A DNA stretch of 52,693 nt from Asticcacaulis biprosthecium C19 (GTDB taxonomy: Bacteria; Pseudomonadota; Alphaproteobacteria; Caulobacterales; Caulobacteraceae). The stretch spans positions 396,831 through 449,523 of the forward strand of contig NZ_GL883077.1 in the NCBI RefSeq assembly GCF_000204015.1, read 5' to 3'. This document shows positions 1 through 52,693 of the stretch, piece after piece. Position numbers and translations under genes: made by a program. The notes below the pieces were generated by a model, which saw nothing but the letters and a program-made list of their open reading frames with translations, did no database searches and was not told the origin of the DNA. Positions within the stretch are counted from its first letter, which is position 1. Every line of letters begins with the position of its first letter.

Positions 1-16
1 ACCGAAAAACCATGCC

Positions 17-394
17 TCACATAAGAAGCCGTTCGATCTGAACCTTGGGATAGGTTCCAAAATTTACAAGCAGGCCTAGCGGAAGACCTGACGCTTTAAG
101 ATAGTTCCGAACTTGCGCCCTGTGTTGGTCCGCCAAGGCCTCAACAGCTTTCAGTTCAAGAATGATTTGGCCGTAACATAAAAAGTCGGGCGAGTAGGTT
201 CTGGCTATGTTTTTGCCTTTGTAGGCCAGGGTCAAAACCGGCTGGACTGAAAACGGGATTTGCCTAGCTATAAATTCCTGCTCCAGACAATCCTGATACA
301 CGGCTTCCAGGAAGCCGCAGCCCATTTCCCTGTAGACTTCGAAGATCGCTCCACGGATAGCAAAGGCTTCGTCTTCGAATAGCAACTTGTTCAA
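17..394 (-). CDS. GxxExxY protein (PD-(D/E)XK nuclease-like fold)
   Basis: Small protein of the GxxExxY family, which belongs to the PD-(D/E)XK nuclease-like fold; the cellular role of the family is not established. Using the start chosen here (125 aa), the signature is G27-F-L-E30-A-V-Y33, and the nuclease-type core reads PD70...E80-L-K82. The open frame extends to a TTG at 430, which would overlap the end of mltA by 23 bp. The TTG at 394 is preferred because AGGAAG lies 6 bases upstream and it begins just after the mltA stop. No ATG start is available near there. It follows mltA on the same strand and may be co-transcribed with it. The complete C-terminus is present. Confidence 0.8.
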   Translation of the reverse strand: MNKLLFEDEAFAIRGAIFEVYREMGCGFLEAVYQDCLEQEFIARQIPFSVQPVLTLAYKGKNIARTYSPDFLCYGQIILELKAVEALADQHRAQVRNYLKASGLPLGLLVNFGTYPKVQIERLLM

Positions 395-407
395 CAGTCG
401 CTTCCTA

Positions 408-1571
408 TCAGTTGCCCACAAACGGAACAATCCGCCACATTTTCAGCTTGTGCTTGATCCGACCGGCTTCGGTGCCCGCCTTGGCGCCATGGCCGACATA
501 AAGATCAGCCCGGATCTGGCCCTTGATCGCGCCGCCCGTATCCAAAGCCGACACCATCCGCTGATAGACCGGAAACGCGTCGGCCAGAGTCCCCGCATTG
601 GCATCGATCCAGAACAGATCACCCAAGGGATTTAACGTCGGATCGACCGCGATCGCCGAACCCGGCGGCAGCGACAAACCAGAAGCCCCCACTGGCGCGG
701 TCCGGTCCGGCTGGATGACAAAAAACCCGTAGCGCGGATTGATATTCATCACCTCGGTCGCCTCCGGACCGCGATGCTCCGCCAGCCACTTATGGATGTT
801 GTCACCCGAGGTCTGGTTCGGCGCCAGGTAACCGCGCTCCTGCATCACCTTGGCGATACCAACGAAGGGCCGACCATTATCGGCGGCATATGCCGAATAA
901 ACCGTCTTGCCGTCGGGCGTGGTCAAAAACGCCGAACCCTGGAGCTGCATGAAGAAATAATCTTCCGGCCGCATATAGTAGCTGGTGGCCACTGGCATCA
1001 GCTCGATCTCGGCGCGGGTGTAGTAGGGGACGTACTTATCGCCGACCTTGCGCGCCGCGATCTTCACCGCCGTCGACGGCGGGGTCAGCTGTGAGCCCGG
1101 AATAACAACGAGATCGTCGGGTTTGGGCCGCACCGGCTGCGAAAATTCGGTCGTCGGCGCATATTCCGCCTGGTAGTCCGGGACATAATAGCCGGTCAGC
1201 AGACCTTCGCCCGGCACCGCCTCGACCTGGAAGCGTGTAATCAGGAAGGCCTTGATATCCGCCGGCGTGTTGAACTCTTCATCCTTCAGGTCGGCACAAA
1301 CCGCAGCATATTGCCGGCCCGCTTTGTAGATGCAGGTGGCGCGCAAAGCTTCCAGGGCGATGAAGGCGTCGCTGTCCACCCAGCCGGGCAGGGTATCCAG
1401 GCGTTTATTGGCCGGCACCGGATTCGCAACAGGTGTTACAGGCGGGGTCACCGGTGGAACGGGTTCGACAACCGGTGGTGTCACGACCGGTGGGGTCGAT
1501 GGCGTTTGCACACATGCGCTGACCAGCAAGGCTGCGGTCAGGGTGAAGCCGATTGCGATTTTCCTGAACAT
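408..1571 (-). CDS. mltA: Membrane-bound lytic murein transglycosylase A (MltA)
   Basis: Lytic transglycosylase that cleaves the glycan strands of peptidoglycan from the periplasmic face of the outer membrane. The 387-aa product starts with a lipoprotein signal ending in the lipobox L-V-S-A-C20, followed by a proline- and valine-rich linker (about residues 23-54) and the MltA domain with LTGYY. The C-terminal 3D domain carries the family motif around ALDTGGAIKGQIRADLY, which includes the expected catalytic aspartate. The open frame reaches upstream to 1628, but the ATG at 1571 is chosen because it begins the signal peptide directly and has GGAGGG 4 bases upstream. The Tim44-like gene lies just upstream on the same strand. 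Confidence 0.92.
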   Translation of the reverse strand: MFRKIAIGFTLTAALLVSACVQTPSTPPVVTPPVVEPVPPVTPPVTPVANPVPANKRLDTLPGWVDSDAFIALEALRATCIYKAGRQYAAVCADLKDEEFNTPADIKAFLITRFQVEAVPGEGLLTGYYVPDYQAEYAPTTEFSQPVRPKPDDLVVIPGSQLTPPSTAVKIAARKVGDKYVPYYTRAEIELMPVATSYYMRPEDYFFMQLQGSAFLTTPDGKTVYSAYAADNGRPFVGIAKVMQERGYLAPNQTSGDNIHKWLAEHRGPEATEVMNINPRYGFFVIQPDRTAPVGASGLSLPPGSAIAVDPTLNPLGDLFWIDANAGTLADAFPVYQRMVSALDTGGAIKGQIRADLYVGHGAKAGTEAGRIKHKLKMWRIVPFVGN

Positions 1572-1638
1572 GCAGCCCTCCGTCATCAAAAACGCGGGCA
1601 CATTGGGCTGATCGCCCAAAGACGTCAAGATTTCAGGG

Positions 1639-2286
1639 TCACGCCTTGGCGGCTTCGACCTTGGTCAGGAGCCAAGGGCTGTTGGCAACCTTCATGCCCT
1701 TCTGGAAGGTCCAGTATTCCGCTGTGCGCTTATGGCTGCGGTGGACCTTGGGGGCATCCGCCTTGGTCGGCGGCACGGCCGACTCTGCGGGTGCTTCGGT
1801 CTTTTCATAGACCAACTCCGACAGGAAGCGGACGCGGATCTGAGCAACCTCATCCTTGAAGTCGATATGGTCGATATCCGCCTTGGGCTGGTCGACAAAG
1901 CTCAACGTCTCTTCCGGCGCAGCCCGACCGACCAAGGCCTTGGCGAAGATGCCGTACACCGTATCCGACAGCTTGTCCTTGACCGCATCCAACTCACCCT
2001 TGTGGAAGGCGATGACGACCTGTTCGTAGGACTCACGCGCCTTTTCCAGAAAGTTCAGCTCGTTGAAATTGGCATCCCGCGTCTTCAGCATTTCGAGATT
2101 AGGCATGCGCGAGGCTTCCGGAAGCTTGTCCGTCTTGGTGCTGAGATCGCCGAAATCGTCACCCTTGACGGTGACGGGCTTGTCTTCGGCGCGGAAGCCC
2201 ACCTTGCGGCCCAACACGTTGTAGAGCTGAAACAAGATCACCACGGCGACGATGGCGAAAATGATGAGGGCGACCATGTTATCCAC
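1639..2286 (-). CDS. Tim44/TimA family putative adaptor protein
   Basis: Alphaproteobacterial relative of the mitochondrial Tim44 import-motor subunit; its bacterial role is not firmly known. The 215-aa protein has one N-terminal membrane segment (about residues 4-24, rich in I, V, A and L), a charged linker and a Tim44-like C-terminal domain of the NTF2-like fold (about residues 70-215). The GTG at 2286 is taken as the start; an ATG at 2277 three codons later is the alternative. It sits divergently from secB, an arrangement common in this group and suggestive of a link to protein translocation. mltA follows 67 bp downstream. Confidence 0.85.
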   Translation of the reverse strand: MDNMVALIIFAIVAVVILFQLYNVLGRKVGFRAEDKPVTVKGDDFGDLSTKTDKLPEASRMPNLEMLKTRDANFNELNFLEKARESYEQVVIAFHKGELDAVKDKLSDTVYGIFAKALVGRAAPEETLSFVDQPKADIDHIDFKDEVAQIRVRFLSELVYEKTEAPAESAVPPTKADAPKVHRSHKRTAEYWTFQKGMKVANSPWLLTKVEAAKA

Positions 2287-2455
2287 GACAGAATCTCTTT
2301 TGCAATCGGCTGGGAAGGCGATCAGTCCCCTCTATATAGGATAAGAATGGTGAATGGGAACTGTTCGTTTCGTTGCCTAAGACAATCTTATCTGATAGGG
2401 GCGTGTCCACCTCTGCGCCAAAGCCATCCGGCGCAACCTCCGGAGCCTGTAGTTT

Positions 2456-2935
2456 ATGACCGAAACCCCCGTCACCCCCGGTTCGCCGCCGATCCCCAAC
2501 ATGCAGATCATGGCGCAGTTCATCCGCGATTTTTCGTTTGAAAACCCGCGCGCGCCTAACTCCCTGCGCATGGAATCGCGGCCCGAGATCGACCTGGGCG
2601 TCGAAATGAGCGCCCGCGGCCGTGACGACGGCCTGTTCGAAGTCGACCTCAAGCTGAACGTCAAGGCGACCACACCCGACGGCCCGATGTTCAATATCGA
2701 ACTGGTCTATGGTGGTCTGTTCCAACTGAGCAGCATCCCGCCCGAGCTGATGGAACCGACACTGCTGGTCGAATGCCCGCGCTACCTGTTTCCATTCGCC
2801 CGCCGCGTCATTGCCGACGTCACGGCCGACGGCGGGTTTGTCCCGCCCTTCTTCCTGGAGCCGATCGATTTCGGCGCCCTCTACGCCCAGCAACGGGCGC
2901 AGTTGCAGAATCAGGCCGCGGCCGGCCAGGCCTAA
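2456..2935 (+). CDS. secB: Protein-export chaperone SecB
   Basis: Cytosolic chaperone that keeps preproteins unfolded and passes them to SecA for export through SecYEG. The 159-aa product is of normal length and shows the SecB core from [16 protein letters not shown] (about residues 16-31), then the beta-sheet segment VDLKLNVKA and the conserved [11 protein letters not shown] region (about residues 105-115). Residues 1-15 are a proline- and threonine-rich leader, usual for alphaproteobacterial SecB. It is the only rightward gene left of the origin and is divergent from the Tim44-like gene. A strong hairpin follows the stop. Confidence 0.95.
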
Positions 2936-2941
2936 ATCTGT

Positions 2942-2967
2942 AAAGCCCGGTGGCAACACCGGGCTTT
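2942..2967. terminator. Bidirectional intrinsic terminator between secB and dnaQ
   Basis: An 11-bp stem (AAAGCCCGGTG and CACCGGGCTTT) around the tetraloop GCAA, with T-rich tails in both directions. It lies between the convergent secB and dnaQ genes and should terminate both. Confidence 0.85.
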
Positions 2968-2968
2968 T

Positions 2969-3658
2969 CTATTTCCAGAGAGACTTGTCTTTCAGGTACT
3001 TGGCGACAAAGGCCTCATGCGCCGCAACCTCGGCAGCCGTTATCCGCGGGGCGAGGGGACGCGGCCGGGCGCCATAGCTGATCGGATTGGCGACCTGAAC
3101 CGCTTCGATCCGCGCTGACGCCATTTCCAGATCCAGTCCGCGTTCCTTCCCGCCCAGAAGTTCCAGATAGACGCTGGCCAGCAACCGGGCATCGATCAAG
3201 GCGCCGTGCAGGTCGCGCTCAGCCAGGGAAATGTTAAAACGCCGGCACAGGGCGTCCAACGAATTGGCCATGCCGGGAAACTTGTTGCGCGCCAGTTCAA
3301 GCGTATCGATCCACTGATCGTCCGGGTGGCAGACGCGGCTGAGACGCTCCATCTCCATATTGATGAAGCCGCGGTCGAAGGCGGCATTGTGGGCGATGAT
3401 GCGCTTGTCGCCGATAAATTCGCACAGCTCGTCAGCGATCTGACCGAACTTGGGTTTGCCCCGGACCTTTTCATTGCTGATGCCGTGCACCCGAATCGCG
3501 TCCGGCTCGATCTCGCGTTCCGGGTCGACAAAGTGGTGAAAGGTCCGACCGGTGGGCAGCAGGTCTTCGATCTCAATGCAGCCGATTTCGATCAGGCGAT
3601 GACCCTTGCGATGGTCAATGCCGGTGGTTTCGGTGTCGAGAACGATTTCTAAGGCCAT
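2969..3658 (-). CDS. dnaQ: DNA polymerase III subunit epsilon (3'-5' proofreading exonuclease)
   Basis: Proofreading exonuclease of the replicative polymerase core. The 229-aa protein carries the DEDDh exonuclease motifs: ExoI DTETTG (residues 8-13), ExoII NAAFDRGF and ExoIII with HGALIDAR, containing the catalytic His and Asp. The C-terminal tail after the exonuclease domain is the usual attachment site for the alpha subunit. It is read leftward and follows coaE by about 30 bp, so it is probably the last gene of the ppsR-maf-aroE-coaE-dnaQ transcription unit. Its position next to the replication origin is typical of Caulobacterales. Confidence 0.95.
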   Translation of the reverse strand: MALEIVLDTETTGIDHRKGHRLIEIGCIEIEDLLPTGRTFHHFVDPEREIEPDAIRVHGISNEKVRGKPKFGQIADELCEFIGDKRIIAHNAAFDRGFINMEMERLSRVCHPDDQWIDTLELARNKFPGMANSLDALCRRFNISLAERDLHGALIDARLLASVYLELLGGKERGLDLEMASARIEAVQVANPISYGARPRPLAPRITAAEVAAHEAFVAKYLKDKSLWK

Positions 3659-3689
3659 GGCCTCTTATGCTGGTGTTTGGGGATCGTTT

Positions 3690-4283
3690 TCAAGAGTCGC
3701 GGGTCAGGTCGGCGATGATTTTTCGCACCTCTTCGCGGCACAGATCCAGGGTTTGCGATGTGTCGATAACGAAATCCGCGCGGCGGCGTTTTTCAGCATC
3801 GGGCATCTGGCGGGCCAGGATGGCAGCGAACTTTTCGGCGGTCATACCCGGTCGCTTCAGTACGCGGTCGGCTTGAATTTCGGCCGGGGCACTGACGACG
3901 AGAACCTTGTCCAGGGTCGCCTCGGCGCCGGTTTCATAAAGCAGGGGTATGTCGGCCACGACCAGGGGGGCGGCGGCATGGCGTTGGAGAAAGTCTTTGC
4001 GGTCGGCGACGGTAGCGGGATGAACCAGGGCGTTGAGCTGATCGAACCGGCCATGCAGGGCTGCCGACAGCTTGACGCGATCGACGACATTGTCACTGAG
4101 AACATCGCCAAAAGCCTGGGTGAGCGCGACTTTGAGCGGCTCCGACTGGGCATAAAGGCGATGGACGGCTTCGTCGGCATCCCAGACCGGTACGCTCTCA
4201 GCCTCGAACATGTCGGCGATGGTCGACTTGCCCATGCCGATCGAGCCGGTCAGACCCAGTCTTACGAGACCTGGCCGTATCAT
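3690..4283 (-). CDS. coaE: Dephospho-CoA kinase
   Basis: Catalyses the last step of coenzyme A synthesis, ATP-dependent phosphorylation of the 3'-OH of dephospho-CoA. The 197-aa product has the P-loop GSIGMGKS (residues 13-20), the substrate-binding WDADEAVHRLY segment and the lid region with the family motif LARQMPDAEKRRRAD. The start codon overlaps the aroE stop by 4 bp (ATGA), so the two genes are translationally coupled. Confidence 0.95.
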   Translation of the reverse strand: MIRPGLVRLGLTGSIGMGKSTIADMFEAESVPVWDADEAVHRLYAQSEPLKVALTQAFGDVLSDNVVDRVKLSAALHGRFDQLNALVHPATVADRKDFLQRHAAAPLVVADIPLLYETGAEATLDKVLVVSAPAEIQADRVLKRPGMTAEKFAAILARQMPDAEKRRRADFVIDTSQTLDLCREEVRKIIADLTRDS

Positions 4284-5134
4284 GCTTCACCGAGATAGGT
4301 CAGGGCCAGGGCCCGGATGTCGAAGGCCGGGTTGGGCGCGGCGCCATAAAAAGCTTCGAACGACGGCCGCGCCTGTTCGATCAGCATGTTGAGCCCGTCG
4401 ACCGTGGCCAGGCCGCGCTCGGCCGCCGCGGTCAGCCAGTTGGTGCGCAAAGGCCGGTAAGTCATGTCCATGATGGTCGCGGCTGTATCCAAGGCATCGA
4501 ACAGGGGGAGGGGACCGCCCGAGGCGGCATTGATCACGGCAACGGCGCCCCGGAAGGCGCGATCGACCTGGGTCAGTTCGAAGGCGGTGACCTTGTCGCC
4601 CGGAAAGGCGAAGACCAGGTCTTCGGCGCGGGCCAGGGTGCGATTGACGATGCGAACCTCCGGCGCGCCGGCGTCCAGCATGGCGGCAACAGCCGCGCGC
4701 GATGCCCCGCCGGCGCCCATGATCACGACAGGTCCGGCCCTAAGGTCGCAACCGGGCGCCTGCAGTTCGAAAGAGCGGACCAGGCCGTGACCGTCGGTGC
4801 TTTGGGCGTGAATCTGGCCGTCGTCATCAAAGGTCAGCAGATTGGCGGAACCACAGACCCGGGCGGATGCCGCAACGGTATCGGCCAAGGAAAGGGCCTG
4901 TTCCTTGAAGGGCGCCGTGATGTTCAAGCCCTTGATGCCATTGCTGCGGCACGACAGGATCAGCCGGTCGAAGCCACGTTCGTCCTTTGGTCCGAAGGCG
5001 GCATAGACCCCGTTCAGCTTCAGGTCGCGCAGCCAGGCATTATGCAGGAAGGGACTGAGCGAATGGTGGATCGGCTGCCCTACGACAGCAGCGATGCGGG
5101 CGGCACCGGTCGGCAGGGATTGAATATCGATCAT
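4280..5134 (-). CDS. aroE: Shikimate dehydrogenase (NADP+)
   Basis: Reduces 3-dehydroshikimate to shikimate in aromatic amino acid synthesis. The 284-aa protein shows the substrate-binding motif SLSP (residues 25-28), the catalytic lysine in NITAPFK, and a Rossmann NADP-binding loop GAGGASRA followed by NRTLARA. Both ends overlap neighbours by 4 bp (maf upstream, coaE downstream), giving a tightly packed leftward operon. Confidence 0.95.
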   Translation of the reverse strand: MIDIQSLPTGAARIAAVVGQPIHHSLSPFLHNAWLRDLKLNGVYAAFGPKDERGFDRLILSCRSNGIKGLNITAPFKEQALSLADTVAASARVCGSANLLTFDDDGQIHAQSTDGHGLVRSFELQAPGCDLRAGPVVIMGAGGASRAAVAAMLDAGAPEVRIVNRTLARAEDLVFAFPGDKVTAFELTQVDRAFRGAVAVINAASGGPLPLFDALDTAATIMDMTYRPLRTNWLTAAAERGLATVDGLNMLIEQARPSFEAFYGAAPNPAFDIRALALTYLGEA

Positions 5135-5721
5135 GCCGGCACGATCCTCATATGGCGCAACTGGGCCAGCAGCGGGAACAGCGAAAGCCCCAGGACGGTA
5201 AAATAGTCGCCGCGGATGGCTTCGAACAGGTGCACGCCTTCGCCTTCGAGCTGATAGCAGCCGACACTGCTCAGGATCTTGTCACCTGCGCGGTCCAGGT
5301 AGCCGTCGATATAATCATCGGAAAGCCGGCGGACGTGCATTTCAGCTGATTCCACCGTCGACCAGACAACGTGGCCACCTTCCGCCAGCGCCAGGCCGCC
5401 GTGCAGGTAGTGCGTTTTACCGCTCATCCGTTTCAGCAGGTCGCGGGCGTCGTCCAGGGTGTGCGACTTGCTGATAAGGTCCTTTTCGAGCTGCAGGACC
5501 TGGTCGCCGCCCAGCACCAGACCGGGATTGCGGGCCGAAACATGCAGTGCCTTGGCCTCAGCTAGTTTCAGCGCGATCGCCTTGGGGCTCATGCCGCGTG
5601 CCAGGCCGTCATCCTTGATGGCGTCCTCATCGAGATCAGCGGGAATCTTGGTAAAAGAAATGCCAGCGCCGGTCAGTAGCGCGGCGCGAGAAGCGGAGCC
5701 AGAAGCGAGGATTAAGGTCAT
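5131..5721 (-). CDS. maf: Maf family nucleotide pyrophosphatase
   Basis: Maf/HAM1-like nucleoside triphosphate pyrophosphatase, thought to remove modified or non-canonical nucleotides. The protein begins MTLILASGSASRAALL, containing the family's ASxSxxR substrate loop, and has LVLGGDQVL, the region with the conserved catalytic acidic residue. The frame runs to a GTG at 5736, but the ATG at 5721 fits the family start and has AGGGG 6 bases upstream. The 196-aa length is normal. Which nucleotide it prefers cannot be read from the sequence. It overlaps aroE by 4 bp. Confidence 0.9.
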   Translation of the reverse strand: MTLILASGSASRAALLTGAGISFTKIPADLDEDAIKDDGLARGMSPKAIALKLAEAKALHVSARNPGLVLGGDQVLQLEKDLISKSHTLDDARDLLKRMSGKTHYLHGGLALAEGGHVVWSTVESAEMHVRRLSDDYIDGYLDRAGDKILSSVGCYQLEGEGVHLFEAIRGDYFTVLGLSLFPLLAQLRHMRIVPA

Positions 5722-5752
5722 GCGAGACCCCTGCACAGGAGATTTTGTTTTG

Positions 5753-6604
5753 TCAAATCCCGCCCAGCCGGCCCGTGCGCTTTTCGTTCAGCAGGCTTAT
5801 GATGGTGGCCGAGGTTTCCTCGATCGACCGCCGGGTGACGTCGATCACCGGCCAGCCCTTGCGTTCGAACAGCCGGCGGGCGCGAATGATTTCTTCACGG
5901 ACGGCGTCGGTGTCGGTGTAGGTCGACGGCCGGTCATCGTTCAAGGTCAGAAGCCGGTTCTTGCGGATCGATACCAGACGTTCCGGCGAAGCAATCAGGC
6001 CAACGATCAGCGGGATATCCAGTTCGTCCAGTTCGTTTGGCGGATCGCGGCCCGGTACCAGCGGAATATTGGCTGCCTTGATGCCACGATGGGCCAGGTA
6101 AATACAGGTCGGGGTCTTCGACGTCCGCGACACCCCGACCAGAACCACATCAGCTTGCCTCAACTTGTCCGCCATGGCGCCGTCGTCATGCGCGATGGCA
6201 TAGTTCAGCGCTTCGATGCGCTCGAAATACTCATTGTCGAGATTGTGCTGGGCGCCGACACGCTTGGACACAGCCGCCCCCAGATGGCGCGAGAAGGCCA
6301 CCACCAGAGGATCCAAGACGCCAATCGACGGAATATCCAACTCCCGGCAGCGCATTTCCAGCATATTGCGCAGTTCCGGATCGATGATGGTGTGCAGGAC
6401 GATGCCCGGAGAGCTCTCGATCTCGGTCAGTGACCGCGCCATCTGCTTTTCCGACCGGATCAGCACATACAGGTGCTCAATCGGCAGAATGCCTTCGAAC
6501 CGCGCCGCGGCGGCCTTAGCCAGGGCGTTCAGCGTCTCACCCGTCGAGTCCGAAATCAGGTGGACGTGGAAATAGGTGCCGATTTTTTGCGGTGTCAGGG
6601 ACAT
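5753..6604 (-). CDS. ppsR: Pyruvate, phosphate dikinase/PEP synthase regulatory protein (PPSR family)
   Basis: Bifunctional serine/threonine kinase and Pi-dependent phosphorylase of the DUF299 family, which switches pyruvate phosphate dikinase or PEP synthase on and off. The 283-aa protein begins with HLISDSTGETL and contains the P-loop-like GVSRTSKTPTCIYLA (about residues 152-166). The C-terminal VTRRSIEETSATI motif is also typical. Whether the target here is PPDK or PEP synthase cannot be decided, because neither gene is in the window. It is the first leftward gene after the origin, mirroring Caulobacter, where hemE and leftward genes flank Cori. Confidence 0.9.
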   Translation of the reverse strand: MSLTPQKIGTYFHVHLISDSTGETLNALAKAAAARFEGILPIEHLYVLIRSEKQMARSLTEIESSPGIVLHTIIDPELRNMLEMRCRELDIPSIGVLDPLVVAFSRHLGAAVSKRVGAQHNLDNEYFERIEALNYAIAHDDGAMADKLRQADVVLVGVSRTSKTPTCIYLAHRGIKAANIPLVPGRDPPNELDELDIPLIVGLIASPERLVSIRKNRLLTLNDDRPSTYTDTDAVREEIIRARRLFERKGWPVIDVTRRSIEETSATIISLLNEKRTGRLGGI

Positions 6605-6863
6605 GACGATTCCTTAAGCGCATTCGCGCCGGCCTGTCTTCGGAAAACTTCGTTCTTCCGTTTCACATAGCTGTCACAGTGATGCGATAAATATAACTGT
6701 GCAAGGAATCCGTGGACAGTTGTGTGCGGATTGTTGGCGATTCCTGTTATCCAGGTTTTCTCGCAGGTGCGTTGGGGATGAGGGTGCACAACCGCCCATT
6801 TTGTCCCGATTCCGTCCAATTGGTTAACAATGTATGAATGGAAATCCGCAGGGTGTGGATGCC

Positions 6864-6878
6864 TTAACCTTTCATTAA
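6864..6878. promoter_or_regulatory. CtrA-type binding site 1 in the origin
   Basis: TTAACCTTTCATTAA followed by C: a perfect TTAA-N7-TTAA site, with the extended TTAAC form on both halves. In Caulobacter such sites let CtrA silence the origin in swarmer cells. Confidence 0.85.
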
Positions 6879-6905
6879 CCATTCAGGCTCAATTCGACCA
6901 CATGG

Positions 6906-6920
6906 TTAAGGAATTCTTAA
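6906..6920. promoter_or_regulatory. CtrA-type binding site 2 in the origin
   Basis: TTAAGGAATTCTTAA: a second perfect TTAA-N7-TTAA site, 42 bp from the first (about four helical turns, same face). The 15-mer is itself nearly palindromic and forms one edge of the AT-rich stretch. Confidence 0.85.
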
Positions 6921-6950
6921 TCAGTATAAAGATTTGGTAAATTATCCGCC

Positions 6951-6970
6951 TTTCCCACAGGCTGTGGGAA
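6951..6970. promoter_or_regulatory. Inverted pair of DnaA-box-like 9-mers
   Basis: TTCCCACAG and CTGTGGGAA form a perfect 9-bp inverted repeat with a one-base spacer (6952-6970). The left part, TTTCCCACA, differs at one position from the general DnaA box TTWTNCACA; the right copy reads similarly on the other strand but is weaker. It lies beside the AT-rich stretch and touches the GAATC/GAGTC pair at 6968-6977. Confidence 0.5.
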
Positions 6971-7131
6971 TCGAGTCATCCCAAGGTGAGTGGACTGTGA
7001 AAAACTCGTGAATCACGCGAAATCTGCGACACTTTTTCGCCCTGTCCACGGCACAATAAACCTCTTCAATCTCTTTTCTTTTTATAAGGTTTAAGTCATG
7101 AGGACGCGTGACACGTCCGAGGATTGACTCC

Positions 7132-8160
7132 ATGCAGGCAGGTAAGGCATCCCTAATCAGGGTTCTGGGCGGCGAGACGGTAACACCGCCGCCGGTATGG
7201 TTCATGCGTCAGGCTGGGCGCTACCTGCCGGAATATCGAGCACTGCGTGCGACGACCTCCGGGTTTGTCGATTTCTGTCTCAACCCGGAAAAGGCAGCGG
7301 AGGCGACGCTTCAGCCCATCCGGCGGTTCGGGTTCGATGCGGCGATCCTGTTCTCGGACATTTTGATGATCCCTCTGGCACTGGGTCAGGACCTGACCTT
7401 TGCCGCCGGCGAAGGCCCTGTGCTGGGCGAATTGCCATCGTTGGAAGCAATGCGGGACAAGGCGCCGTTTGCGGGTGAGGCTTTGAAGAATGTGGGTGAG
7501 ACCGTCGCCCGCGTTAAAGCCGGACTGACCGAGGCGACGACCCTGATCGGTTTCTGCGGCGGGCCGTGGACGGTCATGACCTATATGCTGAACGGCCGAA
7601 AGGCGAACGATCGTAGCCTCATTCGGGCGTTCGTCTATGACGATCCTACCACGGTGCTTAGCCTTATCGACATCGTCATTGAGGCATCGGCGCAGTATCT
7701 GAAGGTCCAGGCCGATCAGGGCGCTCAGGTGTTGAAGATTTTCGAAAGCTGGGCGGAAGGGTTTCCCGATCCGTATTTCGATCTCCTGGTAACGCAACCA
7801 CATATCCGCCTGATCCATCGCGTGCGGGAACTGGGTGTGACCCTGCCGATCATCGGGTTTCCGCGCGGCGCCGAGGCCCGCTGTCTGGATTATGCGCAGG
7901 CCGTGACGATTGAAGCCATGGCCTTAGGAACGGCGACACCGCTTGCGCTGGGTATCGAATTGCAGAAGATTCGGCCGATCCAGGGGGCTTTGGACCCGGT
8001 GGTCTTGCGATCGGGTGGTGCAGCCTTGGATGCGGCGATAGACCGGATTCTCGAAGCCTGGGGGCAGGGGCCCTTGATCTTCAACCTGGGCCACGGCATC
8101 TTCCCTGACACGCCGATCGCCCATGTTGAGCAGGCATTGAAAAGAATCCGCAGTTCATGA
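7132..8160 (+). CDS. hemE: Uroporphyrinogen decarboxylase
   Basis: Converts uroporphyrinogen III to coproporphyrinogen III in haem synthesis by four decarboxylations. The 342-aa product contains the N-terminal substrate-binding motif MRQAGRYLPEYR and the family's GFCGGPWT and FPRGA motifs. The ATG at 7132 is chosen (AGGA 8 bases upstream); a GTG at 7108 in the same frame would add eight residues. The gene begins at the edge of the origin region, as in Caulobacter, where hemE promoters overlap Cori. hemH overlaps its stop by 4 bp. Confidence 0.95.
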   Translation: MQAGKASLIRVLGGETVTPPPVWFMRQAGRYLPEYRALRATTSGFVDFCLNPEKAAEATLQPIRRFGFDAAILFSDILMIPLALGQDLTFAAGEGPVLGELPSLEAMRDKAPFAGEALKNVGETVARVKAGLTEATTLIGFCGGPWTVMTYMLNGRKANDRSLIRAFVYDDPTTVLSLIDIVIEASAQYLKVQADQGAQVLKIFESWAEGFPDPYFDLLVTQPHIRLIHRVRELGVTLPIIGFPRGAEARCLDYAQAVTIEAMALGTATPLALGIELQKIRPIQGALDPVVLRSGGAALDAAIDRILEAWGQGPLIFNLGHGIFPDTPIAHVEQALKRIRSS

Positions 8161-9251
8161 CGCAGACCCCGACCGCGCGAAGCGCTCCAGGCTCCAAACC
8201 CCGCTCAAGCAGTGAAGCGGTAGCGCCCAAAAAAAGAGTTGCAGTCTTAGTGTTCAACCTTGGAGGTCCTGAAAAACAGGCCGACGTCCAGGGCTTCCTG
8301 TACAACCTGTTCGCTGATCGCCGCATCATCGATCTGCCGTGGGGGATACGTCAGGGGCTGGCTTCGCTGATTTCCAGCCGGCGGGCCCCGATAGCCAAGA
8401 AGAATTATGCCTTGATGGGGGGTGGGTCGCCCATCCTGTCCGAAACGCGCGATCAGGCTCAGGCGTTGGAGACGCACCTGAACAGGGGCGCCGGCATCGA
8501 CGCCAAGGTGTTCATCGGCATGCGCTACTGGCATCCGTTCATCGAGGATTGCGTCAAGCAGATCGAGGCGTGGAAGCCGGACGAGGTGGTGGTCCTGCCG
8601 CTGTATCCGCAGTTTTCCTCGACGACGACCCTTTCAGGGTTTGAGGCGTTCAAGAAGGCATGGCGCGGCAAGGCGCCGGTGAAATATGTCTGTTGTTATT
8701 CGGATAATGACCACTTCATTGACGCTCATGTCCAGCTTATCCGGGAATGGCTGAAGAGCAAGGTCGGGGATACGTCAAATGTCCGGCTGTTGTTTTCGGC
8801 ACATGGCCTGCCGGAAAAGATCATCAAGAACGGGGATCCTTACCAGGAGCAGGTCGAGTCATCGGTGGCCAGGATCATGGCGCACCTGGGCGATATCGAC
8901 CACGTCATCTGTTATCAGAGCCGGGTCGGACCGTTGAAGTGGATCGGGCCGTCGACGGATGAGACCATTCAGGCGGCCGGCCGGGATGGCAAGGCGGTGA
9001 TGCTGATCCCGATTGCCTTCGTGTCCGAGCATATCGAGACGCTGGTGGAGCTGGACATCGAATATGCCGAGCTGGCGGAAAAGGCGGGGGTGCACGTCTA
9101 CCGCCGGGTGCCGGCGCTGCGGACGAATAAGGGTTTGATCCAGGCCCTGGGTGCTGAGGTCATGAAGGCTCTGGGGGCGGTCGGTCCAGTGATCGGCGAT
9201 CATGACTGTGCCAAGTGTCACAAGTTCTGCCCGAAGAAGAGGGCGGCATGA
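8157..9251 (+). CDS. hemH: Ferrochelatase
   Basis: Inserts Fe2+ into protoporphyrin IX, the last step of haem synthesis. The 364-aa protein has the start of the catalytic domain VFNLGGP, the YPQFSSTT segment, the active-site histidine region LLFSAHGLPEKII and the C-terminal IPIAFVSEHIETL. The tail reads CAKCHKFCPKK; three clustered cysteines at this position resemble the [2Fe-2S] ligands reported for Caulobacter ferrochelatase. Residues 1-25 form a low-complexity Ser/Pro-rich leader. ATGA overlaps join it to hemE before it and hemJ after it. Confidence 0.95.
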   Translation: MTQTPTARSAPGSKPRSSSEAVAPKKRVAVLVFNLGGPEKQADVQGFLYNLFADRRIIDLPWGIRQGLASLISSRRAPIAKKNYALMGGGSPILSETRDQAQALETHLNRGAGIDAKVFIGMRYWHPFIEDCVKQIEAWKPDEVVVLPLYPQFSSTTTLSGFEAFKKAWRGKAPVKYVCCYSDNDHFIDAHVQLIREWLKSKVGDTSNVRLLFSAHGLPEKIIKNGDPYQEQVESSVARIMAHLGDIDHVICYQSRVGPLKWIGPSTDETIQAAGRDGKAVMLIPIAFVSEHIETLVELDIEYAELAEKAGVHVYRRVPALRTNKGLIQALGAEVMKALGAVGPVIGDHDCAKCHKFCPKKRAA

Positions 9252-9697
9252 GATGGTTTGACTTGGCCCGCGGGCTGCACATCGTTGCCGTGATCGCCTG
9301 GATGGCCGGGCTGTTGTACCTACCACGGCTGTTTATCTATCACATCAAGCATAGTGACCAGCCAGCAGTAACCAGCGTCTTCTCGGTCATGGAGCGCAAC
9401 CTGCTGCGGATCATCATGAATCCGGCGATGATCTTGGCGTGGATTTTCGGCTGCTGGATGCTGTATTTCCATTATACATGGCATGAATGGGGCCTGTTTG
9501 CCCAGCCTTGGTTGGATGTAAAGTTGATTGGGGTTGTGATTTTGACCGGGTATCACCACTTCCTGGCGGTGCGGTTCAAGAAGCTTCAGGCCGGTCAGGA
9601 CATTGGGACGGAAAAGTTCTGGCGGATGATCAACGAACTGCCGATCCTGCTGGCGCTGGTGATGGTGGTTTCGGTCACGCTGGAGTGGACCTGGTAA
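9248..9697 (+). CDS. hemJ: Protoporphyrinogen oxidase HemJ
   Basis: Membrane-bound enzyme that oxidises protoporphyrinogen IX to protoporphyrin IX, the step before HemH. The 149-aa protein has four predicted membrane segments and conserved HemJ features: an N-terminal H in ARGLHIVAVIAWMAGLLYLPRL with the following R, and later GYHHF. The start is the ATG overlapping the hemH stop by 4 bp; an upstream in-frame codon at 9215 would lie inside hemH and is rejected. hemE-hemH-hemJ form one operon covering consecutive late haem steps except coproporphyrinogen oxidase. Confidence 0.92.
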   Translation: MRWFDLARGLHIVAVIAWMAGLLYLPRLFIYHIKHSDQPAVTSVFSVMERNLLRIIMNPAMILAWIFGCWMLYFHYTWHEWGLFAQPWLDVKLIGVVILTGYHHFLAVRFKKLQAGQDIGTEKFWRMINELPILLALVMVVSVTLEWTW

Positions 9698-10019
9698 AGA
9701 TATGTAATGGGGTCTGGGCCCGCGGCCCCATAACTTTTTCTTCTTTCTTTCCTGACCTTGCCCGAGGGCAAGGTCAGGAAAGAAAAGAGGGAAGACTTGG
9801 GGCCTCAGGCCCCAAACCCCGTAACATTCTCCTTGACGAGCGTCGCTCCAACGCGCACAAAACGCTCCATCAGGCCCCACGTTCTGTGGACTCGCCTTCT
9901 CACTTTAAAATTTATCAGCCTTTTCCGATCGTTACCGAAAAAAAGGTTAGGGGACTCGTCAAACGCCAACGGCATAACCGCCGCGGGCCGTTCTACGCGT
10001 CCATCGCAAGAGAGACCTC
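9698..10019. other. Gene-free hemJ-rho interval
   Basis: 322 bp. The first part (9707-9820) is an array of hairpins described separately. The rest (about 9821-10019) is the rho leader; no further gene, operator or riboswitch is recognised in it. Confidence 0.6.
9707..9820. repeat. Cluster of three inverted repeats between hemJ and rho
   Basis: Three consecutive palindromes: ATGGGG/CCCCAT (9707-9731), a long one with arms of about 20 bp (9744-9763 and 9766-9785, containing CCTGACCTTGCC) and TTGGGGCCT-C-AGGCCCCAA (9797-9815). The 13-mer GGCCCCAAACCCC at 9808-9820 recurs inverted at 41607-41619. The long hairpin could terminate the hem operon, but the set looks more like a dispersed intergenic repeat. 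Confidence 0.7.
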
Positions 10020-11414
<1,395 letters not shown>

Positions 11415-11420
11415 TCGGAG

Positions 11421-11608
11421 TAGGGACCCCTCCGTCGGCTTCGCCGACACCTCCCCATAAAATGGAGAGGAGAGGCTCGGGCGGCCCGTCGGCCTTGCCT
11501 CAGGCTTCGCCTTCGGAGTGGTGTGGTCACTCACGACCCACGGAGGAGGGTTCGCAAACTTCTCCTCCCCAGGTATTGCGGAGAGGGACCCCGAAGGGGT
11601 GGAGGGGT
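11421..11608. repeat. Composite intergenic palindromic repeat after rho
   Basis: The gap between rho and the DUF6489 gene holds an element bounded by the inverted ACCCCTCC (11426-11433) and GGAGGGGT (11601-11608). Nested hairpins include GTCGGC-TTC-GCCGAC (11434-11448), an imperfect CCTCCCCAT/ATGGAGAGG (about 11450-11470) and ACCCC-GAA-GGGGT (11588-11600). It resembles REP-type elements common between alphaproteobacterial genes. No open frame of interest is inside. Confidence 0.65.
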
Positions 11609-11724
11609 ATTCTTACGGCGGGTTCCCTCTGCACAAGCAGCTCTTCGTTTCAAATCCCTTGCCAACCCGGTATGACAGGCTCATATCGGGTTGACGTTTT
11701 ATGAACTCTGCTTCGGAGCCCCGC

Positions 11725-11985
11725 ATGAAGGTCACGGTCAATGTCGAATGCTCACCCCAGGAAGCCCGCGCCTTTCTTGGCCTGCCCGACGTCGAGCCGC
11801 TGAACGACTACATGATCTCGGCGATGAAACAGCGTATGGAACAGAACATCCACTCCATGAAGCCCGAAGAGATGATGAAGAACTGGTCGAGCCTGGGGGT
11901 CACCGCCCAGGACCAGTTCTTCAAACTGATGCAGTCGGCAGCTCAGGCGTCTATGGGTAGCTTCGGCGGCAAGGACGCCAAGTAG
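11725..11985 (+). CDS. DUF6489 family protein
   Basis: Short 86-aa protein of unknown function, recognised as a conserved alphaproteobacterial family (DUF6489) often found near mnmE. It starts MKVTVNVECSPQEARAFLGL, has a helical middle and a methionine-rich segment, and ends GGKDAK. No signal peptide or membrane segment is visible. The ATG at 11725 is preferred over 11701 because GGAG lies 6 bases upstream and the conserved part begins there. The stop is 3 bp before the mnmE start, so the two are probably co-expressed. Confidence 0.75.
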   Translation: MKVTVNVECSPQEARAFLGLPDVEPLNDYMISAMKQRMEQNIHSMKPEEMMKNWSSLGVTAQDQFFKLMQSAAQASMGSFGGKDAK

Positions 11986-11988
11986 GCT

Positions 11989-13329
11989 GTGTTTCACGTG
12001 AATCAAACCATCTTCGCCCTGGCCAGCGCCCAGGGTCGCGCCGGTGTGTCGATCCTTCGCCTCTCGGGACCAGATGCATTTTCCGCCCTACAGCGCCTCA
12101 CCGACAAACCCGTGCCCGCCCGGCGCGCTGTGTTTACCGCACTGGTTCACGACGGCGAACTGATCGATGAAGCGGTGGTCCTCTTCTTTCAGGGTCCGAA
12201 CAGCTTCACCGGCGAGGACTGCGTCGAACTCCACGTCCACGGATCACGCGCCATCCTGGACCGGCTCTATGTCATTCTGGCCGAGATGGGCTTGCGTCTG
12301 GCTCAACCCGGAGAGTTCTCCCGCCGCGCGCTGGAGAACGGCAAGCTGGATCTGACCCAGGCAGAGGCCATCGCCGACCTGGTCGATGCCGAGTCCGAAG
12401 CGCAACGCCGTCAGGCCCTGACCCAAATGGGTGGCGGCTTGAAGACCCAGTACGAAGCCTGGCATGCGGCCCTGGTCGACATCCTGGCGCGGATCGAAGT
12501 CTATATCGACTTCCCCGACGAAGACCTGCCGACCGAACTGGTTGACTCTATCCTCGATCGGATGGCCGCGGTTCAGGCGTCTTTGGAAGCCGCCATCGCA
12601 GATGCCAAACGCGGCCGGCAAATCCGTGAGGGCTTTCGGATTGTCATTCTCGGCGAGCCAAATGCCGGCAAGTCGAGTCTGTTCAATGCGCTGCTGAAGG
12701 CTGAAACCGCCATTGTCACTCCGATTGCCGGCACGACCCGTGATGTCATCGAGGCGGAACTGCGGATCGGGCCCTATTCTGTCCTTCTCTACGACACGGC
12801 CGGACTGCGCGAAACCGCTGAAGTGGTCGAACGTGAGGGGATACGTCGAGCACGGGCGAAGGGGGACGAGGCTGACCTAAGACTTTGGGTAATCGATTCG
12901 TCCGCGTCCGGACTCGACGGGGTTGAATCGAGGGCAGGGGACTTGGTCGCCTTTAACAAGATTGATCAGGGTTCTGACAATCTATACGAGTCTTTCAAAG
13001 ACGCAGATGTTTCACGTGGAACATCGGCATTCAAAGTCAGCGTGGCCACGGGTCAGGGAATCGACGAACTGGTCCGCGCGTTGGAATCGGTCGTAACGAA
13101 ACGTCTCTCGGTTCAAACCTTCCCGGCAGCCACGCGCGCCCGCCATTTCGAACGGCTACAAGACGCGGTGGATCATTTGGATCACGCGCGCCTGACCCGA
13201 ATGCGCGTGCCGGAGCTGACAGCCGAACATGTCCGTGGGAGCATCAACAGTTTTGAAGCTCTGTTTGGTCGCTATGATGTTGAAGGCATACTGGACGTTG
13301 TGTTCTCGACCTTCTGCATCGGCAAATGA
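11989..13329 (+). CDS. mnmE: tRNA uridine-5-carboxymethylaminomethyl(34) synthesis GTPase MnmE
   Basis: GTPase partner of MnmG, modifying U34 in the wobble position of certain tRNAs. The 446-aa protein has the N-terminal folate-binding domain (FALASAQGRAGVSILRLSG), a helical domain, an inserted G domain with GEPNAGKSSL (about residues 220-229) and DTAG, and the C-terminal FCIGK, whose Cys is conserved. The start codon GTG at 11989 overlaps the first base pairs of a parS-like site (11990-12005), so the N-terminus MFHVNQ is dictated partly by that site. A GTG at 11998 is an alternative. A second parS-like site lies inside the gene. Confidence 0.93.
   Translation: MFHVNQTIFALASAQGRAGVSILRLSGPDAFSALQRLTDKPVPARRAVFTALVHDGELIDEAVVLFFQGPNSFTGEDCVELHVHGSRAILDRLYVILAEMGLRLAQPGEFSRRALENGKLDLTQAEAIADLVDAESEAQRRQALTQMGGGLKTQYEAWHAALVDILARIEVYIDFPDEDLPTELVDSILDRMAAVQASLEAAIADAKRGRQIREGFRIVILGEPNAGKSSLFNALLKAETAIVTPIAGTTRDVIEAELRIGPYSVLLYDTAGLRETAEVVEREGIRRARAKGDEADLRLWVIDSSASGLDGVESRAGDLVAFNKIDQGSDNLYESFKDADVSRGTSAFKVSVATGQGIDELVRALESVVTKRLSVQTFPAATRARHFERLQDAVDHLDHARLTRMRVPELTAEHVRGSINSFEALFGRYDVEGILDVVFSTFCIGK
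11990..12005. promoter_or_regulatory. parS: parS-like ParB binding site 1
   Basis: TGTTTCACGTGAATCA matches the bacterial parS consensus TGTTTCACGTGAAACA at 15 of 16 positions. It overlaps codons 1-6 of mnmE. Confidence 0.85.
13008..13023. promoter_or_regulatory. parS: parS-like ParB binding site 2
   Basis: TGTTTCACGTGGAACA, 15 of 16 match, and within the degenerate form TGTTYCACGTGRAACA. It lies inside mnmE, encoding VSRGT in the G-domain region. Confidence 0.9.
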
Positions 13330-13342
13330 TTCACGTGAAACA
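13327..13342. promoter_or_regulatory. parS: parS-like ParB binding site 3
   Basis: TGATTCACGTGAAACA, 15 of 16 match. It begins within the mnmE stop codon (TGA at 13327-13329) and extends into the mnmE-mnmG gap. Confidence 0.88.
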
Positions 13343-13411
13343 TCGCAAATAGCGATTCGACCCTGGGCGCCGTATCTGCTATAGGGCCCATCTGAATTTC
13401 CGGATATCGAT

Positions 13412-15280
13412 ATGACTGAACAAACCCTGTGGGACGTGATCGTCGTGGGCGGCGGACATGCCGGCTGTGAAGCCGCAACCGCCTCCGCGCGCATGGGCGC
13501 CAAGACACTTCTGCTGACCCACCGCTTCGACACTCTCGGCGAAATGTCGTGTAACCCGGCGATCGGTGGTCTAGGCAAGGGCCATCTGGTGCGTGAAATC
13601 GATGCCCTGGATGGCATCATGGGCCGGATGGCGGATGTGGCGGGCATGCAGTTCAAGGTGCTGAACCGCTCCAAGGGCCCCGCCGTGCGCGGTCCTCGCG
13701 CCCAGATCGATCGCAAGCTTTACCGTCAGGCTGTTCAGGCGGAACTGTCTCAGACAGAAAACCTGACGATTATCGAAGGCGCCGTCGAAGATCTAATCCT
13801 GGACAATGGCATCGTGTGCGGTGCGATTGACGCCGCCGGGCAAAACTATCGGGCCAAGGCTGTTGTTCTCACGACGGGGACCTTCCTGCGTGGCATGATC
13901 CATATCGGTGACAAGCGGACCCCCGCCGGACGATGGGGTGACCAGCCGGCGAATGGCCTGGGTCAGCGCCTGTATGATTTGAAGCTGGATATGGGTCGGT
14001 TGAAGACCGGAACGCCGGCGCGTTTGGAAGGCAAGACCATTCACTGGGACCGGCTGGAACAACAACTCGGTGACAATCCGATCACCCCTTTTTCCTATCT
14101 GACCCCGTCGATCGAACGCGACCAGATCGCCTGTGGCATCACCTACACCAACGCCGAAACCCATCGCATCATCGCTGAGCGGCTGCAGGAATCGGCGGTC
14201 TATGGTGGACATATCGCCGGCCGTGGCCCGCGTTATTGTCCGTCGATCGAAGACAAGGTGGTCAAGTTCGCCGACAAGACCTCGCATCAGATCTTTCTCG
14301 AGCCGGAAGGCTATGACGACGATACCGTCTATCCCAACGGTATTTCGACCAGCGTCTCCGAAACGACGCAGGACGCCTTCCTGCGCACGATTGTTGGCTT
14401 GGAAGACGTGGTTGTCAAACGCTACGCCTATGCCATTGAATATGACTATGTCGATCCACGTGAACTGAACCCGAGCCTCGAGCTGAAGCGCCTGCCGGGT
14501 CTGTTTCTGGCGGGTCAGATCAACGGGACCACGGGGTACGAGGAGGCCGGCGCCCAGGGCCTGATGGCCGGGCTGAATGCGGCGGTGCGGGCGGGTGGTC
14601 AGGCGCCGGTCGTTCTGGGTCGCGACGAAGCCTATATCGGGGTGATGATCGATGACCTGATCACCCGTGGCGTCACCGAGCCCTATCGCATGTTTACCAG
14701 CCGCGCGGAATTTCGGTTGAGCCTGCGCGCGGACAATGCTGATCAACGCCTGACCGACAAGGGTGTCGCCATTGGTGTTGTAGGGGCACGTCGTCAGACG
14801 GCGTGGACTGAAAAGCGCGATGCCTTGGCCGGCATTCGGCAGCGCGCCGCCGAGCTGAACGTCGGACCAAAAGAGGCGTTGAATCAAGCCATCCATGTCA
14901 ACGGCGATGGTCAGCGGCGTAATGTCATGCAGCTGATGGCCTATGACAGCTGCTCACGTGAAAAGCTGGAAGCCCTGTGGCCTGAGATCTCCGCCTGGCC
15001 CGACGCGCTGTATGAACAGGTCGAGATCGACGCACTCTATGCCGGTTATATGGGGCGTCAGAAGGCTGAGATAGAAACCTTCCGCAAGGACGAGAACTTG
15101 GCCTTGCCGGCGGACCTCGATTACATGGCCATTGTCGGCCTGTCGCATGAGGCACGTGAAAAATTGAACCGCATTCGTCCGCAGACCCTGGGCCAGGCGG
15201 GGCGCATCGAGGGCATTACCCAAGGGGCTCTGACGACCCTTTTGTTCTATGTGCGCAATCACAACAAGCGGTCGGCATGA
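13412..15280 (+). CDS. mnmG: tRNA uridine-5-carboxymethylaminomethyl(34) synthesis enzyme MnmG
   Basis: FAD- and NADH-dependent partner of MnmE in U34 modification. The 622-aa protein starts with the dinucleotide-binding motif [14 protein letters not shown] (about residues 9-22), followed by the MnmG signature [13 protein letters not shown] and [16 protein letters not shown], and a helical C-terminal domain. The two conserved cysteines are present as SCNPAIGG and in the C of RYCPSIEDK. Its last codons overlap rsmG by 4 bp. Three CACGTG cores lie inside but do not match parS. Confidence 0.96.
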
Positions 15281-15930
15281 CTGAGCCGATGACCCCCGCC
15301 GAGATGGCGGCCAAGCTCGTGTTTCACGTGAAACAGGAGGCCGTTGACGATCTGACGGCCTTTGGCGCAATGGTGGCCGACAAGAATGAAGTGATGAACC
15401 TGGTCGGGCCCTTGACCCTACCGCACTATTGGTCGCGCCATGTCCTGGACAGCGCCCAATTGCTGAATCTTCGGCCGAACGCCCAAACCTGGGCCGATCT
15501 GGGGGCAGGGGCTGGATTTCCCGGGGTGGTGCTGGCGATCCTGCTGAAACACACGGCTGACGCGCCAAACGTCTATCTGATCGATTCCCTGGCCAAGCGC
15601 TGCCGGTTTCTGGAGGCGGTTGTCGCCGAACTGGCCTTGCCGGCGGTGGTTATCAATGACCGCGCCGAAAATTTGAACCTCCGGGTGGATGTGGTGACGG
15701 CCCGGGCCTGTGCTCCCATGACCCGCCTTCTGGGCTTTGCCGAGCGCTTTATCCACAACGGTGCCGATGCCTGGTTTTTAAAGGGGGAAAACGTTGGCGA
15801 AGAACTCAGTGAAGCTGGCAAGGCCTGGCGTTTTCAGGTAGAACAGAGTGAGTCACTGTCCGATCCCCGCGGACGAGTCGTCCATATACAAGGGTTACAA
15901 CGTGCCAAATCTTCAACAAGGACAAGATGA
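15277..15930 (+). CDS. rsmG: 16S rRNA (guanine(527)-N(7))-methyltransferase RsmG
   Basis: Methylates G527 of 16S rRNA with S-adenosylmethionine. The 217-aa protein shows the SAM-binding motif [17 protein letters not shown] (about residues 72-88), then [15 protein letters not shown] and the VVTARACAP motif. The segment KLVFHVKQ near the N-terminus (about residues 13-20) is encoded by a perfect parS site. It starts in an ATGA overlap with mnmG. A GTG of the downstream parA could begin within its last codons. Confidence 0.94.
15320..15335. promoter_or_regulatory. parS: parS site 4 (perfect match)
   Basis: TGTTTCACGTGAAACA, a perfect palindrome identical to the canonical parS, inside the 5' part of rsmG. 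It is the strongest of the four sites and about 0.6 kb upstream of parA. Confidence 0.95.
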
Positions 15931-15937
15931 GAAGACC

Positions 15938-16726
15938 ATGCGCGTCCTCGCCATCGCCAATCAGAAGGGTGGTGTCGGCAAGACGACGACGGCGATCAAT
16001 CTCGGCACTGCCCTGGCAGCGATTGGGATGCGGGTTTTGCTGGTCGACCTAGATCCGCAGGGTAACGCCTCGACCGGTTTGGGCGTGCCCAAGGTCGACC
16101 GCAACAGCTCGCTGTATGACGTCATCGTCGATCAGTGCCCGATCGGCGACGCCGCGGTAAAAACGTCCGTACCCGGACTCTCTCTGTTGCCGTCCGACCC
16201 TGACCTGTCGGGTGTCGAGATCGAGCTTGGCCATGCCGAGCGCCGCTCCTACCGTCTGCGCGATGCGCTGCTGGGACTTGGCGAAACCCCGGTCTATGAC
16301 TATGTCCTGATTGACTGCCCGCCGTCGCTGAACCTGCTTACGGTCAATGCGATGAGTGCTGCTGACGCGGTATTGGTCCCGTTGCAGTGCGAATTCTTCG
16401 CCCTCGAAGGTCTAAGCCAGCTGATGCGGACCATCGATTTGGTGCGCGGTTCGTTGAATCCGCGCCTGAGCCTTCAGGGTATCGTCCTGACCATGTTCGA
16501 TAAGCGTAACGCGTTGAGCGGGCATGTCGAAAAGGACGTACGGCAACACTTCGGTCACCTCGTGTATGACACGGTCATACCGCGCAATGTCCGCGTTTCG
16601 GAGGCGCCGTCCTTCGGCAAGCCCGCCCTGATTTACGATGTCCGTTGCTCCGGCAGCCAGGCCTATATCAAGCTGGCCAAGGAATTGGTGGCGCGCGAGA
16701 AAACGCGTAAGCCCCAGGCCGCTTAA
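15938..16726 (+). CDS. parA: Chromosome partitioning ATPase ParA
   Basis: Walker-type ATPase that segregates the origin by interacting with ParB-parS. The 262-aa protein begins MRVLAIANQKGGVGKTTTAI with the deviant Walker A motif KGGVGKTT, then DLDPQGNASTG and the Walker B segment YVLIDCPPSLN. The ATG at 15938 starts directly at the conserved core. A GTG at 15902 in frame, with AAGGG 7 bases upstream, would add 12 residues and overlap rsmG; this alternative is quite plausible. parB follows after 22 bp. Confidence 0.95.
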   Translation: MRVLAIANQKGGVGKTTTAINLGTALAAIGMRVLLVDLDPQGNASTGLGVPKVDRNSSLYDVIVDQCPIGDAAVKTSVPGLSLLPSDPDLSGVEIELGHAERRSYRLRDALLGLGETPVYDYVLIDCPPSLNLLTVNAMSAADAVLVPLQCEFFALEGLSQLMRTIDLVRGSLNPRLSLQGIVLTMFDKRNALSGHVEKDVRQHFGHLVYDTVIPRNVRVSEAPSFGKPALIYDVRCSGSQAYIKLAKELVAREKTRKPQAA

Positions 16727-16748
16727 AGACGGCCTTAAAGGAAGCTAA

Positions 16749-17633
16749 ATGTCTGAAAAAAATAGAGGTTTGGGTCGCGGATTGTCGGCCTTGCTGGGTG
16801 ATCCGGTGGTTGTCGCCACGGCGGAAAAGCCGGTTGAAAAGTCCGCCGAGGCTGGGCGCAACAGTCTGGAACAGCCGATAGAACTCCTGGTTCGCAACCC
16901 GGATCAGCCGCGGAAGGTCTTCAACGACACCGAGGTTGAGGAGCTGTCGAACTCGATCCGCGAGAAGGGCGTTCTGCAGCCTATCCTGGTTCGGTCTGCC
17001 CCCGGTCAGCCCGGGAAGTACCAGATCATCGCCGGTGAGCGTCGTTGGCGGGCTGCCCAGAAGGCCGGGCTGCATACCGTGCCGGTCATCGTCCGTGAAC
17101 TGAATGACCTGGAAGTGCTTGAAGTCGGGATCATCGAGAACGTGCAGCGCGCGGATTTGAATCCGATCGAAGAATCAAGAGCCTACAAGATTCTGATGGA
17201 GCGTTTCGGTCGTACCCAGGATGCGCTGGCTCAGGTGGTCGGTAAATCGCGGTCACACATCGCCAATACGCTGCGTCTTTCGACCCTGCCGGAGGCAGTT
17301 CAGGATCACGTACTTCAGGGTCGGATCAGTGCCGGTCATGCCCGGACTCTGGTGACGGCGGAAAATCCGGAGGCCCTGGCGGCGACGATCATCGACAAGG
17401 GTCTGTCGGTGCGTCAGGCCGAAGCCCTGGTTCGCGACGAGGGCAAGGATGTTGTGCCGGTCGTCAAGACCAAGCCGGCCGTCAATGCTGACGTCCAGTC
17501 TCTTGAGCAGGATCTTCAGGAGGCTCTGGGGCTTCAGGTCAAGCTGAGTGACGCCGGCGGCAAGGGTGAGCTGAGGCTGACCTACAAAACCCTCGAACAG
17601 CTCGACGAGCTTTGCCGTAAGTTAATGAAATAA
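16749..17633 (+). CDS. parB: Chromosome partitioning protein ParB
   Basis: CTP-dependent DNA clamp that loads at parS and spreads. The 294-aa protein begins KNRGLGRGLSALLGD, the usual ParA-stimulating N-terminus, followed by the CTP-binding boxes GERRWRAA and ENVQRADLNPIEES, a helix-turn-helix region (VGKSRSHIANTLRLSTLP) and a C-terminal dimerisation domain (about residues 245-294). The arrangement parA-parB downstream of four parS sites is a complete parABS system. Confidence 0.96.
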   Translation: MSEKNRGLGRGLSALLGDPVVVATAEKPVEKSAEAGRNSLEQPIELLVRNPDQPRKVFNDTEVEELSNSIREKGVLQPILVRSAPGQPGKYQIIAGERRWRAAQKAGLHTVPVIVRELNDLEVLEVGIIENVQRADLNPIEESRAYKILMERFGRTQDALAQVVGKSRSHIANTLRLSTLPEAVQDHVLQGRISAGHARTLVTAENPEALAATIIDKGLSVRQAEALVRDEGKDVVPVVKTKPAVNADVQSLEQDLQEALGLQVKLSDAGGKGELRLTYKTLEQLDELCRKLMK

Positions 17634-17719
17634 AAGGAAATTTTTGAAGAACGGCGTTTGTCGCGAATTTGGCGGCGGAAGCCGTATCAATGCCGGTCAG
17701 ATTCGTCAGAAATGGGCGG

Positions 17720-18772
17720 CTATAATCCGGCCCGGTTGGCTTTTCCGGCAATCTGCAGGTACAGGCGTTCGGCGATCAACAGGTCCGGCATGCCGGTGGA
17801 CTTGCACTGCTTGTCGGCTTCGATCAGGTCGCTCGCCAGAGGGTCAAGCAGATCGAAACTCCAGGTCTGAGCCTGGCGTAACATGTCGGCCTCGTCCTTC
17901 CAGAAGACCCCGGAGACCTTGGCAGCCTCCTTGCCGCCCATGCCCTTGCTCATATTGGTTTTCAGCAGCTTGACCTTGTTGTAGTGCCCGGACAGGGCGC
18001 GCATGGCGTCGGGACCGGTTTCGCCCTCGGCGAAGGCGCGTCGGAGCCCGGCCTGGGCGGATTTCATCCGACCGCCGAACGCGTCCTGGGCGGCCTTGAA
18101 CAACGAGGCTTCGGGCTCGACGCCAAGGAAATCCTGCAGTTCGCGCTCTTCCAGGGTTTTGTGCGAATGGGGACCGATGAACAAAATCAGGCGTTCGATT
18201 TCCTGATGGGCGATGCCGCGTTCCTTAGGCAGGCGTTGGGCAAAGATGTCCATGGCCCCGGTCGTCAGTGAGACGCCGTTGGCGGCGAAGGCTTCGCGCG
18301 CCATGCGGATGATGTCGCCGGTTTCGTCTTCGTAGCAGGCGATGCTGACCAGGGCCTTGTCGGCGTCGGCCAGTCGGCGCAGAGCCGATTCGCCGCCGAG
18401 GCTGCCGGCTTCGATGATCAGGAAGGCTTCGCGATTGTAGTCGCCGGCCGCGTGTTGCTTGACGACGGCGGCGACGGCCTTGTCGAGCGCGGCCTTCTCG
18501 GTGAAAAACTTGAGGCGAACGAGCCTGCGTCCGCCCATCATGGATAGGGATTGAAGTTCACCTTCCAGCCGCGCCGGATCGTTCTCGATGTCGGTGTCGG
18601 TTATGAGCGAGACGTTGAACGGGTCGGTGATGTCCGGGACGATGCGCTTGGCCAGGACGGTCGCGCGTTCGATGACCTGGCTGCGGTCCTTGCCATAGAT
18701 GAGCACGCCCAGCACATGGCTTGGCGGGTTCTTGAACAGGGCATCGATCTCGGGCTTCTTGACGAGTTTCAT
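17720..18772 (-). CDS. holA: DNA polymerase III subunit delta
   Basis: Clamp-loader subunit that opens the beta sliding clamp. The 350-aa protein has the delta fold: an N-terminal AAA+-like domain (VLGVLIYGKDRSQVIERA), the LSMMGGRRLVRLK segment that is conserved in HolA, and a C-terminal helical collar domain. There is no Walker A, as expected for delta. It is convergent with parB and forms the last gene of a leftward leuS-lptE-holA unit, a conserved order. Confidence 0.93.
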   Translation of the reverse strand: MKLVKKPEIDALFKNPPSHVLGVLIYGKDRSQVIERATVLAKRIVPDITDPFNVSLITDTDIENDPARLEGELQSLSMMGGRRLVRLKFFTEKAALDKAVAAVVKQHAAGDYNREAFLIIEAGSLGGESALRRLADADKALVSIACYEDETGDIIRMAREAFAANGVSLTTGAMDIFAQRLPKERGIAHQEIERLILFIGPHSHKTLEERELQDFLGVEPEASLFKAAQDAFGGRMKSAQAGLRRAFAEGETGPDAMRALSGHYNKVKLLKTNMSKGMGGKEAAKVSGVFWKDEADMLRQAQTWSFDLLDPLASDLIEADKQCKSTGMPDLLIAERLYLQIAGKANRAGL

Positions 18773-18814
18773 GTGTTTTGGGTGCCGGGTCTCGACCCTG
18801 CCCGTCGGAGGCCC

Positions 18815-19318
18815 TTACTTGGCCTTTTGATGGAAATACAGGGCGAGATCCGCCTGAATCCGGTCGGAAATGGTGGCGGCAATCCGCTCCTGAGCGTCTT
18901 GCTGCGAAACCACACCCGTGAAGGGCGACTGGCTGGTGTTGAAGGTCACGGTTTCGCTGAAGTTGCCACGGGTCAGACGCTTGTTGGTGCGCGTGTCGGT
19001 GAGTACGTAGCTGACGCGGCTGGTGATTTCCGACCGGGTCGAGGTCTCATCGACGCGATAACCGATCGAATAGTGACGCTCCGTCATGGTGACGGTCAGC
19101 TTGTAGAGCTTGGGCGACACGTCGTCAGCGCCGAAGCCATTCCTCAGGTCCTGCTCCAGGTAGTAGCCGGTGCGGGTCTGGGGGACCTCCAGGCCGATCT
19201 GCGCCATGTTGACCGTGACCCGCTCGGCGTAGAGGGCAGTGTAGCCGGCGCAGCCGGACAGGGTCACAGGCGAGATAGCCAGGACGCCGAGGCACAGCAG
19301 TTTCAGGGCAGTTCGCAT
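18815..19318 (-). CDS. lptE: LPS assembly lipoprotein LptE
   Basis: Outer-membrane lipoprotein that plugs the LptD barrel during LPS insertion. The 167-aa product has a signal peptide ending in the lipobox T-L-S-G-C and the family's YRVDE and VSQQDAQERIA segments. The open frame extends to 19414, but the ATG at 19318 begins the signal peptide and lies one base after the leuS stop; the extra part would be shadow of leuS. Position between leuS and holA is the classic one for lptE. Confidence 0.88.
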   Translation of the reverse strand: MRTALKLLCLGVLAISPVTLSGCAGYTALYAERVTVNMAQIGLEVPQTRTGYYLEQDLRNGFGADDVSPKLYKLTVTMTERHYSIGYRVDETSTRSEITSRVSYVLTDTRTNKRLTRGNFSETVTFNTSQSPFTGVVSQQDAQERIAATISDRIQADLALYFHQKAK

Positions 19319-19319
19319 C

Positions 19320-21890
19320 TTATCCCACCACGAAGTTGAGGATCCGGTTCGGCACGATGATGATCTTGCGAATGGTCGCGCCGTCAAGATGCCGTTTAAC
19401 ATCGGCATCCGCAAGCGCTGTCTCGCGGATTTCGTCTTCGCTGGCGCCGTTCTGGATCAGGATTTCACCGCGGCGCTTGCCGTTGACCTGGACGGGCATG
19501 ATATAGGCGTCGTCCTGGGCCAGGGCCGGGTCGAAATGTGGCCAGGCGGCTTCGGCGATCAGGCCGTCGCGGCCCAAGCGGGTCCAGCATTCCTCGGCCA
19601 GGTGTGGCGTGACAGGCGCGATCAGCCCGGCCAGCAAGGTCAGGGCCTCAATGCGGGCCTCGGAACCAGTCTTGGCGATGTCGGCGGTGCGGATGGTGGT
19701 GACCAGTTCGTACAGCTTGGCGATGGCGGCGTTGAAGCGGAAGCCTTCGAAACCTTCGGTGACCAGCTTGACCGCCTTATGGGCAGCCTTGCGCAGGGCG
19801 ATTGCGGCCGCTTCGTCCGTACACGGAATCGCAACGTCCGGCAGGCCGTCGAACAGATCCCAGATACGGTGGGTGAGGCGCCAGGAGCCCTCGACGCCCG
19901 AAGTTGACCATTGCACATCGCGCTCAGGCGGTGAGTCCGACAGGACGAAAAGTCGTGCCGAATCAACACCATAGGTGTCGAAGATGTCGCCGGGGGCTAC
20001 TGTGTTCTTTTTCGATTTCGACATCTTCTCGATGTCGCCGATGGTCAGGGCAGCACCGGTCGAGACGCGTGTGGCGACCCGCTTGCCATCGATCGTTTCG
20101 ACCTGAACGTCGGCCGGTTCGACCCAGTTGGGCTTTCCGATATCATCGACCCCGTCAGCATAGGTCTCATGGGTCAGCATGCCTTGGGTGAACAGGCCAG
20201 CAAAGGGCTCCTTGACGTCGAGATAGCCGCAGTGGTTCAGCGCCCGGGTGATGAAGCGGGCATACAGCAGGTGCAGGACAGCGTGCTCGATGCCGCCGAT
20301 ATATTGGTCGACCGGCAGCCAGTGATCGGCGGCCGCCTTGTTGATGGGCTGGGGGTGCTTCGGGTCGGTGAAGCGGGCGAAGTACCACGATGAATCGACG
20401 AAGGTATCCAGCGTGTCGGTTTCGCGCCGCGCCTTGGCGCCGCAGGACGGACAGTTGACATGCTTCCAGGTCGGGTGGCGCTCCAGCGGATTGCCGGGGA
20501 TGTCGAAGGTGACATCCTCTGGCAGGACAACGGGCAATTGATCGTCCGGCACCGGCACGACGCCGCAGGCTTCGCAGTGGATGACGGGAATGGGGCAGCC
20601 CCAATAGCGCTGACGCGACACGCCCCAGTCGCGCAGGCGGAAGACCGTGGCGCCGGTGCCCAAGCCCAGGGCCTCGATGCGTTCGATGGCGGCGTCCTTG
20701 GCGGCTTCGATTTCCAGACCGTCCAGGAAGTCGGAGTGGAAGATGGTGCCCGGGCCGGTATAGGCTTCGTTGCCGACATACCACGTCGTGGGGTCTGCGC
20801 CGTTGGGCAGGACGACCTCGGTGACCGGCAGATTGTACTTGCGGGCGAAGTCGAGGTCGCGCTGGTCGTGGGCCGGGCAGCCGAAGATGGCGCCGGTGCC
20901 GTAGTCCATCAGCACGAAGTTGGCGACCCAGACGGGCAGGGTGGTGCCCGGCTTGAACGGATGGTCGACCTTGATGCCGGTGTCGAAGCCCAGCTTCTCG
21001 GCGGTGTCGATGTCGGCCTGAGAAACGCCGCCCTTTTGAATCGACTTGATAAAGTCCGCCAGTTTCGGGTTCTGCGATGCCAGGCCCTGGGCCAGCGGAT
21101 GGTCGGCGGCAATGGCGATAAAGGCCGCGCCGAACAAGGTGTCCGGGCGGGTGGTGTAGATCTCAACGCTTTCATCACTTTTATGGATCGGGAAGCGCAT
21201 CTGCAGGCCGCGCGACTTGCCGATCCAGTTGGCCTGCATGGTGCGGACCTTATCCGGCCAGCGGTCCAGGGTCGACAGGCCTTCCAGCAGGTCGTCTGCA
21301 AAGCGCGTGATGCGCATGAACCATTGGGTCAGTTTTTTCTTTTCGACCAGAGCGCCGGAACGCCAGCCACGGCCTTCGATGACCTGTTCGTTGGCCAGGA
21401 CGGTCATGTCCACCGGATCCCAGTTGACCTGGCTTTCGCGGCGATAGACGAGGTCGTTCTTCAGCAGGTCGATGAACCAGCGCTGTTGCTGACCGTAATA
21501 TTCCGGGGCGCAGGTGGCGAATTCGCGCGTCCAGTCGATCGACAGGCCCAGGCGCTTCAGCTCGCTGCGCATATTGGCAATGTTGTCGTAGGTCCAGCCC
21601 TTGGGGTGGACATTGCGCTCCATGGCGGCGTTTTCGGCCGGCATGCCGAAGGCGTCCCAGCCCATGGGATGCAGGACGTCGAAACCGCGCGCACGTTTGA
21701 ACCGCGCCACCAGGTCGCCCATGGCATAGTTGCGGACGTGGCCCATATGGATGCGCCCGGACGGGTAGGGGAACATCTCCAGCACATAGTATTTCGGCTT
21801 GGACGGGTCGTCGCGCGTCAGAAAGGTCTGCGCGTCGTCCCAGCGCTGGCGCTGTTTGGGTTCGGTCTCTTTGGGATTGTAACGGGCCAT
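19320..21890 (-). CDS. leuS: Leucyl-tRNA synthetase
   Basis: Class I synthetase charging tRNA-Leu. The 856-aa protein has the HIGH motif as HMGH in [19 protein letters not shown] (about residues 42-60), a CP1 editing domain (with the usual T-rich [15 protein letters not shown] region), zinc-type cysteine pairs (CEACGV and CPSCGA) and KMSKSKKN for ATP binding. Length is normal. It is the first gene of leuS-lptE-holA. Long open frames on the opposite strand here are shadows. Confidence 0.97.
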
Positions 21891-21955
21891 GATGCGGTAT
21901 GGTAAAAAACAGGGAAGTGCCGCGCTTATAAGGTGACGCGGCGGTATTTGGAAAC

Positions 21956-21984
21956 AAAAAAGCCGCCGGGTTTCCCGCGGCGGC
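21956..21984 (-). terminator. Intrinsic terminator of the DUF3576 gene
   Basis: Read leftward: GCCGCCGCGGG, AAA, CCCGGCGGC, then TTTTTT. A 9-bp GC-rich stem with a two-base bulge, 25 bp after the DUF3576 stop and before leuS. Confidence 0.85.
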
Positions 21985-22009
21985 TCTTTCGGAGTCCGAG
22001 GACTGAAGC

Positions 22010-22516
22010 TTAGTTCTTGACGTCGGAGAGACGAAGCTCACGCGCGCGGGTCAGGATGGCGTTTTCAATGTCGAGCTGGGTCTGTTGCGAGACGTCGGCG
22101 TCGATCCACTGACCGCCCTGCTGAACCTGCTTGTAGACCGACACGTTCAGAGCGTCGGCGCGCAGACGCGAGTCGAGGATGTAGATGGTGGTCTTGAAGC
22201 GCTCATCCGGCTTTTGCGGATTGGCGTACCAATCCGAAATGATGACGCCGCCCCAGGGGTCGGCCGAGTTTAACGGCATGAACGAGATGGTGTCCAGCGA
22301 GGCGCGCCACAGATAGGCGTTCACGCCGATGCCGGCCTGTTCGTTGTAGGCCGCCGCTTTTGCATCCTTGTCGCTGCCGCCGAAGATGCCAAGAATCTTG
22401 CCGTCGCTTTGCTGGCTGGAATAGCTCGCGTCCTTCTTGCCCATACCGGCGCAGGCGCTCAGGGAAAGGGCCAGGCCCAGGGCTGCGAAAGCCGCCACGT
22501 ACCGCTTAGTCGTCAT
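22010..22516 (-). CDS. DUF3576 domain-containing lipoprotein
   Basis: Conserved alphaproteobacterial lipoprotein of unknown function. The 168-aa product has a signal peptide ending L-S-A-C, a short polar linker and the DUF3576 domain with [21 protein letters not shown] and the [12 protein letters not shown] motif. The ATG at 22516 is chosen over the longer frame from 22573 because it starts the signal peptide. It sits upstream of leuS but is separated from it by a terminator. Confidence 0.85.
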
Positions 22517-22913
22517 TGAGTTGTTCACTCCGCAAATGGTCGAACCCGCGGTCGGCTTGAAAAACACCCCCAAGGCCGGGATTCCTAAGTTTGTTCTTTA
22601 CCACCGTATGGTCTCGCGCTTCTATAGCACGCCGCCCGTAGGGTATGACAAGAGGTCGCTCTCTAAGTTTATCAACAGAACGGCAAATTCAAGGCCTGTC
22701 TCGGTGTCGTACCTGAAATATAAGGGGGCAATAGGGCCTTGGTGCGATTTAAGCAGGTAACTGTGTTATATCGGGACAGGAAGCGTTGCCGATTCAACAC
22801 ATCAATTACGCGAATGTAATGTGAAGCGGTTTTGCCGACGATTCAAAATTGACCCCGGCGACAATTCGCCTTAATCCCAAATTGACATATCTATGCCAAA
22901 TTGGATGTGTAGA

Positions 22914-22926
22914 ACGCAATTTGCGT
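22914..22926. promoter_or_regulatory. Palindrome upstream of ntrZ
   Basis: ACGCAATTTGCGT is a perfect 13-bp palindrome centred 74 bp upstream of the ntrZ ATG. It could be an operator, but no regulator is identified. Confidence 0.35.
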
Positions 22927-22937
22927 CCGGGGCTGGA

Positions 22938-22958
22938 CGGAAAAGATTCACTTTTCCG
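22938..22958. promoter_or_regulatory. Hairpin in the ntrZ leader
   Basis: CGGAAAAG-ATTCA-CTTTTCCG, a perfect 8-bp stem 35 bp before the ntrZ start. It may be part of the mRNA leader; it has no following T-run, so it is not a terminator. Confidence 0.4.
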
Positions 22959-22993
22959 CTGGATTTGGACCAGGGGCTTAAAGAGCTGAGTTG

Positions 22994-23410
22994 ATGAAAC
23001 CCGTTGTAACCATGGCTGTGTCCGTGATCGTGCTGGCAATCGCTGGTGCCTCGCCGTTCGCCCATGCCGCGGGCCAATCCAAGGCCAATACGACGTTTCC
23101 GGCCTTGGCTCAGACCAAAGGCAACCTGATCGATCGGCCCGGCAACACGTTTCCGCAGACTCAGTCGAAGATTTATCAGTTCGACCTGAAGGGCAAGTGG
23201 GGCGTCAAGTTCGATATCAATCAGCCAGAAACCGCACCGTCGGGCCTTAATGACGTCGATGCTGGCGCCTTCTACAAGCTGAGCCCGTCGCTGCGCGTCG
23301 GTGGCACCGTCGGTTTCGGTGAAAAGTCCGATCCGTTGAAGCCTGAACCCAAGACGGTCAAGGACAAGCAACAGCCGCGCGTCCGACTCGAGACAACTTT
23401 TAAGTTTTAA
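22994..23410 (+). CDS. ntrZ: NtrZ family periplasmic regulatory protein
   Basis: Small periplasmic protein related to Caulobacter NtrZ, which restrains the sensor kinase NtrY. The 138-aa product has a signal peptide (about residues 1-25, ending AHA), then the conserved stretch NTFPQTQSKIYQFDLKGKWGVKFD and the C-terminal QPRVRLETTFKF, an ending typical of the family. A TTG directly before the ATG is ignored. NtrY itself is not in the window. The family assignment is from remembered similarity and is moderately strong. Confidence 0.75.
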   Translation: MKPVVTMAVSVIVLAIAGASPFAHAAGQSKANTTFPALAQTKGNLIDRPGNTFPQTQSKIYQFDLKGKWGVKFDINQPETAPSGLNDVDAGAFYKLSPSLRVGGTVGFGEKSDPLKPEPKTVKDKQQPRVRLETTFKF

Positions 23411-23411
23411 G

Positions 23412-24059
23412 CTAATCCGCGATATGAAATGCGTCGACAGCGCCGATACCGGCCAGTCCGCAGTCGCGCAACTCCCCGATCGTATCACACGTGATCCCAC
23501 CCAGTCCGTAGACCGGCAATCCGGTCGCGGCAGTATAGTCGTGCACGCCCTTGGCGCCCAAAGCCGCGACGTTTTGCGCCGAGGTGCTGCGGCTGGCGAA
23601 GACGGGTGAGACAAATACGGCCTGAAGCGGTGCATCGTCCGCCAGATGCATCAGGGTGTCGAGATCGTGACAGGCGATGCTGAGTTTCAGCTCCGGGTGG
23701 TCACGGTGCAGGTGTGCGACGCGCGGCAGGCTCTTCTGGGCCAGGTGAACGCCGTCGGCGCCGACCTCGATCGCGAGGGCGTCATCTTCACCAATCAGGA
23801 GGACGAGGCCGTGATCGTCGGCGATTCTTCTCAGCAAACGGGCGCGTTGCAGGGCATGGGAGTCACCGAAATGACGGTAGATAATGCCCGTGCCGGCGGG
23901 CATCAGGGCGGCGATATCTTCCGGATGCGGGGTGCGCGCCGGATCGGTAACAAAAAAAAGCGGTGGCAGGCGGCGATCGGAGGGTAGGAAAGCCCGGGCC
24001 TCCTGAGTTATGTCAGTGGCCTTGTCGAATAGATATTGAAAGCGAGTCCGGTATGTCAT
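23412..24059 (-). CDS. thiE: Thiamine phosphate synthase-like protein
   Basis: Member of the ThiE/TenI TIM-barrel family, which couples HMP-PP and THZ-P to give thiamine phosphate. The 215-aa protein has LFFVTDPART near residue 35, GADGVHLAQKSLP, VFVSPVFASRSTS and the phosphate-binding GLGGI near the C-terminus. There is an N-terminal extension of about 30 residues before the barrel. Some TenI-type members lack synthase activity, so a non-catalytic role is possible. Its ATG overlaps the divergent yggS start by 7 bp. It converges with ntrZ, the stops being 2 bp apart. Confidence 0.75.
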   Translation of the reverse strand: MTYRTRFQYLFDKATDITQEARAFLPSDRRLPPLFFVTDPARTPHPEDIAALMPAGTGIIYRHFGDSHALQRARLLRRIADDHGLVLLIGEDDALAIEVGADGVHLAQKSLPRVAHLHRDHPELKLSIACHDLDTLMHLADDAPLQAVFVSPVFASRSTSAQNVAALGAKGVHDYTAATGLPVYGLGGITCDTIGELRDCGLAGIGAVDAFHIAD

Positions 24060-24733
24060 CGATGGAAACCCTGAACGACTCGTCTGCCGCTTATCTTAAG
24101 CTCATGGACCAGATGCACAAGGCCCTGGCTGTGGCCGGCCGGCCGGCCGGATCGGCCTTTTTGACGGCGGTCTCCAAGACCCAGCCCTGGGAGGTCATCG
24201 CGCCGGTGCTGAAGGCCGGGCATCGCCGTTTCGGTGAGAACCGCGTCCAGGAAGCCCGGGACCGGTGGTCGCCCGTCCGGGGTGACTGGCCGGGTTTGGA
24301 ACTGCGGCTTATCGGACCGTTGCAGAGCAACAAGGCCGCTGAGGCGGTGGCGTTTTTCGATGTGATTGAGACAGTCGACCGCAGCAAGATCGCCCGGGCT
24401 TTGGCCGATGAGATCCAGAAGCAGGGCCGCCGGCCGGTCACCTATGTCCAGGTCAATATCGGCGAAGAAGACCAGAAGGCGGGAGTCCTTCCCGCCGAGG
24501 CTGACGCGTTTATCCGCGCTTGTCGCGACGACTGCGGCCTGGAGGTGGGGGGATTGATGTGCATTCCGCCGGTCGAAGGTCCGCGCGGGCCGTATTTTGG
24601 GCTATTGCGCAAGATTGCCGAGCGCAATGGCGTGGCGCATCTCAGTATGGGGATGAGCGACGATTTCGAAACGGCTCTGGCGTTTGGGGCGAATGAAATC
24701 CGGGTTGGTTCGGCCATTTTTGGTGCGCGTTGA
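24053..24733 (+). CDS. YggS family pyridoxal phosphate-binding protein
   Basis: PLP homeostasis protein with an alanine racemase-like TIM barrel but no known catalytic reaction. The 226-aa product shows the PLP lysine in AVSKTQPW, the FGENRVQEARDRW motif, LRLIGPLQSNKA, and the phosphate-binding LSMGMSDDFE with RVGSAIFG at the end. The ATG at 24053 is used; an ATG at 24062 is equally possible. Upstream extension to 23963 would lie inside thiE and is rejected. Confidence 0.9.
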   Translation: MSSMETLNDSSAAYLKLMDQMHKALAVAGRPAGSAFLTAVSKTQPWEVIAPVLKAGHRRFGENRVQEARDRWSPVRGDWPGLELRLIGPLQSNKAAEAVAFFDVIETVDRSKIARALADEIQKQGRRPVTYVQVNIGEEDQKAGVLPAEADAFIRACRDDCGLEVGGLMCIPPVEGPRGPYFGLLRKIAERNGVAHLSMGMSDDFETALAFGANEIRVGSAIFGAR

Positions 24734-24819
24734 GATAAAGGAAGTGGGTCCACAGATTACACAGAGACTTAATCGGGGAAAACCGTAGAGCCACTAGATG
24801 GATCCCGCTTCGCGCGGGG

Positions 24820-25212
24820 TCAGTTCGGAAACAGCTCGATATGGGTTTCGCCCGTGCGGCCGTAATAGACAGCGCGGCGGCCAGCCAAAGAGACGAGATA
24901 GGCGACGCAGCCGGCCTTAAGGATGCGAAGGCAAAATTCCTTGTATTTGATGGCGCCGGACTGGCTGGCACGAACCGCGGCTTCGATGCTGGCAGCGTCA
25001 AACGCGGCCGCGGCCTGTTCGGCCATTGCCAGAGTTGGGATCACCTCCGATTGCCCGTTGGCGAGATAGTAGGTCTTTTCCGCCCGCTGGAGGTCGGCGT
25101 GATAACGTTCGACTCCCACCGCTGCCAGCCTTGCCAGCACTGCCGGAAAACTCAGGCGCTCTTCATCGGAGCCAAGGGTGCAGCGTTCAGCGGCTTCGCG
25201 GAAAGGTGTCAT
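24820..25212 (-). CDS. DUF1398 family protein
   Basis: 130-aa protein of the DUF1398 family, related to the E. coli phage-borne YbcV; function unknown. Recognisable parts are FPAVLARLAAVGVERYHADL (about residues 22-41), TYYLANG and the C-terminal KYKEFCLRILKAGCVAYLV. It is a soluble protein without signal. It begins 4 bp after the stop of the MarR gene, so the two form an operon, and the operator palindrome ahead of marR probably controls both. Confidence 0.82.
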   Translation of the reverse strand: MTPFREAAERCTLGSDEERLSFPAVLARLAAVGVERYHADLQRAEKTYYLANGQSEVIPTLAMAEQAAAAFDAASIEAAVRASQSGAIKYKEFCLRILKAGCVAYLVSLAGRRAVYYGRTGETHIELFPN

Positions 25213-25216
25213 GGAG

Positions 25217-25678
25217 TCACTCCGTCGGGATGGTCTTGAGGTGATGATGGCGCACCAGGTCGCGCATGAGTCGGCCCAGGATGTCGCGGTCTTCCGCGCG
25301 CATATGACCGAAGAACTCGATCTCGTTCAGGTCAGCCAGGGCCGCCAGACCGGGGACCAGATCGCGGCCCTTTTGATGAATCTCGAGGGTTTGGCGGCGC
25401 CGGTCGTCGATACGGAAGGCGCGGCCAATCATGCCCTTGGCGATCAGCCGATCCGCCAGTTTCGTGACCGCGCCCCGCGTCAATCCCAGGTGATCTGCCA
25501 GAGCGGATGGCGACATCGGTCCGTTTTCCAGCAGTTCGCGCAACACCACCCATTCAGCGACCGTGACGTCCATAGCCTCAACCTTCTGGGCAAACCCTTG
25601 CGAGACATGGTTGGAGACAAAGCGCAGCCAGTAACCGAGATGGGCCGTCAGAGGACTGATTTGAGAAGGATCGGACAT
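25217..25678 (-). CDS. MarR family transcriptional regulator
   Basis: Winged helix-turn-helix repressor of the MarR family. The 153-aa protein has the family's recognition region MSPSALADHLGLTRGAVTKLADRLIAKGMIGR (about residues 55-86) and the wing with DDRRRQTLEI. Ligand unknown. A perfect inverted repeat lies 15 bp upstream of its start, and DUF1398 follows directly. The context suggests an autoregulated two-gene operon. Confidence 0.9.
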   Translation of the reverse strand: MSDPSQISPLTAHLGYWLRFVSNHVSQGFAQKVEAMDVTVAEWVVLRELLENGPMSPSALADHLGLTRGAVTKLADRLIAKGMIGRAFRIDDRRRQTLEIHQKGRDLVPGLAALADLNEIEFFGHMRAEDRDILGRLMRDLVRHHHLKTIPTE

Positions 25679-25692
25679 AGTTTACCTATTTA

Positions 25693-25730
25693 TTGACTAG
25701 GAAACTAAATCGAGATAATATCCTAGTCAA
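25693..25730. promoter_or_regulatory. Inverted repeat, candidate MarR operator
   Basis: TTGACTAGGA (25693-25702) and TCCTAGTCAA (25721-25730) are perfect 10-bp inverted arms with an 18-bp spacer. Read leftward, the distal arm starts with TTGACT, a good -35 hexamer, and 17 bp later comes TAGTTT as a weak -10, so a bound repressor would cover the promoter. Confidence 0.7.
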
Positions 25731-25744
25731 CTACTTGTCACGAG

Positions 25745-26269
25745 CTAGCGAATCTCGACCTCATCCCCGGGCTGGGCCTCACGCAGGAACTCCAGCATGT
25801 CGCTGATCGCCACGGCCACACAGCCTTCGGTACCGGAATAGTCCGGACGCGCCAGGTGGAAAAAGATTGCCGAACCCATCCCGGGAACCGGCGGGTCATC
25901 ATTATGACCCAAAACCACGATCACATCGTAGACATGATCGTCCCGCCACAGCTTTTCGTGGCTGGGGACGTACGGGAGTTTGACATGGGTGTTATAGTCG
26001 GGCGCCGCCGGATCATCGCTCCAGCCGTCATCGGGCGACAGCGGCACCAGCTTGAGCGCCGTCTGCGGCGGCGCGACCCGGTCGGGCCTGTAAAAGACGT
26101 AGCGGATGGGCCAGCGACCTGCCGGCGACCTGCCGTCGCCCTCTCTTTTGTCCGTGGCGGCGATCACGCCCCCTTTCCCCAGCGCACAAGGCACACTATG
26201 TACATCAAGGGAAAGTGAAGGGATTCCACCCTCCGTGTCAGCCGCAACAGCGGTAAAAACCTTGACCAT
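25745..26269 (-). CDS. L,D-transpeptidase family protein (YkuD fold)
   Basis: Likely peptidoglycan-modifying enzyme with the L,D-transpeptidase catalytic domain. The 174-aa protein has KREGDGRSPAGRWPI early on, and the catalytic region FFHLARPDYSGTEGCVAV, with the conserved His and the nucleophilic Cys in TEGC. No clear signal peptide is visible at the chosen ATG, which is odd for a periplasmic enzyme; export might use an unusual route or the substrate may differ. It is divergent from cenR with only 47 bp between. Confidence 0.85.
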   Translation of the reverse strand: MVKVFTAVAADTEGGIPSLSLDVHSVPCALGKGGVIAATDKREGDGRSPAGRWPIRYVFYRPDRVAPPQTALKLVPLSPDDGWSDDPAAPDYNTHVKLPYVPSHEKLWRDDHVYDVIVVLGHNDDPPVPGMGSAIFFHLARPDYSGTEGCVAVAISDMLEFLREAQPGDEVEIR

Positions 26270-26316
26270 AGGGTGAACTTCCCCTCAACTGAAAAGAAAA
26301 CACAAGATACAGGATC

Positions 26317-27003
26317 ATGGTGCAACAAAAAACCCTCCTAATAGTCGATGACGACGACGAGCTGCGCGAAGCCCTGGCCGAGCAGCTGGAACTCCATGAA
26401 GAATTCAAGGTCACCCAAGCTGCCAATGGCGCCGAAGGCGTCCGTCTGGCCAAAACCATCAATGCCGATCTGATCCTGCTCGATGTCGATCTGCCCGATA
26501 TGGACGGACGCGAAGCTTGTCGCATCCTGCGCAAGGGTGGACTGACCACACCGGTGATCATGCTGACCGGTCAAACCTCGGATTCCGATACCATCCTCGG
26601 TCTCGACGCCGGCGCTAATGACTACGTCACCAAGCCGTTCCGCTTTGCCGTCCTGCTGGCGCGGATTCGCGCCCAGGTGCGCAGCCACGAAACCTCGGAA
26701 GACGCCACCTTCCGCATCGGGCCGTATGAGTTCAAGCCGGCACTGAAGGTCCTCGTCGACCAGACGCAGAAAAAGACGCGCCTGACCGAGAAGGAAACCA
26801 ACATCCTGAAGTATCTCTATCGCGCCGGTGGCAAGCCGATCTCACGCGAAGAGCTGCTGACAGAGGTTTGGGGCTACAATGCCGGGGTGACGACGCACAC
26901 GCTCGAAACCCACGTCTATCGCCTGCGTCAGAAGATCGAGCCCGATCCTGCCAATGCGCGGCTGCTGATGACCGATGCCGGCGGGTATCGCCTCCAGTTT
27001 TAA
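26317..27003 (+). CDS. cenR: OmpR-family response regulator, CenR-like
   Basis: Two-component response regulator with an N-terminal receiver domain (acidic pocket VDDDDE, phospho-acceptor Asp in ILLDVDLPDMDG at about residue 54, conserved Lys in YVTKPF) and a C-terminal winged-helix DNA-binding domain (ETNILKYLYRAGGKPISREELL to TLETHVYRLRQKIE). The sequence strongly resembles Caulobacter CenR, an essential regulator of cell envelope. No kinase gene (CenK) is adjacent. The 228-aa length is normal and a strong terminator follows. Confidence 0.82.
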   Translation: MVQQKTLLIVDDDDELREALAEQLELHEEFKVTQAANGAEGVRLAKTINADLILLDVDLPDMDGREACRILRKGGLTTPVIMLTGQTSDSDTILGLDAGANDYVTKPFRFAVLLARIRAQVRSHETSEDATFRIGPYEFKPALKVLVDQTQKKTRLTEKETNILKYLYRAGGKPISREELLTEVWGYNAGVTTHTLETHVYRLRQKIEPDPANARLLMTDAGGYRLQF

Positions 27004-27006
27004 TCA

Positions 27007-27036
27007 AACCGGAGCCGCGAGGCTCCGGTTTTGTTT
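27007..27036 (+). terminator. Intrinsic terminator of cenR
   Basis: AACCGGAGCC-GCGA-GGCTCCGGTT, a perfect 10-bp stem with a tetraloop, followed by TTGTTTT, starting 3 bp after the cenR stop. Confidence 0.9.
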
Positions 27037-27061
27037 TGGGTGATCTGGTTGTGCTTCCCAA

Positions 27062-27073
27062 CGTATGCATACG
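27062..27073. promoter_or_regulatory. Palindrome upstream of the lipocalin gene
   Basis: CGTATGCATACG is a perfect 12-bp palindrome 19 bp before the lipocalin start codon. Position suits an operator, but no regulator is known. Confidence 0.3.
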
Positions 27074-27092
27074 GGGGCGTGAAGGAGAGACC

Positions 27093-27614
27093 ATGTTCAT
27101 TCGAACTGCCTTACTTGCCACCAGTGTACTGATATTGTCCGCCTGTACGACCGTACCCGAAGGCGGCGGCCCCGCCACGGCGCAGGTGCCTATGAGCCAC
27201 TATTCCGGCACGTGGCTGGAAATCGCTCGTCGACCGATGTGGCTGACCGACGGCTGTGTCGCTGGCTACAGCACCTATACGGCGGGCGCCGGGGGTGCTG
27301 TGGCGGTGGAGGACGGCTGCCGCAAGGACACACCGGACGGCAAGCTGAAGACCATTCGCGGCAAGGGGACGATTGAAGATTTTGGCAGCGCCAATGCCAA
27401 GATGAAGGTTGAATATCCGCTCTTTATCACATGGCACTACTGGGTTCTGTACGAAGCACCCGATAATAGCTGGTTCATCAGCGCCGATCCGAAGATGAAA
27501 AACCTGTGGATCTATGCCCGTAAGGTGCCTTCCGAGGCCGAGCGCGCCGTCATGGTGTCCAAGGCGCAAGAGCTTGGTTACGACACTACCCAACTCGAAT
27601 TCCCAGCGTTTTAA
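27093..27614 (+). CDS. Lipocalin family lipoprotein (Blc-like)
   Basis: Outer-membrane lipoprotein of the bacterial lipocalin group, which binds lipids or other hydrophobic ligands. The 173-aa product has a signal peptide with lipobox L-S-A-C, then the lipocalin start YSGTWLEIARRPM (G-x-W), and an internal W-H-Y-W-V-L-Y-E segment. The ATG at 27093 has GGAGA upstream (AGGAGAGACC); the longer frame from 26868 runs through cenR and is rejected. Its stop overlaps the xth stop by 2 bp (convergent). Confidence 0.85.
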   Translation: MFIRTALLATSVLILSACTTVPEGGGPATAQVPMSHYSGTWLEIARRPMWLTDGCVAGYSTYTAGAGGAVAVEDGCRKDTPDGKLKTIRGKGTIEDFGSANAKMKVEYPLFITWHYWVLYEAPDNSWFISADPKMKNLWIYARKVPSEAERAVMVSKAQELGYDTTQLEFPAF

Positions 27615-28408
27615 ATCTCGAACGTCACTTGGGCCGGCACGTGGTCGCTGGGCTGGGTCCAGCCGCGGACATCGTCATGGATTTTCGCTGTCAGGTTTGC
27701 TACCCGCGCCATCAGGGCGGGGTTGAGCAGGACGTGGTCCAGGCGTAGGCCGCGGTTGCTGGCACGGTAGTCGCTGGCGCGGTAGCTCCACCAGGTGAAG
27801 ATCTTCTGCGGTTCGGGATAGGCCACGCGGAACGGATCATGAAAGTCGCCGCAAGCCATGAAGTTGCCGAAAGCCTCGATCTCCAGCGGGGTGTGGCTGA
27901 CCACGCGCAGCATCTGGCGGTGGCTCCATACGTCGAACTCGCCGGGAGCAATGTTGAGATCGCCGCAGATCAGCAGCGGGTGGTCGCGATTGCGTTGCGC
28001 CAGATGGGTGCACAGGCGTTCGTAGAATTCGAGCTTGTGGTCGAACTTGTCGTTGGTCGTACGGTCGGGCACGTCCCCGCCGGCCGGAATGTAGAAGTTC
28101 CAGATATCGACATTGTCTACCCGGATGGCCTGGGCGCGGGCCTCGCCGCGACGGCAGAAGGGCAGGAGATCGCCGGATTCGAACGGTACCTTCGAGACGA
28201 TTGCCACACCATGCCAACCCTTCTGGCCGGCGACGTGGATGTGCTCGAACCCGAGGGCGCGGAAGGCGTCGTAGGGAAATTCGTGTTCCTGGCACTTGAT
28301 CTCCTGCAGGCAGAGGATGTCTATCTCCGTCTGGGCGAGAAAGGCCTGGATTTGCGGCATGCGCAGGCGAACGGAATTGACATTCCAGGTGGCAAAGGAA
28401 AGGCGCAT
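27611..28408 (-). CDS. xth: Exodeoxyribonuclease III
   Basis: Mg2+-dependent AP endonuclease and 3'-5' exonuclease of base-excision repair. The 265-aa protein has the AP endonuclease family motifs WNVNSVRLR, LCLQEIKC, the catalytic Tyr in NFYIPAGGD, CGDLNIAP, WWSYR and the terminal LDHVLL with SDHVPAQ. It ends convergent with the lipocalin gene and lies downstream of lolA, an order shared with many alphaproteobacteria. Confidence 0.95.
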   Translation of the reverse strand: MRLSFATWNVNSVRLRMPQIQAFLAQTEIDILCLQEIKCQEHEFPYDAFRALGFEHIHVAGQKGWHGVAIVSKVPFESGDLLPFCRRGEARAQAIRVDNVDIWNFYIPAGGDVPDRTTNDKFDHKLEFYERLCTHLAQRNRDHPLLICGDLNIAPGEFDVWSHRQMLRVVSHTPLEIEAFGNFMACGDFHDPFRVAYPEPQKIFTWWSYRASDYRASNRGLRLDHVLLNPALMARVANLTAKIHDDVRGWTQPSDHVPAQVTFEI

Positions 28409-28449
28409 ATTGTCCGGAGGATGGGCAGCCTAAGCCGCTGTAAAATTAC

Positions 28450-28479
28450 AAAAAACCCGATCCGTTGTAACGGACCGGG
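28450..28479 (-). terminator. Probable terminator of lolA
   Basis: Read leftward: CCCGGTCCGTT and AACGGATCGGG form an 11-position stem with one mismatch, followed by TTTTTT. It sits about 130 bp after the lolA stop and just before xth. Confidence 0.65.
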
Positions 28480-28611
28480 CAAGATTTTGGCACATAACAC
28501 GAAGAGAAAACAGGGAAAAACGCACGCTCGGAAATCGACCGCCGTCCAATCTCCATGTGTGAAAAATAACACGCCTGCGAAAATTCGCAAGAAAAAAAGT
28601 TTAGAACAAGA

Positions 28612-29283
28612 TTATTTTTTCATCTGCGACTTACTGAGCACGAACAGGTCGCTTTTAAAACCGCCGCCGCGGTTAAAGCTGGTCAGGTGAACCCGGGTCG
28701 CCTTACCCTGTGCATCGGTCACGGTCCATTCCCGTAAGGTCAGGTTGCCATTGCCGGCCTGGTCGAAAACCAGTGCAATATGGCCTTCGACCTGCTTGCG
28801 GCGATCGCGGGCGCTCAGCGTGAAACCTAAGGCGCTGGATTTCACCTGAGTCACGACGACATTCTGGTCGAGGCGGATCTGACGCGACAGGAACAAGGAC
28901 AACGGGGTCTCGCCCAAAGGATATTCGTCGAACGACTTCAGGCGGGGATCCCACATTTTTACCTTCTGGCCGTCAGCGACGATCAGCAGCGAGTAGGGGG
29001 CATCATACTCGAACCGAATCTTGCCCGGACGCGAGAGATACCAATTGCCCAGGGTCTTGCGGCCGCGGAAATCGGTTTGCTCGAAACGACCCTGAGCCGT
29101 GGTCAGCGCCTGCAGATACTGGGTCGCCTTGTCGATGCGACCTTTGTCGGCGGCATTAAAGGTCGGCGGCGTGATCAGTCCGCCGAAGCTGTTCTTTCCG
29201 CCCTGGGCCAGGGCCGGCACAGCGGCGGTCAGGGCCGCTGCGGTCAGGCCTGTCAACAGGAAGCGGCGATGGAGGTCGGTCAT
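28612..29283 (-). CDS. lolA: Outer-membrane lipoprotein carrier protein LolA
   Basis: Periplasmic chaperone that shuttles lipoproteins from the inner membrane LolCDE to the outer membrane. The 223-aa protein has a signal sequence with a twin Arg (HRRFLLTGLTAAALTAAVPALA), then ARGRF-type QGRFEQTDFRGRKTLGNWYLSRPGKIRFEYDAPYSLLIVADG, the LolA signature, and a basic C-terminus. In many related genomes it follows ftsK directly; here ftsK lies 21 kb away. Confidence 0.9.
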   Translation of the reverse strand: MTDLHRRFLLTGLTAAALTAAVPALAQGGKNSFGGLITPPTFNAADKGRIDKATQYLQALTTAQGRFEQTDFRGRKTLGNWYLSRPGKIRFEYDAPYSLLIVADGQKVKMWDPRLKSFDEYPLGETPLSLFLSRQIRLDQNVVVTQVKSSALGFTLSARDRRKQVEGHIALVFDQAGNGNLTLREWTVTDAQGKATRVHLTSFNRGGGFKSDLFVLSKSQMKK

Positions 29284-29635
29284 GGGTTTACCCTTTTTGA
29301 TCGTGTTGTGTGTTTAGACCGTAAAGGGGAGGAACGGCAATTCAAGGGCACGAAAAAGACGTTTGGCCGCCGCTTTGTGGCCACCAGGTGAAGGCGGGAT
29401 GAACCGAATGTTCACGCCGTCGCACAGCGGGATATTTCTCGTCAGACCTGGGGCGAAAGGAAGCGTTTGGCGCGAAGAACGCCCAAGCCGTGCTAGAAAA
29501 TGGCTAACAAAAACCGTTGACCATTGTTCCACGCACAACGAGTGATTTTTTGGCATAACTTCTAACAAAGAGGCCGATTCCGACTTCGCGTCAAGATGCC
29601 GGCCAACCGGGCGACGCGACGGGCATAGGTGGTGT
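29284..29635. other. Gene-free stretch between lolA and the LacI gene
   Basis: 352 bp. The leftward part should hold the lolA promoter; AAAAAGGG lies near the lolA start. I see no gene, repeat or RNA in the rest. It is one of the two possible ends of a rearranged segment (see findings). Confidence 0.5.
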
Positions 29636-30691
29636 CTACACCCCGCGTGTCGTGCCGCGCACAACCAGTTCAGCGTTGATCTGCACGGACGGCGCCACGA
29701 TGCCGTTGAGCCGCCGGAAAAGAATGTCCACCATATGCCGGGCACCTGTGGCCCGATCTTGGCGCACGGTCGTCAGTCCCGGCGACAGGCTGCGCGCCAG
29801 GCCTATATCATCGAAGCCACACACCGCGACATCACCCGGTACACTCAGCCCCGCTTCGGCGAGCGCTGTCAGAGCGGCCTGGGCAATAATATCCGAGGCA
29901 CAGAAGAGACCGTCGAAGGTCTGTTTGCGGGCAATGACCTCACGCACCGCTGTCAGGGCGGACTCGAAATTGAACCGGCTTTCGATGCGCTGGGGCGCGC
30001 CGGACTGGGCCAGAGTACTGGCCAAAGTACTGGCCAGCCCCTGACAATAGCCAGTGTAGCGGGCATCAGCCTCCGGCACGCCGGACGGTCCGACGAAGAG
30101 GATGTCCCGGCAACCGCCGGCGACCATATGGCGGGCCGCTAGCCGGCCGCCCAGAACGTTGTCGACGCCCACCGAAGCGTAGGACTGGCGTGGCATCTTC
30201 TCGCCCCATACCACCATGGCGGGGTATTCGGCGCCGACGGCTTGGAGGGCGACATGCTGATCGCTCTGCCCCAGGACCAGCAGGCCGTCGAAACGGTGCG
30301 AATGGGTCAGGTCGAAAAGCCAGCCATCGGAAGTCGCGTTCACCTTGGACAACAACAGGTCATAGCCGCGTCGCACCACTTCGTCAGCCAAAGCGCCGAT
30401 CATCTCCAGAAGGAAGGAATCGGTTAGCTGATCGTCGGATTGCGGCCCCATGGGCAGGATCAGCCCGATGGTCTGGGTAGTCTGAAGCCGCAGGTTTCGG
30501 GCCGCCTGGTTGACGACATAGCCGTTCTCACGCGCGATCGCCTGGATGCGTTCGCGAAGTTCCTTCGGGATGAGGGGGCTGTCAGCCAGGGCGCGCGACA
30601 CAGAGGAGACGGACACGCCGGCAAGGCGCGCCACGTCCGCCATCTTGAGGCGAACCTTGGGTTTGACGACCGGAAGCGGCTCGTCGATCAT
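29636..30691 (-). CDS. LacI family transcriptional regulator
   Basis: Sugar-responsive repressor. The 351-aa protein has the LacI helix-turn-helix MADVARLAGVSVSSVSRALADS (about residues 17-38), followed by the hinge helix with NQAARNLR and the periplasmic-binding-protein-like core (TQTIGLILPM...FDGLLVLGQ...VCGFDDIGLARSLSPGLTT). A short internal duplication gives LASTLASTLAQ at about residue 225. It is divergent from a secreted GH2 enzyme, the probable target. An inverted repeat with LacI-operator character lies 40 bp upstream. Confidence 0.92.
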   Translation of the reverse strand: MIDEPLPVVKPKVRLKMADVARLAGVSVSSVSRALADSPLIPKELRERIQAIARENGYVVNQAARNLRLQTTQTIGLILPMGPQSDDQLTDSFLLEMIGALADEVVRRGYDLLLSKVNATSDGWLFDLTHSHRFDGLLVLGQSDQHVALQAVGAEYPAMVVWGEKMPRQSYASVGVDNVLGGRLAARHMVAGGCRDILFVGPSGVPEADARYTGYCQGLASTLASTLAQSGAPQRIESRFNFESALTAVREVIARKQTFDGLFCASDIIAQAALTALAEAGLSVPGDVAVCGFDDIGLARSLSPGLTTVRQDRATGARHMVDILFRRLNGIVAPSVQINAELVVRGTTRGV

Positions 30692-30730
30692 TACGCAAGT
30701 ACCCTATACTACAATGCCGCCCGTCTGATC

Positions 30731-30745
30731 TGCGAGCGTTTCGCA
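30731..30745. promoter_or_regulatory. Candidate LacI-type operator
   Basis: TGCGAGCGTTTCGCA: inverted TGCGA/TCGCA with a central CG-containing core, the form of LacI-family operators, 40 bp upstream of the lacI-type gene. Confidence 0.5.
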
Positions 30746-31056
30746 ACAAGTTCACACCTTTTCGGCGAGCAAGTCTACGCCTTTTCAGTATTTTTCATTG
30801 CCTATCAATGTGTCGGAAAATCTCCAACAAAGGGTTACTGTATACTTTTATGAATGATTTAAACGGGTTCCACAGCCGGACAGACAGATTTCACGACATC
30901 GTCATGACCCGGACGTGTCTTCACAAATTGTTCCAATGGCGGATTGCCGACATCCAGAAGCCGAACCACAGCATCCACTTTTCGTTTGTCAGACAGCAGG
31001 TTCCCGCGCGGCGGCATCACGCCCATGCCATCGGTCCATCATTTGCAAAGGAAAGG

Positions 31057-31095
31057 GTCTCCCTCAAAAACTGTAAGCCAGTTTTTGAGGGAGAC
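31057..31095. repeat. Perfect 17-bp inverted repeat
   Basis: GTCTCCCTCAAAAACTG, loop TAAGC, CAGTTTTTGAGGGAGAC. No T-run follows on either strand, so it is unlikely to be an ordinary terminator. Role unknown. Confidence 0.85.
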
Positions 31096-31254
31096 AAGAT
31101 GTTGCTTCGGTTAATCCGAAACAGCCAGTTGGGGAAGAAGGGCGCGGGCCTGTGCGAAACTACAGGTCCCGCCCGTTCAGACATGGTCGCGAAACCATGT
31201 TGGAGGCGCGAGGCTCAGTTACCTAAACCGCGCAAAGTCTAAAATCTCAAATAC

Positions 31255-31272
31255 TGCACGGCTTGCCGTGCA
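31255..31272. promoter_or_regulatory. 18-bp palindrome upstream of the GH2 gene
   Basis: TGCACGGC-TT-GCCGTGCA, perfect 8-bp arms. Could be an operator or a small hairpin. Confidence 0.4.
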
Positions 31273-31381
31273 AAAGAGGAGGCAGTCGAGGGATGCGTCC
31301 TGTCGGCGTTGCCAAGACCCGCTTCGGCACAGGCATGTGGCGGTGCAGACGCCGGTTGCCTCATTGTCGTCGAACACTCAT

Positions 31382-31395
31382 GACCTGTACAGGTC
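31382..31395. promoter_or_regulatory. 14-bp palindrome upstream of the GH2 gene
   Basis: GACCTGTACAGGTC, perfect palindrome about 435 bp before the GH2 start. Unassigned operator candidate. Confidence 0.35.
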
Positions 31396-31828
31396 GGACA
31401 AAACGTATAAGATATTGATTTTACTACAACAAAGAGAGCCGTCGTAAGTCTTTCATCAGCCAGAATGACAACCTTGTCATCTTCTGACAGCGCTATCATT
31501 GCCAAGGCGGCCATAGGTTGTCAAGAAAATTGTCATGCGTGTCAGAATTCTTGGAGGAAATCGCGAACGAACGGTGCTTTTGGGTAACAGAGCGATCATT
31601 TTTGCGAGAAAGGGCAAAAAATCTACCGCACCGCGGCATGTGGTGGTGCTTTACAGTACGCGTTGTTGTCGGCCGAATCTGTCTCGAGTGTCGCAAACAG
31701 GACAGGCAGGACAGGGTTTGCATGTACATCCTGGTCCCTCTCAAACCCTGACGCCATTGACTATCTACGCCCCCCTTGTCCCCCGCCTTGTATTATCATA
31801 CAAATCGGAAAAAATGAGGAGATACGGC

Positions 31829-34720
31829 GTGAAACCTTTTCTGACGGCTGCCACGGCGGCCCTTATCCTGGCTGCCGGACTGGCGAGACCGCACGCCGTC
31901 GCCGCCGAGACGGTTCAGGCCGCCGCCACGGCTGCGCGCGAACGCATCAATATCGACAAGGACTGGCGCTTTGCCTACGGCCATGCCGACGACGCCGAAA
32001 AAGACTTCCGCCACGGCCTGAGGCCTTTCTTCTTCGCCAAGGCTGGTTATGGCGACGGGCCTGCCAATGCCGACTTCAGCGACATGGCCTGGCGCAAGGT
32101 CGATCTGCCGCACGACTGGGCCGTCGAACTGCCGTTCGATGCCCGCGGCAACACCAATCACGGTTCGAAAGCCATTGGCCACCCTTTCCCGGAGAACAGC
32201 GTCGGCTGGTACCGTAAGGTCATCGACATCCCTGCCTCCGACAAGGGCAGGCGCATCGCCCTGGAGTTCGACGGCGTCTATCGCGACAGCGTGGTCTGGG
32301 TGAACGGCCACTATATCGGCACCGAACCCAGCGGCTATTCCGGCTTCCGTTACGACATCACCGACTACCTGAACTATGGCGGCCACAATGTGATCGCCGT
32401 CCGCGCCGATGCGACCACCGAGGAAGGCTGGTTCTATGAAGGCGCCGGCATCTACCGCCATGTCTGGCTGACCAAGACCGACGCCTTGCACGTCGCCCAA
32501 TGGGGCACCTTTGTCCGCACCACGGTCGACGGCGCCAAGGCCCGCCTCGACATCGATGTCACGGTCGACAATGACGGCAAAGCGCCCGAGACCTTCGCCA
32601 TTCGTCAGGAGGTGTTTGCCCCCGATGGCCGCAAGGTCGCCGAAGGTGAAACCACCCAACTAACGGTGAAGGCGGTCGCGTCCGGCGACTTTACGTCGAC
32701 CGTGACCGTCGATCAGGCCCAGCTATGGTCGCTGGAAACCCCGCACCTCTATCGCCTGCGGACGACCATTCTGACGAACGGCGTGGTCAGCGACAGCTAT
32801 GATACGACGTTCGGTATCCGGACCGTGGTCTTCGATCCGGACAAGGGCTTCTTTCTCAATGGCAAAAACCTGAAGCTGCAAGGCACCAACAACCACCAGG
32901 ACCACGCCGGGGTCGGTGTCGCCTTGCCCGATGGCCTGCAAACCTGGCGATTGAAGCAGCTCAAATCCTACGGCGTCAACACCTACCGCGCCTCGCACCA
33001 TCCGCCGACGCCGGAACTGCTGGATGAAGCCGACCGTCTGGGCATGCTGGTCATCGACGAGCACCGCATGATGGGTACCACGCCGGAAATCCGCGGCCAG
33101 ATGGAACGGATGATCCGCCGCGACCGCAACCACCCCAGCGTCATCATCTGGTCGCTCGGCAATGAGGAATGGGCACTGGAATGGAACGAACTGGGCACCC
33201 GCCTGGCCGTCGAAATGCAGGCCGACGCGAAACGGCTGGATCCGACGCGGCGCACCACGGTGGCGACCAGCGGTTCCGGCCAGGGCGTGTCGTTGGGCGC
33301 CGATGTGATCGGTTTCAATTACGGCGCCCAGCATGACGTCGACGCCTTCCACCGCGCCCATCCGGACAAGCCCGCCATGATGTCGGAGGAAGGTTCGACC
33401 CTGACCACGCGCGGCATCTACTTCGACGACCGGGCGGCATCCCATCTCAACGCTTATGACCGCCAGGGTCGGCCAGGCAACAGCCTCAGCATTGAAGAAG
33501 GCTGGCGCCGGGTCCAGGAACGGCCGTGGATGTCGGGCATGGTCATCTGGACCGGCTTCGACTATCGCGGCGAAACCACGCCCTTCGGGTGGCCGGCGAT
33601 CTCGTCGCAGTTCGGCATGACAGACACAACCGGCGCCCTCAAAGACACGGCCTGGTACCTAAAATCCGTTTGGACCCAGAAGCCGATGGTCCATATCCTG
33701 CCGCACTGGAACTGGGCTGGGCGCGAAGGTCAGGCCATCGATGTCCGTGTCTACAGCAACGGCGACACGGTCGAGCTGTTCCAGGACGGTAAGTCGTTGG
33801 GCCGTCAAACCCTGGTCAAGGATTCGCACCTCAAATGGAGCGTGCCGTACACGCCCGGCAAGCTGACCGCCAAGTCCTATATCGATGGCAAGCTGGTCGC
33901 TTCCAACGAGGTCGTCACCACCACCGACCCGGCGACCGTCACTCTGACGCCCGACACCACAAACCTTAAGGCCGACGGCGCGGATATTTCGGTCGTCTGG
34001 GTCAATGTCACGGACAAGGCCGGCCGGATTGTCCCCGTCGCCGGCAACCGTGTGAACTTCGAAACAAGCGGGCCGATCCGCGTCATCGGCGTCGGCAATG
34101 GCGACCCCGGTTCGCATGAGGCCGACCGGCCCGCCGAACGCCACGCCTATCACGCCCTGTCCGGTTGGCGCTCCCTGGCCATCAACAGCCTTGACGGTGG
34201 ACCAGCGGTGGCCGACACCGCCGATACCGCGACATGGCGCGACCCGACCCAGTGGCTGCCGCCCGAAGCCCAGCCGCCGGCCACCAAAGGCCTGGTGCTG
34301 CGCGGCCAGTTTGCCCGACCGGTCCTGACGCCGGGCGGCGTCATCACGCTGTATATCGATCGGCTGGGCGAAGGTCAGACCGTCTATATCAACGGCGTCA
34401 CGGTCGAGCCGAAGACGGTCGACGGCGCGCTGGTGGTCGACGTCGATCCGGCGTCGCTGAAGGACAACAACAATCTGGCCTACGTTTTCGCGACACCTGA
34501 AGGCGGCGTGCAGGGCCTGTACGACCGGTCGGTCGGTGCCACCAAGTGGGGGACCTTACGCGTTACCACACCGGCGGCGCCGTGGCAGCGCAGTGTCTTT
34601 AATGGCTGGGCTCAGGTGATCGTCCAGTCGACCGGCCAGCCCGGCAAGGCGACCTTGAAGGCCGTATCGGACGGACTGAAGCCGGCGGTCGTCGCGTTCA
34701 CGGCGCGGTCGCCTTCCTAA
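31829..34720 (+). CDS. Secreted glycoside hydrolase family 2 beta-galactosidase (GalA-like)
   Basis: Large exported glycosidase. From the chosen GTG start the product is 963 aa with a signal peptide MKPFLTAATAALILAAGLAR...AVAA, cut near residue 26. Domains in order: GH2 sugar-binding (INIDKDWRFAYG, GVYRDSVVWVNGHYIG), immunoglobulin-like, the TIM barrel with SLGNEEW (acid/base E446) and SEEGST (nucleophile E520 or E521), then C-terminal beta domains. GTG 31829 is preferred because GAGGAG lies 7 bases upstream; the frame is open back to 31535, with an ATG at 31814. The exact sugar specificity cannot be read. Divergent from the LacI gene, followed by DUF6445. Confidence 0.88.
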   Translation: MKPFLTAATAALILAAGLARPHAVAAETVQAAATAARERINIDKDWRFAYGHADDAEKDFRHGLRPFFFAKAGYGDGPANADFSDMAWRKVDLPHDWAVELPFDARGNTNHGSKAIGHPFPENSVGWYRKVIDIPASDKGRRIALEFDGVYRDSVVWVNGHYIGTEPSGYSGFRYDITDYLNYGGHNVIAVRADATTEEGWFYEGAGIYRHVWLTKTDALHVAQWGTFVRTTVDGAKARLDIDVTVDNDGKAPETFAIRQEVFAPDGRKVAEGETTQLTVKAVASGDFTSTVTVDQAQLWSLETPHLYRLRTTILTNGVVSDSYDTTFGIRTVVFDPDKGFFLNGKNLKLQGTNNHQDHAGVGVALPDGLQTWRLKQLKSYGVNTYRASHHPPTPELLDEADRLGMLVIDEHRMMGTTPEIRGQMERMIRRDRNHPSVIIWSLGNEEWALEWNELGTRLAVEMQADAKRLDPTRRTTVATSGSGQGVSLGADVIGFNYGAQHDVDAFHRAHPDKPAMMSEEGSTLTTRGIYFDDRAASHLNAYDRQGRPGNSLSIEEGWRRVQERPWMSGMVIWTGFDYRGETTPFGWPAISSQFGMTDTTGALKDTAWYLKSVWTQKPMVHILPHWNWAGREGQAIDVRVYSNGDTVELFQDGKSLGRQTLVKDSHLKWSVPYTPGKLTAKSYIDGKLVASNEVVTTTDPATVTLTPDTTNLKADGADISVVWVNVTDKAGRIVPVAGNRVNFETSGPIRVIGVGNGDPGSHEADRPAERHAYHALSGWRSLAINSLDGGPAVADTADTATWRDPTQWLPPEAQPPATKGLVLRGQFARPVLTPGGVITLYIDRLGEGQTVYINGVTVEPKTVDGALVVDVDPASLKDNNNLAYVFATPEGGVQGLYDRSVGATKWGTLRVTTPAAPWQRSVFNGWAQVIVQSTGQPGKATLKAVSDGLKPAVVAFTARSPS

Positions 34721-34748
34721 GCGGCGAGCCTTGGTTTAATGAGGGGTC

Positions 34749-35462
34749 ATGACCGACATGACCCTTCATCTGAACCCCGCCGCGCACCTGGAGATCCGAC
34801 GTGTCGGCCGTGAGCAACAGCCCCTTGTCATCGTCGACAACGTTTTCACCAATCCGGACATCCTGGTCGCGGCCGCCCGGACGGCCAAGTTCGAAATGGC
34901 GCGCCACACCCGATATCCGGGTTTGAATGCGCCGTTGCCGGCCGGATTTATGCAGAGCCTGATGCCGGCACTGCAGCAGATGATGACGAAGGTTTTCGGA
35001 ATTCCCCCGACGTTGCGGATGACCCATTTCGGATTCCTGGGCTTGCCGACCCTGCCACCGGAGGCGTTGGAGCCGATCCAGAAGATTCCGCATCAGGACA
35101 CGCCGGAACATAACCGTCTGGCCAGCGTGTATTACATGTCCGTACCGACCGGTGGTACGGGCTTCTTTCGTCATCGTGCCACGGGCTATGAGGTCGTGAC
35201 CCCGGACCGGCGGGCGCACTATGTCGCCACCGTATCGGCAGAGCTGGAGGCCGGGGGCGCGGCGCTGACGCGACACGTTTCGGCGGAGACCCCCTATTTC
35301 GAACTGATCGACTGGGTGCCGGCAGCTTTCAACCGGTTGATACTTTACCGCAGCAACGCCCTGCATTCAGCCCTGATCGACGGGGTGCCCCTGAGCGACG
35401 ATCCGGCAACCGGACGGCTGACGGCCAATCTCTTTCTGCTGCCGGTTCAGAAGTTGTACTGA
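34749..35462 (+). CDS. DUF6445 family protein (2-oxoglutarate/Fe(II) oxygenase-like)
   Basis: 237-aa protein of a family usually found in polysaccharide-utilisation neighbourhoods of Caulobacterales and related bacteria. It contains an iron-site-like HQD (in KIPHQDTPEHNRLASVYYMS) and a later His (YRSNALHSALID) followed by Arg, as in 2OG-Fe(II) dioxygenases. Function unproven. It starts 28 bp after the GH2 stop with GAGGGG before the ATG, so it is probably co-transcribed with it. Confidence 0.75.
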   Translation: MTDMTLHLNPAAHLEIRRVGREQQPLVIVDNVFTNPDILVAAARTAKFEMARHTRYPGLNAPLPAGFMQSLMPALQQMMTKVFGIPPTLRMTHFGFLGLPTLPPEALEPIQKIPHQDTPEHNRLASVYYMSVPTGGTGFFRHRATGYEVVTPDRRAHYVATVSAELEAGGAALTRHVSAETPYFELIDWVPAAFNRLILYRSNALHSALIDGVPLSDDPATGRLTANLFLLPVQKLY

Positions 35463-35490
35463 CCCGCCTGCATTCGACGGAAATCTCCGC

Positions 35491-35665
35491 AAAGTGTTGT
35501 CCACAGATAATCCAGATAAGTCAGATGGTCGGCGCTGATCTTGCTTTTAAAATTCAGTTTTTTCGACGAGCGTTGCTCGTTAGTAAACCGTGCAGAACAT
35601 ACGCAAACGATTGCCAGATACGCTGGCCATCTGACTTATCTGGCTTATCTGCGGACAACACTTTT
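35491..35665. repeat. MITE-like element with long inverted ends
   Basis: Arms at 35491-35528 and 35627-35665 are inverted copies of about 38 bp with two internal mismatches. They start AAAGTGTTGTCC and end CACTTTT. The 98-bp centre is AT-rich in part and contains a small hairpin ACGAGC-GTT-GCTCGT. No clear target-site duplication and no coding capacity. It lies between convergent genes. Confidence 0.8.
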
Positions 35666-35693
35666 ACGATACTCACCGCATACACTACAGAAT

Positions 35694-36248
35694 TCACACC
35701 TGGCTCGGCACACCTTTCTTCTGGCGCGACGCCTGGGCGAACAAGCCTGCCGAAACCAGCCACAACACTATCCAGAACCCAAGCAGCAGCACGTCCTGGT
35801 AGCCTTGGGTGAGGGCGAATATGGCAACCACGGTTTGCGCGAAGGCGGTCGTGACCATGGTTATCACCATGCCGAGCGGCCGGAACCAGGCGATCACGGA
35901 ACCCATCATCGCTACCGGAAGGACGCCGCCGAACAGCAGATTCGCCGGATTGTTTTCAGACCCCAGGATGCCGACCGCGAGATTGACCCAGATCAGCAGG
36001 AAGGCGCCAACCACGGCGAGGGCCACACCGGCCTTGTAGGCACCGTTGCCCTGTAATCTTGCCGCCAGTTCGTAGATGCCGCATGCCGTGGCCAGCAAGG
36101 CGCCCATCAAGGCAAAATCTGACACGGTCCACTGTACGTCATGGCTAAACTGCATGGCAATAAGGGGCACCAGAAGAAGGGCGGCCGCACCGCCCCACAA
36201 GGCGATACTCCAGCGGTTTGCGTTGCCTGAGCTTTTGGTCGGGGGCAT
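35694..36248 (-). CDS. Membrane protein of unknown function, six membrane segments
   Basis: 184-aa integral membrane protein, not recognised as a named family. Six hydrophobic segments are visible (about residues 13-32, 42-60, 68-88, 98-116, 120-140 and 145-165). The N-terminus MPPTKSSGNANRW is polar and the C-terminus ASRQKKGVPSQV is positively charged, so both ends are probably cytoplasmic. The ATG at 36248 has GGAGA 7 bases upstream; the longer frame to 36431 is rejected. Confidence 0.7.
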   Translation of the reverse strand: MPPTKSSGNANRWSIALWGGAAALLLVPLIAMQFSHDVQWTVSDFALMGALLATACGIYELAARLQGNGAYKAGVALAVVGAFLLIWVNLAVGILGSENNPANLLFGGVLPVAMMGSVIAWFRPLGMVITMVTTAFAQTVVAIFALTQGYQDVLLLGFWIVLWLVSAGLFAQASRQKKGVPSQV

Positions 36249-36501
36249 AAGGTGTCTCCGTGAGAATGAGACTGTCACACTGACATGCCCGCCGGTGAGC
36301 GGCATGAGGACGGCATGAGGATTTGCTGAAAACGCCGTGACGCTTTTGAAATGGGTCAGGTTGAGCCGAAAAAGGCCGCTTTCGAGAACCGGTGCGGAGC
36401 GTACAGTGCTCAAAGAGAGAAGCGTTAGCACAACTAAAGCTTAGTACGTGAGCCCCGGAAGCGCAGAAAACAGCGCTTTGCAGGCCAGCATCACCCATTT
36501 C

Positions 36502-37299
36502 TCAGCGGTGAATCTTGCTGAGCTGACCCGAGACAAGTTCCATCACCCAGTCATCCGGCAATACTTTCAGCAGCGCCGACACTGTCTTGTTTGGCGCGCC
36601 CGGGACGCAGGCGGCGCGGTTGGCTTCGCAGGCCTGATAGCCTTCGCGGGCGACCTCATCGGCGCCCATCCACCACCATTGCGGAATGGATTTCGACAGT
36701 TTCGAGCGCGTCCCGATCACGTCGTGAAATTCGGAGTAAGTCCAGCCCGGGCACAGCGCCGAGACATGCACCCCGTGATCGCGCACCTCCAGGTGAAGGC
36801 TTTGCGAAAACCGCGTCAGGAAGGTCTTGACCGGACCGTAGACCGTATCGCCCGGTGACGCCGGCAAGAAGCCTGCCAAAGACGACACATTCACCACGCG
36901 GCCGAACTTCTGCTCGATCATGCCTGGCAGGAAACGATGGGTCAATTCCATGGGCGCCAGCATCATCACCTGCATAAAGGCGCGGTGCGATTCCCAGGGA
37001 TTGCCGACAAAGCCGCCCGGCTGGCCGTAGCCGGCATTGTTGACCAGGCCATCAACTGTACGGCCCAGCGCCAGGATGCCTTCCTGTAACGCGCCGGGGG
37101 CGGAGGCGTCCGACAGGTCAGCTGGCAAGCCGTAGGCCTCAACGCCGAAGCGCAGGCGGATCTCTTCGACCAGCTTTTCCAGTCGTTCCGCCCGGCGCGC
37201 CGTGACGGCGACGTCCCAGCCATTGGCGGCATAGGTCCGCGCAAAGGCCAGGCCTATGCCCGAAGACGCTCCCGTGATCAGAACCAGACGGCGTGCCAA
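36502..37299 (-). CDS. SDR family NAD(P)-dependent oxidoreductase
   Basis: Short-chain dehydrogenase/reductase with the classical Rossmann features: TGASSGIG (cofactor binding), NNAGYG, and the catalytic Ser/Tyr/Lys in VSSLAGFLP and YGPVKTF. The substrate is unknown. The TTG at 37299 gives MARRLVLITGASSG with GAGG 6 bases upstream; a TTG at 37323 is an alternative adding eight residues. It sits downstream of an Rrf2 regulator but is separated from it by a terminator-like hairpin. Confidence 0.88.
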   Translation of the reverse strand: MARRLVLITGASSGIGLAFARTYAANGWDVAVTARRAERLEKLVEEIRLRFGVEAYGLPADLSDASAPGALQEGILALGRTVDGLVNNAGYGQPGGFVGNPWESHRAFMQVMMLAPMELTHRFLPGMIEQKFGRVVNVSSLAGFLPASPGDTVYGPVKTFLTRFSQSLHLEVRDHGVHVSALCPGWTYSEFHDVIGTRSKLSKSIPQWWWMGADEVAREGYQACEANRAACVPGAPNKTVSALLKVLPDDWVMELVSGQLSKIHR

Positions 37300-37432
37300 A
37301 AGAAACCTCGCGACGTTTTCCAAGCCGCGATGACACTACGCATCGCGCTTGGCAAGGGCGGCAAAGAACGCTTCTTGGCCGCCCGAGCTTCTGCGAGGAG
37401 CCATGGGGGGCGCCCAGTCCGGCGCTTGAGCT

Positions 37433-37479
37433 GAAAAAAGCTAATATCGATCGTCATTCTTCATGACGACGATATTAGC
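37433..37479 (-). terminator. Intrinsic terminator of the Rrf2 gene
   Basis: Read leftward: GCTAATATC G TCGTCAT, loop GAAGA, ATGACGA, then GATATTAGC, a stem of about 17 bp with a single bulge, followed by TTTTTTC. It ends transcription after the Rrf2 gene. Confidence 0.8.
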
Positions 37480-37517
37480 CGGAGGGAAACACGATAATTG
37501 CCAACAAATCAAGCAGA

Positions 37518-37973
37518 TCAGGCCGGTATCTTTTCGCCTTGCGGCGTTACACTGCCGACGTGACGTAACAGGTCGGCCACCGTGACCGTCGCCAGGGCTT
37601 CCGACGCGGCCTGGTTGGCCAGTTGCATGGCGCTGTTGACCGCCTTAGGGATGGCCTGACTGACCGGGCAGCCCTCGGCGCCGATGGGCGCACTGCCCAG
37701 GTGGGCACAGCCATTGACCGCGCGCAGCACCTCGTCGAGACGGATGTCTTCCGGCCGCTTCAGCAGCCAGGCGCCGCCCGCCACGCCGGAACAGGTGGCG
37801 ACCAGTCCGGCCTTGGCGAGTTGGGTCGTCATGCGGCGAATCACCACCGGATTGGTCGGAATCGAGGCAGCCAGAACCGACGACGACACCGCTGCCTCAC
37901 GCGAATAGGCGTTGCGATGGGCCAGATAGGCCAGGGTATGGGCGGCGACGGGGAATCTTTGGCTGTCGGACAT
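37518..37973 (-). CDS. Rrf2 family transcriptional regulator
   Basis: 151-aa winged-helix regulator of the Rrf2 group. It has the N-terminal helix-turn-helix (VAAHTLAYLAHRNAYSREAAVSSSVLAASIPTNPVVIRRMT) and a central region GCAHLGSAPIGAEGCPV with two cysteines, but not the three-Cys cluster of IscR, so it probably does not bind an iron-sulfur cluster. Divergent from kup; its target is unknown. Confidence 0.88.
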   Translation of the reverse strand: MSDSQRFPVAAHTLAYLAHRNAYSREAAVSSSVLAASIPTNPVVIRRMTTQLAKAGLVATCSGVAGGAWLLKRPEDIRLDEVLRAVNGCAHLGSAPIGAEGCPVSQAIPKAVNSAMQLANQAASEALATVTVADLLRHVGSVTPQGEKIPA

Positions 37974-38213
37974 GTCGGCACACTATGACGCGAATTTCGA
38001 TCCGCTTCCAGACCCCAAGCTCCCTCTTCGCTTTTGGGCCGATGAAAATAAAAATACCATGTTGTCATGCACTTTGCAGCAAACTTACGGTGCAGTGCAA
38101 GATAAGGGCATGAAAGCCCATTGAATGTGGTTTTAAATAGGCGTAATAGCGCGACGTTCAAGCGAGGGCCGCCGCAGGTGATGTGTGTGTTTTATGCCCT
38201 CAGGAGAGTATGA

Positions 38214-40262
38214 ATGACTGGGGACACCCCTGCTGAACCTTCGGCCTCCTCGCCGACTTCAGCCCAACCCGCCAGCACGGCGGACACCAACGGCGCGGCC
38301 TCCGCGACCCTTCACACCACAACCAGCGAAACCGAAGCGGTCACCAGCCATGGCCACGGCAAGGAAGGGTTTCTTGCCCTGGCCGTGGGCTCGATTGGCG
38401 TTGTGTTTGGCGATATCGGCACGTCGCCGCTCTACGCCATGCGCGAAGCCCTTCACCACGCCCGTGGGGACGTAAATCCGGAGCACGCGGTGCTCGGTGT
38501 GGTGTCACTGGTCCTGTGGACCATGACGCTGTTCGTGACGATCAAGTACGTCACCTTCTTCATGCGCGCCGACAACAAGGGCGAAGGCGGCACTCTTGCC
38601 CTTATGGCGCTGGCCCAGAAGGCGCTGGGGCGTTATTCGCCGCTGGTCTACTTTCTGGGTATCTGCGGCGCCGCTCTGTTCTATGGTGACGGTATCATCA
38701 CCCCGGCCATCTCGGTTCTGTCGGCTGTCGAAGGCCTGAAGGACGCGCCCGGTCTGGCCGGACGACTCGATCCCTACCTGTTACCGATCGCCGCCGGCAT
38801 CCTGATCGCCCTGTTCATGGTCCAGGCCAAGGGCACGGGCAAGGTCGCCAAATTCTTCGGACCCATCACCGTTGTGTGGTTCCTGGTCCTGGGCGGTTTG
38901 GGCGCCATCCACCTGGCCGATGATCTGCGTATCTTTTACGCCATCAATCCGTGGTACGGTTTCCGCTTCCTGATGGAAGAACAGCTGGCCGGCTTCATCA
39001 TTCTGGGCAGCGTCTTCCTGTGCGTCACCGGCGCCGAGGCGCTCTACGCCGATATGGGCCACTTCGGCAAAAAGCCGATCCAGATGTCCTGGATTATTCT
39101 GGTCTTTCCGTGCCTGGCGCTGAATTATCTCGGCCAGGGCGCGATGATCCTGGACGACAATACGACCGGCGAGAATCCGTTCTGGAACATGGTGCCGGAG
39201 ATGGCCTACTGGCCGATCCTGATTCTGGCGACCATCGCGACCGTCATCGCCTCCCAGGCTGTGATCACCGGCGCCTTCTCTCTGACGCAGCAGGCCGTGC
39301 AACTGGGACTTTTACCGCGTATCGAGATCCGCCGGACCTCGGAAACCCAGGCCGGCCAGATCTACGTCCCTTCGGTCAATACCTTCCTGCTGATCGGCGT
39401 TCTCATCCTGCTTATGGGCGCCAGCCTGATCGCTCAGGCGCGGCTCGCTGAAGACTCTGCCGCGCTGGGGTCCTCGGTCCTGGCCTCGGCCTACGGCATC
39501 GCGGTGACCGGCGCCATGTTCGTTGACACCCTGCTGGCCTGGTTTGTCTGCCGCTATATCTGGAAATGGAACCTGGGCCAGACCTGTCTGCTGCTGGTGC
39601 CGCTGGCTCTGGTCGACATGGTCTTCATCACGTCGAATTTGCTCAAGGTGCCGGACGGTGCCTGGCTGCCGCTGGTCTTCGGCGCCATCCTTGTGCTGAT
39701 CATGCTGACCTGGGCCGCCGGTACGCGCACCCTGACTGAAAAGGCGCGCCGCGACAGCGTGGCGCTGATGGACCTCGTCGAGATGCTGAAAAAGCGGCCG
39801 CCCCACCGGGTTGCCGGTACTGCTATCTTCCTGACGTCCGACGCCGATATCGCGCCGGTCGCTCTGATGCACAATCTCAAGCACAACAAGGTGCTGCACG
39901 AGAAGAACATCATCCTGACCGTCAGGACCACCCAGTCGCCGCGCGTCGCCGAAGGTGACCGCATCACAATTGAGGTCATCAACGAGGACTTCAAAAAGGT
40001 GACGCTCAGCTACGGCTTTATGGAAAGCCCGAACCTGCCGAAGGCCCTGGGTCTGTGCCGCAAGCTGGGGCTGAAGTTCGACATCATGGCGACCAGCTTC
40101 TTCCTGGGGAAACGCAACGTCGTGCCGTCGGCCAATTCCGGTATGCCGCTGTGGCAGGACAAGCTGTTCATCTTCCTGATGAAAAACGCCGCCAACCCGA
40201 CCGAGTTCTTCCATATTCCGCCCGGCCGCGTGGTCGAGCTTGGGACACAGGTTACGGTATAG
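38214..40262 (+). CDS. kup: Low-affinity potassium transporter Kup
   Basis: Proton-coupled K+ uptake protein. The 682-aa protein has a Ser/Thr/Ala-rich N-terminal tail (about residues 1-50), the family signature GDIGTSPLYAMREAL, twelve predicted membrane segments with YGDGIITPAISVLSAVEG and a cytoplasmic C-terminal domain (about residues 500-682). The ATG at 38214 is preceded by AGGAGA. Single gene, with a hairpin after the stop. Confidence 0.95.
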   Translation: MTGDTPAEPSASSPTSAQPASTADTNGAASATLHTTTSETEAVTSHGHGKEGFLALAVGSIGVVFGDIGTSPLYAMREALHHARGDVNPEHAVLGVVSLVLWTMTLFVTIKYVTFFMRADNKGEGGTLALMALAQKALGRYSPLVYFLGICGAALFYGDGIITPAISVLSAVEGLKDAPGLAGRLDPYLLPIAAGILIALFMVQAKGTGKVAKFFGPITVVWFLVLGGLGAIHLADDLRIFYAINPWYGFRFLMEEQLAGFIILGSVFLCVTGAEALYADMGHFGKKPIQMSWIILVFPCLALNYLGQGAMILDDNTTGENPFWNMVPEMAYWPILILATIATVIASQAVITGAFSLTQQAVQLGLLPRIEIRRTSETQAGQIYVPSVNTFLLIGVLILLMGASLIAQARLAEDSAALGSSVLASAYGIAVTGAMFVDTLLAWFVCRYIWKWNLGQTCLLLVPLALVDMVFITSNLLKVPDGAWLPLVFGAILVLIMLTWAAGTRTLTEKARRDSVALMDLVEMLKKRPPHRVAGTAIFLTSDADIAPVALMHNLKHNKVLHEKNIILTVRTTQSPRVAEGDRITIEVINEDFKKVTLSYGFMESPNLPKALGLCRKLGLKFDIMATSFFLGKRNVVPSANSGMPLWQDKLFIFLMKNAANPTEFFHIPPGRVVELGTQVTV

Positions 40263-40269
40263 GGTCGTG

Positions 40270-40300
40270 GCCGGAATATTGCCGTTTGCGATATTCCGGC
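40270..40300. repeat. Hairpin after kup
   Basis: GCCGGAATAT and ATATTCCGGC (perfect 10-bp arms) around an 11-base loop. No T-run follows, so terminator function is uncertain. Confidence 0.55.
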
Positions 40301-40364
40301 TTGCATCCCCTCACCTCAGACCTTAAAGCGCGCGTGCCCGTTTTAACCTAAGGTCACGCCGCCC

Positions 40365-41600
40365 ATGTCCGCTCCCGTTGAAAAGCCCGTCAAGAAAGTC
40401 GTCCTCGCCTATTCCGGCGGTCTCGACACCTCGATCATCCTGAAGTGGCTGCAGACGGAGTACCAGGCCGAAGTCGTGACCTTCACCGCCGATCTGGGCC
40501 AGGGCGAAGAGCTGGAACCTGCCCGCAGGAAGGCCGAACTGCTGGGCATCAAGCCGGAAAACATCTTCATCGAGGACCTGCGCGAGGAGTTCGTCCGCGA
40601 CTACGTCTTCCCGATGTTCCGCGCTAACACGGTCTACGAAGGCCAGTACCTGCTGGGCACCTCCATCGCTCGTCCACTGATTGCCAAGGCCCAAATCGAC
40701 ATCGCCCGCAAGGTCGGCGCCGATGCCGTCTGTCATGGCGCCACCGGCAAGGGCAACGACCAGGTCCGTTTCGAGCTCGGCTATTACGGCCTGGAGCCCG
40801 ACATCCGCGTTATCGCCCCGTGGCGTGAATGGGATTTTGCCTCGCGCGAAGCCCTGCTCGCCTTTGCCGAACAGCACCAGATTCCGATCGCCAAGGATAA
40901 GCGTGGCGATGCCCCGTTCAGCGTCGACGCCAACTTGCTGCACTCGTCGTCAGAGGGCAAGGTCCTGGAAGACCCAGCCGTCGAAGCGCCGGAGTTCGTC
41001 TATCAGCGCACCATTGCACCGGAAGCCGCACCGGACACACCGACCGTCTTCACCATGGATTTCGAACGTGGTGATCCGGTGGCGATCGATGGGGTTGGCT
41101 TGTCGCCGGCGGCCTTGCTGACCAAGCTGAACCAGTTGGGTCATGACAATGGCGTCGGCCGGCTGGACCTGGTTGAAAACCGCTTTGTCGGCATGAAATC
41201 GCGCGGTGTCTACGAGACGCCGGGCGGCACCATCCTTCTGGCGGCCCACCGCGGGATCGAGTCGATCACCCTGGACCGCGGCGCCATGCACCTGAAGGAC
41301 GAGCTGATGCCGAAATATGCCTCGCTCATCTATAACGGTTTCTGGTTCTCGCCGGAGCGCAACATGCTGCAGGCGGCGATCGACTGGTCGCAGGAAAAGG
41401 TCACCGGCCGCGTGACGGTGAAGCTGTACAAGGGCAATGTGACGATTACCGGCCGAGAAAGCCCCTATTCTCTGTATGATCAGGACCTGGTGACCTTCGA
41501 AGAAGGCAAGGTGGCCTATGACCATCGCGATGCCGCCGGCTTCATCAAGCTGAATGCGCTGCGCCTGCGCGTGGCGGCGAAGCGCGACCAGCGCGGATAA
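40365..41600 (+). CDS. argG: Argininosuccinate synthase
   Basis: Condenses citrulline and aspartate in arginine synthesis. The 411-aa protein has the ATP pyrophosphatase-type P-loop [12 protein letters not shown] (about residues 15-26), [17 protein letters not shown] and [13 protein letters not shown]. Normal length and type (bacterial argG type 1). It stands alone; a repeat-rich gap follows. Confidence 0.96.
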
Positions 41601-41606
41601 ACACTT

Positions 41607-41816
41607 GGGGTTTGGGGCCAAAGAACGTTTCTTGGTTTTAATATCATTCTGCTGTTCGGCCCCTATGGGGCAGTCAGCAGGAAGATATTTAGAAGATTTG
41701 TGGGGTCGCGGCCGGCCCTCCGCAGGCTCCGGGCGTTCGTCGCGGAAATCGACCCACCGGGTCGATTTCATCCGGTTTCCCTAAGGCAAACCGGCGCTCC
41801 TCACCCCCAAACCCCA
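41607..41816. repeat. Inverted-repeat region between argG and the lipid kinase
   Basis: GGGGTTTGGGGCC (41607-41619) and CCCCAAACCCCA (about 41805-41816) are inverted ends. Inside are GAAATCGACCC-ACC-GGGTCGATTTC (41745-41769, perfect 11-bp arms) and GGCCCC-TAT-GGGGC. The end motif is shared with 9808-9820. No gene. Confidence 0.65.
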
Positions 41817-41853
41817 TTGTTTTTTTGCACTGCCCCCGGCACATCATCACCGC

Positions 41854-42777
41854 ATGCCGGCGGAAACTCCCTTCAATATCCTCATCAATGCCAAATCGGG
41901 CACGGTCCTCAATATGGGCCAGGCCGCGATTGAGAGCGCCATCGAAACCAGCAGCCTCCCGGTCGCCGAACTGTGCTTCAGCGAACCCGAGGACATGCAG
42001 ACCCATCTCGAACGGCTGAGCAAAGCCGAAGCGCCTCTGCTCATCGGCGGCGGCGACGGCACCATTCGCGAAACCGCTAAATACCTGTCGACCCACAACA
42101 AAAAGCCGTTCGGCGTCCTGCCGTTTGGCACCATGAACCTGCTGGCCCAGGATCTCGACATCACAACGCTTCAGGCCGCGCTGTCGGCCTATGCCGCCGG
42201 CGTCCGCGAAGAGGATGTCGACGCCGGCTATGTCAATGGCGAGCTGTTCCTGTGCTGTGCGTCCGTCGGCACCATGCCCGAGGCCTCCGTCTTTCGTGAA
42301 CAGAACCGCGAGCAGGGCAGCCTGCTGCTGATGCCGCGGATGTTCTGGTTCGTCTTCGAAAGCCTCGATCGCCACAAGCAGGAGCGGGTCGTCCTTCAGA
42401 TTGATGGCAAGATGCGTAAATTCCGCACGCCGGCCGTCGTCATCTCCAACAACCGCTTCAAGACGACCACCAAGCTTACCGAAAGTAATTTCAAGCGCGC
42501 CACCCTGACCGGAGGGCGCCTGGCCGCCTATATCCAGACCACCAAAACCCGGCTGGCCCATCTGCGTTTTCTCACACGATTGCTGATCGGTAACTGGAAA
42601 GAGGATCCCGACCTTGAGGAACTGACCGGACGCCACATCACGCTTTGGAGTAAGCATCGCAAGGACCTGGTCTCGATCGATGGCGAGGTTGAAGAAATGC
42701 TCACGCCGCTCGAGTTCACCCTCAAGCCGAAATCCATCAAGCTGCTGGTGCCGGCCCTACCTTCGGTACCTGCATGA
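41854..42777 (+). CDS. Diacylglycerol kinase family lipid kinase
   Basis: Lipid kinase with the DAGK catalytic fold. The 307-aa protein has NAKSGT near the N-terminus, the nucleotide-binding GGGDGTIRE and the PFGTMNLLAQD motif, as in YegS/DgkB enzymes. Substrate may be diacylglycerol, sphingoid base or another lipid. First gene of an operon: its stop overlaps the PAP2 gene start (ATGA). Confidence 0.9.
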   Translation: MPAETPFNILINAKSGTVLNMGQAAIESAIETSSLPVAELCFSEPEDMQTHLERLSKAEAPLLIGGGDGTIRETAKYLSTHNKKPFGVLPFGTMNLLAQDLDITTLQAALSAYAAGVREEDVDAGYVNGELFLCCASVGTMPEASVFREQNREQGSLLLMPRMFWFVFESLDRHKQERVVLQIDGKMRKFRTPAVVISNNRFKTTTKLTESNFKRATLTGGRLAAYIQTTKTRLAHLRFLTRLLIGNWKEDPDLEELTGRHITLWSKHRKDLVSIDGEVEEMLTPLEFTLKPKSIKLLVPALPSVPA

Positions 42778-43571
42778 AGGCCTACCTCCTGAAACGCCTG
42801 CCGGAACCCCTGAAACAGGAGTGGCGGGCCCTTGCCTTCTTCGGCCTCATCCTGATCGTCATGGCCGGCCTGTTCTTCGAGGTCATGGAAGAAGTCTTCT
42901 GGGAAGGCGACCCCTTCCTGGCCATCGATACCGCCACCTTCCGCGGCCTGCAAAGCCTGCGCACACCGGCTCTGGACGCAGTGATGGTCGCGATCACGGA
43001 GTTAGGCGATACCTGGGTCGTCGTCGCCGTCGCTGCGGCCGTCGCCGTCTGGCTGATCCACCAAAGACTGTGGCGCGTCCTGACCTTTTGGCTGATCGCC
43101 ATCGGCGGGGGCTCTTTGATCAATTCCGCCATCAAGCTGGCCATGCAGCGCGCGCGACCCGGCGACCTCAATTATGACGGCGTCAGCGTCTTTTCCTTCC
43201 CCAGCGGCCACAGCACGACCAATGCCGTCCTCTACGGTTTTCTCCTGATCATTCTGGCGCGCGAAGTTCCGTTCAAATGGCGGATTCCCATCGTCGTGGT
43301 TTGCGTCGGTCTGGTTGGCGCCGTTGCCATCTCCCGGCTCTATCTCGGTGCCCACTGGTTTTCGGATGTCGCCGGCGGACTGGCTTTCGGCTCAGCCTGG
43401 CTGGCCCTGCTGGCGCTGTTCTATATGTGGCGGCCAGCAGGAAAGCTCGATCCCGTCAGGCTGCTGCTCGTGGCTGGCGGGGCGCTGATCATCGCGGGTG
43501 GCTTGAACATTGCCTTCAATCACGCCACTGACATGGCCCGCTATGCCGCCGTCCCGGAGCCGACCTCGTGA
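42774..43571 (+). CDS. PAP2 family membrane phosphatase
   Basis: Membrane phosphatase of the PAP2 superfamily, likely acting on a phospho-lipid. The 265-aa protein shows the three catalytic motifs KLAMQRARP, FPSGHST and SRLYLGAHWFSD, and about six membrane segments. It overlaps the lipid kinase and the metallophosphoesterase by 4 bp on each side, indicating a coupled operon with opposing kinase and phosphatase activities. Confidence 0.93.
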   Translation: MKAYLLKRLPEPLKQEWRALAFFGLILIVMAGLFFEVMEEVFWEGDPFLAIDTATFRGLQSLRTPALDAVMVAITELGDTWVVVAVAAAVAVWLIHQRLWRVLTFWLIAIGGGSLINSAIKLAMQRARPGDLNYDGVSVFSFPSGHSTTNAVLYGFLLIILAREVPFKWRIPIVVVCVGLVGAVAISRLYLGAHWFSDVAGGLAFGSAWLALLALFYMWRPAGKLDPVRLLLVAGGALIIAGGLNIAFNHATDMARYAAVPEPTS

Positions 43572-44341
43572 AGATCGCCCATATTTCCGACCTGCACTTT
43601 GGTTCGCTGTCGCGGCCTGTGTCCGAAGTCCTTATCCGCCATTTCCAGGCGGACAAGCCCGACCTCGTGGTGGTCAGCGGCGATATCACCCAAGACGCCA
43701 CCTGTTCCGAGTTCGAAGAGGCGAGAGCCTTTTTCGATCTCCTGCCTATGCCGGTCTTTTGCATTCCCGGCAATCACGACCTGCCCGGCATGGACATGGA
43801 GCGGTTCTACGATCCGTGGGGTCGCTATAAACGGTTCATCGCCGAAGACTTGGAACCGGAATTGAAGACCGATCTGGTTCACCTCAAAGGCATCAATACC
43901 GCGCGCCGGGTTCTGGCGCACTGGAACTGGGCCAATGGTTCTGTCAGCCAACGGCAATGCCGCGACATTCAACGCTCCTACGCCGATGCAACCGCGCCGT
44001 GGCGGGTGTTTGTGATGCACCATCCGGTGATGAATGCGCGCGAAATGCCGCTTCAGGTGTCTCTGTTCAACCGCAACCGCCTGCTCAAATGCCTGGATGA
44101 CGTACGGGTTGACATCGTGCTGGCCGGCCACCAGCACCATGCCTATGTCGAAAACCGGCTGACCGGTGGGCACACCACCATCTTCGTCAATGCCTCGACG
44201 ACCACCAGCCTGCGCATTCGACGTCAGCCCAACGGCTTCAACATGCTGAACTTTACCGACAAGGCTGTGCGGATCGACCGCATGGAGCTGAAGGATGAAG
44301 CCTTTCATATTTACGAAGCCGTCACGCATACCAAGGTTTGA
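43568..44341 (+). CDS. Metallophosphoesterase
   Basis: Binuclear-metal phosphoesterase of the calcineurin-like family. The 257-aa protein has HISDLHFG, VVSGDIT, IPGNHDLPG, MHHPV and AGHQHHAY, the full metal-binding set. The start is GTG at 43568 in a GTGA overlap with the PAP2 gene. No signal peptide. The third gene of the lipid operon; a large palindromic element follows. Confidence 0.92.
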   Translation: MKIAHISDLHFGSLSRPVSEVLIRHFQADKPDLVVVSGDITQDATCSEFEEARAFFDLLPMPVFCIPGNHDLPGMDMERFYDPWGRYKRFIAEDLEPELKTDLVHLKGINTARRVLAHWNWANGSVSQRQCRDIQRSYADATAPWRVFVMHHPVMNAREMPLQVSLFNRNRLLKCLDDVRVDIVLAGHQHHAYVENRLTGGHTTIFVNASTTTSLRIRRQPNGFNMLNFTDKAVRIDRMELKDEAFHIYEAVTHTKV

Positions 44342-44853
44342 TCCGTTTAAGGTGCAGGCTCGGAAAGGCCGGTAGAATCAAACGACGGAACACACGGAAA
44401 GAGGCGGAAAGAAGCGGAATTCCGGTTGCCGTACGCTCCCGCGCGAAGCGCCTTCATTCCCATTGCCTACGAAGTTTTGCACGTACGGTTCCATACCCTG
44501 AATTCCGTGTTTTCAGTGTCGCCGCTTAGCGGCCTCCGTGTGGTCCGTGTTGCCCTTCTTCGATTCAGCAAACTTTTGGCCAGCCGGACTGCCGCCAGCA
44601 ATTAAGAGGATCACGGAAAACACCGAAGCGCCGCCTTCGGCGCCGTGTACTGAAGACACGAAATTCCTGACTTCTTCTCACCGACGCAATACCTCCAAAC
44701 GCCATCAAAAGAAGGCGCTTCGCGCAGGAGGTGCCGCAACCGGAATTCCACGTCTTTCCGTGTGTTCCACCGTTTGATTCTACGGACCTCACTCGTCCTG
44801 ATCCATCCCAGGTGATCTGGCCAAACTCTGGATAGGCGTGATATGGGGCGGGC
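44342..44853. other. Gap occupied by a palindromic element
   Basis: 512 bp between the metallophosphoesterase and LysE genes, mostly filled by the repeat at 44371-44785. A 79-codon frame at 44538-44777 is inside the repeat and judged spurious. The rest (44786-44853) contains the LysE-gene leader. Confidence 0.6.
44371..44785. repeat. Large near-palindromic element, about 415 bp
   Basis: The left end (44371-44453) and right end (44711-44782) are inverted copies of about 75-80 bp with a short indel and a few mismatches; both include GTAGAATCAAACG, GGAACACACGGAAAGA, GGAATTCCGGTTGC and GCGCGAAGCGCCTTC. A second inner inverted pair, GAATTCCGTGTTTTCAGTGTC-like, is nested about the centre. No transposase. 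Probably a non-autonomous mobile or REP-type element. Confidence 0.75.
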
Positions 44854-45513
44854 ATGTCTCCGGTCGATCCCGCCAAATATACCGCCTTCCTGGCCGCCAT
44901 GGCGCTGATGGCCATTTCACCAGGTCCGGCCAACCTGTTCTTCATTCGCACCGGCTTGTCGGGCAAGAAACGCAATGTCTTCGCCGGTGTGCTGGGTGTG
45001 AATTCCGCCACTCTGGTGTGGTTTGTCGCAGCGGCCCTGGGCTTGCAGGCCCTGATGATCGCACTGCCTGTCGCATTCACGGTCATGACCCTGGTCGGAG
45101 GTCTGTATCTGGTATGGCTGGGCGGCTCGACCATCCGGCACGCCCTGAAGCTCGAAAACGAGCGCATCGACCCGCAGTTCATGGCGCCGGCCGCGCCCGG
45201 CACGCTCACCCGGACCCTGCGCGAAGGCTTTATGGTCCAGATGCTGAACCCCAAGGTGCTCCTGTTCTTTTCTGTCGTCTTGCCACCCTTTCTCGACATC
45301 GCCCGCCCGATGCCGGCCCAGATGTCGGTCTTCGCCGCCACGGCCATTGGCATGGATGTGATTTCGATGACGAGCTACGGACTGCTGGCGGTTACCCTGT
45401 CGCATCTGCTGCAACAACCCCGCCATCGCCGCACGTTCGACATTGCCGCAGGCTCTGTTCTGGTTCTCATTGCCGTGATGATCCTGTGGCACGGTCTGCA
45501 AGACCTAATTTGA
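44854..45513 (+). CDS. LysE family translocator
   Basis: Exporter of the LysE/RhtB superfamily, pumping amino acids or similar metabolites out of the cell. The 219-aa protein has six membrane segments and the family motif near the start, AISPGPANLFFIRTGL; GFMVQMLNPKVLLFF is typical of the group. Substrate unknown. Confidence 0.9.
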   Translation: MSPVDPAKYTAFLAAMALMAISPGPANLFFIRTGLSGKKRNVFAGVLGVNSATLVWFVAAALGLQALMIALPVAFTVMTLVGGLYLVWLGGSTIRHALKLENERIDPQFMAPAAPGTLTRTLREGFMVQMLNPKVLLFFSVVLPPFLDIARPMPAQMSVFAATAIGMDVISMTSYGLLAVTLSHLLQQPRHRRTFDIAAGSVLVLIAVMILWHGLQDLI

Positions 45514-45587
45514 CCACATTGACGTTTAACTATTTTCCTCCGAGAGTATTAACCTCTGCATATCCGTACAGGTGGGAAGCACATATC

Positions 45588-46139
45588 ATGAACAAGAATC
45601 ACCTTCTGACCGCCGCTGCCCTGGCTGGCCTGACCCTGTTGTCGGCCTGCGCCACGGCAACGCCCTATGCGCCGGCCGATTTGACGTCATCGCGCAGCTA
45701 TCGCCCGGGTTTCACCGAATCCAAGCTGGAGGAAGGCCGTTTCCGCCTGACCTTCGCCGGCAACGACCTGACGCCGCGCGATACGGTCGAGACCTATCTG
45801 CTGTACCGCGCCGCCGAACTAACCCTTCAGGAAGGCTATGACTGGTTCGAAGTCGTCAACCGCGACACCGACAGCCGCAGCCGCACGGTCTATACCGACC
45901 CCTTCCCGGGTGCTTACAGCGGCCTGTCCTGGCGCTATTACGGCCGCAGCCGCTGGACCGGCTGGGGCATGGGCTACAATTCCTGGGACGCTCAGGAATA
46001 TACCCGCTACGAGGCACGCGCCGAGATTGTTTTGCACAAGGGTCCCAAGCCTGACGGCGACCCCAACGCTTATGACGCCCGGTCGATCCAGAGCAACCTG
46101 GAATCGCGTATCGTCCGGCCGGTCGACGGCCAGCGGTAA
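45588..46139 (+). CDS. CC0125/CC1285-type lipoprotein
   Basis: 183-aa lipoprotein of a family characteristic of Caulobacter relatives; function unknown. It has a lipobox L-S-A-C in the signal peptide, then the motif YRPGFTESKLEEGRFRLTFAGNDLTPRDTVETYLLYRAAELTL-type core (residues about 42-85) and a C-terminal SNLESRI segment. A middle Gly/Ser/Trp/Tyr-rich stretch (residues about 105-130) looks flexible. The ATG at 45588 is chosen; an upstream extension into the LysE gene is rejected. A strong terminator follows. Confidence 0.75.
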   Translation: MNKNHLLTAAALAGLTLLSACATATPYAPADLTSSRSYRPGFTESKLEEGRFRLTFAGNDLTPRDTVETYLLYRAAELTLQEGYDWFEVVNRDTDSRSRTVYTDPFPGAYSGLSWRYYGRSRWTGWGMGYNSWDAQEYTRYEARAEIVLHKGPKPDGDPNAYDARSIQSNLESRIVRPVDGQR

Positions 46140-46162
46140 GTTCGAGGGATTAAAAATTCATG

Positions 46163-46194
46163 GCGGGCGCCTGGATGGGCGCCCGCTATTTTTT
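46163..46194 (+). terminator. Intrinsic terminator of the lipoprotein gene
   Basis: GCGGGCGCC-TGGATG-GGCGCCCGC, perfect 9-bp stem, then TATTTTTT. Its tail overlaps the last codons of the convergent DUF6065 gene. Confidence 0.9.
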
Positions 46195-46947
46195 GCGCGC
46201 CATCCGCGGTGTCTTCAGCCGGCGCCGGTTCATGTGATCGCCGTCATGCGGAACGATGTCACCCTTGGGTGTCGGCTTCTCGCCCTTGAAGTAGTACTTC
46301 TGCCAGCCCTGCTTGATGGCTTCCGGATCGCGCGCCGTCAGCGACGCGTTGAACTCGTCGCGCGTTCGTGCCCAGGTCTCGAACTGTTTCTTGAGGTCGG
46401 GGTCGCTTTCCAGAGGCTTGATGACCGGCTGGATGTCGTCCATCTTCTTGTGCTCAATCACCTGGATGAAGCAGAAGGGTTCGCCCTTTCGGAAGGTCAC
46501 CATACCCGGCCGGGTCATGCGCCAGTTCATAGTGAACGGGAAGGGCAGCCAGTCGGTTTCGACCAGACCGGTCAGGGGTTGGACGCCGTCCTTGATGAAG
46601 TTGGGCGCGCCACCGGCCCAAATCGCATAGCCGGGAGGCGTGCGGAACATGTAGCCGGTATGGAAGGTCAGCACGCCATGGGTAAAGTGCGACGTGCAGA
46701 CATGCTCCATGTTGTAGCCAGGATTCTCGTCGCAGGTAATGACCAGGTCATTCTTGCCCGGACCACCGTTCCACACGACGGTAAAGTCGACGGGGCACAG
46801 GATTTCCCAGCCGGTGGTGTTGGCCATCACCAGAGGCAGGCAACGGTAGGGAAAGCGCCCCATAAAGTCATCCATCCACTCGCGCTCGGGCCGTCCCGGC
46901 ACGATTTCGGGTGGATAGGTGGTCATGATAAAGCACTCTAATTCCAT
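46186..46947 (-). CDS. DUF6065 family protein
   Basis: 253-aa soluble protein of unknown function. It is rich in Trp, Phe and Pro, with the segments [20 protein letters not shown] and [17 protein letters not shown], and a basic C-terminus ([13 protein letters not shown]). No known catalytic motif or signal. The family assignment is tentative. The gene is convergent with the lipoprotein gene; the ProX-like gene starts divergently 35 bp away. Confidence 0.65.
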
Positions 46948-46982
46948 TGCATCTGTCCTGGTCTTTGCGTTATGGCGGCTGC

Positions 46983-47495
46983 ATGACCGAACCGCTGTAC
47001 ACGCCGGAAAAACTGCTCAAAGCCTTAGACGATTTGGGCCTGAAAACAAGCACCCTGTGGCACGAAGCGGTGTTCCGCGTTGGTGAAGGTGACGAGATCA
47101 AGGCGGCCCTGCCCGGCGCCCATACCAAGAACCTGTTCCTGAAGGACGACAAGGGCCAGCTCTGGCTGATCTCAGCGGAACAAACGACCCAGATTCAGCT
47201 CAAGACCTTGCCGAAGACGATCGGGTCGGGCCGGCTGAGCTTCGGTTCGGAGGAGCGTCTTTACAATGCTCTGGGCGTCCGGCCGGGATCGGTGACGGCG
47301 CTTGGCCTGGTCAATGATCCGGACCTCAGAGTGCGGTTCATCCTGGACAAGACACTGTTTGATGCCGACATCGTCAACTTCCATCCGCTGACCAACACGG
47401 CGACCACCGCCCTGAGCCAAGCCGATTTCCGCCGGTTTGTCGAATGGTTGGGCCGGGAGCTGGTGGTGGTGGACTTCGCGCAACTGTCCGCTTGA
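46983..47495 (+). CDS. Prolyl-tRNA synthetase-associated (YbaK/ProX) domain protein
   Basis: Free-standing editing-domain protein related to ProXp, which clears mischarged tRNA-Pro. The 170-aa product has the domain signature [31 protein letters not shown], with the conserved Lys in TKNLFL, and a C-terminal half with [21 protein letters not shown]. The ATG at 46983 is chosen over 46947. It is followed closely by the thioredoxin gene. Confidence 0.88.
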
Positions 47496-47550
47496 CTCCT
47501 TACACGGTCGGGGCCATCTCAGGTCCCACGAGAACCCAAGCGAGGGACCC

Positions 47551-48423
47551 ATGGCCAGCAACGACCCCAACATCATCGACGGCACCGAACAGAACTTCAT
47601 GAAGGACGTCATCGAGACATCGATGCAGACTCCGGTGATCGTCGACTTCTGGGCGGAATGGTGCGGTCCGTGCAAACAACTGGGCCCGGCGCTCGAAAAG
47701 GTGGTTGCCGAAGCCAAGGGCAAGGTCAAGCTTGTCAAGATCGACGTCGACAAGAACCAGGGCATTGCCGGCCAACTGCGCATCCAGTCGATTCCGACGG
47801 TTTACGCCTTTGTGAATGGCCGGCCGGTCGATGGCTTTATGGGCGCCAAATCCGAAACCGAAGTTCGCACCTTCGTCGAAAAGCTGGGTATCAATGAATC
47901 GGGCCCGACGATCGAGGAAACCCTGGCCCTGGCCCAGCAGTCGGCCGATGACGGCGACGTCACCAGCGCCCTGGAAGCCTACAGCTTCATCCTGGAGCAG
48001 GAGCCTGAAAACACCAAGGCCATTGCCGGCGTCGCCCGTCTGTACCTGAAGGTGCAGCAGCCCGACCGCGCCAAGCAATTCCTCGACATGGCACCGGCCG
48101 ATACCAAGGACGCCGATATTCTGGGTCTGCGCGCCGCGCTGGATTTGGCGGAAGATGCGCCCAGCAATATGGGTGAACTGCGCGCCCGCCTGGCCACCGA
48201 CCCGCGTGATTTCGATGCCATGTATGACCTGGGCCGCGCCCTGGCCGCCCAAGGTGAGATGGTCGATGCCGTCAATCAGCTTCTTGAAATCGTCAAGTAT
48301 GATCCGGAGTGGAACAATCAGGCGGCGCGGCAGTATCTGTTCAAAATCTTCTCCGCTGTTGGCAATGGTTCGGACCTGGCCAAGGCCGGTCGCCGCCGCC
48401 TGGCCTCAATGTTGTTCTCTTAA
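47551..48423 (+). CDS. cnoX: Thioredoxin-TPR protein (CnoX/YbbN-like chaperedoxin)
   Basis: Fusion of a thioredoxin domain (residues about 1-115, with active site WCGPC in FWAEWCGPCKQLGP) and a C-terminal TPR-like helical region (about residues 120-290), the architecture of CnoX/YbbN holdase proteins. E. coli CnoX lacks the full redox motif, whereas here both cysteines are present, so disulfide exchange is likely retained. The ATG at 47551 has GAGG upstream. In many alphaproteobacteria this gene is near Trm112, ubiH and ftsK, as here. Confidence 0.85.
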   Translation: MASNDPNIIDGTEQNFMKDVIETSMQTPVIVDFWAEWCGPCKQLGPALEKVVAEAKGKVKLVKIDVDKNQGIAGQLRIQSIPTVYAFVNGRPVDGFMGAKSETEVRTFVEKLGINESGPTIEETLALAQQSADDGDVTSALEAYSFILEQEPENTKAIAGVARLYLKVQQPDRAKQFLDMAPADTKDADILGLRAALDLAEDAPSNMGELRARLATDPRDFDAMYDLGRALAAQGEMVDAVNQLLEIVKYDPEWNNQAARQYLFKIFSAVGNGSDLAKAGRRRLASMLFS

Positions 48424-48432
48424 GATCCGACC

Positions 48433-48648
48433 ATGAACGATATCAGCGCCGCCCCCAAACCGATCCTGGAAATCGATCCGCGCCTGCTGGAGGCCCTGGT
48501 GTGCCCGGTCACCCGCCGGCCCCTGACCTATGACAAGGCGGCTCAGGAACTGGTGTCGCCGACCGCTGGCCTGGCATTTCCGGTGCGCTCGGGCGTGCCC
48601 ATCATGCTGGTCGACCAGGCCCGCAAGTTCGAACCGCAAAAGAACTGA
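48433..48648 (+). CDS. Trm112 family protein
   Basis: 71-aa zinc-ribbon-like protein; in eukaryotes the homologue activates methyltransferases. It has [25 protein letters not shown] and [14 protein letters not shown], the family core. Only one Cys of the classic zinc ligands remains. It is 9 bp after the thioredoxin gene and converges with the UbiH gene, 1 bp apart. Confidence 0.88.
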
Positions 48649-48649
48649 T

Positions 48650-49894
48650 CTAAACGAGCTCCCCGCGGAGGAGCTTGGGAAGGTCCCCCGTCGCGGCACC
48701 CGCGTCTTCCATGACGAATTTTCGTAAGGCCGGGACGCGGTTGAACAGACCCATGCCGACATCGCGTACGGCGCGCAGCAGCGGATTGCCGTTGGAAAAC
48801 AGGTGGACAAAACCGTCCATCACCACCGACGTCGATACATTGTCGAAGCGGCGCCATTTGGCATAGCGCTCGAGGACGATCTCGGTACCGATGTCTTCAC
48901 CCTGGCGGACCGCTTCGATCAGCACCTCGGCCAGGGCGGCAACGTCCTTCAGACCCAGGTTCAGACCCTGGCCGGCAATGGGGTGAATCCCATGGGCGGC
49001 GTCGCCCAAAAGCGCCAGCCGGCCCTTGTGCATGTCTTCGGCCAGACCCAGGCTCAGCGGATAGATGAACCGCGGTCCGATGAGTTCGATGTCGCCAAGG
49101 AATTCCCCGAAGCGGGCCAGCAGGTGGTCATAAAAAAAGCCATCCGTGACCTGCATCAGCGCCTTGGCCTTGGCGTGGGTTTCCGACCACACGATGCAGG
49201 CGCGGTTTTCGGTCAGGGGCAGGATGGCGAATGGTCCTGACGGCAGGAAATGTTCGTAGGCGATATGGTTGTGCGGCCGTTCCATCCTGACCGTACAGAC
49301 CACGGCGCTTTGCGGGTAGTCCCAGCTGACATGGCCGATTCCGGCTTTTTCGCGCAGGGAGGACTTACGTCCCTCCGCCGACACGACCAAAGGCGCACGC
49401 AAGGTTTCACCGGTATCGAGCGCAATCTCGGCAAACGAACCGGTTTCGCGGTGTTCGACCACGGCGGCAGGGACCTTCAGAGTGATGCCGCGCTCGGTGA
49501 CGGCGCGGTGCAGGACCTGACGGGTGATGCGGTTTTCGACCATGTAACCCAGGGGCTCGTCGCCCGTGCGGTCGGAAATTTCGGCGGCGGCGAAATGCAG
49601 GAAAAAGGGCAGGGGTTTTGGGCTGGCCGCGCCAGGGAGGTGGCCGTCGGTCACGAAAATTTCATCCATGCGGCACGCATGGGCTTCGAGTTCATCGCCA
49701 ACGCCCAAAGCTTTCCACTGGCGAAAACAGGCATAGGCTATGGCGGAGGCCCGGCCGTCAAAACCGGCGTCCAGTATCTGGTCAAACGGTTGCTTTTCGA
49801 TCAGGGCGACGTCAAGTCCACCCTTTTCCAGAGCCAGAGCCAGGGTCAAACCGGCCATGCCGGCGCCGACGATGATGACGTCATAGGTTTCCAT
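48650..49894 (-). CDS. ubiH: UbiH/UbiF/VisC family FAD-dependent monooxygenase
   Basis: Flavin hydroxylase, probably in ubiquinone synthesis. The 414-aa protein starts with the FAD-binding GxGxxG motif IIVGAGMAGL, has the central DG-type motif (VVSAEGRKSSLREKAGI) and the second FAD motif GDAAHGIHPIAGQGLNLGLKD. Which ring position it hydroxylates is uncertain. ATG 49894 is chosen; an ATG at 49906 adds four residues. Divergent from ftsK. Confidence 0.85.
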   Translation of the reverse strand: METYDVIIVGAGMAGLTLALALEKGGLDVALIEKQPFDQILDAGFDGRASAIAYACFRQWKALGVGDELEAHACRMDEIFVTDGHLPGAASPKPLPFFLHFAAAEISDRTGDEPLGYMVENRITRQVLHRAVTERGITLKVPAAVVEHRETGSFAEIALDTGETLRAPLVVSAEGRKSSLREKAGIGHVSWDYPQSAVVCTVRMERPHNHIAYEHFLPSGPFAILPLTENRACIVWSETHAKAKALMQVTDGFFYDHLLARFGEFLGDIELIGPRFIYPLSLGLAEDMHKGRLALLGDAAHGIHPIAGQGLNLGLKDVAALAEVLIEAVRQGEDIGTEIVLERYAKWRRFDNVSTSVVMDGFVHLFSNGNPLLRAVRDVGMGLFNRVPALRKFVMEDAGAATGDLPKLLRGELV

Positions 49895-49989
49895 GGCTGC
49901 CATCATAAGCTTGGCCGGTCAAAGCGCAATGCGGCTCGCTGACGCGGCTGCAGCGAAGCCCACAATTCAGCGCTGTCGCGATTCCGGGT

Positions 49990-50010
49990 CCAGGGTGCTT
50001 CGCACCCTGG
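49990..50010. promoter_or_regulatory. Hairpin in the ubiH-ftsK divergent region
   Basis: CCAGGGTGC-TTC-GCACCCTGG, a perfect 9-bp stem with a UUCG-like loop, in the divergent promoter region ahead of ftsK. Confidence 0.5.
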
Positions 50011-50045
50011 TAAACAGGGTCTTAACCATTTTCGTGGCATCTGAG

Positions 50046-50060
50046 GGGGAGAACCTCCCC
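50046..50060. promoter_or_regulatory. Hairpin in the ftsK leader
   Basis: GGGGAG-AAC-CTCCCC, perfect 6-bp stem about 36 bp before the ftsK ATG. Confidence 0.45.
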
Positions 50061-50095
50061 GCCCGCCGTGCAGAACCGCCCCGAGACGTCTACCT

Positions 50096-52636
50096 ATGTC
50101 CAGCCTTACCCTAACCGTATGGAACGCCTTTGAATCGCATATGACCGCTGTATGGCGCTCAGCGATCATGGCGCGCCTGCGTGGTGCCTTCGTTGCCCTG
50201 ACCGGTCTGGCCGGCTTTGTCGCCCTGGCCACCTATAGCGCTGCCGATCCCAGCCTGAACTCCGTCAGCCATGAGTCCGTGCGCAATGCTCTGGGTGGTT
50301 TCGGCGCTGTCCTAGCCGACTTGGGGGTACAATCGATCGGGCTGGCCGCCTGGCCGGCGTCGGCTCTGATGGTGTGGTTCGGTTTGCAACGCACCTTCCA
50401 TCATGATCCCGACCAGACGCGCATGAAGCTGCGCCTGCATGCCCTGTGGGCCACTGTGTTCGTGCTGGGTTTCAGCGCGGCGATCGGTCCGATCATGAAC
50501 TCGGCGGATCCGGTGCTGCAACAAAGCCTCGGTGGCTTCTGGGGCGCCGGGATAAGCGACCTGCTGCAGGCGCTATTCGATTTCATGCGCATCCCGCAAG
50601 CCGTGGGCGTGGTGATGGCCAGCCTCATCTTCGCCGGCATTGCCTTCTACGCCTTCAACCAGACCCTGGCGCTGAAGCTGAACCACTATGCTGGGATCGG
50701 CAAGACTCTGGGCGGTTTGACCGGGCGCGGCCTGGACGCCATGGGCGTCAACCGCGCCGCGCTTAATGTCGCCGCGAAGGCCGTCCGGCCCGCCAAGGTC
50801 AAGACGCCCAAGGCTAAACAGGTCGAGACCTTCGTCGACGACGAAGATTTCGAGACGGTCGACTCGTTGGAACCTGCTCCGGTGCGTGTCAAAGCGTCTG
50901 AACGCCGGGCGCCCGAGCCGGTTATCCGGCCAAAGATCGAGCGGGAAGATAGCTACGATGACATGGACGTCGATCGGGACGTCGATCGGGAGGCCGATCT
51001 CGGCGTCGACATGGGTGAAGACGACGACCTTCCTCTGGCGCCGGGCATACGCTTTGAGGCCCCCAAGGCGGTGAAGCCGTCGCCCCGCGTCGAGGCCGAG
51101 AAACAACCGGCGTTCGATTTCCTGCGCCCTGGCAATTTCCGCCTGCCCGAGCTGTCCATCCTGTCCAAGCCCAAGCCCCGCAGCAATGCCTTCGATGAAG
51201 ACAGCCTGCGCCAGAACGCTCGCATGCTGGAAAGCGTCCTGTCCGAGTTCGGCGTTCGCGGCGTGATCGACCAGATCCGGCCCGGCCCCGTCGTCACCCT
51301 CTACGAACTGGCCCCCGCGGCCGGCGTGAAAGGCGCGCGCGTCGTCGCCCTGGCCGACGACATCGCCCGTAACATGTCCGCCCGTTCCTGCCGCGTCTCG
51401 GTGGTCCAGGGCCGCAACGCCATCGGTATCGAACTGCCCAATCAGGTGCGTGAGACTGTGTACCTGCGTGACCTGCTGGCTTCGGCCGAGTTCGAGCGCG
51501 CCACGCATATCCTGCCCATGGCCCTGGGTGAATCGATCGGCGGCGAGCCCTACATTACCGACCTGTCCAAGATGCCTCACCTGTTGATCGCCGGTACCAC
51601 CGGTTCGGGTAAGTCGGTCGGGGTCAACGCCATGATCCTGTCCATCCTCTACCGGCTGGATCCGGAACAGTGCAAGTTCATCATGATCGACCCCAAGATG
51701 CTGGAGCTGTCGGTCTATGATGGCATTCCGCACCTGCTAACCCCGGTGGTGACTGATCCGAAAAAGGCCGTCGTCGCGCTGAAATGGACCGTCAAGGAGA
51801 TGGAGGACCGCTACCGCCGCATGTCGAAGATCGGCGTGCGCAACATCGCTTCCTTTAACGAACGCGCCCGCGCCACCGCCGCCGAAGGCAAGAACTTCGT
51901 CCGCAAGGTCCAGACCGGCTTCGACGAAACGGGTCAGCCCGTCTACGAGTTCGACGAGATGGTGCCCGAGCCCATGCCTTACCTGGTCGTGGTGGTCGAC
52001 GAGGTCGCCGATCTGATGATGGTCGCCGGCAAGGACATCGAAGGCGCCGTGCAACGCCTGGCCCAGATGGCCCGCGCCGCCGGCATCCACCTGATCATGG
52101 CCACCCAGCGCCCGTCGGTCGACGTCATCACCGGCACCATCAAGGCCAACTTCCCGACCCGGATCTCTTTCCAGGTAACCTCGAAAATCGACAGCCGCAC
52201 CATTCTGGGCGAGCAGGGCGCGGAGCAGCTCCTGGGCCAGGGCGACATGCTCTACATGGCTGGCGGCGGCCGTATCACCCGCCTGCACGGCCCCTTCGTC
52301 TCCGACCAGGAGGTTGAAGCCGTGGCGCAATATTTGCGCGAACAGGGGCAGCCCAACTATCTCGACGACGTCACCTATGGTGGCGAAGACGACAGCGGCT
52401 CCGATGGCGGCTCCGATGGCGAGGGCGGCGGTTCGGGCGACGACCTGTACGACAAGGCGGTTTATTTCGTGACCTTCGACCGCAAGGCCTCGACCTCCTA
52501 CATTCAGCGCAAGCTGCAGATCGGCTATAACCGTGCTGCCTCGCTCATGGAAAAGATGGAACGCGAAGGCGTGGTCAGCCCCGCCAATCATGTCGGCAAA
52601 CGCGATATCCTGGTCGGTCCACCTCCGGGACACTAA
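50096..52636 (+). CDS. ftsK: DNA translocase FtsK
   Basis: Septum-anchored motor that pumps chromosomes and activates XerCD at dif. The 846-aa protein has four N-terminal membrane segments (residues about 25-195), an acidic linker with DVDRDVDREADLGVDMGEDDD, an alpha/beta motor domain with Walker A GTTGSGKSVG and Walker B VVVVDEVADLMM, and a C-terminal gamma winged-helix domain (VTFDRKASTSYIQRKLQIGY) for KOPS recognition. A Gly/Ser/Asp-rich stretch precedes gamma. Divergent from ubiH; a palindromic terminator follows. Confidence 0.97.
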   Translation: MSSLTLTVWNAFESHMTAVWRSAIMARLRGAFVALTGLAGFVALATYSAADPSLNSVSHESVRNALGGFGAVLADLGVQSIGLAAWPASALMVWFGLQRTFHHDPDQTRMKLRLHALWATVFVLGFSAAIGPIMNSADPVLQQSLGGFWGAGISDLLQALFDFMRIPQAVGVVMASLIFAGIAFYAFNQTLALKLNHYAGIGKTLGGLTGRGLDAMGVNRAALNVAAKAVRPAKVKTPKAKQVETFVDDEDFETVDSLEPAPVRVKASERRAPEPVIRPKIEREDSYDDMDVDRDVDREADLGVDMGEDDDLPLAPGIRFEAPKAVKPSPRVEAEKQPAFDFLRPGNFRLPELSILSKPKPRSNAFDEDSLRQNARMLESVLSEFGVRGVIDQIRPGPVVTLYELAPAAGVKGARVVALADDIARNMSARSCRVSVVQGRNAIGIELPNQVRETVYLRDLLASAEFERATHILPMALGESIGGEPYITDLSKMPHLLIAGTTGSGKSVGVNAMILSILYRLDPEQCKFIMIDPKMLELSVYDGIPHLLTPVVTDPKKAVVALKWTVKEMEDRYRRMSKIGVRNIASFNERARATAAEGKNFVRKVQTGFDETGQPVYEFDEMVPEPMPYLVVVVDEVADLMMVAGKDIEGAVQRLAQMARAAGIHLIMATQRPSVDVITGTIKANFPTRISFQVTSKIDSRTILGEQGAEQLLGQGDMLYMAGGGRITRLHGPFVSDQEVEAVAQYLREQGQPNYLDDVTYGGEDDSGSDGGSDGEGGGSGDDLYDKAVYFVTFDRKASTSYIQRKLQIGYNRAASLMEKMEREGVVSPANHVGKRDILVGPPPGH

Positions 52637-52637
52637 A

Positions 52638-52681
52638 GCGCATCCCAAAAAGTGTGACGCACTTTTTGGATTAAGATGCGC
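52638..52681. repeat. REP-like palindrome and terminator after ftsK
   Basis: Outer arms GCGCATC/GATGCGC and inner arms CCAAAAAGTG/CACTTTTTGG with loop TGACG. This type is widespread in alphaproteobacterial intergenic regions. It probably also terminates ftsK. Confidence 0.8.
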
Positions 52682-52693
52682 GTCAAAACAAAA

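Follow-up and report, generated by a model that had tools for sequence, protein, structure and literature searches.

Cori, the replication origin of Caulobacter, serves as a model for the coupling of a developmental regulator to replication. The locus described here raises the question of whether the intergenic region between ppsR and hemE in an Asticcacaulis genome is an origin of the same type, and which parts of its control are conserved. The DNA analyzed, hereafter referred to as the window, is a stretch of 52,693 bp on contig C2 (2.37 Mb) of a 5.41-Mb Asticcacaulis genome (G000), and its hemE shares 94% identity with the hemE of Asticcacaulis sp. AC402. A Cori-like origin had been proposed for this gap in an earlier, sequence-only reading of the window. 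Its position and flanking genes, the linked parS sites, a sign change of the skew in two relatives, and a core shared by all 25 Asticcacaulis gaps compared indicate that the gap is quite probably the origin from which the chromosome of this Asticcacaulis species is replicated. It would then be the counterpart of Caulobacter Cori, with CtrA blocking weak DnaA sites.

Position of the gap and strand asymmetry

The intergenic, Cori-type region occupies positions 6605..7131 (527 bp) and contains 53% AT in a window of 40% AT. It is bordered on the left by ppsR (COG1806/DUF299; 5753..6604, minus strand), an ORF that reads away from the gap, and on the right by hemE (7108..8160, plus strand), which starts either with GTG at 7108 or with ATG at 7132; the two ORFs diverge around the gap, as the sequence-only reading had described. 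In C. crescentus, Cori is bordered by this same COG1806/DUF299 gene. The adjacency of ppsR and hemE is widespread, being found by tblastn at 78 of 80 named loci, in all 25 Asticcacaulis genomes (gap length 453 to 604 bp), and in 39 of 40 genomes picked across the order. Loci L075 and L238 (G036, a Caulobacteraceae record), which are probably located on one contig (328,190 bp in both cases), may have a rearranged origin border, since ppsR was not found upstream of hemE. In another genome, G022, the hemE match (L110/L111) is split in two and interrupted by two in-frame TGA codons, reflecting either a broken gene or an assembly error.

The parABS locus, which had been placed to the right of the gap, is found there. 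Four parS sites on the plus strand, located by a parS scan 4.9-8.2 kb to the right of the gap (11990-15335), comprise three with one mismatch (11990..12005, 13008..13023, and 13327..13342) and one perfect copy (15320..15335); the relatives G017 and G020 each contain three perfect parS sites. They are followed by two ORFs on the plus strand, 15848-16726 and 16749-17633, which are presumed to be parA and parB, respectively, an identity assigned from family features of their translations. The sole perfect TTATCCACA in the window lies at 15749-15757, between the perfect parS (15320) and the parA ORF. As a candidate conserved site, this perfect DnaA box near parS was discarded, being present only in G000 and absent from the matching 20 kb of G017 and G020. 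Matches to CtrA, GcrA, and the RAMA domain of CcrM-type enzymes were obtained for genes elsewhere in G000, and these, like the linked parS sites, are in keeping with such an origin; the GcrA family is represented at two places on C2 (821499-822043, matched in two pieces, and 2289590-2290093).

GC skew, which the sequence-only reading had named as a check, was sampled in 20 stretches of 20 kb per genome in G017 and G020, two single-contig members of the genus. Across the gap, the skew changes from -0.045 to +0.037 in G017 and from -0.039 to +0.036 in G020, and its sign fits two replication arms in 19 of 20 samples (the misfit being -0.007) and 20 of 20 samples, respectively. About halfway around each genome the skew switches back, at 0.4 to 0.6 Mb in G017, whose antipode is at ~0.66 Mb, and at 2.7 to 3.0 Mb in G020, whose antipode is at ~2.93 Mb. 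Within the 40 kb examined, the cumulative skew reaches its minimum on the ppsR side of the gap, at a distance of ~1.3 kb in G017 and ~1.2 kb in G020. The proposal of a Cori-like origin is thus supported by both the Cori position of the gap and the skew switch in these two relatives, neither of which shows the displaced switch that the sequence-only reading had named as refuting it.

The same check was only suggestive on the own contig of the window, where the mean skew is near zero, not negative, in the eight samples left of the gap, positive in 15 of 19 samples from 450 kb onward, and reaches only a shallow cumulative minimum ~10 kb left of the gap in the stretch examined. Strand orientation was also scored with 7-mers oriented on G017 and G020, which in cross-tests between the two relatives called the strand correctly for 20 and 17 of 20 samples; on the own contig the score is positive in 18 of 19 samples right of the gap and in 3 of 8 left of it. 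Inside the window it is negative from 30 to 48 kb, right of the gap. Given the near-zero left side, the minimum off the gap, and this sign flip, own-contig GC skew was dropped as proof of the origin. The skew of C2 is near neutral over 1-400000 and most strongly positive over 2160001-2371000, its right-hand extremity, although in a closed circle of 2.37 Mb the sign should already have switched there. This pattern is suggestive of inversions, of a mis-join, or of a contig that does not form a closed circle.

An origin beside dnaA, a gene that lies close to Cori in C. crescentus, was also considered. It was rejected because dnaA is distant (G000:C2:571991-572473, outside the window and 168 kb from the gap; ~100 kb from the gap in G017 and G020, away from the skew change) while the skew of G017 and G020 switches at the gap. 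The location of the origin at the gap is therefore well supported in the genus and likely in this strain.

A possibly phased array of CtrA boxes around a conserved core

Perfect CtrA boxes (TTAA-N7-TTAA) occur exactly twice in the 52,693-bp window, both within the gap and 42 bp apart, at 6864..6878 (box 1) and 6906..6920 (box 2). A further box, TTAACAATGTATGAA at 6824..6838, carries one mismatch, as do seven copies in the window overall. Since the genome contains the perfect pattern at just 40 places, two copies in 527 bp greatly exceed chance (0.004 expected at the genome-wide frequency; P = 5e-5 for two or more in the resampled gap, the resampling being a first-order Markov walk rather than an exact dinucleotide shuffle). 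The genome-wide number itself is not above chance, because the backward pattern used as control occurs at 35 places. The only other tight cluster among the 40 consists of three overlapping perfect copies in 37 bp at G000:C2:1966946-1966982. Across the 25 Asticcacaulis gaps, 57 perfect boxes are observed versus 0.75 expected; each gap contains at least one perfect box and three to six within one mismatch.

Alignment of these gaps reveals a core of ~150 bp, the length of which is constant to one or two bp. The core begins with TGTG-N6-TTAA-N7-TTAA, present in 25 of 25 gaps, in which box 1 is always perfect and, in the window, is followed by CCAT as in TTAACCAT. Beside box 1 lies TGTGGATGC (6854..6862, minus strand), a DnaA-like 9-mer that reads GCATCCACA on the minus strand. 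Box 2 is retained within one mismatch in 24 of 25 gaps, 41-42 bp after box 1 (41 in one subclade), and box 3 in 23 of 25, having decayed in G009 and in the window species, where it reads TAAAGATTTGGTAAA with two mismatches (6927..6941). The motif TTGGTTAATTATCC, with small variants allowed, is positioned 79-80 bp after TGTG in every gap, and its GGTTAA forms the right half of box 3. Mean column conservation is 0.80 and 0.86 in boxes 1 and 2 and 0.55 in the interval between them, which, being poorly conserved, indicates that the spacing is kept while the sequence drifts.

Box 3 directly abuts TTATCC-N6-TTCACAGG, the Asticcacaulis form of a family-wide element, TTRTCC-N6-TTCACAGG, that may be read as two weak DnaA boxes in tandem; in the window it appears as TTATCCGCCTTTCCCACAGG with two mismatches (6942..6961, plus strand). 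It overlaps an inverted pair, CCCACAGG-CTGTGGGAA (6954..6970), which includes CCCACAGGCTGTGGG at 6954-6968 and occurs as the exact CACAGGCTGTG in 12 of 25 gaps. Further right, TGTG[AC]AA is found 61-62 bp past the box 3/TTATCC motif in all 25 gaps, with a full fit to TTWTNCACA in 18; the window has TGTGAAAAA (TTTTTCACA on the minus strand) at 6996..7004 on the minus strand, which fits this consensus. The AT-richest 40 bp of the gap (80% AT; 6906..6945), a candidate unwinding stretch, start at box 2, and the corresponding stretch begins at +51/52 from the core TGTG in 21 of 25 gaps. Towards ppsR, where Caulobacter has a G-box, a left element of the form CTGTG...GTGG with DnaA/W-box-like half sites (6697..6713, minus strand) has 5 of 17 columns invariant in the 25-gap alignment and is not adjoined by a CtrA box here.

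No 9-mer of the gap matches TTATCCACA within one mismatch, and six do so with two mismatches (71 in the whole window, corresponding to ~0.7 expected in the gap); the DnaA-like sites of this gap are accordingly weak. The paired and third CtrA boxes, the DnaA-box-like 9-mers with their inverted pair, and the AT-rich stretch pointed out in the sequence-only reading were all recovered by these counts. The word GGTTAATTATCC was rejected as origin-unique, having one-mismatch matches at four other places in the genome. In positions 1-20000 of the window, no Rfam match was obtained, a weak test for a ccnA-like RNA, as ccnA may not be an Rfam family.

The boxes of the 25 gaps occupy a limited set of distances from the core TGTG, namely -30, +10, +51/52, +72/73, and +112 to +118. 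The main steps of ~40, 42, and 21 bp would be close to whole helical turns and are followed by a step of 39-45 bp; out-of-phase extra boxes are present at +34 (six genomes), +100 (two), and +229 (one). Five of the 25 genomes have the box at -30 (the one-mismatch box of the window) within one mismatch, and 19 have one at +112, +117, or +118. The left and right flanking boxes co-occur in none of the 25, and G011 has neither within one mismatch. When these labels are placed on a tree of the ppsR and hemE proteins, several forks of which are weakly supported, each requires two changes. This distribution suggests that one flanking box replaces the other, but the events are few and the total varies from three to six boxes per gap. 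Nearly every genome retains the three core boxes, and the flanking boxes come and go.

In the proposed mechanism, DnaA would assemble on weak sites, comprising the TGTG before box 1, the tandem TTATCC-N6-TTCACAGG, and TGTGAAAAA. By analogy with Caulobacter, at whose Cori CtrA is reported to exclude DnaA (PMC4468827, PMC4285127), phosphorylated CtrA on the boxes would sterically exclude DnaA in non-replicating cells, and once CtrA falls, the filling of the tandem element and its flanking sites by DnaA would open the AT-rich 6906-6945. The core CtrA boxes do directly adjoin DnaA-like sites. Against this reading count the decay of box 3 in this species, the lack of a gap DnaA box within one mismatch of TTATCCACA, the varying number of boxes, and the out-of-phase boxes at +34 and +100, and the AT-rich core could serve hemE/ppsR transcription as well.

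Alternatively, the boxes might mainly constitute a CtrA-regulated divergent hemE/ppsR promoter, with replication starting in another intergenic region no more than a few kb away. Promoters commonly carry CtrA boxes, the skew of the relatives locates the origin with a precision of only ~1-2 kb, and a figure legend describes transcription of hemE as important for C. crescentus replication (PMC8959179). The conserved sites, however, are 128-278 bp away from hemE (start at 7132) and at least 250 bp from ppsR, they pair CtrA boxes with DnaA-like half sites, and the equivalent gap, between hemE and the COG1806 gene, is where the C. crescentus origin was mapped experimentally (PMC1914354), which together make the promoter explanation improbable.

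GANTC density as a lineage trait

Dense CcrM sites had been included in the proposed Cori-like logic, and as a count this part of the sequence-only reading is correct. Eight GANTC sites are present in the gap (6608, 6706, 6739, 6808, 6968, 6973, 7010, and 7126), versus 2.5 expected from its composition (about two in the earlier estimate; P of eight or more = 0.003 by resampling). For comparison, 20 sampled stretches of 20 kb, one of them containing the origin, average 0.96 sites per 527 bp, and 0.03% of segments of that length have at least eight; another 527-bp segment with eight lies near 12,850. The 20 kb around the gap contain 61 GANTC sites, the highest number among 28 sampled stretches of C2. 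Densities near this value, 60 and 54 per 20 kb, were observed at C5:700001-720000 and C4:480001-500000 of the same genome.

As a component of a conserved origin, the dense sites did not hold up. The gaps of G000 and its sister genomes G009 and G011 contain 8, 10, and 9 GANTC sites, respectively, and those of the other 22 genus members contain one to four; no position is common to all 25, the best being 7126, shared by 14. Per 20 kb around the gap, the counts are 47 and 56 in G009 and 56 and 51 in G011, compared with 30 in G010 as an outside comparison, and G011 has 46 and 37 elsewhere. Dense GANTC is not conserved, because it is confined to three sister genomes, and its density is, judged from the genomes compared, a lineage trait.

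These counts bear directly on the idea that the origin is timed by CcrM, the dense GANTC sites acting through hemimethylation like GATC in E. coli oriC. Such timing would be in keeping with the enrichment in the gap and its surrounding 20 kb, with the equally rich gaps of both sisters, and with work on C. crescentus in which several GANTC sites are noted in the origin and earlier studies are cited for extra chromosomes upon CcrM over-expression (PMC3973325). According to the same source, however, the control of initiation in C. crescentus does not require CcrM (PMC3973325); the low counts in 22 members, the absence of a shared site, and the comparably dense stretches on other contigs also oppose it, so that CcrM timing is very unlikely for this species and an oriC/SeqA-like arrangement was rejected as a conserved feature. 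Least probable of all is that the functional origin has moved in this species and left the gap as a relic, as the weak own-contig skew and decayed box 3 might hint, given that boxes 1 and 2 are perfect, their spacing is intact, parS is linked, and the oriented 7-mers step up at the gap.

Comparison with known origins and the family-wide element

The comparison was extended to 74 non-Asticcacaulis gaps, that is, the 80 named loci minus four from Asticcacaulis and two without a ppsR match. In other Caulobacteraceae, TTRTCC-N6-TTCACAGG sits near the center of the gap, and with up to two mismatches it is found in 26 of the 74 gaps versus 1 of 370 resampled ones. Its consensus was drawn by eye from part of the data; a hold-out omitting the 20 loci seen first gave 18 of 54 versus 0 of 1080 resampled, the hold-out gaps including related genomes and hence not being independent. 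The spacing of six is sharp only at two mismatches (26 of 74, compared with at most 8 for spacings 2-5 and 7-11), as at three mismatches spacing 5 gives 37 and spacing 6 gives 45 of 74.

The element is closely associated with a CtrA box. Within one mismatch, such a box precedes TTRTCC by exactly 0 bp in 22 of 25 Asticcacaulis gaps and by exactly 3 bp in 24 of the 74 others, with no other distance found between 0 and 8 bp. Many gaps have TTRTCCCC, and TCCCCA is the published W-box consensus (PMC4285127); one W-box is present in the window gap, the mean being 1.76 per Asticcacaulis gap versus 0.39 resampled, and five are given for C. crescentus. Of 33 gaps from four other families of the order, five contain the element with up to two mismatches (control 0-1.3% per family). 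Although this is above chance, a shared arrangement outside Caulobacteraceae is not claimed, because four of these matches are on the opposite strand and their positions vary.

In four loci (L064, L065, L070, and L071), the right half of the element reads TTAACAG, which in L064 and L071 forms the left half of a perfect CtrA box (offset 293). The IHF sequence published for the CtrA/IHF site of C. crescentus (PMC4285127) matches this L064 box in reverse complement. The dual CtrA/IHF site of C. crescentus may therefore be a derived re-use of the right half of the element, through a change from TTCACAG to TTAACAG. In the Asticcacaulis gaps themselves, no IHF site was found, none of the 25 matching the published loose consensus WATCA-N5-WTR; this is a weak test, because only 6 of the 74 other gaps match (L064 has one) and the published C. 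crescentus IHF sequence itself departs from the consensus.

Taken further, these observations permit a tentative picture of the ancestral Caulobacteraceae origin, one that we consider possible but rather doubtful. Its heart would be a CtrA box placed 0 or 3 bp from the tandem weak DnaA element TTRTCC-N6-TTCACAGG, with CtrA bound as an array in phase with the helix, in which the flanking box changes sides while the core boxes stay, and with the CtrA/IHF dual site as a derived state.

No description of an Asticcacaulis replication origin was found in open-literature titles and abstract openings; Shaheen et al. 2009, the most relevant comparative paper (cited in PMC4468827 and PMC4285127), lies outside this scope, and a prior description is possible. 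The alignment distinguishes parts that are kept, including the core box spacing, the DnaA-like sites touching CtrA boxes, and the element shared by the family, from parts that are not, including GANTC density, the G-box, and the left-hand CtrA box. The conserved sites provide short and precise targets for footprinting and for origin swaps among Asticcacaulis, Brevundimonas, and Caulobacter.

Among known systems, the Cori of Caulobacter crescentus/vibrioides is the most similar, sharing the gap between hemE and COG1806/ppsR, several TTAA-N7-TTAA boxes (five in C. crescentus; two perfect and one with one mismatch in the window), weak DnaA sites, an AT-rich stretch, and parS within ~8 kb (PMC4468827, PMC1914354). 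Its central box also resembles box 2, as illustrated by TTAAGAATTCATTAAGG in L064 and TTAAGAATTTTTTAAGG in G020. The two differ in the order of their sites, as the sequence-only reading had anticipated: the perfect boxes of C. vibrioides (L064) are distributed at gap offsets 35, 245, 293, and 415, whereas those of Asticcacaulis cluster around one core, and none of the 25 gaps has a CtrA box within one mismatch at a distance of over 60 bp to the left of the core TGTG. A perfect G-box, TGATCCACA, is absent from all 25 and present in 11 of the 74 other gaps. In C. crescentus, the noncoding RNA CcnA is reported to start near an origin CtrA box and to be presumably activated by CtrA (PMC8959179). 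That box, taken as the left-hand one because CcnA is 182 nt long, would serve the ccnA promoter and would thus have no counterpart in Asticcacaulis. Brevundimonas-type gaps (20 of the 24 with the 3-bp arrangement are named Brevundimonas) resemble those of Asticcacaulis in that a CtrA box stands directly on the left of a central TTRTCC element, but differ in the distance of 3 rather than 0 bp and in having fewer other boxes, placed otherwise; several of the 24 are without the ACAGG half. The putative origins of Rickettsia and Wolbachia, likened here by their description, also have a hemE border and CtrA-, DnaA-, and IHF-type sites predicted in silico (PMC1914354). The best reading of the Asticcacaulis origin is accordingly that of a Cori-type origin that varies in the order of its sites.
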